DNA of 37,912 nt, taken from the IMG/VR virus record IMGVR_UViG_3300025781_000022, positions 1 to 37,912 of that record. The stretch is one strand, 5' to 3'. The notes beneath the pieces are model-generated. The model saw only the letters and a program-made list of their open reading frames with translations, did not search any database and was not told where the DNA came from. Numbering within the stretch: position 1 is the first letter of the stretch; each line of letters begins with the position of its first letter. This stretch comes from a virus. This document shows positions 1 through 37,912 of the stretch, in pieces. The translations under genes and the position numbers were made by a program.

Positions 1-1230
1 CAAAGTACGTACTTAACAGATGCTTTAAAATCAGTTATAACAACTGAAGAAGAACCAAATCCAGATACTGATTCAGAAAATGAAATAGCAGATCCATCAC
101 CAAAGACAATTAAATGGTATAACATTGGTGTAGAAGTTACACCTAAAGCATGGGATCAATTACAACAAGACTTTGGTTATAAAATAAAATATATTATACA
201 ACCATATGAAACACCAATTGTGACTAGCGCATATGTTAATAAGACTGCAAACTATTATGGCCCTCATAAACGATATGAATATTGGTTTACAGGAAAAAAT
301 ACTGAAATTATAAAATATGAACAAACGCTAAACAATTCATTTTTTAATGTTACACTAGACCCAGCATCTAGTCAAACTGCATCAGGTGGTAGTGCAAATA
401 TACCTATTATTAACGGTATTCCACAAAATCAAGCAAAGACTGGATTGTTGAATCAAGGTATGGAGGCACAAAACTCATACATGACAAGTTTATATGATCC
501 TGGTTCTTGGAGTGAAGCTAAAATAACAATATTAGGAGATCCTGATTTTTTGATGGAACCTAATCCTAGTAGTGTGGCAAGTGTGTATAACAAATATTAT
601 GGAACAGATGGGTATACAGTTAGCCCTAATGGTGGACAAGTGTTTATTGAAATAAATTTCAGAGAACCAGTAGACTATAATAATAACACTGGATTATTTG
701 AACTCAACACAAATATTGCATTTTATCAATACCCTCCTGCAATTCAAGCAGATATAAACAGTAGAGGTGGCGGTGTAAGCTACATGGTAAAAACTGTAGT
801 TAGCACATTTAATCAAGGTAAATTTACACAAGAATTAGATTTAAATATTAATACATTTGGTGATGATGCCAGTGGTACTGCATCAGGTAGTACAGCTAAC
901 AGTAATGCCAATGGTAGAGAAACTTCTGCGGCAAATGCAGGTGATAATAGAACTGGAAGCGGAAGTTCGCAATCATCTACTGGAAATAATACATCTAGTA
1001 CAACTGGATTTCCAACACCAATTACACAAAATGCGCCTATATTACCTCAGTCACTTGATACAAATCTATCTAGTCCAGCATCGATTGAATCACCTACTGG
1101 GCAAAACACAACACCTACTGGAGATCCAAATAATCCTGTAGTAGCAATAGACGCACCGGCACCAGTAGTTACAAATAGTGTTGATACTGCTAATCAGGGA
1201 GGAAGAGAAGACCTGTCACAAGGACCTTAA
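1..1230 (+). CDS. Putative baseplate hub / tail structural protein, 5' end cut by window edge
   Basis: The reading frame is open from the first base (Q-S-T-Y-L-T-D...) to the TAA at 1228-1230, so 409 residues are visible and the true start lies left of the window. A GTG at 220 is in frame but has coding sequence before it and no ribosome site, so I do not use it. Around residues 85-110 there is a GPHKRYEYWFTGKNTEI segment followed by an aromatic-rich LNNSFFNVTLDP stretch, a pattern I associate with phage hub or tail-tip proteins. The last ~130 residues (from about base 840) are Ser/Thr/Asn/Gly/Pro-rich and probably disordered. It ends 6 nt before the gp5-like gene, where T4-type phages place hub components that bind gp5 (gp27 role). 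The gp27-like role is inferred from position and composition, not from a clear motif. Confidence 0.6.
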   Translation, partial: QSTYLTDALKSVITTEEEPNPDTDSENEIADPSPKTIKWYNIGVEVTPKAWDQLQQDFGYKIKYIIQPYETPIVTSAYVNKTANYYGPHKRYEYWFTGKNTEIIKYEQTLNNSFFNVTLDPASSQTASGGSANIPIINGIPQNQAKTGLLNQGMEAQNSYMTSLYDPGSWSEAKITILGDPDFLMEPNPSSVASVYNKYYGTDGYTVSPNGGQVFIEINFREPVDYNNNTGLFELNTNIAFYQYPPAIQADINSRGGGVSYMVKTVVSTFNQGKFTQELDLNINTFGDDASGTASGSTANSNANGRETSAANAGDNRTGSGSSQSSTGNNTSSTTGFPTPITQNAPILPQSLDTNLSSPASIESPTGQNTTPTGDPNNPVVAIDAPAPVVTNSVDTANQGGREDLSQGP

Positions 1231-1236
1231 TTAATC

Positions 1237-4200
1237 ATGGAAGATATAGTAAAAACAAAAGGACAACCAAAAGCAAGTCAGCCTACCAGCGGAGGAGGCG
1301 TTGCACGTAACGTTCCTGTTATAGGAGTTGTCAAAAACGTTATTGACAAAGTTAGAGGTGGACGACTACAAGTATACATTGCAGATTTTGGTGGTAGTAA
1401 TCCCGATGATAGTCACTCATGGACTACAGTTTCATACATGACACCGTTTTTTGGTGTAACTCCAGCACAAGGCGGAACATCAGATAATGGCAGTTACTTA
1501 ACTAACCCAAATAGTTATGGTATGTGGTATAGCCCTCCTGATATTGGTAGATCTGTTATTTGTATTTTCATCAACGGTGATGTAAACTATGGCTATTGGA
1601 TAGGGTGTGTACCTAAACCAGAACAATTACAAATGGTGCCAGCAATTGGCTCTTTTGCAAATGTTATTACAAACAGTGGTGAAGCACAAAGTTATGGTGG
1701 TGCAACCGTTTTACCTGTAGTTAATATCAATAGCAATAATAGTTCTATCAATGATAACGACCAATTTTTAAATGCGGCAAAACCAGTACACAGTTATCAA
1801 GCAGGTATATACAGTCAACAGGGTTTAATTAGAGATCCAATCAGAGGTCCTATAACAAGTAGTGCGTTGCGTGAAAGTCCAAGTCGTGTTGGTTGGGGTG
1901 TAAGCACACCTGGTAGACCTATATATCAAGGTGGCTATGATGATAGTACAATTAAAAGTGCGGCTAATCAAACATCAACTGATGCATCACAATTAAAAAT
2001 TATTGCACGTAGAGGTGGGCATACACTAGTAATGGACGATGGTGACGTTAGTGGTAAAGACCAATTGATAAGATTACGAACTGCTACTGGACATCAAATA
2101 TTAATGAGTGATGATGGTCAAACACTATTCATTATTCATAGCAATGGACAAAGTTATATTGAATTAGGTAAAGAAGGTACAATTGACATGTACTCTACTA
2201 ATTCATTTAACGTTAGAACACAGGGTGATTTAAATTTACATGCAGATAATAACATTAATATCAACGCCGCAAAAGATATTAATATAGCATCTAAAAATTT
2301 AAATGTAAACACAGAAAAAGATGTTACTTTTAGAACAGGTGGAAACTTCAAAGGTTACACAATTGGTACATATACATACAGAATTGACGGTGCAATGAGC
2401 ATGGCATCTGGTGGTGAAGGTTCATATGCTAGTAGTGGTACTATGTACATTAATGGAGACAAGGTTAATTTAAATAGCGGTCAAACATCAGTTACACCAG
2501 AAACTGCATCATTAATTACAGCAATAGCACATACTGACACGTTATTTGATGCAACTAAAGGCTGGGCAAGTGCACCGGGTAAATTATTATCTATTGTAAG
2601 TAGAGCACCTGCACACGCACCATGGGCAAGTGCAAATCAAGGTGTTAATGTACAAGTTAGTAACAATTCCAGTGATGCTCTACCATCTGCTCCAAGTGCC
2701 GCAGTTGCCGCAACTAATGCGTCAGCAACCAACACACCTGAAAATGTAGTGTCTGCGGCAACTGCAAGTACAGTGCCTGCATTAGGATCAGTTAGTGATG
2801 CAATTGATGGTTCAGTAACAGCAACATTAGTTGGTGGTGTAGCCAGTCAAGCGGCAGGAGCCGCAAGTAGTGTAGTGGCAACTGGTACAGGTGTTATAAA
2901 AGATGCATCAGGGCAATTAACTGCCGCAGTGGGTTCATTAGCGCAAACACCAGCACAATTAGAAACAGCAGGAATCATGAAGCCAGGTTCAAGTGCATTG
3001 GTCAATGGATTAGTTCAGGGTGGCGTAAACGTACAAGCCGCAATGACAGATAATTTGTTTACAGGTGCTCCGGGCGCACAAAACTTGTCACAAATATCAA
3101 ATAACGTAAATGCACAAGTTGGTGCACAAATTACCAACTTTAATAAAGCACAAACTGCACTTACTCAGTCAGGGGTAATTACTGGTACTGAAGCCGCCGG
3201 GGCTGTTGCAGGTTTAGTAAACGCCACTTCACAAGTTGGTATTGGTCCTGTACAAGATTTTGTAAAAAACTCAACAGGCTCTCTTGGTAGTACATTGTCA
3301 AATATAGGAGGTTCTGTGTCTGGTTCTGCAGCCGGAGTAGCAGGTGGTGTTCAAGGTGCAGTTAGTAGTGCAATCGCAGGAGGTAATTTCGCCGCCGGCA
3401 TTGGTACAAATTTAACCAGTGGTTTGGGATCAATTGCTACAGCATTAGGTGGCATTGGATCATCAGCTATCAACGGTATTAGTGGTGCATTGGATGCCGC
3501 TAAAGGTATTGCAGGTTCAGCATTTGCCGCAATTACAAAATCATTCAAGCCATTCACGCCAGGAGTACCTCAAGACCTTACTGCCATTACAGCACAAAAT
3601 CAAGCTGAACAAACTGCAAGTGAAACAAGCGCAGCCAGTGGCGTTTCAAGTGATGTGTTGGGTGCAACGACCTCTGCATTACCAAATCTAAATGTAGGTG
3701 ATGCAGGTAATATAGCTAGTGGGGCATCGTCATTGGTTAATTCAGTTGGTAGCGCATTTGGCACTACAGCAGGGGCACTAACAGGTCAAAGTGCAAGTAC
3801 ATTTAATAATCTAACAAACACATTAACTGGTGTTAATAATCCTAATAACTTATCTATAGGAGGGGTTAGTGTTGCAACAGGATCATTATCTGCATTAACT
3901 AGTAAGGTGGCCGGTGCTTCAGGTTTCTCTACAGCAATAAATCCTGCTAGTGGATTAGGAGCGTTGCCAGGTGGACTTGATGCAGTTGCAAGTGTAGTTA
4001 ATTCAGCAACAGGTTCGTTAACAAGTATTCCCAGCTTAGGTGGAGTTTCTAATTTAATTAAAAATGTCTCTAGTTCTGCATTAAATGGGTTGGGACTTGG
4101 TTCAAGTGCATCAAGTTCAATCGCTGGACTAGCAGCCGGCGGCTTGAGCGGTGTATTGAATAATGCAAGTAGCTTGAATGCATCATCATTATTGGGTGGT

Positions 4201-4683
4201 TTAGGCAACGCAAGTCAAAGTCTTGCATCATTGGCATCTTTAGGTATGCCGGCAGGCGCATCAGCCGCACTTCAAGCAGGTATTAATTCGTTAAGTACTC
4301 CTGGATCACTACCGATTACATTACCAACTGTAGCAACAGGAACAACTAACAGAAGTCAAATATCTAGTCAACTTACGTCTGTGTTTGGTAGCTCAAAAAT
4401 ACCAGCTCCAAACTTCTCTGGAACAGACCAGTTACTAGCACAATATGAAGCACAAAATAAGAAAAATGAAGATATTTTATCACAAGTGGATGCTTTAAAA
4501 GCAAAAATAGATGATTTAAATCCAGTCGTAACAACTGCACAAGCCAATTGGCACAATCTACGAGACACATTACCAAAAGGTGACCCTCAAGTTGACGCCG
4601 CATATCAAGAATACAGCGATGCATTTGACCAGCGTTCAGCACTTAAAAAACAAGCATTAGACTTGTTAAGCCAGATAGCATAA
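1237..4683 (+). CDS. 5: gp5-like baseplate central spike protein, no lysozyme domain, long Ala/Ser/Gly tail
   Basis: This 1,148-residue protein would form the membrane-puncturing spike below the tail tube. Residues ~24-130 look like the gp5/VgrG OB-fold (IGVVKNVIDKVRGGRLQVYI, then IGRSVICIFINGD and a YGYWIGCVP strand). Residues ~253-370 carry the beta-helix spike: GGHTLVMDDGD, then short repeats such as GDLNLHADNNININAAKDI and NVNTEKDVTFRT. The lysozyme domain that T4 gp5 carries between these parts is absent; the ~120-residue linker has no recognisable lysozyme motif. From ~480 to ~1055 the protein is a low-complexity Ala/Ser/Gly/Thr/Asn/Leu region. The last ~90 residues are charged and likely coiled coil (KKNEDILSQVDALKAKIDDL). 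AAGGA at 1220-1224 lies 12 nt before the ATG. T4 gp5 is about half this length. The spike assignment is firm; the function of the long tail is unknown. Confidence 0.85.
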   Translation: MEDIVKTKGQPKASQPTSGGGVARNVPVIGVVKNVIDKVRGGRLQVYIADFGGSNPDDSHSWTTVSYMTPFFGVTPAQGGTSDNGSYLTNPNSYGMWYSPPDIGRSVICIFINGDVNYGYWIGCVPKPEQLQMVPAIGSFANVITNSGEAQSYGGATVLPVVNINSNNSSINDNDQFLNAAKPVHSYQAGIYSQQGLIRDPIRGPITSSALRESPSRVGWGVSTPGRPIYQGGYDDSTIKSAANQTSTDASQLKIIARRGGHTLVMDDGDVSGKDQLIRLRTATGHQILMSDDGQTLFIIHSNGQSYIELGKEGTIDMYSTNSFNVRTQGDLNLHADNNININAAKDINIASKNLNVNTEKDVTFRTGGNFKGYTIGTYTYRIDGAMSMASGGEGSYASSGTMYINGDKVNLNSGQTSVTPETASLITAIAHTDTLFDATKGWASAPGKLLSIVSRAPAHAPWASANQGVNVQVSNNSSDALPSAPSAAVAATNASATNTPENVVSAATASTVPALGSVSDAIDGSVTATLVGGVASQAAGAASSVVATGTGVIKDASGQLTAAVGSLAQTPAQLETAGIMKPGSSALVNGLVQGGVNVQAAMTDNLFTGAPGAQNLSQISNNVNAQVGAQITNFNKAQTALTQSGVITGTEAAGAVAGLVNATSQVGIGPVQDFVKNSTGSLGSTLSNIGGSVSGSAAGVAGGVQGAVSSAIAGGNFAAGIGTNLTSGLGSIATALGGIGSSAINGISGALDAAKGIAGSAFAAITKSFKPFTPGVPQDLTAITAQNQAEQTASETSAASGVSSDVLGATTSALPNLNVGDAGNIASGASSLVNSVGSAFGTTAGALTGQSASTFNNLTNTLTGVNNPNNLSIGGVSVATGSLSALTSKVAGASGFSTAINPASGLGALPGGLDAVASVVNSATGSLTSIPSLGGVSNLIKNVSSSALNGLGLGSSASSSIAGLAAGGLSGVLNNASSLNASSLLGGLGNASQSLASLASLGMPAGASAALQAGINSLSTPGSLPITLPTVATGTTNRSQISSQLTSVFGSSKIPAPNFSGTDQLLAQYEAQNKKNEDILSQVDALKAKIDDLNPVVTTAQANWHNLRDTLPKGDPQVDAAYQEYSDAFDQRSALKKQALDLLSQIA

Positions 4684-4686
4684 CAG

Positions 4687-4694
4687 AATAAATA
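4687..4694 (+). promoter_or_regulatory. Late-promoter-like AATAAATA before gp25
   Basis: AATAAATA fits the NATAAATA form of the T4-type late promoter recognised by gp55-like sigma factors. It lies only 4 nt before the gp25 ATG, so a transcript starting at the usual distance would be almost leaderless. That makes this the weakest of the set; it may be chance in AT-rich DNA. Confidence 0.35.
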
Positions 4695-4698
4695 CATC

Positions 4699-5151
4699 AT
4701 GCCTAATTATATTGGATTTAACACACAAAACGTAAACATACCCAAACCTTCTACTGTGTATAATGCAGGAGTAGACGGTGGTTTGGGTTCAGTTGTACAG
4801 CCTATAGTATACGGAAAAAGTTTTACATTGGTGGATACACCATTAGTCATCAGAGATTTTCTTAACGCACTAAACATACGTCAAGGTGAAAAAGTAGGTC
4901 AACCTGAATATGGTACAACTCTATGGAGTTTTGTATTTGAACCAAATACAGCAGATGTACAGTTTCAGTTGGAAAATGAAATACGTAGGGTAGCCAGCAA
5001 AGACCCTAGAATCATACTAAACACAGTAAAAGCATACCCGCAAGAGAACGGAATACTAGTTGAAGTAGAATTTGCAGTAAGTCCGTTTAATCAAGCACAG
5101 TTATTGAACGTGTTTTTTAACAACGCTACTAATAGAGCAATATTACAGTAA
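4699..5151 (+). CDS. 25: gp25-like baseplate wedge protein
   Basis: At 150 residues this has the usual size of the GPW/gp25 family, which sits in the wedge near the tail tube and helps start sheath assembly. The family signature is visible: R61-Q-G-E at the start, PEYGTTL at 69-75, FEP at 80-82, then a helix and KDPRI, followed by two beta strands (VKAYPQENGILVEVEF). About 40 N-terminal residues are poorly conserved and precede the fold. The start at 4699 is the only sensible ATG, 15 nt after the gp5 stop. No clear Shine-Dalgarno is seen, so translation may rely on coupling to gp5. Family members are called lysozyme-like by old annotation, but no such activity should be assumed. Confidence 0.9.
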   Translation: MPNYIGFNTQNVNIPKPSTVYNAGVDGGLGSVVQPIVYGKSFTLVDTPLVIRDFLNALNIRQGEKVGQPEYGTTLWSFVFEPNTADVQFQLENEIRRVASKDPRIILNTVKAYPQENGILVEVEFAVSPFNQAQLLNVFFNNATNRAILQ

Positions 5152-5178
5152 TTGTTAAAAATAGCGTTTTTTAGGTAT

Positions 5179-5186
5179 GATAAATA
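5179..5186 (+). promoter_or_regulatory. Late-promoter-like GATAAATA before gp6
   Basis: GATAAATA in the 52-nt gap between gp25 and gp6, 17 nt before the ATG at 5204. An AAAGAGAA purine run (5191-5198) between motif and start could serve as a weak ribosome site. Same motif class as the sites at 27649, 28436 and 30724. Confidence 0.55.
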
Positions 5187-5203
5187 CTTAAAAGAGAATA
5201 CAC

Positions 5204-8200
5204 ATGGCTACAAGTTCAAGACAATCCGCGTTATTTGGTGTAAATGATTGGCAGGCTATCTACCAAACCTTCCAACAGGCAGACTTTAGAAGTTATGATT
5301 ACGAAACACTTCGTAAGACAATGATAGACTATCTACGTCTATATTACCCTGAAACTTACAACGATTACATTGAAAGTAGTGAATTTATTGCGTTACTAGA
5401 CGTAATGTCATTCATGGGACAAGGTATTGCTTTCCGTGATGACCTGAACACACGTGAAAACTTTATTGACACAGCAGAACGTAGAGACTCTGTTATCAAA
5501 TTAGCCAATCTTGTTAGTTATACTCCAAAACGTAACCTAGCAGGTCAAGGTTACATCAAAGTAACAAGTATTCAAACCACACAAAATATCACAGACTTAA
5601 ATGGTTATAATTTAAGTAACGTTCCTGTATTATGGAACGACCCGGCTAACCCAAATTGGTTACAACAGTTTAACACAATTATCAATGCTTCATTGGTAAA
5701 CGCACAGCAAATTGGTAGACCAGCAAATAGTCAAGAAATTCTTGGGGTGACAACAAGTGAATACAACATGCAAATACCAGCAGGTAGCTTGCCGGTAGTT
5801 CCATTCACGAGTACTGTTAATGGTCAAAGTATGAGATTTGAATTATGTAGTGTAACTAGCGTGGGTGAAGATTACATTTATGAAATTCCACCTCAACCAA
5901 CAAATAAATTCAACATACTATATCGTAATGACAAATTAGGATATGGCAGTCCAAACACAGGCTTCTTCTTTTACTTTAAGCAAGGTGCATTAGAAAGCTA
6001 CGATTTTACATTACAACAACAAATCAGTAATCAAGTAGTGGACATTAATATTCAAGGTATTAACAATACTGACACTTGGTTATATCAAATCAATGCAAAC
6101 AATGGCACATATGGTTATTGGCAACAAGTTGATAACATTTATGCTGATGCATACTTACAAACAGAATCTAGCCAAAGAACTATTTTCTCTGTAAACTCAA
6201 GATTTAATGACCAAGTAAGTTATATATTTGGTGATGGTGTGTTTAGTGAGATTCCAGTTGGAACTTTCCGTGCATATGTACGTGCAGGTAATGCATTAAC
6301 ATATACAATACAACCTAGCGAAATGCAAGGACTTAGTGTAAGTTTTAGTTATGTAAGCAGACTTGGTCGTGTAGAAACATTAACAGTTGGTTTTGCATTA
6401 CAATTGCCAGTATCAAATGCATTGGTACGTGAAAGTTTAGCAAGTATTAAACTAAACGCTCCTAGCAGATACTATACACAAAATCGTATGGTTAATGGAG
6501 AAGACTATAACAACTTCCCGTATACATTGTATAGTTCAATTATTAAAAGTAAAGCAATCAACCGTAGTAGCGTAGGTGTAAGTAAAAACTTAGACTTACT
6601 AGACCCTACAGGAAAATATAGTAGTAGCAATAGCTTTGCAGACGATGGTGGTATTTGGTTAAATGCAACCTCAGGATTTTCGTTATTAACAATTAATAAC
6701 ACTGGCGATATTATTACATTCTTAAGCGGTACATTGGCAGCTGTATTAGCTGGTAACCGAGCAATGCAATACTATATACAATACTATCCTAGATACGCAA
6801 CTGGTCCATCAATAAGTAGTAATTCTACATATGTAGCAGACACAGGAACAGCATTTGATTATTGGCAAATCAGCACAGTTGATGCCAACAGTTTAAGTGG
6901 ATATTTTTATAATTTTACAAATAATGTAAACACTCCAATTCCAATTGGTACATATTCTACAACAAATGCAAAATATATTACTGCCGGAGCTATCTTAAAA
7001 TTTGTTGCACCCGCTGGTTATTATTTTGACAGTAATAATCGTTTAGTAAGCGGTATCCCCACACCAAGTAATCAAACATATATTTGGACTACTGTGTTAA
7101 ATGTCATCGGTGATGGTTATAATAATGGTCAAGGTAGCTTTACTAATGGTTCGGGCCCGGTAACATTAAATGGATTTGTACCAACAGGCGCAATACTGTC
7201 TGTTGTAATTCCTGCATTTACCAATTCATTAAGCAATGCAGTTATTCAAGAATGTATTACTAGACTTGAATTACAACAAAATTTCTCATTGGTATTTGAT
7301 AACTCATTAACAATAGCACAGGATCGTTGGAGTGTAGAATTATACACTAATCCAAATTGGTTTGTTCTTTTTGAAAGCACAGGATATAATCGTTACCAAA
7401 TAACATATCGTTCATTGGCTTATTACTTTGGTAGTGTAGACCAAACTAGATTTACATTTGAAACCGGGTCATTAGTATATGATCCATTTACAGGAAAAAT
7501 CTTACAAGATTATATAAAAATATTAGAGACTAATTCACAACCTAACAGCAATTATCCATTAAGCACTCCTATTACTGCAAGTATTATTGGACAAACAGTT
7601 GAAAGTGACGGTTATGTTGATGACTTTGAAGTAGAAATAGCAAGTATAGATGTTAATAATTCCAGTATCGTAGATAATCCAGACTTCTTTAATCAAGCAA
7701 CTGGATATATTCCAAATGGTACTAATATTGGAATTTATGCATTCTTTATACAAGTGCAAGATGCACTTAATTTAACACGATATGATTTGATTGACAGTAC
7801 TACAGTTTGCTATCAATATGCAACACAATCACAAATTGAAGTTGTAAAATATGAATATCCAGTTGGACAACTATTTTATGCATACACAGATAATGTGTTT
7901 TACATTACTGTACAAGACCCAACAGTTACAACTCCATATTATACATTGGCACAGCAATCACAATATAGTGTTCAAACAGGTCGTCAGGGATTAAGTTTTC
8001 AATATCGCCATAATAGCAATAACACTACACGTATTGATCCAGCTACAACAAACATTATTGATTTATATGTTGTAACTCAATCGTATTATACACAATATCA
8101 AAATTATATTCAGAATAGTACAAATACTATTCCAAAACCAATTCCACCTACAATCAATGAATTGACAACTGAATATTCACAATTACAAGATTATAAAATG

Positions 8201-8614
8201 TTAAGTGACAGCGTGGTCGTAAATAATGTTGTTTTCAAACCATTATTTGGTCCTAAAGCTGATCCATTATTACAAGCAACAATTAAAGTTATTCCAAATG
8301 CAACTACAAATGCAAGTACGAGTGAAATTGTAAGTGCGGTGTTAACGCAAATGAATAATTACTTTAGTATTGATAATTGGAATTTTGGAGACACATTTTA
8401 TTTTAGTGAGTTAAGCGCATATATTCATAGCAATATAGGTGATTATGTAAGTTCGTGTGTGTTAGTACCAAACGATCCAAATTTAACGTTTGGTGATTTG
8501 TATGAAATTCAGTCTGCACCTTATGAAATATTTGTAAATGCGGCAACTGCTAATGATATTGTTGTAATTGCCGCGCTGACCCCGGCTGAGTTACAATCAG
8601 GAAGTACATCATAA
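5204..8614 (+). CDS. 6: gp6-like baseplate wedge protein (baseplate J family)
   Basis: A 1,136-residue wedge protein. In T4, gp6 dimers form the inner iris of the baseplate and drive its change of shape on contraction. The N-terminal ~130 residues carry the gp6/J signature: a YETLRKTMIDYLRLYYPE helix, then EFIALLDVMSFMGQGIAFR and a DSVIKLANLVSYTPKRNLAG segment. The remainder is beta-rich. The C-terminal part (from ~residue 990) has VVVNNVVFKPLFGPK, IKVIPNATTN and a NNYFSIDNWNFGDTFYFSEL stretch, typical of the end of J-like wedge proteins. It is considerably longer than T4 gp6 (about 660 residues), with extra aromatic and Asn/Thr-rich beta material in the middle. The ATG follows GATAAATA and a purine run. 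The call is firm at family level. Confidence 0.88.
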   Translation: MATSSRQSALFGVNDWQAIYQTFQQADFRSYDYETLRKTMIDYLRLYYPETYNDYIESSEFIALLDVMSFMGQGIAFRDDLNTRENFIDTAERRDSVIKLANLVSYTPKRNLAGQGYIKVTSIQTTQNITDLNGYNLSNVPVLWNDPANPNWLQQFNTIINASLVNAQQIGRPANSQEILGVTTSEYNMQIPAGSLPVVPFTSTVNGQSMRFELCSVTSVGEDYIYEIPPQPTNKFNILYRNDKLGYGSPNTGFFFYFKQGALESYDFTLQQQISNQVVDINIQGINNTDTWLYQINANNGTYGYWQQVDNIYADAYLQTESSQRTIFSVNSRFNDQVSYIFGDGVFSEIPVGTFRAYVRAGNALTYTIQPSEMQGLSVSFSYVSRLGRVETLTVGFALQLPVSNALVRESLASIKLNAPSRYYTQNRMVNGEDYNNFPYTLYSSIIKSKAINRSSVGVSKNLDLLDPTGKYSSSNSFADDGGIWLNATSGFSLLTINNTGDIITFLSGTLAAVLAGNRAMQYYIQYYPRYATGPSISSNSTYVADTGTAFDYWQISTVDANSLSGYFYNFTNNVNTPIPIGTYSTTNAKYITAGAILKFVAPAGYYFDSNNRLVSGIPTPSNQTYIWTTVLNVIGDGYNNGQGSFTNGSGPVTLNGFVPTGAILSVVIPAFTNSLSNAVIQECITRLELQQNFSLVFDNSLTIAQDRWSVELYTNPNWFVLFESTGYNRYQITYRSLAYYFGSVDQTRFTFETGSLVYDPFTGKILQDYIKILETNSQPNSNYPLSTPITASIIGQTVESDGYVDDFEVEIASIDVNNSSIVDNPDFFNQATGYIPNGTNIGIYAFFIQVQDALNLTRYDLIDSTTVCYQYATQSQIEVVKYEYPVGQLFYAYTDNVFYITVQDPTVTTPYYTLAQQSQYSVQTGRQGLSFQYRHNSNNTTRIDPATTNIIDLYVVTQSYYTQYQNYIQNSTNTIPKPIPPTINELTTEYSQLQDYKMLSDSVVVNNVVFKPLFGPKADPLLQATIKVIPNATTNASTSEIVSAVLTQMNNYFSIDNWNFGDTFYFSELSAYIHSNIGDYVSSCVLVPNDPNLTFGDLYEIQSAPYEIFVNAATANDIVVIAALTPAELQSGSTS

Positions 8615-8633
8615 TTAAAGAATTATAAAAAAT

Positions 8634-11600
8634 ATGGCAACTACAAGAGTTAGAACAATTAATTTTCTTCCAGAAATATTCCAAACACCTACAAACACAC
8701 AGTTTTTAGGTGCGACATTAGACCAAATCACATCACAGCCTAACACGCAAAAGATACAAGGTTATATTGGTAGTAAGTTTGGATATGGTGTAAATCCAAA
8801 TAACTATTATGTAACTGAACCAACTAAAACTAGAACAGATTATCAATTAGAACCAGGTGTTGTTTTCACTGGGGTTGATCCATCTAGCGGTGCAACTGTA
8901 GCACAAGATTTTATTAGTTATCCTGGTATTTTAGATGCATTAAAATTACAAGGTGGCATTACAGATAATAACAGTAGATTGTTTAACAGTCAATTTTATT
9001 CATGGGATCCTTTTGTTGATTTAGATAAAATTATTAATTACAATCAATATTATTGGTTGCCATCAGGTCCGCCTGCTGTTACTATTTCTACAAGTGTTAT
9101 ATATAATTCTGTAAACTTTTTAGTACAAAGTCAATCTGAATCATATTTGATTACTTCAAATATAGACCCTGCCGGGGCTGTAAATCCAACACTAACATTA
9201 TTGCGTGGAGGAACATATACATTTACAGTAAATCAAAATAGTCAATTTTGGATACAGGGTCAACCAGGCATTACTGGTTATAGTCCAACTCAACCAAATG
9301 TACAAACACGTGATGTATATGGAGTATCAAACAATGGTGCTGATTATGGAGTAATCACATTCCAAGTACCAGAAGCCAATGCCTTAGACCAATATATATT
9401 CCCGGGAAACAATTTAGTAGATGTTGTTTGTAATGTTCCTTTTAGTCAAGTTAATGGTGCATTTGTAAACGCCTTAGGTGGCATTGATAGTGTTACTGCA
9501 TTAAATGGTTTAACAGTAATGTTTTATAATACTGGCGTTGAAGATGAATATGGTTATGTAAATCAATTTTATGCACAAACTACATACGACCAAGATGGTG
9601 GTAATCCAAATCCTTATGTGTTCCCTGGTACACCTTTAGACAATGATAATTTTGAAGGTGGTTATTATACACAAGTAAATGCTACATTTTACACAATAAG
9701 TTTAATCGGAGATCCTTCAAATCCACAAATCCAATTAACGCCATCTGGTTTTATTCCAACAAATGAAAACATTACTGCAACATATGGTAATGAATATATT
9801 AACCTTAAATTCTTTAGAAATACAAATGGTACTATAGAAGAAATACCGTATAATAGTGCAATATTAGATACATTATATTATCAAGATGGCACTACTCCAA
9901 GTAAAGTGGGCATTATTAAATTAGTTGAAAACAACAATAATAATACACTAAACGTTGATACAGAAATATTAGGTAAAACTCAATATACATCGACTACAGG
10001 AATTGTTTTTACAAATGGTTTAAAGGTAACATTTCAGGGTGATATTTTCCCAACAAGTTATGCAAGTGGAGAATACTATGTACAGGGTGTTGGTACCGCT
10101 ATTGAATTAATTCCTACTACTGAATTAATAAGCCCGGGCTTATTTTCAGAAGGACAATATATTCCATATGATACATTACCATATGATATTGGTAACTATG
10201 ATATTACATTATACTTGCCACTACTGCAAGATTATATAACAATTGCTAGAAATTCTATTAATAGAAATGCCTGGTCACGTAGCAATCGTTGGTTCCACAC
10301 AGACGTTATTACTGCAACTGCAAAATATAACAATGATCCAACTATTATTTCTACATATGCAACACAGGCTGCCAAAGCAATAAGACCTATCATTGAGTTT
10401 TATCCAAACTTACAATTGTTTGATTCAGGTACAATTGGTAAATCACCTATTGACTTTATAGATTTTAGAACAACAAATGCGTTTACTCAAGTGGCTGGGC
10501 AAACAAATTACTATCCTGATGTAGCAGGATACACAACATATAATGCAACGATTCAAGCAGTAACAGGTCCTTCAACTAAAACTGCGACACATACAACTGC
10601 ATTAATAAATCAAATTACATTGAGTGATACCAATGGATTGTTTGTAAATGACACAATCACTTTTAGTGGTACAACTTTTGGTGGAATAAGCACAGGTGTT
10701 ACATATTATATTACATCAATCATTGGTACTAATATTACAATTTCAACGCAAAAACAAGGTACAAACTTAACATTAACTACAGCTACTGGTACATTAAGTG
10801 CATCAATATATCCATACAGTACATTGATTACTATCCCAACTGCCGATCTGTCAGGTACATTTGGAATTGGACAATATATTACAGATTCAACATTGGTATT
10901 ACCTGCAATTACGCAAATTACAAATATTGAAAAAGTTGATACCAATACTATCATTACAGTAAGTTGGTATAATCAATCAACTGTTCAAGGAACAACGGTA
11001 GCTAGTTTAGTTACAGCATATACTCAACTAAGCAATTACGCATTGTTCGATGGTGCAAGAATTGTTTTTGCAAATGACACCGATGTAAATGTAAGAAACA
11101 AAATCTATGTGTCACAATTTTCTACAACTGTAACCAATGGTGTACCAATCATTACACTAACAGAAGCAGAAGACGGATTGGTATTACCAAATGAACAAAC
11201 AACAATTTATCGTGGGTATAATTATCAAGGTACAGATTTTTATTACAATGGTACAGCTTGGATAGAATGCCAACAAAAAATAAATGTAAATCAAACACCT
11301 TATTTTGATGTGTTTGATAGCAATGGAATAAGTTTTGGTGACTTAACAGTTTATCAAGGTAGCTCATTTAAGGGAAGCACACTATTTCAATATGGTGTTG
11401 GTACAGGAACAAATGACACGGTATTAGGTTTCCCAATTCAATATTCTGGTGTAGACAACATTGGTGATATATCTTTCAATGTAACATTGAATAGTGATAC
11501 TTTTACCTATGTAAGTGGGTTAAGTCCTATAACTGAAAATGTTAACACTGGTTATGTATATAATTACTCTATTGACGGTACAACATATATTCGTCAATTA

Positions 11601-14600
11601 GGTTGGCAAACAGCAGTAAGTCCTAGCGTTCAATATCAAATTTTTGATTTTAGTGTACCTGCACTAAGTGGACTCACAGCATTTAATTGCGACATTGCTC
11701 CATTAAGTTCAACATCTGATATTCAATGGCCTAAGGTTCAAGTTTATGTAAACAATACATATTTGGATCCTGCTAATTATACATTAACAACAACTTCTGA
11801 TACCACAAGCATTATTATATCTTCAGCATATATTCCGGTAACTGATTGTGTAATACAAGTTTTAATATTAAGTGACCAAGTAAGTGAAACTGCTTACTAC
11901 CAAACACCTATTAATATTAATAACAATCCTTTCAACACCAATATTACAACAGCGAATGTTGGTGATATTCGTAGACAATATCAAAGTATTTTCTACAATA
12001 ATCCAAATACTAGCGGTCAAATCTTTGGACCTAATAATTACCGTGATTTAGGTAATTTAGTTCCATGGGGCAATGCTATTATTCAAAATAGTGCAAGTTT
12101 AGTATTGCCTGGTGCATTTTTACGTGACCCAAATACTAATTTATTTGACTCATTACAATATAATAGTAGAGAATATATTACATTTAAAGATTTGTTAGTT
12201 TACACAATTAATAATACAAATTATAGTTATATACAAACTCCTGCTCAAATTTTAGATGATGCAATAACGCAAATATCAGCAACACATTCTTCAGATCAAC
12301 CATTCTTTTGGAGTGATATGTTGCCTTGTAATGCTCCTTATATTACAAATACATATACTTTTGCAAACTCATTAGATATTAGTATCTATCCATTGAGTAC
12401 AATTTATGATTTTAGTAAAGCAAATTATAGTAGCGTATTGGTATACTTAACACGCAATGGTGTTCAAACTCAATTGATACGTGGTGTTGATTATACTGTC
12501 AGCAGTACCGCACCTTCATTAACGGTAACATATGACTTGTTACAAAACGATACCATTACAATTAATGAATATAATAACACAACAGGTAGCTATGTACCTA
12601 ACACACCAACTAAGTTAGGATTATACCCTGCAACAATTCCTAGCGTAACATTAGATTCAGATTACTTTCAACCAACATATTTTATTGTAGGACATGATGG
12701 TTCATATAATAAACTATATGGTAATTACGATCCAGATACAGGCGCATTAGATGATTTCAGAGACCAAGCGTTATTAGAGTATGAAACACGTGTATACAAT
12801 AACTTAAAACTAAGCAACGTTATACCAATTACACAATATGAAGTAGTTCCCGGTTTCTTTAGAACGTTGCCATATTCATATGATGAATTTTTAGAAATCT
12901 ATAGTGAAGGTTTCTTAAACTGGGTTGGTATCAATCGTATTAATTATAAAACTCAATTCTATTTGAAATCAGACCAGTTTAGTTATAATTATTCTAACAG
13001 CGCAAATAAGATAAATCAAGAACCTATCCAACAAGGTAACTTTAGAGGTTTATATTTGTATTACTATGATACAAGTACTCCAAATGAAACACCTTGGGAA
13101 ATGGTAGGCTACACAACAATGCCAGGTTGGTGGACTGACCGTTATGGTCCCGCACCATATACAAGTGATAACTTGGTGTTATGGAACGACATGGCTCAAG
13201 GTATAGATTACAATAATGGTAATCCATTTATTAATCCTCTTTATGTTCGTGATGGTTTGTTAAGTGTTTTACCAGTAGATAGTCAAGGTAATTTGTTATC
13301 ACCGTTTGATTCTATTATGGGTAATTACAATCATTTTACTTTCCAAAATGACTGGGTAGTAGGTGACAGTGGTCCTGCAGAATTTTCTTATCGCAGAAGT
13401 AGCACATGGCCATTTGATTTAATGCGCTTGTATGCATTATTCAAACCTGCAGAGTTCTTTAACTTGGGTGTTGACGTTGACAATTACAAATACAATGCAG
13501 AGTTTAATCAATTCTTAATCAATGATAGAAGTCATTTAGATATACAAAACATACCTGTGTATGGTAGTGGCACACCTGCAACTAGTTACATCAATTGGAT
13601 TGTTGATTACGAAAAACAATTAGGTGTAGATGCAACAACACAGATTACAAACCTATTCAGTAACTTAGATGTTCGTTTGGTATATAGACTAGCTGGCTTT
13701 AGTGACCAGTCATTATTGAATTTCTATTTAGAAAAGAGTTCTGCAAACAGTAACAACAGTTCATTATTAATTCCTAATGAAAACTATTCTGTACTATTAT
13801 ACGAGAACACACCTTTCACAACTTTAGTCTATAGTGGCGTAGTTGTGCAAATAACTCAAAACGGTTATAAGGTATACGGAAACAGTCAAAACGATGCATA
13901 TTTCAGAGTTTACCTGCCAAATACAAGTTCAAAATATACAGTAAGTACAGTAGAAAATTTGTCAGTAAAAGTATACTCACAATTTTACAATGATGTGGTG
14001 TTAGTTCCATATGGTACTGAATTTTATTCTGCACAAGAAGTAGCATCATTTATCAGTGGTTATAGTGCATATCTTATTGAACAAGGTATGATTTATGAAT
14101 CAGTAGAAAATGGCGTCCCGGTAACATGGAATCAAATGATTGCTGAATTCTTATATTGGGCACAAATGGGATGGGACTTGGGAGTTATAACAACACTAAA
14201 TCCTGCTGCCTCACAATTAACAATTGATAAAGATAGTTATGTAGTACAGCCATTATCGGTACAAGAACAAAACTTTGTATTGAATCAAAACTTATACCCA
14301 ATAAAGAATATTGATTTGTCAATATTCCGTAATGGTACATTGTTTAATGTAGCTCCGCAAAATCAAGGTGACTCAATTAGTTATGGACAATTTAATATCA
14401 GTAACATTGAGCATGGTATTGTATTTGATAATGTAACACAATTTAATGACATCATTTATAATTTGATTACAGGTTTACGTCAAAATAGAATTTATGTGCG
14501 TGGTGTAAAAACTGCTGATTGGAACGGTACATTAGATGCTAATGGATTTATATTAAATCAAGATAATATTTTACCATGGGACCCAACTGTCAAATATACT

Positions 14601-17600
14601 GCTGGTAGTATTGTTACATACAAAAACAAATATTGGTTTGCACTAGATATTGTTCAACCAAATCCAACGTTTATAGAAAAGAGTTGGAAAGTTACTAACT
14701 ATAATGAAGTACAAAAAGGTTTATTACCAAATGGACAAACACGTGCATATGAATCTACCTTGTACTATGACACATACAGAAACAATTTAGATGAAGATGC
14801 TAACTTATTAAGTTACAGTTTGATTGGATATCGTCCTAGAAATTACCTAGCAACAGTTGACTTAACTGATATTACACAAATCAATGTTTATAAAAACATG
14901 ATTAAAGAAAAGGGTACAATAAATGCTCTTAACGCATTTAAGGGCGCTAATTTGCCACAGGGTGGTATTGATTACACAATCTATGAAAATTGGGCCATAT
15001 TGTCAGGGCAATTTGGTGGAACATTAAACAACAATTACGTAGAATTTATTTTACAACAAAATCAATTAACAGGTAACCCAAGTATTGTTGGGTTAACAAA
15101 TGGTGTATATACTGACGGGGTACAACAAGAAGTTCCGTTGTATCAATTGGTTAACTACTCAGAAACAATTACACAGCCTAATATACTACCTACAATTTCA
15201 ACAACAACACCTAGTACAGTATACCCAACTGCAGGTTATGTTAATTTTGATGACGTAAAAATGGCAAGCTATTACTATTCAGGATTAGCTACTGCTAAAA
15301 ATAGTTTTGGAACAGTAGTACCATTAAGTAATTTTTACGTTGGTGACTATGCATGGATAGCAAATTACTTAAGTGATTGGGACGTATTTACACCTGCAAG
15401 TTTAGGTCCTATTGTTAATGCTAAAAATAATTTAAATGGTACAGTAACGATTACATTTGTACAACCACACAACTTAACAAAAAATCAAATTTTTGCAATC
15501 GTTAATTTTAATACACAAATCAACAATTACTATATTGTTGCTGGTGTTGTTGATGCAAATAGAGTATTGATTAATTTATCATTAAATCCACAACTAACAA
15601 ATGTCACAGGGTTAGGTGTTGGTTTTATGTTTGACAGTCAACGTGTTGCAACAGCACCTGAGATTGCAGAACTACCATCACTACTTAACAACGAATTCAA
15701 CCAGCTGTTAGTTTGGACAGACGCAAATACCAATGGTGGTTGGGCGGTATATCAAAAATCGTTGAATTACACCTATGATGCTGAAATATTGTTACCAGCA
15801 AGTGAAACATTTGGTTCTGCCGTTGCATACGCATATAATTTAGGATATATGATTGCTGATGCGGGTGCAGGTAAAGTTTATAGATATCAATATAATAGTG
15901 TATATCAGGCATATGAAATCACACAAACATTGACGCAGAATACTTCTTTTGGTACTACAATTGCCTATACTGGAAACACATTTATTATATCAGAACCAAC
16001 AGGTAACGTTTATGTTTATGAATTGATTCAAACAGCATTGGTAAATTCACTTGAATTACAACAAACTATTCCGGCTCCTGCTGGTGGCAGTATATGGGGT
16101 AAAGGTCTTGCAATATCAGGTGATGCAAATTGGTTATACATTAGTGATACCGCAAACAATAATGTTTATGTATATCGTAAATCAGCAATCACATATCTAT
16201 ATGAATTAATGGAAACATTAAGTGTAGCCGGTATTAATTCAAATGCAGAATTTGGATATTCAATTGCAACAGATTATTACGGAGATACAGTAACAATTGG
16301 AGCTCCTTATACAAACTATGATGCCAATACTGCTAGTTATGGTTATGCATTCTTGTTCAATAGAACAGTTCAAATGTTTGAAGCTACTAATCCAAGTCAA
16401 CTTTTTGTTCCTCAACCATTTACATTGGCATGGACACCTACAACTACTACAGTAACAGCATCTAGTTATAGTGGAAACGCATTGGTGTTGAATACTGTTG
16501 TTGGTGTATATGTTAATTTACCATTTATTATTACAGGTACACCATTTGGTGGTTTAGCAGTAAACACAGTTTATTATGTAAAATCAATTAGCGGAAACAA
16601 CATCACAGTATCATTGACCAGAGGTGGCCCGGCGTTTACATTAGCCGGCGCAACAACAGGCTCAATGAATTTGGTTATACAAAATTCACCATTGTATGTT
16701 ACTGTCAATGGAACATTGATACCTGATAGCATGTACGCAGTATTAGGCTCAACATTTAACATATATAGTAACTCGACCCCAACACTTAATTATGGAGATT
16801 TGATAAACATCAGTAGTATTAATTTTGTATTGGCACAAACATTTACCGATGAAATGACACCAAGAGTTGGGGTAGAATTTGGTACAAGTATTGCTACAAA
16901 TAATTTTGCAAATGAAATATTGATTGGTGCACCATTTGAATTAAGCCCTGAAAATCATGAAGGTGCTGTTCATAGATTTACCAATAGTGGTGAAAAATAT
17001 GGTATGATTGTTGGTGCCTATGCAACAAACGTAACACAAAATCATACTATATTATTGAATGGATATGCAGTTAATTTAAAACCTGGCAACGCAACAGTTA
17101 TCAGTCAGCTTATTAACAATGCAAAAATAACAAACATTACCTCAACCGCAGTTGATGGCATATTAATGATTCAATTGATTGATGTATCATTAGGTGTTTC
17201 AAACAACAAATTATCATTGACGGTATTAGACAGTACAGTATTAGCTGAATTAGGAATTGAATTATATACTGAAACACAAGTTATCCAATGCCCACATACA
17301 GCAGGTGCCACACAGTTTGGTACTGTAGTTAAGTTTAACGAATTTGGTACAAGTATAGTTGTTAGTGCTCCTGCAGGTACACGCTATTCTGCAACAACAT
17401 TTGATGCTACCCCTCAAAATAACGTAGATTTAGATACTATCTTTGACAACAACGCAACACAATTTATTGATACATTCAATAATGCTGGTGCTGTTTATAT
17501 GTTTGATTATTTAGGTGCATATAATGAAAGCATAACAGCTCCTGGACTATTTGCATATGCACAAAGTACAAATGCATTGAATATTGATTATGGTTCACAA

Positions 17601-20600
17601 CCTTTATACGGTACTGCACTAGACTATAATAACAATGTGGTTACTATTGGTACTCCTAAATTTAGCCCTACAACTTATGCAAATGACACAAACGGTCAGG
17701 TGGTTACATATGTAAACAGCAGTACAAGCAATGACTGGGCTGTGTATAGAACATCATGTCCTGTTGTAGATGTTAATAACATTGGACCTATCTTAATTTA
17801 TAGCGCAAAAACAAATAACACATTAATTAATTTAGATTATTTTGATCCATTGCAAGGTAAATTATTAGGTGCAGTAAGAGAAAACATAGACATTATCAGT
17901 AATGTTGATCCTGCAACTTATAATTCTGTGGGTACAACAGTTGGTGGGAAAGTTTGGGGAGCAGAAAATCTTGGTAAACTTTGGTTTGATACAAGTAATG
18001 TTCGGTTTTTAAATTACCATCAAAATGATGTAGTATACAATAGCCAATATTGGGGCGCTGTATTCCCTGGAAGTGACGTTGCAATATATTCATGGGTAGC
18101 AAGTAACGTGCCACCTAACCAATATTCAGGTCCTGGAACTGCTTATAGTATAGATTCATTTGTGGTTACGCCAATCATTAATGAACAGGGTGCAATTGTT
18201 CCTATATATTATTTCTGGGCTAGAAACACAAATATAGTAAATCAAGAACAGGGAAAAACATTAGCCGATTCTACATTGCAAAGTTATATTGCACAGCCTC
18301 AGGCTAGTGGTATAAGCTATTTTTCACCATTATTACAAAATGTATTTGCATTATATAACTGTAGTGACTACATAAACAATACAGACTCTGTACTACATAT
18401 TGGTTACTCATCAGGTGGCGGTAATGATGTTGCACATACGCAATACACACTAATACAAGATGGAAACAAAGACAGTTTCTTGCCTGGCTTACCAAGCACA
18501 AGCGTATACAACTTAAGAGGATCAGTAACATCAACACAACCAACTGGTTTGTATGCTAGAATGTTAGACAGTTTGTCTGGTACAAATGTTACTGGAGCCG
18601 TTGTTCCTGATCCTAGGTTACCTCCCCCAGTTCGCACAGGTGTACTAACAAGACCCCGTCAAAGTTTCTTCTATGACAGATTGGGAGCATTGGATAACTA
18701 TATTACTGGTGCAAATGCATTATTGATTCAATATCCTTTCAATGAAATTGCCAATAGTGTTTTCTTGTATGAAGTTGGTCCAATTAATCCTTCAACTGGA
18801 TTACCTTTCTACAATGTTGCAAATTATGTAAATTCTGTTAATTGGTGGGCTCCTGGCTACAATGACAATACAAGAGCAAGTGTGCAAGTACCTATCTATG
18901 CAGATTTATCAACTCTTAATGTTCCTGTAGGAACTATTGCAAGTGTGTTGAAAAACGGAAACGGTTTCCAAGAAACATATGTATTAGATGCTACCTTAGG
19001 ATGGGTACGTATTGGTTTACAGTATGGTACTGTTCAAATCAGTAGTGCAATATATGATTATGCAAACAACGCCATTGGATTTGGTAACAACTATTTTGAC
19101 ACAGCACCATATGATACATATCCTAGCGAAGAAACTAGATATATTATACGTTCATTGAATGAAGAACTTCCTGACAATTTATTAGTAGAGAGAAACGTAG
19201 GTTTAATATTATTATTCAATTATATCCAAGCTGAAACAGTACAAAATCAAAACTTTTTACCATGGTTGAACAAAACATCATTGGTTGATGTTACACATAC
19301 TGTGCGTGAATTGTTACCATTAGAAGTTTTCCAAAGTGATAATGAAATATTCTTAGAAGGATATTTAAACGAGGTAAAACCATACCATGTTCTTATCAAA
19401 GATTTCTTATTTGCGTATACAGGTACTGACGTATTTGAGGGTGATATTACTGACTTTGATTTACCTGCTCAATGGAATTCAAGTGTTCAACAATTTATAA
19501 CTCCTGAATTGGTATACAATAATGCCAGCGGTGATAATCAATATTTACCCACAGATTCAATATGGCAAGAAACAAGTTATAATCAGTGGTTTAATAATTA
19601 TGGATTAAGTATTGTTGGACAAGATAATTATTTAATATCCACGTTGCAATCGTATATGGCGGTTAATACAACATCTTGTTATGTTGACAATGTAACCGGA
19701 TTTCCGGTCAACGGTACTATAACTATTGATAATGAACAAATTGGATATTCTGATTTGAATATTGCTACAAATCAATTATTGGGATTATCACGTGGATTGA
19801 ACAACAGTGGTGCTAGTCAACATCTACCTGGTTCAAAAATTTACATTAATTTACCAGCAGTATTGGTATTGAACAGCGGTAGGGGTTACAGTAATCCTCC
19901 GCAGATTAGAGCATACATTGATACATCAATATACCCTGCTCCAAGAGTTCCTGCATCATTTACTGCAATTATGAATTTGGATCGTGTGATTGGGGTGACA
20001 GTTAATAATCCAGGTGAAGGTTATGCAATATTACCTAGCATTAGTATTGATCCTGCACTTGTTGTAAGCGTTAACAGCAGTCAAGTTAATACAACTAATA
20101 ACACAATTGATTTACAATCACCATTGCTACAATCAGGTGACTTAATCATATATGAACCAGAAACAGGGTCAGAACCAATTGAAGGTTTAATTCCTAGTGA
20201 AAGATATTATGTTAACGTATTGGAATCATATCCAAATATAACGTTTGCGTTATATGAATCATACTTGAATTGTGTAAACGACAACAATCGTGTGAAATTA
20301 AATTCGCAAGGTACTGGATATCAGAATTTTAGTGTAGGTGCTGTTGCAAGTTGCGTAACTAGTGCTATACCAGTTAGAGAAAATAACATAACATTAAAAT
20401 TTGATAGAACAACGTATAACAGTCAAGTTATTGATTGGCAACCAGGTGGGTATTACGGTGCATTCTATGCAGGTTCATATTCAAATAGTGAATTGGTTTC
20501 AAGTTCAAGTATTTTATTAGATAATGCTCAACCTAATATTGCTAATATACTTGCTAGTGCCCAAGGCGCGCCTTTTGAAATATTAGCTGTAGAAAATCAA

Positions 20601-23600
20601 CAAACATTAGTTTGGTCTTCACTATCTAGAAATACTGTACAAACATATGGTTCTGGATCGTCATATCCAAATACAATTCGTATAACAGCAAGTACTGGTG
20701 GTAATCCTGTTACTCCAACTCTTGGTGCTACACTTGGTTTTTACGTAGGTATGCCAATACAATTTATTGGAGAAGCAGTTGGTAATTTAAGTAATTATAC
20801 AACATATTATGTAAAATCATTGGTACAGCTTCCTAATTTAACAACAGGTGTCTTAGAGGCAACAGGCTTTACTGTTTCAACTTCAATAGATGGTAATGGA
20901 AACCCTGGCTCAACATTTGCACTAACATCTGCTACTGTGCCAACAGCGGGATTATTAGCTTATCCTGGTGAAGTTACAAATCAAGCAATATTAACAATCA
21001 ACTATGATGGCATCAGAAATACAACAGCTACTACTGCTGGAACTAATTATGTTACAGTAGAGTTAACACCAACAGGTCAAAATGGAACAACAAACTTCTA
21101 TGTTGGTCTTCCAATATTCTTTACAGGTGATGTGTTTGGTGGAATTGTTGCTAATGAAATTTATTATGTAACAACTGTAGTTGATCCACAGACATTTACA
21201 ATGTCTACAAGTGCTGACCCATTAATGGTAAACGTTACGGCAACATCTTCAAGCAACAACGCAATCACTTGCGATAGTACGTTGGGCTTGTCTGTAAATA
21301 CACCTATTATATTTACTGGAACTGCTGTGGGTAATCTGCAAACAGGTATTACTTATTATGTAAGCCAGTTATTTTCTGGGACAAAGAACACTCAATTTTC
21401 TGTGTCATTAAGTATCAACGGCCCTGTAGTAACATTAACTACTGCAACTGCACCACTAGATCCTGTATTTGGCACATCACTTCTTACATTTACAAGCCAA
21501 GCTAATACATTAAAATTAACTAATGGTACTGGCTCAATGACGTTGAATGTTAATTTAAGTATTAATCCTGGACAAATTCAAGGACAACAATTTACAGCAT
21601 ATAATACTTCAGGTGTGTATACCGGTGTAAATGGTACATTAAACACATCTAGTTTATTGAACATAAATCTTACAGCTACATTGGCAACAGTTAATAGAGT
21701 TTGCTTGAGTCAAACTGGACCTGGAATAACCAACATTTATACTAACATGCAATTTAATGTTAGTGGTAATATTGGTGGATTAACTACTGGAACAGAATAC
21801 ACAGTCGTAAACACTGGAGTAACTTCAGTTCAGGTGTTAAGCACTAGTAGCACTGGAAATTGGTTAACAGTTAATGGTACTAATTCAACTGATGTATTAT
21901 ATGTTGGCATGCCGATATACTTCTCAGGAACATCATTAGGTAATGTTTTATTAAATGTAATTTACTATGTACATAGCATTGATAATAGCCCTCCAAGCGG
22001 TGAAGGAAGATTTACTATAGCTACTTCAGTTGGAAGCTCATTACCGTTATCAGTATCTAACGATACAGGTAGTATGACTGGTACAGGTGACCCATATGTT
22101 GTGTTAAGCAACACTTTAACAAATGCAACAACTAATACAATTTCATTAACACAATATATTAATCCAAGTAACTATGCAAGTTTTGACGTTAGTTATATTT
22201 TAGGTGGATACAATGTGGCATTTTCAAGTGCAGGTGTTGGATACGCAATAAACAATACCATTGTAATACCTGGTACTTCAGTAGGAGGAACTACACCGGC
22301 AAATGATTTAACATTAACTGTGTCCGCAATTAATAGTACAGGTGGTATTACTGGAACTATTGCAACAGGTGTAACACCTGGATTGGACAACAAATATTAT
22401 GTAGATGTAGTAGACGTAAATCAAATTGCACTATACAGCGATCCTAACTTGAAGGTATCAGTGAGTGGACAAAACTTACCATATAAAGGAATAACAAGTA
22501 CAACTGCAACACAAACTGCAACCACTGGTAATGTTATTACTGTTGTAAGCAATACTGAATTTAATATCAATGATCCTGTTGTGTTTACGGGAACTGTATT
22601 TGGCGGTATAACAATTGGTCAAACATATTATATTCTAACTAAACCTACATCAACGACTATAACTATTAGTACAAGTATCGGTGGTAGTGCATTTACAATT
22701 ACAACAAATGCAACTGGATCAATGACAATGGCTAAGTCAGGTGATTACTTATTATTACCAGAACCATTCTATTTTAACAGTAGTATTGTTAAGTACAATA
22801 ATAATGTTTACCAATGTATTGTAAGTAATAATGATGCTGACTTCATTTTTGGTAAATGGGAATTATTAACTTCAGGTTCAAGTAAACTTAATGCGCTTGA
22901 TAGAATTATTGGTTACTATCAACCAACTGTTGACATGCCAGGTGTAGATTTAACACAATTGGTAACAGGTATTACTTATCCAAATAGTACGTATTTAGGT
23001 AATGCATTTGCACCGGCTGATAATTATCCGTTAGATACTATCTTACAAGACCAACCATTTTACCCAACTGGCATTAATTTATCAGCAGTATTATATAACA
23101 ACCATGCTTATATCGCAACAAGTGATTCGGGTAACAACTCATCAATTAATGCTAGTGTTGACGGAGTAACATGGTCTAGCCTACAGTTAGCTAATACACC
23201 AATTGGTTTATATGACATTATATATGTTGATGGTGAATATGTACTAACAGGAAACAATAGTGCTACTCCAATATTAATAAGTATTGATGGCACAACCTTT
23301 AGTACTCCATCAACTGTAGTACCTTCAACTGGATTAAGCAGTATTGCATATGCAAATGGTTTATATGTTGCAGTAGGAAAAAATATTGTTACTGCAACAG
23401 ATATTAATGATTGGAAACAACGTTATGAATTTACTGGCACATTAGAAAATAATTTGACAGGAGTAACATATGCAAACACAGCAGGATTCACTGGATTTAT
23501 TGCTGTTGGTTCAGGGCAAGTTTCAACTAATTTAGTTATCAATAATGTCGCAATTATTTTCTCTAGTAGAGATGGTATATCATGGAGTCCATTAACCTTT

Positions 23601-26600
23601 ACTACTCAATATGGACTTAATTCTGTTGCAAGTAATATTGATACTATAGTTGCTGTTGGCCAAGGCGGTAGCATTTATACTACATTTAACACGTATACTT
23701 GGTTTGTACAAACATCAGGTACAACTGAAAATTTAAACAAAATTATATGGGACAACATTAATAATAGATTTGTGGCTGTAGGTGATAATGGTGCCATAGT
23801 GTACGGAACAGTTGACGGTACAACTTGGACTACACAAACTTCAGGCACAACGCAAAACTTAAGAAGTGTTACATACAATAGTGATACTAATGAATATCTT
23901 GTTGTAGGAGATAACAACACGGTATTACAGGGTAACACATCTGGTTGGACAATAGGTAGTATATTTAGAAATCCACCTACTGTATACGATGTACAAGGTG
24001 ACTCATTTACTAGTGGTTATGGTCCAGAAGAATTGGTACCTGGTGTGGTAAGCGACACATTAACAATGACAGTAGCTACACGTCCTGGTACAAACTGGGA
24101 CGCCACAGTATATCAAAACCTAGGTTATGGCACTAAATCAATTGAGATACAGGCAACTAGCGGTACTCAAACTGAATATAGTTTTGCAAGTATAGCTACA
24201 ACTCCAAGCGAATTAGCTGTATATGTTACAAGTTATACGACTGGTTTAAGCACAAGAGTTTACGAAGAAAACGGATTCTATACCGTTGATTGGGTAAATC
24301 AATTAATCATATTGACAAACTCATTGTCATTTACAAGCCCTGGCAACGCAGATTCATTACGTATTGATTTGTATGAAACTGGTAACGGTGACCAATTGGT
24401 TAAATCTAGTACGAGTAACAATCCAATTAGAACAAACGAAACTACTGGCTTCCAAGAAATTTACTTAAATGCAAATTATAGTGCAAGTATCTATCAAGGT
24501 TCAGGGGTTATCAGACCAGGATCACAACCCTACATTGCAACTGCAACACATACTGATTCAACCACAAATCAAATAACGCTTGATACAGTGGCTAATATTG
24601 CATTAAACAACGTAATAACTTTTGAAGGAACTGTGTTTGGTGGTGTTGCAATAGAAACTCCTTATTACGTAAAAACAATTGATGACATATCAAATAGAAT
24701 TACTATATCAACAAGTATCAATCTTTCTACAGGTACAGCAGGTGTTACTTTTGATTTAACTACAGCAAGTGGTAGCATGAAAGCTATCTCTCAAAATGGT
24801 GATGGTGTTGTTTGGACTCCACCAGCGGTATACCATAATGGTAATTTATTAGTATTGGGTGAATCTGGTATAGTTACAAATACACTTTCTTTTGATAATT
24901 TAATAATTGTTAATTCAACATATAACTTTGTACCCAATATGCCAATTACGTTTGGTCCCGGTATTTTTGGTGGAATTACTCCATACATAACATACTACGT
25001 TAAACAAATATTAGGATACGATAGAATCACCATTAGTGAGACTGCAGGTGGTCCAGTATTTGTTGTGTCAACTGAATCAGGTGTAGCAACTTATATATCT
25101 AACGACTTTGCATTAGGTATAGCAGATAATGGAATTAACGCTAAGATTATTCTTGCACAAACATACAACACAGCAGTAGATTATATTAGCTATACTGTAT
25201 TGGGACAAACATCTCCTATACAATATGGTTACACAATACCACAAACACAAGTGTTCTTTGGTAATGCATCTAAATCAACATTTAATTTGGTAAACTATTG
25301 CGGTGGTGACAATCCAAACAATGCAATTGTAGAGATTAATGGCTTACGTCAAACAATAGGATTATATTCAATTAATAGTTCAACAAATACTATTTTGTTC
25401 TATACTCCGCCCCTATTAAACTCAACGGTAGCAGTTACTACATATAACTTAACTGACCGTCAATATTTAAATACTCAATATGGTATCACTGGAAGTCCTG
25501 GCTCAGTATTTGTTGAAGTTGTAGTTGGTGCTACTGTAAATACATTGGCTACATACGATGAAAATAGCCCAAATACATATACATATGATGAAAATAATCC
25601 ACAAATTGTAACATATGACGAACAATTTAATTACTTACATTTGAGTACAGGTACTACGGCAGATTTAACTGTCAACAGCCCAATCGTGTTTTCATCACCT
25701 ACATTTGGTGGAATTATCGCCGGACAAGTTTACTATATTCTTCAAATATTAAATTCTACAGACTTTACTATTTCAACTCAAGTTGGTGGTGCTGTGTTCC
25801 CAGTTACTAGTGATACTGGTACAATGAACGGTTCATTGAATGGTTTAACTGTGGCTAATATTGTTAATATCGACAATGCCATTACCCCTGCAAGTTCAAC
25901 AGTATTAGTATCTCAAACAATTTCCGGAACAAATGCAATTGTTTATAATGCGACACACCCAGTGGTACCGGGACAATTTATTATATTCAAAGCTCAAACG
26001 CCTGGCACATATGGGGGAATCAGTACAACTGGTGAATACTATATTGTAGGCACAATTATTGACGATACAAGTTTTACAATCACAGACCAATATGGTACAA
26101 CAATTCAATTGACTGATTATAGTACAGGAACTATTGTTGGATATGCAGGAGGTCAGCCAGCTATTCGTGTGACAACTGGAATTGACCATAATTTAGCTGA
26201 AAACTCATTGATACGTATAGATGGTACTGTTGGTTCCGTACAATTGAATAATAATGTATTTTATGCTAAAATAGTTACAAGTAAAATTATTGATTTGTAT
26301 CTACAAGCATATACTCCAACATTAAATGCCCCTAACTTCCCTGTAACTAATTGTTCAACATACATAGGTGATGGTTATGTTTGGTTAGATAGAGTGTTCA
26401 CACTTTCAAACACAAACACAACAGCAACAAATTCTACTGGTAATAGAATAACAGTGGTAAGCACACAAGGATTAATACCTAATACTCCTGTATACTTTAC
26501 TACTGTAAATTCAACTTTTGGTGACAATATTTTAGGTGGTATTCAAGCTGACGTAGAATACTATGTTTATGAAGTAAGTCCTATTACAACTGCAGGAAAC

Positions 26601-27647
26601 TTTATTATTGGAAATCAATATACGATTGTAACATTAGGTACTACTAATTTCACCGCAGTTGGCGCAAGTTCTAACACAATTGGCGTTACATTCATTGCAA
26701 CAGGTTATGGTAGTGGAACAGGAACTGCCACAGCAGACCAAGAATTTACAATTAGCACAAAGCAATATCCAAATCAAAGTGAGTTTGTATTAACAACTGA
26801 TACAGGTAAAGTGTTTGTGTCACAATTTGTACAAATTAACGTAGATAGATTATGGGTAACAATAAACGGGTATCGTGTTCCTTCAAGTAAGTTAATACTA
26901 AACCCATATAACGATTTAAGCATATTAACTACAATTCAAACAGGTGATGAGGTTATTATTACAAGTATGATGCCAAGTGCTACACCAAACGAAGAAGTTT
27001 ATTTGTTAAACGTGTCTGCTTCAAATCAAGGAAATGTTTTCAGAACTAATGGAAATAATAGAACTTGGTTAACACAACCATTGCAATACACGGATAGTAT
27101 AATACATTTTAATGATGTTAAAAAAATTACAAACAGTATTGTACAAAATGCAACTTGCCCTGCGGCCGCAACTGACGGGGACTATTATATTGGTTTAAGT
27201 GCTAATAAAAATGACATCTGTTACATATATGTCTATAACAACACTACAGGAGTAGAGTTAAATCAAACTAGTTACAAAACTGTAATTGTTGATACAGCTC
27301 CTATATTGCAGATAAACAGCCAAGTGTCTATTGGTGACTCATTAACTATTACAGTGGGTATTGGTAGATTAGTGTTTATTAACGGAGAACAGATTGGATT
27401 TGAGTACTGTGATTTAAATACCAACACAGTCACTGGATTATCTAGGGGAACAAATGGTACTGGAGAACAAAATTACATACCAGTATACACTCCTGTGTAT
27501 GGAATAAACACAACTAACATGATGACAGATGTTTTATATCATGAAACATGGAATCCTATCCCAGGATATTATGACACAGTTAACGGTGATCCGTTACAGA
27601 TTGCATATACTCAGGGCGCAGATTTCCTAAGAGGCGGTATAAATTAA
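8634..27647 (+). CDS. Giant multidomain baseplate/tail structural protein (gene-7 position)
   Basis: A single intact frame of 6,337 codons, half of the window, beginning 19 nt after gp6. Its N-terminus (INFLPEIFQT, then FLGATLDQI and a YNQYYWLPSG stretch) and the motifs SRSNRWFH (~548), FFRTLPYSYDEF (~1410) and SGYGPEELVPG (~5127) are of a kind I associate with very large virion proteins of marine T4-like phages. Inserted modules, in order: a beta repeat at ~650-725; a CBM5/12-like patch at ~1980-2022; an FG-GAP-like propeller at ~2393-3042, itself interrupted; an EQIGYSDL module at ~3684-3736; repeats at ~4013-4699; a second CBM-like patch at ~4707-4746; an Asp-box propeller at ~4815-5111; repeats at ~5302-6063; a second EQIGFEYC module at ~6242-6289. 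No signal peptide, membrane segment or protease motif was seen. T4 gp7 is about 1,030 residues, so the gp7 role rests on gene order and the N-terminal half. The modules suggest surface or glycan contacts. Confidence 0.85.
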   Translation: MATTRVRTINFLPEIFQTPTNTQFLGATLDQITSQPNTQKIQGYIGSKFGYGVNPNNYYVTEPTKTRTDYQLEPGVVFTGVDPSSGATVAQDFISYPGILDALKLQGGITDNNSRLFNSQFYSWDPFVDLDKIINYNQYYWLPSGPPAVTISTSVIYNSVNFLVQSQSESYLITSNIDPAGAVNPTLTLLRGGTYTFTVNQNSQFWIQGQPGITGYSPTQPNVQTRDVYGVSNNGADYGVITFQVPEANALDQYIFPGNNLVDVVCNVPFSQVNGAFVNALGGIDSVTALNGLTVMFYNTGVEDEYGYVNQFYAQTTYDQDGGNPNPYVFPGTPLDNDNFEGGYYTQVNATFYTISLIGDPSNPQIQLTPSGFIPTNENITATYGNEYINLKFFRNTNGTIEEIPYNSAILDTLYYQDGTTPSKVGIIKLVENNNNNTLNVDTEILGKTQYTSTTGIVFTNGLKVTFQGDIFPTSYASGEYYVQGVGTAIELIPTTELISPGLFSEGQYIPYDTLPYDIGNYDITLYLPLLQDYITIARNSINRNAWSRSNRWFHTDVITATAKYNNDPTIISTYATQAAKAIRPIIEFYPNLQLFDSGTIGKSPIDFIDFRTTNAFTQVAGQTNYYPDVAGYTTYNATIQAVTGPSTKTATHTTALINQITLSDTNGLFVNDTITFSGTTFGGISTGVTYYITSIIGTNITISTQKQGTNLTLTTATGTLSASIYPYSTLITIPTADLSGTFGIGQYITDSTLVLPAITQITNIEKVDTNTIITVSWYNQSTVQGTTVASLVTAYTQLSNYALFDGARIVFANDTDVNVRNKIYVSQFSTTVTNGVPIITLTEAEDGLVLPNEQTTIYRGYNYQGTDFYYNGTAWIECQQKINVNQTPYFDVFDSNGISFGDLTVYQGSSFKGSTLFQYGVGTGTNDTVLGFPIQYSGVDNIGDISFNVTLNSDTFTYVSGLSPITENVNTGYVYNYSIDGTTYIRQLGWQTAVSPSVQYQIFDFSVPALSGLTAFNCDIAPLSSTSDIQWPKVQVYVNNTYLDPANYTLTTTSDTTSIIISSAYIPVTDCVIQVLILSDQVSETAYYQTPININNNPFNTNITTANVGDIRRQYQSIFYNNPNTSGQIFGPNNYRDLGNLVPWGNAIIQNSASLVLPGAFLRDPNTNLFDSLQYNSREYITFKDLLVYTINNTNYSYIQTPAQILDDAITQISATHSSDQPFFWSDMLPCNAPYITNTYTFANSLDISIYPLSTIYDFSKANYSSVLVYLTRNGVQTQLIRGVDYTVSSTAPSLTVTYDLLQNDTITINEYNNTTGSYVPNTPTKLGLYPATIPSVTLDSDYFQPTYFIVGHDGSYNKLYGNYDPDTGALDDFRDQALLEYETRVYNNLKLSNVIPITQYEVVPGFFRTLPYSYDEFLEIYSEGFLNWVGINRINYKTQFYLKSDQFSYNYSNSANKINQEPIQQGNFRGLYLYYYDTSTPNETPWEMVGYTTMPGWWTDRYGPAPYTSDNLVLWNDMAQGIDYNNGNPFINPLYVRDGLLSVLPVDSQGNLLSPFDSIMGNYNHFTFQNDWVVGDSGPAEFSYRRSSTWPFDLMRLYALFKPAEFFNLGVDVDNYKYNAEFNQFLINDRSHLDIQNIPVYGSGTPATSYINWIVDYEKQLGVDATTQITNLFSNLDVRLVYRLAGFSDQSLLNFYLEKSSANSNNSSLLIPNENYSVLLYENTPFTTLVYSGVVVQITQNGYKVYGNSQNDAYFRVYLPNTSSKYTVSTVENLSVKVYSQFYNDVVLVPYGTEFYSAQEVASFISGYSAYLIEQGMIYESVENGVPVTWNQMIAEFLYWAQMGWDLGVITTLNPAASQLTIDKDSYVVQPLSVQEQNFVLNQNLYPIKNIDLSIFRNGTLFNVAPQNQGDSISYGQFNISNIEHGIVFDNVTQFNDIIYNLITGLRQNRIYVRGVKTADWNGTLDANGFILNQDNILPWDPTVKYTAGSIVTYKNKYWFALDIVQPNPTFIEKSWKVTNYNEVQKGLLPNGQTRAYESTLYYDTYRNNLDEDANLLSYSLIGYRPRNYLATVDLTDITQINVYKNMIKEKGTINALNAFKGANLPQGGIDYTIYENWAILSGQFGGTLNNNYVEFILQQNQLTGNPSIVGLTNGVYTDGVQQEVPLYQLVNYSETITQPNILPTISTTTPSTVYPTAGYVNFDDVKMASYYYSGLATAKNSFGTVVPLSNFYVGDYAWIANYLSDWDVFTPASLGPIVNAKNNLNGTVTITFVQPHNLTKNQIFAIVNFNTQINNYYIVAGVVDANRVLINLSLNPQLTNVTGLGVGFMFDSQRVATAPEIAELPSLLNNEFNQLLVWTDANTNGGWAVYQKSLNYTYDAEILLPASETFGSAVAYAYNLGYMIADAGAGKVYRYQYNSVYQAYEITQTLTQNTSFGTTIAYTGNTFIISEPTGNVYVYELIQTALVNSLELQQTIPAPAGGSIWGKGLAISGDANWLYISDTANNNVYVYRKSAITYLYELMETLSVAGINSNAEFGYSIATDYYGDTVTIGAPYTNYDANTASYGYAFLFNRTVQMFEATNPSQLFVPQPFTLAWTPTTTTVTASSYSGNALVLNTVVGVYVNLPFIITGTPFGGLAVNTVYYVKSISGNNITVSLTRGGPAFTLAGATTGSMNLVIQNSPLYVTVNGTLIPDSMYAVLGSTFNIYSNSTPTLNYGDLINISSINFVLAQTFTDEMTPRVGVEFGTSIATNNFANEILIGAPFELSPENHEGAVHRFTNSGEKYGMIVGAYATNVTQNHTILLNGYAVNLKPGNATVISQLINNAKITNITSTAVDGILMIQLIDVSLGVSNNKLSLTVLDSTVLAELGIELYTETQVIQCPHTAGATQFGTVVKFNEFGTSIVVSAPAGTRYSATTFDATPQNNVDLDTIFDNNATQFIDTFNNAGAVYMFDYLGAYNESITAPGLFAYAQSTNALNIDYGSQPLYGTALDYNNNVVTIGTPKFSPTTYANDTNGQVVTYVNSSTSNDWAVYRTSCPVVDVNNIGPILIYSAKTNNTLINLDYFDPLQGKLLGAVRENIDIISNVDPATYNSVGTTVGGKVWGAENLGKLWFDTSNVRFLNYHQNDVVYNSQYWGAVFPGSDVAIYSWVASNVPPNQYSGPGTAYSIDSFVVTPIINEQGAIVPIYYFWARNTNIVNQEQGKTLADSTLQSYIAQPQASGISYFSPLLQNVFALYNCSDYINNTDSVLHIGYSSGGGNDVAHTQYTLIQDGNKDSFLPGLPSTSVYNLRGSVTSTQPTGLYARMLDSLSGTNVTGAVVPDPRLPPPVRTGVLTRPRQSFFYDRLGALDNYITGANALLIQYPFNEIANSVFLYEVGPINPSTGLPFYNVANYVNSVNWWAPGYNDNTRASVQVPIYADLSTLNVPVGTIASVLKNGNGFQETYVLDATLGWVRIGLQYGTVQISSAIYDYANNAIGFGNNYFDTAPYDTYPSEETRYIIRSLNEELPDNLLVERNVGLILLFNYIQAETVQNQNFLPWLNKTSLVDVTHTVRELLPLEVFQSDNEIFLEGYLNEVKPYHVLIKDFLFAYTGTDVFEGDITDFDLPAQWNSSVQQFITPELVYNNASGDNQYLPTDSIWQETSYNQWFNNYGLSIVGQDNYLISTLQSYMAVNTTSCYVDNVTGFPVNGTITIDNEQIGYSDLNIATNQLLGLSRGLNNSGASQHLPGSKIYINLPAVLVLNSGRGYSNPPQIRAYIDTSIYPAPRVPASFTAIMNLDRVIGVTVNNPGEGYAILPSISIDPALVVSVNSSQVNTTNNTIDLQSPLLQSGDLIIYEPETGSEPIEGLIPSERYYVNVLESYPNITFALYESYLNCVNDNNRVKLNSQGTGYQNFSVGAVASCVTSAIPVRENNITLKFDRTTYNSQVIDWQPGGYYGAFYAGSYSNSELVSSSSILLDNAQPNIANILASAQGAPFEILAVENQQTLVWSSLSRNTVQTYGSGSSYPNTIRITASTGGNPVTPTLGATLGFYVGMPIQFIGEAVGNLSNYTTYYVKSLVQLPNLTTGVLEATGFTVSTSIDGNGNPGSTFALTSATVPTAGLLAYPGEVTNQAILTINYDGIRNTTATTAGTNYVTVELTPTGQNGTTNFYVGLPIFFTGDVFGGIVANEIYYVTTVVDPQTFTMSTSADPLMVNVTATSSSNNAITCDSTLGLSVNTPIIFTGTAVGNLQTGITYYVSQLFSGTKNTQFSVSLSINGPVVTLTTATAPLDPVFGTSLLTFTSQANTLKLTNGTGSMTLNVNLSINPGQIQGQQFTAYNTSGVYTGVNGTLNTSSLLNINLTATLATVNRVCLSQTGPGITNIYTNMQFNVSGNIGGLTTGTEYTVVNTGVTSVQVLSTSSTGNWLTVNGTNSTDVLYVGMPIYFSGTSLGNVLLNVIYYVHSIDNSPPSGEGRFTIATSVGSSLPLSVSNDTGSMTGTGDPYVVLSNTLTNATTNTISLTQYINPSNYASFDVSYILGGYNVAFSSAGVGYAINNTIVIPGTSVGGTTPANDLTLTVSAINSTGGITGTIATGVTPGLDNKYYVDVVDVNQIALYSDPNLKVSVSGQNLPYKGITSTTATQTATTGNVITVVSNTEFNINDPVVFTGTVFGGITIGQTYYILTKPTSTTITISTSIGGSAFTITTNATGSMTMAKSGDYLLLPEPFYFNSSIVKYNNNVYQCIVSNNDADFIFGKWELLTSGSSKLNALDRIIGYYQPTVDMPGVDLTQLVTGITYPNSTYLGNAFAPADNYPLDTILQDQPFYPTGINLSAVLYNNHAYIATSDSGNNSSINASVDGVTWSSLQLANTPIGLYDIIYVDGEYVLTGNNSATPILISIDGTTFSTPSTVVPSTGLSSIAYANGLYVAVGKNIVTATDINDWKQRYEFTGTLENNLTGVTYANTAGFTGFIAVGSGQVSTNLVINNVAIIFSSRDGISWSPLTFTTQYGLNSVASNIDTIVAVGQGGSIYTTFNTYTWFVQTSGTTENLNKIIWDNINNRFVAVGDNGAIVYGTVDGTTWTTQTSGTTQNLRSVTYNSDTNEYLVVGDNNTVLQGNTSGWTIGSIFRNPPTVYDVQGDSFTSGYGPEELVPGVVSDTLTMTVATRPGTNWDATVYQNLGYGTKSIEIQATSGTQTEYSFASIATTPSELAVYVTSYTTGLSTRVYEENGFYTVDWVNQLIILTNSLSFTSPGNADSLRIDLYETGNGDQLVKSSTSNNPIRTNETTGFQEIYLNANYSASIYQGSGVIRPGSQPYIATATHTDSTTNQITLDTVANIALNNVITFEGTVFGGVAIETPYYVKTIDDISNRITISTSINLSTGTAGVTFDLTTASGSMKAISQNGDGVVWTPPAVYHNGNLLVLGESGIVTNTLSFDNLIIVNSTYNFVPNMPITFGPGIFGGITPYITYYVKQILGYDRITISETAGGPVFVVSTESGVATYISNDFALGIADNGINAKIILAQTYNTAVDYISYTVLGQTSPIQYGYTIPQTQVFFGNASKSTFNLVNYCGGDNPNNAIVEINGLRQTIGLYSINSSTNTILFYTPPLLNSTVAVTTYNLTDRQYLNTQYGITGSPGSVFVEVVVGATVNTLATYDENSPNTYTYDENNPQIVTYDEQFNYLHLSTGTTADLTVNSPIVFSSPTFGGIIAGQVYYILQILNSTDFTISTQVGGAVFPVTSDTGTMNGSLNGLTVANIVNIDNAITPASSTVLVSQTISGTNAIVYNATHPVVPGQFIIFKAQTPGTYGGISTTGEYYIVGTIIDDTSFTITDQYGTTIQLTDYSTGTIVGYAGGQPAIRVTTGIDHNLAENSLIRIDGTVGSVQLNNNVFYAKIVTSKIIDLYLQAYTPTLNAPNFPVTNCSTYIGDGYVWLDRVFTLSNTNTTATNSTGNRITVVSTQGLIPNTPVYFTTVNSTFGDNILGGIQADVEYYVYEVSPITTAGNFIIGNQYTIVTLGTTNFTAVGASSNTIGVTFIATGYGSGTGTATADQEFTISTKQYPNQSEFVLTTDTGKVFVSQFVQINVDRLWVTINGYRVPSSKLILNPYNDLSILTTIQTGDEVIITSMMPSATPNEEVYLLNVSASNQGNVFRTNGNNRTWLTQPLQYTDSIIHFNDVKKITNSIVQNATCPAAATDGDYYIGLSANKNDICYIYVYNNTTGVELNQTSYKTVIVDTAPILQINSQVSIGDSLTITVGIGRLVFINGEQIGFEYCDLNTNTVTGLSRGTNGTGEQNYIPVYTPVYGINTTNMMTDVLYHETWNPIPGYYDTVNGDPLQIAYTQGADFLRGGIN
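10581..10806 (+). repeat. Giant-protein beta repeat, copy 1
   Basis: First copy of a ~70-80-residue module with the shape NQITL...(V/L)NxxIxFxGTxFGGIxxGxxYYI...ITIST...LTTATGTL. Here the core reads DTITFSGTTFGGISTG, then VTYYITSI, NITIST and TTATGTL. It is far from the other copies, inside the conserved N-terminal third. Confidence 0.75.
14571..14698 (+). other. CBM5/12-like patch in the giant protein, copy a
   Basis: The segment WDPTVKYTAGSIVTYKNKYW, followed about 20 residues later by KSWKVTN, has the W-x-Y-x(2)GxxVxYxxxxY...W pattern of small chitin/polysaccharide-binding modules (CBM5/12-like), which are common on phage tail proteins. It has about 40 residues. Sugar binding is inferred from the pattern only. 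Confidence 0.5.
15810..17760 (+). other. FG-GAP-like seven-bladed beta-propeller in the giant protein, interrupted
   Basis: Seven blade signatures can be counted: FGSAVAYAYNLGYMIAD; FGTTIAYTGNTFIISEP; GKGLAISGDANWLYISD; FGYSIATDYYGDTVTIGAP; FGTSIATNNFANEILIGAP; FGTVVKFNEFGTSIVVSAP; YGTALDYNNNVVTIGTP. Most are followed by a G-x-V/A-Y-x-F/Y strand (KVYRY, NVYVY, GAVYMF). This is the pattern of FG-GAP/integrin-type propellers. Blades 4 and 5 are separated by a complete copy of the beta repeat (16440-16677) and more sequence. About 90 residues of extra sequence lie between blades 5 and 6. The near-repeated flanks WAVYQKS before blade 1 and WAVYRTS after blade 7 suggest closure of the ring. Confidence 0.65.
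16440..16677 (+). repeat. Giant-protein beta repeat, copy 2, inside the FG-GAP-like propeller
   Basis: Core LPFIITGTPFGGLAVN, then TVYYVKSI, NITVSL, GGPAFTL and TGSMNL. It matches the repeats at 10.6, 22.5 and 24.6 kb and lies between propeller blades 4 and 5, so it looks like a domain inserted in a loop. Confidence 0.75.
19681..19843 (+). repeat. EQI-GLSRG module, copy 1, in the giant protein
   Basis: TGFPVNGTITIDNEQIGYSD followed by a GLSRGLNNSGASQHLPG segment. This ~50-residue unit (hairpin with a D/N-x-EQI turn, then GLSRG) recurs near the C-terminus at 27358-27501 and is of a kind seen in phage tail proteins. It is followed at ~19873 and ~20008 by two GxGY-type strands (SGRGYSNPPQI, PGEGYAILPSI). 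Confidence 0.6.
20670..22731 (+). repeat. Giant-protein beta repeat array, copies 3-8
   Basis: Six consecutive copies of varying quality. Copy 3 (~20670-20970) has MPIQFIGEAVGNLSNY, TYYVKS, FTVSTS. Copy 4 (~21015-21230) has LPIFFTGDVFGGIVAN, IYYVTT, FTMSTS. Copy 5 (~21237-21551) has TPIIFTGTAVGNLQTG, TYYVSQ, TGSMTL. Copy 6 (~21670-21825), divergent, has MQFNVSGNIGGLTTG, EYTVVN. Copy 7 (~21840-22082) has MPIYFSGTSLGNV, IYYVHS, TGSMTG. Copy 8 (22494-22731) has DPVVFTGTVFGGITIG, TYYILT, ITISTS, TGSMTM. The copies differ enough in DNA to be old duplications. A GVGYAINNTIVIPG strand lies between copies 7 and 8. Confidence 0.7.
22754..22872 (+). other. CBM5/12-like patch in the giant protein, copy b
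   Basis: The segment EPFYFNSSIVKYNNNVYQCI, ending in KWELLTSG, shares the F/Y-x(2)SIVxYxNxxY...W layout with the patch at 14571-14698 (TAGSIVTYKNKYW). It is weaker because the leading Trp is replaced by Phe/Tyr. Confidence 0.4.
23076..23965 (+). other. Asp-box (BNR/YCF48-like) seven-bladed beta-propeller in the giant protein
   Basis: Seven units of about 40-50 residues, each with an (A)VG-type strand and an Asp-box or a degenerate Asp-box turn: NASVDGVTW; ISIDGTTF; TATDINDW; FSSRDGISW; YTTFNTYTW; GTVDGTTW; QGNTSGW. Between them run strands such as GLYVAVGKN, FIAVGSGQ, TIVAVGQGG, RFVAVGDNG and EYLVVGDNN. Four of the seven keep the S-x-D-G-x-T/S-W/F core. Such propellers are found in sialidases, in YCF48-type assembly factors and in some phage tail proteins. 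No sialidase catalytic Arg triad or Asp/Tyr set is apparent, so I read it as a binding or structural domain. Confidence 0.7.
24537..26821 (+). repeat. Giant-protein beta repeat array, copies 9-13
   Basis: Copy 9 (24537-24785) has NVITFEGTVFGGVAIE, PYYVKT, ITISTS, ASGSM. Copy 10 (~24870-25095) has MPITFGPGIFGGITPY, TYYVKQ, ITISE. Copy 11 (~25600-25830) has SPIVFSSPTFGGIIAG, VYYILQ, FTISTQ, DTGTM. Copy 12 (~25920-26136), degenerate, has GQFIIFK, YGGISTTG, EYYIVG, FTIT. Copy 13 (~26412-26821) has TPVYFTTVNSTFG, LGGIQAD, EYYVYE, then a foreign module at 26577-26741, then EFTIST and TTDTGKV. Copies 9 and 8 are the closest in wording to copy 1. Confidence 0.7.
26577..26741 (+). repeat. Gly/Thr-rich phage module nested inside beta repeat 13
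   Basis: About 55 residues: AGNFIIGNQYTIVTLGTTNF, then TAVGASSNTIG and FIATGYGSGTGTA. I recognise this short module (IGxxYTI...GTTxFTxxGAxxNTxGxxFxATGxGxGTGTA) as a mobile-looking element of many phage tail and fibre proteins. Here it splits repeat 13 exactly between its YYV strand and its FTIST strand. Confidence 0.65.
27358..27501 (+). repeat. EQI-GLSRG module, copy 2, in the giant protein
   Basis: GRLVFINGEQIGFEYCDLN followed by a GLSRGTNGTGEQNYIP segment. It is the second copy of the unit at 19681-19843, about 50 residues from the C-terminus of the giant protein. Confidence 0.6.
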
Positions 27648-27648
27648 T

Positions 27649-27660
27649 GATAAATAAATA
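27649..27660 (+). promoter_or_regulatory. Overlapping late-promoter-like motifs GATAAATA/AATAAATA
   Basis: GATAAATA at 27649-27656 overlaps AATAAATA at 27653-27660, two bases after the giant-gene stop and just before the ATG at 27662. It could serve the 206-residue virion gene at 27815, with the 49-residue ORF as its leader. Confidence 0.5.
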
Positions 27661-27661
27661 T

Positions 27662-27811
27662 ATGAACGAAAACCTAAACAAAAAAGAAGAAAAACCCGTA
27701 GAAAAGCCCCAAAAAAAGCCAAATGAAATTGGCGGGTTCTATTTTTCTTCTGGGGTTAAAATAACTGATCCAAACACAAAAGAAGTTCTAGTACACATGC
27801 GAGGCGATTAA
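27662..27811 (+). CDS. Small 49-residue conserved-looking protein
   Basis: Starts 14 nt after the giant-gene stop and ends in TAA 3 nt before the next ATG. The N-terminal half is Lys/Glu/Pro-rich and charged (KKEEKPVEKPQKKP). The C-terminal half, GGFYFSSGVKITDPNTKEVL followed by VHMRGD, is a compact beta hairpin that resembles the first ~30 residues of the next protein (VEGFLKVYDPNNGEVFVEKK). The tight fit between neighbours, normal codon use and the shared motif argue that it is a real gene. Function unknown; a small virion or assembly protein is possible. No good Shine-Dalgarno is seen. Confidence 0.7.
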   Translation: MNENLNKKEEKPVEKPQKKPNEIGGFYFSSGVKITDPNTKEVLVHMRGD

Positions 27812-27814
27812 TTA

Positions 27815-28435
27815 ATGTCAGTAATACAATTATCATATAAAGTAGAAGGCTTTCTAAAAGTATACGATCCTAACAACGGAGAAGTATTTGTGGAAAAGAA
27901 AAATGCCATTAATTATGAAAATATGTCAGAATCAATTGCTAACACATTAAGTAATCGTGGTTATGGTCAGATTTATGAAATGGCTTTTGGAAACGGTGGT
28001 GCAAGTGTAAGTGAAACAGGCGTTATTACTTATTTGCCCCCTAACGTATCTGGACAAAATGCGGCATTGTACAATCAAACTTACGCAAAAATCGTAGATG
28101 ATACTAGTGTTTTTAACTTGGATCCTACACGTAACAAGATGACAGTAACGCATACGACAGGTACAGTTTATACAGATATATTAGTTCAATGTTTACTAGA
28201 TTACGGTGAGCCCGCAGGTCAAGCCGCATTTGATAATAGTACACAAACTGATAGTTCTTATGTTTTTGATGAATTGGGCTTGCTCTCAAATTACGGTACA
28301 GATAATAACGGTAACGTTATTACTACTTTATTAACTCATGTGATTTTTCACCCAGTACAAAAGAGTTTGAATAGACAAATTCAAATCGATTATACTGTAA
28401 GAATACAGAGTTTAACTAATTTAATAACAATTTAA
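27815..28435 (+). CDS. Virion structural protein, 206 residues (baseplate/appendage)
   Basis: It begins with the VEGFLKVYDPNNGEVFVEKK hairpin, then NYENMSESIANTLSNRGYGQ, a Gly-rich FGNGGASVS turn, VITYLPPNVSGQNAALYNQT, and a LDYGEPAGQ...YVFDELGLLS segment. The Y/F-x-FDELGL motif and Gln/Asn/Tyr-rich beta composition fit small virion proteins encoded beside tail genes in marine T4-like phages. I cannot assign it to a named T4 product. gp8-like wedge function would fit the position, but the length is shorter than T4 gp8 (about 330 residues). No membrane segment or enzyme motif is visible. Confidence 0.65.
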   Translation: MSVIQLSYKVEGFLKVYDPNNGEVFVEKKNAINYENMSESIANTLSNRGYGQIYEMAFGNGGASVSETGVITYLPPNVSGQNAALYNQTYAKIVDDTSVFNLDPTRNKMTVTHTTGTVYTDILVQCLLDYGEPAGQAAFDNSTQTDSSYVFDELGLLSNYGTDNNGNVITTLLTHVIFHPVQKSLNRQIQIDYTVRIQSLTNLITI

Positions 28436-28443
28436 GATAAATA
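28436..28443 (+). promoter_or_regulatory. Late-promoter-like GATAAATA before the fibre gene
   Basis: GATAAATA starts on the base after the stop of the 206-residue gene. A GGAG at 28453-28456 lies 10 nt before the ATG at 28467, so promoter motif, ribosome site and start are in a workable order. Confidence 0.6.
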
Positions 28444-28466
28444 ACAGATAACGGAGTAATTAAAAC

Positions 28467-29726
28467 ATGGCATATTCGATTAATAAATTCAATGGGCAAC
28501 CACTAACTACCATTGCAGACGGTACTATCAACACAAATAGTACATCACTATACGGGTTACCCGGTCGTAATTATGCTGGTTATGGTAACGTTTTAGATAC
28601 AAACTTTGTTTGGCTAACTGAGAATTTTGCCAATGCAAGTCCTCCTCCTAACCCATTACAGGGCCAATTATGGTTTAATACAAATAATAACACACTAAAT
28701 GTTTGCCCTACAGACTATATCACCAATGCAAATGCTTGGTTGACATTAGCACAATCAGGTAGTTCAGGAACAACAACTTTTGGCACACTACAAGTTACAG
28801 GAAATTTAACAGCAAACAATGCTACAATCACTAATGCATTGGCAGCTGACACAATTACAGTACGTTTAGCAACTGTAACAAGCAATGCAAGTATTGCAAA
28901 CGCAAACGTTACAACAGGTAATATTGGATCATTATACACACAATTTATCAGTACTGGTTCACCATCTACAACAGGTAACATTGTTGGTGCTTGGACAGTT
29001 AATGGTTCAGCTTCACTAAATTCTCAGGGAGGAACCGCAGTATATATCACTGGTGGTAATTTATTGATAGGTAATGTAAATAGCCAAGGTGGCGGTAATA
29101 TTGGTATTAGAACAGATAACTATTATTATGCAAATGGTACACCTGTCAGCTTTGCAGGTACCTATAATAATGGTAACGTGTATGATTATTTGACAGGTAG
29201 CAACTCAGTATCACGTTTTAGTGGTTCGATTAGCGTTGCAAGTGTCACTACAGCAAACATTACAACTGGTGGAAATACAATTGCTGGTGCGCTTACTGGT
29301 AATTTTACATTAACAACAGGTTCAAGGTTACAAGCAACATACGCTGACTTAGCAGAACGTTTTGAAGCTGACCAAGAATATGAAGTTGGTACAGTAGTTG
29401 AAATAGGCGGAGAAAAAGAAATCACCGCAGTTAAATTGGATTTAAGCGACAATGTATTTGGTGTAGTTTCAAATACAGCGGCATATTTAATGAATCAAGC
29501 CGCAGGTTCAGATAAAACCCACCCTCCTATAGCACTCGCCGGTAGAGTAGAAGTTAAAGCAATTGGTCAAGTTAAGAAGGCTGACAGATTAGTAAGTGCA
29601 GGCAATGGCATTGCACGTGCCGCAAAAGCAGGGGAAGCTACACCATTCAACTCAATAGGTCGTGCATTAGCAGACAAAACCACAGACGAAATTGGTTTGG
29701 TTCTAGCAATCGTATCAATTAAATAA
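28467..29726 (+). CDS. Tail fibre/appendage protein with peptidase-G2-like C-terminal domain
   Basis: A 419-residue protein in three parts. Residues 1-75 (YSINKFNGQPLTTIADGTIN, then GRNYAGYGNV and PPPNPLQGQLWFN) match an N-terminal attachment module I associate with marine T4-like tail appendages. Residues ~95-290 form a Thr/Asn/Ala-rich shaft with short beta repeats (GTLQVTGNLTANNATI, SNASIANANVTTGNIG). Residues 292-419 begin YADLAERFEADQEYEVGTVV and continue with VFGVVS, AYLMNQ, ALAGRVEVKAIGQV and ADRLVSAGNGIA. This resembles the peptidase G2 type of C-terminal autoproteolytic chaperone domain, which trimerises fibres and can then cleave itself off. Whether cleavage occurs here is not visible. 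GGAG precedes the ATG. Confidence 0.75.
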   Translation: MAYSINKFNGQPLTTIADGTINTNSTSLYGLPGRNYAGYGNVLDTNFVWLTENFANASPPPNPLQGQLWFNTNNNTLNVCPTDYITNANAWLTLAQSGSSGTTTFGTLQVTGNLTANNATITNALAADTITVRLATVTSNASIANANVTTGNIGSLYTQFISTGSPSTTGNIVGAWTVNGSASLNSQGGTAVYITGGNLLIGNVNSQGGGNIGIRTDNYYYANGTPVSFAGTYNNGNVYDYLTGSNSVSRFSGSISVASVTTANITTGGNTIAGALTGNFTLTTGSRLQATYADLAERFEADQEYEVGTVVEIGGEKEITAVKLDLSDNVFGVVSNTAAYLMNQAAGSDKTHPPIALAGRVEVKAIGQVKKADRLVSAGNGIARAAKAGEATPFNSIGRALADKTTDEIGLVLAIVSIK

Positions 29727-29744
29727 TAAAAGGATTAATAAAAC

Positions 29745-30698
29745 ATGTCATACGCACAATACGGAACAATTCAAGCTAGTGACTATAATGCACTAGTAGG
29801 TGGCGATCCTGTCACTACATCAGGTGCATTAAACACAGTATGGGCAACCGGCGGCTCAACCGCAGGTTATGGTCAAACTGCATTAGCAAACGTATCTGCA
29901 GGTAATTCAGTTTTTGCTAGTGATTGGGCTAACTTAGTTAATAAAACTTCTAATGCCGCTTCACATCAAGGCACAAGTATCACAGCAGTTACTGCTCCAG
30001 TTGTGGGCGGTGTTATTACTTATTTGTCAGCTATCCCTACAAACTTAACATCAATCTATTCACCTAGATTAAATGCAGCCAGTCAAGGAACCACTGTTGC
30101 TAACACAGCAACTTATGGTAGTACTTGGTCAACTGCATTGACATTTACTCACACAATTACTTTTGCAAACGGTGATGCCGCACGGTATTTCTTTAACTCA
30201 GGTGGACAATTAAAAATTACATGTAGTAATCCAAATAATACTTCGGGTATTAACTTACTAATGAACCAATTAGCAAGTAACGTTGGTACAATTGTAATAA
30301 GCGCACCTAGTTCAGGTACAGCAACAATTGCAAGTACATCGTATAGCGGTGTTCAAAAAGTTGGTGGAGGTGGTAATTCACCAACTGTATTAACAAATAA
30401 CGGATATTATGCATTAACAACAAGCAATGCTAACGTGTTTACACAAACAGCGACAGGTAGCCCTTCAGGTTATGTAAACACATTTATTCGTGTTGTTGCT
30501 AAATCAAATGGTACGCAAGGTTCACACAGTGACACAGGTAGTGTTATTACTTTATACACAATTTGGGACGAGATTCCTGGTGGCTTAACTGTTGGTACAG
30601 GTTCTGCTACAACAGTAACAGCAGTTGTTCCAGAAACAACATACTTAAGTAATACTTGGGGTACAATTACTGTAACCGGTACTGTTTCGGGTTCATAA
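29745..30698 (+). CDS. Virion appendage protein, 317 residues
   Basis: It starts MSYAQYGTIQASDYNALVGG, then LNTVWATGGSTAGYGQTAL, NVSAGNSVFASDWANL and a SHQGTSI motif. I recognise this N-terminal order from virion or fibre proteins of marine T4-like phages. The remainder is a Ser/Thr/Gly beta-rich domain (FANGDAARYFFNSGGQLKI, SGTATIASTSYSGVQ, YTIWDEIPGG) with no enzyme motif. AAGGA at 29730-29734 lies 10 nt before the ATG. It follows the fibre gene by 18 nt and is the last clearly structural gene before the accessory operon. A role at the distal tail or baseplate is inferred. Confidence 0.65.
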   Translation: MSYAQYGTIQASDYNALVGGDPVTTSGALNTVWATGGSTAGYGQTALANVSAGNSVFASDWANLVNKTSNAASHQGTSITAVTAPVVGGVITYLSAIPTNLTSIYSPRLNAASQGTTVANTATYGSTWSTALTFTHTITFANGDAARYFFNSGGQLKITCSNPNNTSGINLLMNQLASNVGTIVISAPSSGTATIASTSYSGVQKVGGGGNSPTVLTNNGYYALTTSNANVFTQTATGSPSGYVNTFIRVVAKSNGTQGSHSDTGSVITLYTIWDEIPGGLTVGTGSATTVTAVVPETTYLSNTWGTITVTGTVSGS

Positions 30699-30723
30699 TT
30701 TTTATAATGTCTTTGTGTTAATC

Positions 30724-30731
30724 TATAAATA
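30724..30731 (+). promoter_or_regulatory. T4-type late promoter, perfect TATAAATA, opening the accessory operon
   Basis: Exact match to the T4 late-promoter consensus TATAAATA, 19 nt before the ATG at 30751, with AGGAGAG (30737-30743) 7 nt before that start. A TATAAT at 30703-30708 could be a host-type -10 box, but I see no convincing -35 box. This is the best promoter candidate in the window and heads about 7 kb of coupled genes. Confidence 0.75.
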
Positions 30732-30736
30732 CTCAT

Positions 30737-30743
30737 AGGAGAG
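30737..30743 (+). promoter_or_regulatory. Strong Shine-Dalgarno AGGAGAG
   Basis: AGGAGAG with a 7-nt spacer to the ATG at 30751 is the strongest ribosome site in the window. It fixes that start and is placed to load ribosomes on the coupled genes that follow. Confidence 0.75.
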
Positions 30744-30750
30744 TATATAC

Positions 30751-31056
30751 ATGGACACAAAGACATTAATTAACGAAGCCAAAGCACGTTTCAATCATAA
30801 CTCAGCCAAAGCCTATTTAAAAGACAAATACGACAGCAAACTTATTGTTGCCGAACAAAATGGTCTTTGGCGTGCTGATTTAACAACCATCAATTTTTTG
30901 AATTCAAGCAAGTCAAAAGAAGTAATTCTTATTGACACTTTTAACAATCCTGTCAAAGTAGACAGAAAAACATTGTTAGCCAAATTACAAGATACTTATA
31001 CAACAGTAATGAGTGATTGGCACGATGAATGGACAGAACTAGAGAATAACAGATGA
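30751..31056 (+). CDS. Conserved-looking 101-residue protein of unknown function
   Basis: Highly charged and soluble. NEAKARFNHNSAKAYLKDKY at the N-terminus is helical, then KLIVAEQNGLWRADLTTINF and EVILIDTFNNPVKVDRK form a likely beta sheet, and the C-terminus is helical and acidic (MSDWHDEWTELENN). The wording is familiar from hypothetical proteins near structural genes of marine T4-like phages, but I know no function. It is first in the operon, has the best ribosome site, and its stop overlaps the next start in ATGA (31053-31056). Confidence 0.7.
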   Translation: MDTKTLINEAKARFNHNSAKAYLKDKYDSKLIVAEQNGLWRADLTTINFLNSSKSKEVILIDTFNNPVKVDRKTLLAKLQDTYTTVMSDWHDEWTELENNR

Positions 31057-31856
31057 GCCAAGGGGTACTATTATTCGCCTTTAATAGTCCAAAATACAAT
31101 TATTACGAAATGGCAGTGGCTACTGCTAAACGTATTAATCACTTTTTGGGACTTCCAGTTACATTGGTAACGGATGAAGAGTCATTGCCACAAAATCAAA
31201 CTTATATTTTTGATAATACCATTATAACCACAGCCGATAAAACCAATAGTCGTGAATGGGGTGTGTGGATGAATAAAGGTAGATTTCGTGCTTATGACTT
31301 AAGTCCATATGATGAAACAATACTATTGGACACAGATTACATGGTTAATTCAGATAAGTTGTTAAAACTTTTTGAATTGCCAACAGATTTTTGTTGCCAT
31401 GATTCTACTAGTTTTTTAATGCATCCAAACTCTGACCAAGACATGATTAGCGTATATAGTTTTAAGACTATGTGGGCAACTGTTGTAATGTTCAAAAAGA
31501 CAAATCGTGCTAAACAAATATTTGAATGTTTAGAAATGATTCAATCTAATTACGACCACTATGCAACATTGCACGGTTTTATTTCTATTACATTTAGAAA
31601 TGATTATGCACTAACATTAGCCGCACGTATTACCAATGGTCATACTTCTCCTACCGAAGATATTATTCCATGGAATTTGGTACACGTTGGTAAAAACACA
31701 AGTGTATACAGAAACAATGATGATGAATTCAACACAGAATATACCGTTATGTTTGATAACTGGACTAAAGGAAAAATTCGTAAAGAATATTCAATGGTTA
31801 AAGATACAGACTTTCACATGATGAACAAAGATAATTTTATGGAGCTTATAGCATGA
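31053..31856 (+). CDS. Putative GT-A-fold glycosyltransferase-like protein (DxD present)
   Basis: 267 residues. The N-terminus VLLFAFNSPKYNYYEMAVAT, then a PVTLVTDEE strand, is the usual Rossmann-like opening of GT-A proteins. SPYDETILLDTDYMV places a D93-T-D95 motif where these enzymes bind a metal ion and a nucleotide sugar. Later, MWATVVMFKKTNRAKQIFE and NDYALTLAAR match the acceptor-side helices of such proteins. No membrane anchor is seen, so it should be cytosolic. It shares the SPYDETI-x-L segment with the next protein and is probably its paralogue. Donor and acceptor are unknown. Translation is coupled by ATGA overlaps at both ends. Confidence 0.65.
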   Translation: MSQGVLLFAFNSPKYNYYEMAVATAKRINHFLGLPVTLVTDEESLPQNQTYIFDNTIITTADKTNSREWGVWMNKGRFRAYDLSPYDETILLDTDYMVNSDKLLKLFELPTDFCCHDSTSFLMHPNSDQDMISVYSFKTMWATVVMFKKTNRAKQIFECLEMIQSNYDHYATLHGFISITFRNDYALTLAARITNGHTSPTEDIIPWNLVHVGKNTSVYRNNDDEFNTEYTVMFDNWTKGKIRKEYSMVKDTDFHMMNKDNFMELIA

Positions 31857-32602
31857 GTAAAGGGTTTGTAATCATGGCTCAGGATACCGAGCAAACAAAA
31901 TATACAAAATGTGCTGAAGCATTAAGTAAAAGCATACTACGTGTAATGCCTAATGCAAATATTACAATTATAACCAGTGATATGTTACCATATGGAGATT
32001 TAGGTGGATATCAAAATGATTGGCAAGTATATGAGGCTAGCCCATATGATGAAACAATCAAATTAGAAAGTGACATGTATATACCACGCAGTATAGAGCA
32101 CTGGTGGGATATTTTGGCATTACAAGATGTTGTTGTATCAACTACAATTAGAAATTACAAACAAGAAATTTCAGATGCAAGAACCTACCGTAGATTTATT
32201 GATGATAATAAATTACCAGATGTATACAATGCCATAACATACTTTAAAAAATCTGACACAGCAAAAGCATTTTTTGAAGTTGTTAAAGATGTATTTGAAA
32301 ATTGGGAAACGTATAAAGCTACACTAAGATGTAAACCGCAAGAAGAAGTTAGTACAGATTGGGCATATGCTATTGCATGTCATATTGTAGGAGTTGAAAA
32401 AACAACATTACCTTCATTTAATGAAATGAGTATGGTACACATGAAACAGTTTGTAAACAACAACCCAACTGAAAATTGGACAGACACATTTGTGTACGAA
32501 TGTTTACCAAACCAAATTAGAGTGCAAACAGTATCACAACAATATCCATTTCACTATCATATTAAGAATTTTTCTGATAAAATACTGGAAAGCATAAAAT
32601 GA
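31853..32602 (+). CDS. Putative GT-A-like protein, paralogue of the previous gene, altered DxD
   Basis: 249 residues with the same architecture as its neighbour: GFVIMAQDTEQTKYTKCAEA, then NITIITSD, then SPYDETIKLESDMYIP. The expected D-x-D reads E72-S-D74. After this come NAITYFKKSDTAKAFFEVV and EEVSTDWAYAIACHIVG, equivalent to VVMFKKTNRAKQIFE and NDYALTLAAR in the first copy. E-x-D variants occur in active GT-A enzymes, but the change could also mean a non-catalytic partner of the first protein. The ATGA overlaps at 31853 and 32599 keep the pair and its neighbours coupled. Confidence 0.6.
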   Translation: MSKGFVIMAQDTEQTKYTKCAEALSKSILRVMPNANITIITSDMLPYGDLGGYQNDWQVYEASPYDETIKLESDMYIPRSIEHWWDILALQDVVVSTTIRNYKQEISDARTYRRFIDDNKLPDVYNAITYFKKSDTAKAFFEVVKDVFENWETYKATLRCKPQEEVSTDWAYAIACHIVGVEKTTLPSFNEMSMVHMKQFVNNNPTENWTDTFVYECLPNQIRVQTVSQQYPFHYHIKNFSDKILESIK

Positions 32603-32970
32603 CAGTCAGATACGTAAAAGACAAAAACGCAGATTTTCTTATTGTTTGGGAACCACCTGTTATGGTGCCTCCCGAATTTAGATTATATTATGACGATAAA
32701 GGTAATGTTATTTCATATGTAGGAGATAAATCCTGCCATATTGAAGGTGGTAACTATATTGTTATCGATAAACAAACATTTGCCGAAGCCCGTCATGATA
32801 TAAAAGTTATTGATGGTAGAATTTCAACAGCGAAAGCAGATGCTGTTGTTTATAAATTAATGCCAAGCAATGACGGAATCAGTTGTTATAGCGAGGATGT
32901 AAGTATCGTAGTTGACGAATCATTTAATGATAAAATGAAATGGAAACTTACTATATATGAACTCGGATGA
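32599..32970 (+). CDS. Unknown 123-residue protein
   Basis: No family recognised. Beta-rich start (VRYVKDKNADFLIVWEPPV), then FRLYYDDKGNVISYVGD, then GGNYIVIDKQTFAEARHDIK with VIDGRIS, and a C-terminal strand-rich tail ending in KWKLTIYELG. No membrane segment, signal peptide, metal-binding Cys/His set or nucleotide motif. It is coupled on both sides: ATGA with the gene before it, and a 14-nt overlap with the gene after it. That strongly suggests it works with the transferase-like proteins around it, perhaps as an accessory or substrate-binding subunit; this is inference. Confidence 0.6.
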   Translation: MTVRYVKDKNADFLIVWEPPVMVPPEFRLYYDDKGNVISYVGDKSCHIEGGNYIVIDKQTFAEARHDIKVIDGRISTAKADAVVYKLMPSNDGISCYSEDVSIVVDESFNDKMKWKLTIYELG

Positions 32971-33910
32971 TATTATTGATGTAGCAGACTTAGATTGCAT
33001 TTATCTTAGTTATGATGAACCACAGAAAGAAGAATTCTGGTTAAAGATTAAAAACATGGTACCTTGGGCCAAACGTGTTGACGGTGTCAAAGGTAGTGAT
33101 GCCGCACATAAAGCCGCAGGTGAAGCCAGTGAAACAGAACGTTTTATTCTTATTGATGGCGATAATATGCCACAAGAAAATTTCTTCAACATTCAACTAG
33201 ATTTTACTGATAAAGAGGAAACATTTAAAAAAGCACAGTTTCGTTGGAAAGCTATCAATGCTATCAATGGGTTACGTTATGGTAACGGTGGTATGAGTAG
33301 TTGGACAAAAACATACGTGCGTGAAATGCAAACACATGAAAATCAAACAGAAGGTGATATAACACGTATTGCTGATTTTTGTTTAGATAGTAAAGATAAT
33401 CTATACTGGGCTATGCATGATTGTTATTCAACTACATATCCAAATCAAACTCCCTTCCAAGCATGGCGTGCTGGATTCCGTGAAGGTGTTAAGATGTGTT
33501 TAGACAAAGGTGCGGTACCCTCAGTAGATGTATTCAAAGAAACTGTAGCCATGCGTAATATGAATAATCTAACAATTTGGCATAACATTGGATTAGATGC
33601 CGAAAACGGAGAATGGGCAATCATGGGCGCACGTATGGGAACGTACATGACAATGCTGACTGACTGGAATCATATTGAAGTTCAATGGTTTGATAACTAT
33701 CTTGCAATGTGGGAAAATGTTAAAAATGAAGATCCATTACAGTTAATTAAAAAGTACGGAGATGATTTAAGTGCTAAGTTAGGTTTACCTATGTGTATGC
33801 ATACCGCAGAACAAAGTAAGTTTTTCAAACGCCACTATAAAGCAGATGCACGTAATTTAGGACCATTGGTAACAGAAATGGAAGTCATTCGCAGAATCGA
33901 AGGTTGGTGA
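32957..33910 (+). CDS. Putative GT-A-like glycosyltransferase, phage family with DGD motif
   Basis: 317 residues. After a short acidic start comes CIYLSYDEPQKEEFWLKIKN, then MVPWAKRVDGVKGSDAAHKA and TERFILIDGDNM, placing D67-G-D69 at the end of a beta strand as in GT-A DxD enzymes. I recognise the order YLSYDEP, VPWAKRVxGVKG, AAHKAA, ERFxxxDGDN from uncharacterised proteins of T4-like marine phages. The C-terminal half has FQAWRAGFREGVKMCLDKG and NLTIWHNIGLDAENGEWAIM. It is not close to the two smaller transferase-like proteins upstream. The ATG at 32957 overlaps the previous gene by 14 nt. Sugar donor and acceptor cannot be told. Confidence 0.6.
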   Translation: MNSDDIIDVADLDCIYLSYDEPQKEEFWLKIKNMVPWAKRVDGVKGSDAAHKAAGEASETERFILIDGDNMPQENFFNIQLDFTDKEETFKKAQFRWKAINAINGLRYGNGGMSSWTKTYVREMQTHENQTEGDITRIADFCLDSKDNLYWAMHDCYSTTYPNQTPFQAWRAGFREGVKMCLDKGAVPSVDVFKETVAMRNMNNLTIWHNIGLDAENGEWAIMGARMGTYMTMLTDWNHIEVQWFDNYLAMWENVKNEDPLQLIKKYGDDLSAKLGLPMCMHTAEQSKFFKRHYKADARNLGPLVTEMEVIRRIEGW

Positions 33911-33911
33911 T

Positions 33912-34586
33912 ATGGATTCTAAAAATGTGCTAAACTCTCAACTATTTGATTTAAACAAAAAAGGCACAATAATTATTGGAACTATGCGTTCTGGTTCTAA
34001 TTTTCTACGTGCATTAGTAGGTTCTAGACTAGCAGAGAGTAATATTCCTTATAATGATAATGGTGAGTATTTTACAGATAGATTTGATGTGGAAGGCACC
34101 GACGATGAATATTCATATTTCAACATGGTTGAAAAACTACAAAAAGTAACAGCTAATAACGATAGTTATAGTGTTGGCACAATTGTCTATACAGAATTAG
34201 ATATGATTTCATGCAATCCTAGTAGTTTTAAATGGTATAATGATAACTATCATTTAATTAAATTGTATAGAAGAAACTATATAAATCATTTTATGTCACA
34301 TTGTATTTTTTTGCATACCAATCGACAATACAAATATGATACTTTTTCGCAACTTGGTATGCCTTTACCAGTTAAGTATGATATACGTGAAATTAATAAT
34401 TTTATAAAGAAAATTCTAGAACTTAATAGATTTCCTTGCGACAATACACTGGTGTATGAAGACATAGAACCTGTGCCAATCGGTGAAGTGGTAAAAAATA
34501 TATACAATATAACTCCTAAAGAATTTTTTGCTGATTATGATAAGTTAGTAGAAATGTTTAATTTATTGGAATACAATGTCGGGTGA
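33912..34586 (+). CDS. Sulfotransferase-like P-loop protein
   Basis: 224 residues. IIIGTMRSGSNFL (residues 20-32) is the 5'-phosphosulfate-binding loop typical of PAPS-dependent sulfotransferases of the Stf0/carbohydrate class. HLIKLYRRNYINHFMS supplies R121 and S129 in the R-x7-S spacing of the 3'-phosphate-binding motif. Both cofactor motifs are therefore present in the right order. It has no membrane anchor, unlike Golgi enzymes. The C-terminal part (TLVYEDIEPVPIGEVVKNIY) resembles the Y-E-D/E-L segment of the family. It would use host PAPS to sulfate an acceptor, most likely a glycan given the GT-like neighbours. It starts 1 nt after the preceding stop and overlaps the next gene by 11 nt. 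Confidence 0.72.
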   Translation: MDSKNVLNSQLFDLNKKGTIIIGTMRSGSNFLRALVGSRLAESNIPYNDNGEYFTDRFDVEGTDDEYSYFNMVEKLQKVTANNDSYSVGTIVYTELDMISCNPSSFKWYNDNYHLIKLYRRNYINHFMSHCIFLHTNRQYKYDTFSQLGMPLPVKYDIREINNFIKKILELNRFPCDNTLVYEDIEPVPIGEVVKNIYNITPKEFFADYDKLVEMFNLLEYNVG

Positions 34587-36141
34587 GTACGACCAATATG
34601 CTAGAGACATGCGTGACCGCTTGAATGCGGTCAGTCCATCACTATGTCTCGCAAAATGGCAACAAGTTTCAATACACTTGCCAAGTGGATTAACACAAAG
34701 CTGTTACCATCCTCCTACGCATAAGATTCCACTAGAGTTATTAAAAGATAATCCTAGTGTATTACACAATACACCTATCAAAATACATGAACGCAAACAA
34801 ATGCTCAACGGTGAAAGACCTGAGGGTTGTAGTTACTGTTGGAAAGTAGAAGATGCACAAAGTGATGACCCCAAAGGTCACATGAGTGATAGACATTATC
34901 GCAGTAGTGAGTGGTGGAACGCACCAACATTTGACGAAGTAACAACAAATAGTTTTGACTATAATGTTACCCCTCGCTATGTAGAGGTTAATTTTAATCA
35001 AGCATGTAATTTCAAGTGCATGTATTGCAGTCCTCACCTAAGCACAAGTTGGGAAGAAGAAGTTAAAAAACATGGTGGGTATAAATTATCTGACATGACA
35101 CACAACAACTTAGAGCATTTGGAGAAAAAGGGACTAATGCCACTTAAGGTTGCGGCTAAAGATAATCCATATGTTGAAGCATTTTGGCAATGGTTTCCTG
35201 AGATTTATCGTAAGTTACGTGTTTTTAGAATGACCGGCGGTGAACCACTCATGGACAAAAACACATTTAAAGTATTAGACTATGTAAATGAAAACCCACA
35301 TGGTCAACTTGAATTAAGTATAACAAGTAACATGTGTCCTCCAGATCAAAAACTATTTGATAAGTTTTTAGAAAAAGTAAAGGCACTAGAAGAATTACGT
35401 ACATATGAAGACAAGGAAAACTTTAATGAGTTCAGCGGTAATCATTGGTATGTAGACAAAGGCTTCAAGCACTTTTGGTTGTTTGTATCATTAGATGGAT
35501 TTGGGGAACAAGCAGAATATATGCGTACTGGATTAGAGTTTGACAGATTGTTGAACAATGTTCGTACCTTTTTACGTGAAACAAAATACAGCACAGTTAG
35601 TTTTATCAATACATTCAACATGTTAAGCATTCCCAGCTTACATAAATTTTTAGAAATGATTTTAACACTACGTGAAGAATTTGGTGGACGTGCCCAAACT
35701 GAGTTTACAATCGCACCCGAACAAACTGAAACTGAAAAAGAAAATAATATTGTACACAAAGTTTATAAGCAAAAGAAATATCAACGTGTATTCTTTGACA
35801 TACCCATTCTACGTTATCCACCATGGTTCAGCATACAAAATGCAGGAGAATATGGTATCAAAGAAGTAGAACGTTGTTTGAAATATATGGAAGACAACGT
35901 ACAAGGTGAAGACTATTCGGAAACATTCGAAGGATTTAAACCCTATGAGATATTGAAAATCAAGCGAGACCTTGCTATAATGCAAGAATCTTTGCCAGCG
36001 GACCAAGTGTCACTAAATAAAACTAACTTCTACATGTTTATTAGTGAGTACGATAGACGTAGGCAAACAAATTTTATGGAAATATTTCCAGAACTAAAAT
36101 GGTACTGGAGAGAATGTATTAAAGCGTATACCAAACATTAA
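34576..36141 (+). CDS. Radical SAM protein with N-terminal twitch-like cysteine cluster (first of three)
   Basis: 521 residues. The radical SAM core is clear: ACNFKCMYC with C144, C148 and C151 for the [4Fe-4S] cluster, MTGGEPLM (GGE at 221-223) for SAM binding, SITSNM and a VSLDG strand. Before the core lie C24, C43, C85 and C88 (spacing x18, x41, x2) in CLAKW, SCYHPP and CSYCWKVED, which would hold a second iron-sulfur cluster. In most SPASM/twitch enzymes that extra cluster is C-terminal; here it is N-terminal, as in phage proteins named twitch domain-containing radical SAM protein. Such enzymes modify peptides or sugars by hydrogen abstraction. The ATG overlaps the sulfotransferase gene by 11 nt. 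The substrate is unknown. Confidence 0.85.
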   Translation: MSGEYDQYARDMRDRLNAVSPSLCLAKWQQVSIHLPSGLTQSCYHPPTHKIPLELLKDNPSVLHNTPIKIHERKQMLNGERPEGCSYCWKVEDAQSDDPKGHMSDRHYRSSEWWNAPTFDEVTTNSFDYNVTPRYVEVNFNQACNFKCMYCSPHLSTSWEEEVKKHGGYKLSDMTHNNLEHLEKKGLMPLKVAAKDNPYVEAFWQWFPEIYRKLRVFRMTGGEPLMDKNTFKVLDYVNENPHGQLELSITSNMCPPDQKLFDKFLEKVKALEELRTYEDKENFNEFSGNHWYVDKGFKHFWLFVSLDGFGEQAEYMRTGLEFDRLLNNVRTFLRETKYSTVSFINTFNMLSIPSLHKFLEMILTLREEFGGRAQTEFTIAPEQTETEKENNIVHKVYKQKKYQRVFFDIPILRYPPWFSIQNAGEYGIKEVERCLKYMEDNVQGEDYSETFEGFKPYEILKIKRDLAIMQESLPADQVSLNKTNFYMFISEYDRRRQTNFMEIFPELKWYWRECIKAYTKH

Positions 36142-36150
36142 GGAAAACAC

Positions 36151-37683
36151 ATGGCAGGTAAAAAACACACAGAAAGTTTTGCAGAGTATAAAGCACGATT
36201 GATTGATCCAATTAGTGAGAGTTATTGTGCGGCAAAATGGCTAAACGCAACTATTTGGTTGGGTAATGGTCAAACAACAAGCTGTCACCACCCATTAGGT
36301 CATCAAATTGATGCCAATGAATTGATTGAAAACCCTTCAGCAATTCATAATACTCCACATAAAAAACTTATGCGTAAAATGATGCAGGAAGGCACACGTC
36401 CACAAGAGTGTGAGTACTGCTGGAAGATTGAAGATATTGGTCGTAACAACATCAGTGACCGCGTATACAAGACTGCTGTATTTGAAGAAGAACATATTTT
36501 AAAAACTGCCAAAGCAGATTGGCAAGAAAACACAATGTTGCGTACATTAGAAATTAGTTTTGATAGAACATGCAACTTTGGTTGCAGTTATTGTAACCCT
36601 AGTTTTAGCACAACATGGGTAAAAGACATTCACAAGTATGGCCCATATCGTAACATCGATGGTGATGCCCGTAGTCACTTTGTTAATGCGGCAGACCACG
36701 CAAAGCCATTGCCTGATGAAGTTAACCCATATATTCAAGCCTTTTGGCGTTGGTGGGAACAAGAAGATGGTCTTGCAGATAACTTAGAAGAAATTCGCAT
36801 TACAGGTGGGGAGCCATTAATGGCTCCGGGCGTATGGAAACTATTCGAATGGTTCAAAGCAAATCAAGAACGTGTTAAAAATCGTAAAGATGGAAAAGTT
36901 ATGCGTTATGCGATTAACAGTAACTTAGTTCCTAAAGATGATATCATGGATAGATTGATTGAGTTAAGTCACTTTGTCCCGCACTTAGAAGTATACACTA
37001 GCGCAGAAAGTTTAGGCGCACATAGCGAATATATTCGTGATGGTTTCATTTGGGATAAATGGATTCATAATTTAACACGTTTACATACTGAAGGTAATAT
37101 CAAAAAGACACACATTATGATGACAATCAATAGTTTGTGTTTAGCAAGTATTACTGAGTTCATGGATGAAATACTAGCATTTAAGCGTAAGCATGACACT
37201 CACTATCCAACAATGAGTTTGAACATCTTACGTTTCCCTAGCTTTCAAAGTTGCTCATTATTGCCAATGGATGTTCGTCAAAAGTACAGCGAAAAACTAC
37301 AAGTATGGTTAGATGAACAAATTGCAAAAGATGAAAGAACAACAGGCGGTAGCCCAATTCTTATGCATATTGAGCGTGAGCAAACACAACGACTGATTGA
37401 CTATCTTGACGTTATTAAAACTCCGCACAAAAATGTTAAAGACCCTGAGCAAAACAAACGTGACTTTAAACAATTCTACCATCAATATGATATTCGTAGA
37501 GGTAAAGACTTCCGTAATACATTCCCGCAAGAGTTTGTAGACTTTTACGATAGTATTGACACAGACTTACCAACTGAAACAGAAATCACAACAGGTCAAT
37601 ATAGTGATGGTACAGGGTATATTCCAATTCATCCTGCTGAAGATCCTAGTAAAGATGTGTTTGTTAACCCAGATTTACAATGA
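36151..37683 (+). CDS. Radical SAM protein with N-terminal twitch-like cluster (second of three)
   Basis: 510 residues, a clear paralogue of the preceding protein. The core shows CNFGCSYC (C141, C145, C148), then RITGGEPLM and AINSNLVPKDD. The N-terminal cluster is C26, C45, C87 and C90, with exactly the same spacing (x18, x41, x2) as the first copy, and shares NPSxxHNTP and CxYCWKxED with it. The C-terminal ~40 residues are acidic and Pro/Thr-rich, absent from the first copy. AAGGA (36140-36144) overlaps the previous stop and lies 6 nt before the ATG; the stop overlaps the third copy in ATGA. Two such proteins with the same cluster layout could form a pair or act on successive steps. Confidence 0.85.
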   Translation: MAGKKHTESFAEYKARLIDPISESYCAAKWLNATIWLGNGQTTSCHHPLGHQIDANELIENPSAIHNTPHKKLMRKMMQEGTRPQECEYCWKIEDIGRNNISDRVYKTAVFEEEHILKTAKADWQENTMLRTLEISFDRTCNFGCSYCNPSFSTTWVKDIHKYGPYRNIDGDARSHFVNAADHAKPLPDEVNPYIQAFWRWWEQEDGLADNLEEIRITGGEPLMAPGVWKLFEWFKANQERVKNRKDGKVMRYAINSNLVPKDDIMDRLIELSHFVPHLEVYTSAESLGAHSEYIRDGFIWDKWIHNLTRLHTEGNIKKTHIMMTINSLCLASITEFMDEILAFKRKHDTHYPTMSLNILRFPSFQSCSLLPMDVRQKYSEKLQVWLDEQIAKDERTTGGSPILMHIEREQTQRLIDYLDVIKTPHKNVKDPEQNKRDFKQFYHQYDIRRGKDFRNTFPQEFVDFYDSIDTDLPTETEITTGQYSDGTGYIPIHPAEDPSKDVFVNPDLQ

Positions 37684-37912
37684 CCGATAACAGATATATA
37701 TGTCCATTGGCTTTTGGTGCTGTTCATTATGACATGGACAACAAAATGGGACCCTGTTCGTTAAACAACATGGTCAATGTCAAAACAATTGATGAATATC
37801 TGAAAGACGAAAAACTACAACAATTAAAATCAGACATGAAAAATGGTATTAGAAATCCATTATGTAATTCATGTTATAATTTAGAGGAGATAGACCAAAA
37901 TATTGGTAGCAA
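37680..37912 (+). CDS. Third radical SAM-family protein, N-terminal part only (cut by right edge)
   Basis: The ATG at 37680 overlaps the previous stop in ATGA and the frame is open to the edge, giving 77 complete residues. YICPLAFGAVHYDMDNKMGP is followed by C26, then NGIRNPLCNSCYNLEEI, so C8, C26, C62 and C65 reproduce the N-terminal four-cysteine pattern of the two preceding proteins with shorter spacing (x17, x35, x2). N/G-x-R-x-P-x-C-x2-C-[WY]-x-x-E is common to all three. The radical SAM core itself would lie beyond the window, so the call rests on the N-terminal cluster and gene order. Confidence 0.7.
   Translation, partial: MTDNRYICPLAFGAVHYDMDNKMGPCSLNNMVNVKTIDEYLKDEKLQQLKSDMKNGIRNPLCNSCYNLEEIDQNIGS

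Follow-up and report, generated by a model that had tools for sequence, protein, structure and literature searches.

Why would a phage keep a long run of radical SAM (rSAM) genes behind its tail genes, and on what would the encoded enzymes act? The question is raised by the window, the whole stretch of 37,912 nucleotides of viral DNA analyzed here (IMG/VR record IMGVR_UViG_3300025781_000022, positions 1 to 37,912). The initial annotation of its last part described nine coupled genes, among them genes for three glycosyltransferase (GT)-like proteins, a sulfotransferase, and three rSAM enzymes, and proposed that they form one pathway that glycosylates, sulfates, and radically modifies a virion protein or a surface glycan late in infection. 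Here, we report that the window holds only the start of the system and that the system is built of two modules, a fixed block and an exchangeable rSAM array.

The operon and its promoter-like element

Nine plus-strand ORFs are present in the window in the order first described. The first eight encode proteins of 101, 267, 249, 123, 317, 224, 521, and 510 aa. The ninth runs for 77 residues before the window ends and encodes 377 aa on a longer contig of the same phage, which overlaps the window over 14,956 identical bases. The genes are tightly coupled, as originally noted, with junctions of -4, -4, -4, -14, +1, -11, +9, and -4 nt. On the longer contig, one late-type promoter sequence heads a run of 22 same-strand genes, with junctions between -20 and +9 nt. 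Thirteen of the 22 are rSAM genes, ten of them beyond the window end. About 19 kb of phage DNA is given to radical chemistry in this late-looking operon, which lies behind gp25, gp6, and the gene for a 6337-aa virion protein (phrog_10938). The phage is an uncultured T4-superfamily phage, probably a jumbo phage of a betaproteobacterium. Its closest isolates in a gp6 comparison, with some 32-34% identity, are jumbo phages like RaK2, Atu_ph07, and Phosso.

At the head of the operon is a late-promoter-like octamer, TATAAATA (30724..30731, plus strand), followed by AGGAG ahead of the ATG at 30751, in keeping with the octamer and Shine-Dalgarno sequence reported earlier. The window contains this single exact copy against 8.4 expected from shuffling. 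Among 64 distinct upstreams of g1 in relatives, only 5 carry the exact octamer (0.4 expected), and we rejected it as the conserved promoter. Conserved instead is the TAAATACTCnTAGGAG context: TAAATA can be placed upstream of g1 in 52 of the 64, the context TCTAAATACTCnTAGGAG is conserved among these 52, and TCTAAATA is the form in most relatives in which the element can be placed. TAAATA is found inside genes too. Because it also lies 5-20 nt ahead of gp25 and gp6, a late-type promoter before g1 is plausible. Of the late expression first proposed, the promoter-type sequence stands, and we infer the lateness itself.

A fixed block linked to tail genes

Relatives of g5 were found in 381 candidate stretches of a viral collection. 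All five genes g1 to g5 occur together in 79 of 80 g5-bearing loci, and the order tail206-tail419-tail317-g1-g2-g3-g4-g5 is exact in 62 of the 77 loci having enough upstream DNA. One or more rSAM genes follow further along in 78 of the 80, directly after g5 in 61. Thus, the comparison with relatives that the initial annotation put forward as a check finds g1 to g5 and the tail genes held together. A distant phage group also has g2, g3, and g5, with g5 identity of about 39-47%.

The block begins with tail206 (27815..28435, plus strand, as are all genes below; 78/80 loci), a tail-region gene of unknown function that matches phrog_11259 (unknown function) at 227 bits. Next, tail419 (28467..29726; 79/80 loci) encodes a tail-fiber-like or virion protein, with matches to phrog_6427, phrog_14394 (virion structural), and phrog_19602 (tail fiber, E 0.0011). 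The product of tail317 (29745..30698; 79/80 loci), for which a PHROG search returned no match, is presumed from its position to be a tail appendage protein. Two small genes, g1 (101 aa; 30751..31056; 79/80 loci), the first of the operon, and g4 (123 aa; 32599..32970; 80/80 g5-anchored loci), are of unknown function.

The remaining three genes of the block encode the GT-A-like proteins, a labeling that the models and homology bear out. Specifically, g2 (267 aa; 31053..31856) has no Pfam family match. Its AF2 model (pTM 0.85) finds glycogenin-2 (4ueg) as the top Foldseek match at E 8.9e-8, and its DxD motif (D93/D95) is kept in 106 of 106 sequences. By predicted fold and DxD, g2 belongs with the GT-A, GT8/glycogenin-like proteins. 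Its paralogue g3 (249 aa; 31853..32602) aligns with g2 by blastp at E 1.7e-6 and 22% identity, and this homology supports a GT-A fold for g3 as well; in the [D/E]xD at 72-74, D74 is present in 107 of 108 sequences, and position 72 is E (65) or D (43). Finally, g5 (317 aa; 32957..33910) is predicted to have a GT-A-type domain at about residues 6-165 and a helical C-terminal part (AF2 pTM 0.81), with a DxD (D67/D69) kept in 109 of 109 sequences. The top Foldseek match of g5, and the sole one at E <= 0.001 among 604, is 2p6w (E 5.5e-4; query TM 0.28), whose title describes a glycosyltransferase that takes part in glycosylating the major capsid of PBCV-1. With one such match and this TM, g5 is placed in the GT-A fold at large rather than in a particular GT-A family. 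VIA-align pairs g5 with B4GALNT1 (Z 9.6, rmsd 3.1, 143 aligned), in rows that mainly span residues 3-167, on a scale on which nucleotidyltransferases sharing the GT-A fold reach Z of about 8.

Between block and array lies g6 (224 aa; 33912..34586), a putative sulfotransferase gene. The ORF is present as described, and we presume its sulfotransferase label from sequence motifs only. Pfam and NCBIfam searches gave no match at E <= 1, a PDB search with the single protein gave none, and a profile search gave one unrelated PDB match at 0.027. This accessory gene is found in 4 of 80 loci, and, with such rarity and a label drawn from motifs, sulfation is at most an occasional, putative step.

An exchangeable array of radical SAM genes

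The window ends with rS01 (521 aa; 34576..36141), rS02 (510 aa; 36151..37683), and the 5' part of rS03 (37680..37912). All three are radical SAM proteins, as first assigned: against the NCBIfam model NF033640 (N_Twi_rSAM, twitch domain-containing radical SAM protein; curated cut-off 170 bits), they score 288, 290, and, for whole rS03, 259.8 bits (35.5 for the cut form); rS01 and rS02 carry CxxxCxxC. Further along the contig, rS04 (295 bits), rS06 (283), rS11 (242), and rS13 (232), together with rS05 (345), rS09 (338), and rS10 (365), which were assigned by position, bring rS01-rS06, rS09-rS11, and rS13 above the cut-off. At 166 of 170 bits, rS07 falls slightly below it, and rSx12 is another kind of rSAM, not a member of the family (38 bits). 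Across 37 contigs, family matches number 2-20 per contig.

The cofactor ligands are conserved. Among distinct phage rSAM ORFs of at least 330 aa, CxxxCxxC is present in 597 of 597 and the N-terminal auxiliary-cluster Cys pattern in 569, in a set from which degenerate copies could be missed because the ORFs were collected with a profile of the NF033640 family. In the alignment of 12 rSAMs from the phage's own contig, Cys 19, 79, 82, 136, 140, and 143 are invariant, and 38 is nearly so. In a simple NG86 script for dN/dS, silent sites come close to saturation or exceed it, so we claim only strong purifying selection. Relatives of rS02 were found in 221 candidate stretches of the viral collection, and tblastn at 1e-5 against a phage collection gave no cultured relatives of rS02 or g5. 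At 1e-3, rS10 drew 21 weak records, the best two from Vibrio phages at 22.5% identity over 87%.

How did such arrays arise? Each of 508 rSAM ORFs that have an in-locus paralogue plus a <97% match in another locus is nearer to the gene in the other locus than to its own-locus paralogue (median identity 88% versus 31%). Paralogues in the same locus exceed 60% for only 4 of the 508 and 80% for none. Recent tandem duplication is thus rejected as the main source of the array. The order rS01-rS02-rS04 recurs, and the array type changes while the block remains about equally similar. At least four rSAM genes occur in the absence of g5 at 10 loci, 5 of which have more than 7 kb read upstream. Given this independent exchange, the arrays that lack g5, and the rarity of g6, we rejected the reading of all nine genes as one coupled pathway that includes sulfation.

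Possible substrates of the radical SAM enzymes

We tentatively favor late glycan tailoring, a possible role with nearly even prospects, in which the GT block attaches sugars and the rSAM array tailors the resulting glycan. The notion is that g2, g3, and g5, with the small g1 and g4, would glycosylate a substrate that is produced late in infection. The rSAM enzymes, with their N-terminal twitch-type auxiliary cluster, would then act on C-H bonds of the glycan, for example by oxidation, epimerization, or deoxygenation. Accessory genes may join in the tailoring: those for a carbamoyltransferase, an SGNH-hydrolase-like protein, and sometimes the sulfotransferase-like protein.

Structure matches point to more than one kind of substrate. 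A PDB search pairs the N-terminal part of the rSAM profile with residues 189-258 of BtrN (6e-6), an enzyme whose substrate is an aminocyclitol and whose own twitch is C-terminal. Cytosylglucuronate decarboxylase is in the same match list. The list also includes the peptide maturase SkfB, 5wgg, which we take to be the peptide-modifying rSAM enzyme CteB, and viperin, and these count against a glycan substrate. The loose tie between array and GT block and the single Foldseek match of g5 at E <= 0.001 weigh against the favored reading as well.

Gene neighbors were a limited guide. Within two genes of the rSAMs lie genes for an epimerase, NeuB, GDP-mannose dehydratase, UDP-glucose dehydrogenase, phosphomannomutase, mannose-P isomerase, a cytidylyltransferase-like protein, FkbM methyltransferase, and carbamoyltransferase, each in 1-3 of 109 representatives (best 25 of 54 families). 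On the phage's own contig, a carbamoyltransferase gene lies behind the array (Pfam 3e-48). NCBIfam assigns the neighbor set chiefly to FkbM methyltransferases (3 members) and to B12-binding and further rSAM models (2 members apiece). The control set, 109 of 118 families lying five or more genes away, likewise contains an epimerase, dTDP-sugar isomerase, carbamoyltransferase, and FkbM and C-methyltransferases among the best 25 of 121 families. Because distant control genes include sugar-type enzymes, the comparison does not show sugar-nucleotide genes to be enriched next to the array. Bacterial neighbors of the rSAM family (125 drawn at random from 214) are of mixed content, and we set them aside as a guide to function.

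Where would the glycan lie? A virion glycan, on the tail fiber, is slightly favored over a host envelope glycan, because the block is fixed to tail genes and shares its late-type promoter motif with baseplate genes. Remodeling of the host envelope (LPS or capsule), which would exclude competing phages, is a somewhat unlikely alternative. Sugar-nucleotide, methyltransferase, and carbamoyltransferase genes within the clusters are in keeping with it, and such a role was proposed for the glycosyltransferases of a comparable pelagimyophage cluster in the portion of PMC7029224 considered here. However, the baseplate-shared motif and the fixed tail linkage better suit a virion substrate, and no flippase or polymerase is among the matched families listed (best 25 of 54).

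It is unlikely that the rSAM array instead modifies protein directly, in parallel with glycosylation, introducing cross-links, epimerizations, or other side-chain changes in tail proteins (tail419, tail317, or the 6337-aa virion protein). The peptide enzymes in the PDB list would fit such a function, as would rS07, which matches several RiPP-maturase models, and the position of block and array next to tail genes. Yet a protein target is hard to reconcile with the exchange of arrays, across which the tail genes remain about equally similar, and with the arrays that, within the DNA read, lack the fixed block. Moreover, no small ORF (>=60 aa) recurring beside the array was seen by eye in 30 gene strips.

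Last, a role in auxiliary metabolism, or in providing the host with a cofactor such as PQQ, is very unlikely: a role of this kind was suggested for the rSAM genes of phage VP_139 (PMC7678222, in the passage concerned) and SAM synthetase is present in 4 of 22 related contigs, but PQQ alcohol dehydrogenase is present in 0 of the 22 (possibly fragments), and 13 strongly diverged rSAMs beside GTs in one operon would be unlike a known cofactor pathway.

Relation to described phages

The initial annotation knew of no described system with this combination. The present arrangement does differ from those in print, but the combination is only partly new because glycosyltransferases alongside rSAM cassettes (PMC7029224) have been published, as has a T4-like genome carrying 12 rSAM genes (PMC5332604). 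Specifically, the passages of PMC7029224 considered here describe the pelagimyophage host recognition cluster (HRC), a large variable island in the T4-type structural region between VrlC and the neck gene gp14, with tail fibers, radical SAM gene cassettes, and glycosyltransferases, of which GT8 is the most represented family. Tail fibers, glycosyltransferases, and radical SAM genes in a T4-type structural region are common to the HRC and the present cluster. The HRC is described as nonsyntenic, whereas here the GT block keeps a fixed place beside the tail genes, followed by a long and partly ordered rSAM array. In the same passages, the freshwater PMP-D group is without radical SAM genes.

The T4-like genome TARA_ERS488813_N000010 (183 kb) has about as many radical SAM genes as the present contig. 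Compared by description only, the passage on it in PMC5332604 concerns Fe-S cluster metabolism and mentions neither an array structure nor a GT block or a role in tailoring. The Lake Baikal phages VP_139 and VP_266, predicted Methylophilaceae viruses in the passage of PMC7678222, resemble the present phage by description in their 35% GC and T4-type character, and VP_139 also in its radical SAM and methionine adenosyltransferase genes. There, these genes were read as methanol/PQQ metabolism, in contrast to the present group, in which the PQQ alcohol dehydrogenase count given above was zero; methanol dehydrogenase, sought as a host marker, was likewise found in 0 of 22 contigs.

Outlook

These arrays, with up to about 20 matches per contig, comprise mutually diverged genes that keep the catalytic motif intact and lie beside a tail-linked GT block. 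A bolder idea, which we consider distinctly unlikely, is that they form a combinatorial library for radical tailoring. Each phage would combine the fixed, tail-linked GT module with an rSAM subset of its own, taken from a common pool of about a hundred old sequence groups. The virion or host-surface glycan made in this way would differ chemically from phage to phage and would determine host recognition or escape. The recurrent rS01-rS02-rS04 order offers biochemists a defined set with which to begin. Should the product prove to be a virion or host-surface glycan, the arrays would add a new chemical layer to phage-host recognition and a large supply of enzymes for unactivated C-H bonds.

Gene content of the cluster

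The nine same-strand genes of the initial annotation are all present in the window, eight of them complete and the ninth cut by the window end. The first six are g1-g6: g2, g3, and g5 are GT-A-like, g1 and g4 encode small proteins, and g6 encodes a putative sulfotransferase. Radical SAM (rSAM) genes follow. Specifically, two encode twitch domain-containing radical SAM proteins, NF033640 (288 and 290 bits; cut-off 170), and the cut ninth gene scores 35.5 bits against the same cut-off. In Pfam, PHROGs, and NCBIfam scans, g1, g2, g4, g5, and g6 received no confident name, and g3 weakly matched phrog_1903, a group of unknown function (3.5e-6).

The window covers only part of a longer contig, IMGVR_UViG_3300025417_000018 (103,401 bases), with which it shares identical overlaps of 11,762 and 14,956 bases. 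There, the rSAM run goes on past the window. Genes rS01-rS10, numbered along the contig, lie head to tail and are followed by rS11, rSx12 (a different rSAM), three SGNH-like genes, and rS13. From g1 to rS13, 22 genes span 22.8 kb (window-equivalent 30751-53579), with all junctions ranging from -20 to +9 nt. After a gap of 120 nt past rS13 come the fourth SGNH-like gene, a gene for a carbamoyltransferase (Pfam 3e-48), and one for a 1770-aa repeat protein. The SGNH name reflects a GDS-type motif that we take to be characteristic; GDSL Pfam matches are sub-threshold only (E 0.025-0.035), in two of the four genes. The 1770-aa protein (L166:9116-14428, on a piece of the longer contig; window-equivalent 56029-61341) has many repeats, by eye of the F.W.PDP..PPYIYVFGN type. 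It has no Pfam match and matches g5 (23.6% over 229 aa, E 2.4e-7).

Upstream of the operon lie genes for a gp5-like hub/lysozyme, gp25, gp6, and, directly after gp6, a 6337-aa virion protein (window 8634-27647). The N-terminal 4000 residues of this protein match phrog_10938 (virion structural protein; 818 bits); nothing matched the remaining 2337. The octamer TATAAATA occurs once in the window versus 8.4 copies expected from shuffles, and seems to be avoided elsewhere.

A fixed block of tail and glycosyltransferase-like genes

Relatives of g5 place g1-g5 in a fixed block with three tail-region genes, tail206, tail419, and tail317, directly upstream. Among 80 viral loci (the best 80 of 381 relatives, duplicates kept), g2, g3, and g4 are always present, g1, tail419, and tail317 occur in 79, and tail206 in 78. 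The exact order tail206-tail419-tail317-g1-g2-g3-g4-g5 is found in 62 of the 77 loci with enough upstream DNA; in the other 15, an ORF is doubled or inserted. An rSAM gene lies somewhere downstream of g5 in 78 of the 80 loci, and immediately 3' of g5 in 61, with another gene there in 15. The co-occurrence expected of the proposed nine-gene operon is borne out in relatives for g1-g5, but not for g6, which directly follows g5 in 4/80. A distant phage group retains g2, g3, and g5 (g5 identity ~39-47%).

AlphaFold models from alignments of relatives reached pTM 0.85 (g2) and 0.81 (g5). The g2 model resembled glycogenin and alpha-1,3-galactosyltransferases; its best E was 8.9e-8, and 281 chains had E <= 0.001. 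Over its N-terminal ~160 residues, g5 resembled GT-A enzymes less strongly. Its best Foldseek match, the sole one at E <= 0.001, is PDB 2p6w (E 5.5e-4), a glycosyltransferase that, by its entry title, takes part in glycosylating the PBCV-1 major capsid. VIA-align gave g5 a Z of 9.6 against B4GALNT1 (143 aligned, rmsd 3.1) versus about 8 against nucleotidyltransferases that share this fold. Neither DxD aspartate varies in g2 (106/106 sequences) or g5 (109/109). In the GT8-like paralogue g3 (window 31853-32602), the motif is [D/E]xD: of 108 distinct sequences, 107 retain the final D, and 65 have E in place of the first. This protein may bind metal differently or may partner g2.

Origin and exchange of the rSAM array

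CxxxCxxC is kept in all 13 rSAM proteins of the contig. In the 12 that were aligned (without rSx12), C19, C79, C82, C136, C140, and C143 are invariant, and C38 nearly so (rS10 numbering). Because of these cysteines, we presume, from family knowledge, two iron-sulfur clusters in each. Among phage-locus rSAM ORFs of at least 330 aa, collected with a profile of the same family that strongly degenerate copies could escape, CxxxCxxC occurs in 597/597 distinct sequences and the N-terminal pattern in 569/597. Family matches number 2-20 per contig (median 9) in 37 contigs mostly picked for length, counted at E <= 0.001 with the family cut-off not demanded; none of 14 well-known control genomes has a match over that cut-off.

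Paralogues within a locus are distant (median best identity 31%), exceeding 60% for only 4 of 508 testable genes. For all 508, a gene in a different locus is closer (median 88%, hits >= 97% excluded). At 50% single linkage, the pool forms 107 groups, 56 of them singletons. The closer relatives elsewhere, together with the distant paralogues, indicate that the arrays were put together chiefly from old lineages, each maintained on its own. Strong purifying selection acts on rS01, rS02, rS04, rS06, and rS11, because these retain 84-91% identity to their three nearest orthologues despite saturated or nearly saturated silent sites.

Part of the gene order recurs. Among 66 distinct rS02 loci (L001-L080, truncated loci kept in), 55 have the same-strand order rS01, rS02, rS04; rS05 follows in 39 of these, and g5 is upstream in 48. 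Of 64 loci whose g5 is distinct and >= 70% identical, 14 have the array type of our contig (that locus included) and 50 have another. The block resembles our own to about the same degree in both groups (median g5 identity 77.9% for own-type and 78.5% for other-type arrays), while rS01 identity drops from 88% to 35%. Four or more rSAM genes without g5 occur in ten loci; in five (L012, L013, L016, L017, L022), more than 7 kb were read upstream, and L012 and L016 look alike. The stable block beside a changing array, and the g5-less arrays, mark the array as a cassette that is exchanged separately from the GT block.

NF033640 arrays exist in bacteria too. One Elusimicrobia bin (~2.9 Mb) has at least 69 N_Twi_rSAM matches, with head-to-tail rSAM genes on several contigs (bin contigs L187, L190, L194, L198, L200, L203, L205-L208, L212, L217). 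The phage tail-GT-rSAM block also appears in five contigs filed under bacterial MAGs labeled Verrucomicrobia, Pelagibacter, Rickettsiales, Betaproteobacteria, and Rhodobacteraceae (L188, L197, L202, L204, L226); these look like phage contigs.

Relatives and host

Judged by gp6, the closest isolates to this phage are jumbo phages, e.g., Sinorhizobium Phosso, Klebsiella KP13-7, RaK2, and Agrobacterium Atu_ph07 (~32-34% identity), and several related contigs exceed 300 kb. The longer contig carries a permuted betaproteobacterial-type tmRNA (84209-84643; L166:18209-18643; window-equivalent 65122-65556; RF01850 134 bits, RF04321 139 bits) with the ARAGORN tag ANDSVYSLAA. RF01850 matches 18 of 22 related contigs at E <= 0.001, 11 over the family threshold. 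Since 5 of the 14 control genomes also match, all below threshold, only those 11 speak for the beta type. This tmRNA and the GC of 34-38% suggest a betaproteobacterial host. PQQ alcohol dehydrogenase, described for Baikal viruses VP_139 and VP_266 in PMC7678222, occurs in 0/22 related contigs.

Precedents and proposed function

The combination is partly known in phages. Pelagimyophages are described as having a variable host recognition cluster in which tail fibres and glycosyltransferases are accompanied by radical SAM cassettes (PMC7029224). Also reported are one T4-like environmental genome with 12 radical SAM genes (PMC5332604), a Baikal virus with radical SAM and methionine adenosyltransferase genes (PMC7678222), Tasman Sea phages with radical SAM and glycosyltransferase genes among their main AMGs (PMC7150976), and radical SAM genes in other phage contexts (PMC9301287, PMC10783043). 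'Moraphages' have four core glycosyltransferase groups (PMC12619734); the term 'radical SAM' does not occur in that paper. Full-text searches of open-licence PMC papers brought up no account of a tail-linked GT block with an ordered row of rSAM genes next to it.

A late-type promoter motif is the first link from sequence to mechanism. The glycosyltransferases, predicted by fold, and the rSAM enzymes, whose putative auxiliary cluster is read from family and ligands, would both act on one glycan. Sugar chemistry for the rSAM enzymes would agree with BtrN and cytosylglucuronate decarboxylase among their PDB matches, but peptide-acting relatives and viperin stand in the same list. Likewise, the clusters contain sugar-nucleotide, methyl-, and carbamoyltransferase genes, found in 1-3 of 109 representatives apiece, but sugar enzymes are also found among control genes further away. 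The g5 fold match to a virion-glycosylating enzyme argues for sugar chemistry as well; the mixed bacterial neighbours of the family argue against it. As the site of a shared glycan, the virion is only slightly favoured over the host envelope, because the tail linkage is fixed and the promoter motif is present. The gene cluster itself is real, conserved, and unusual.
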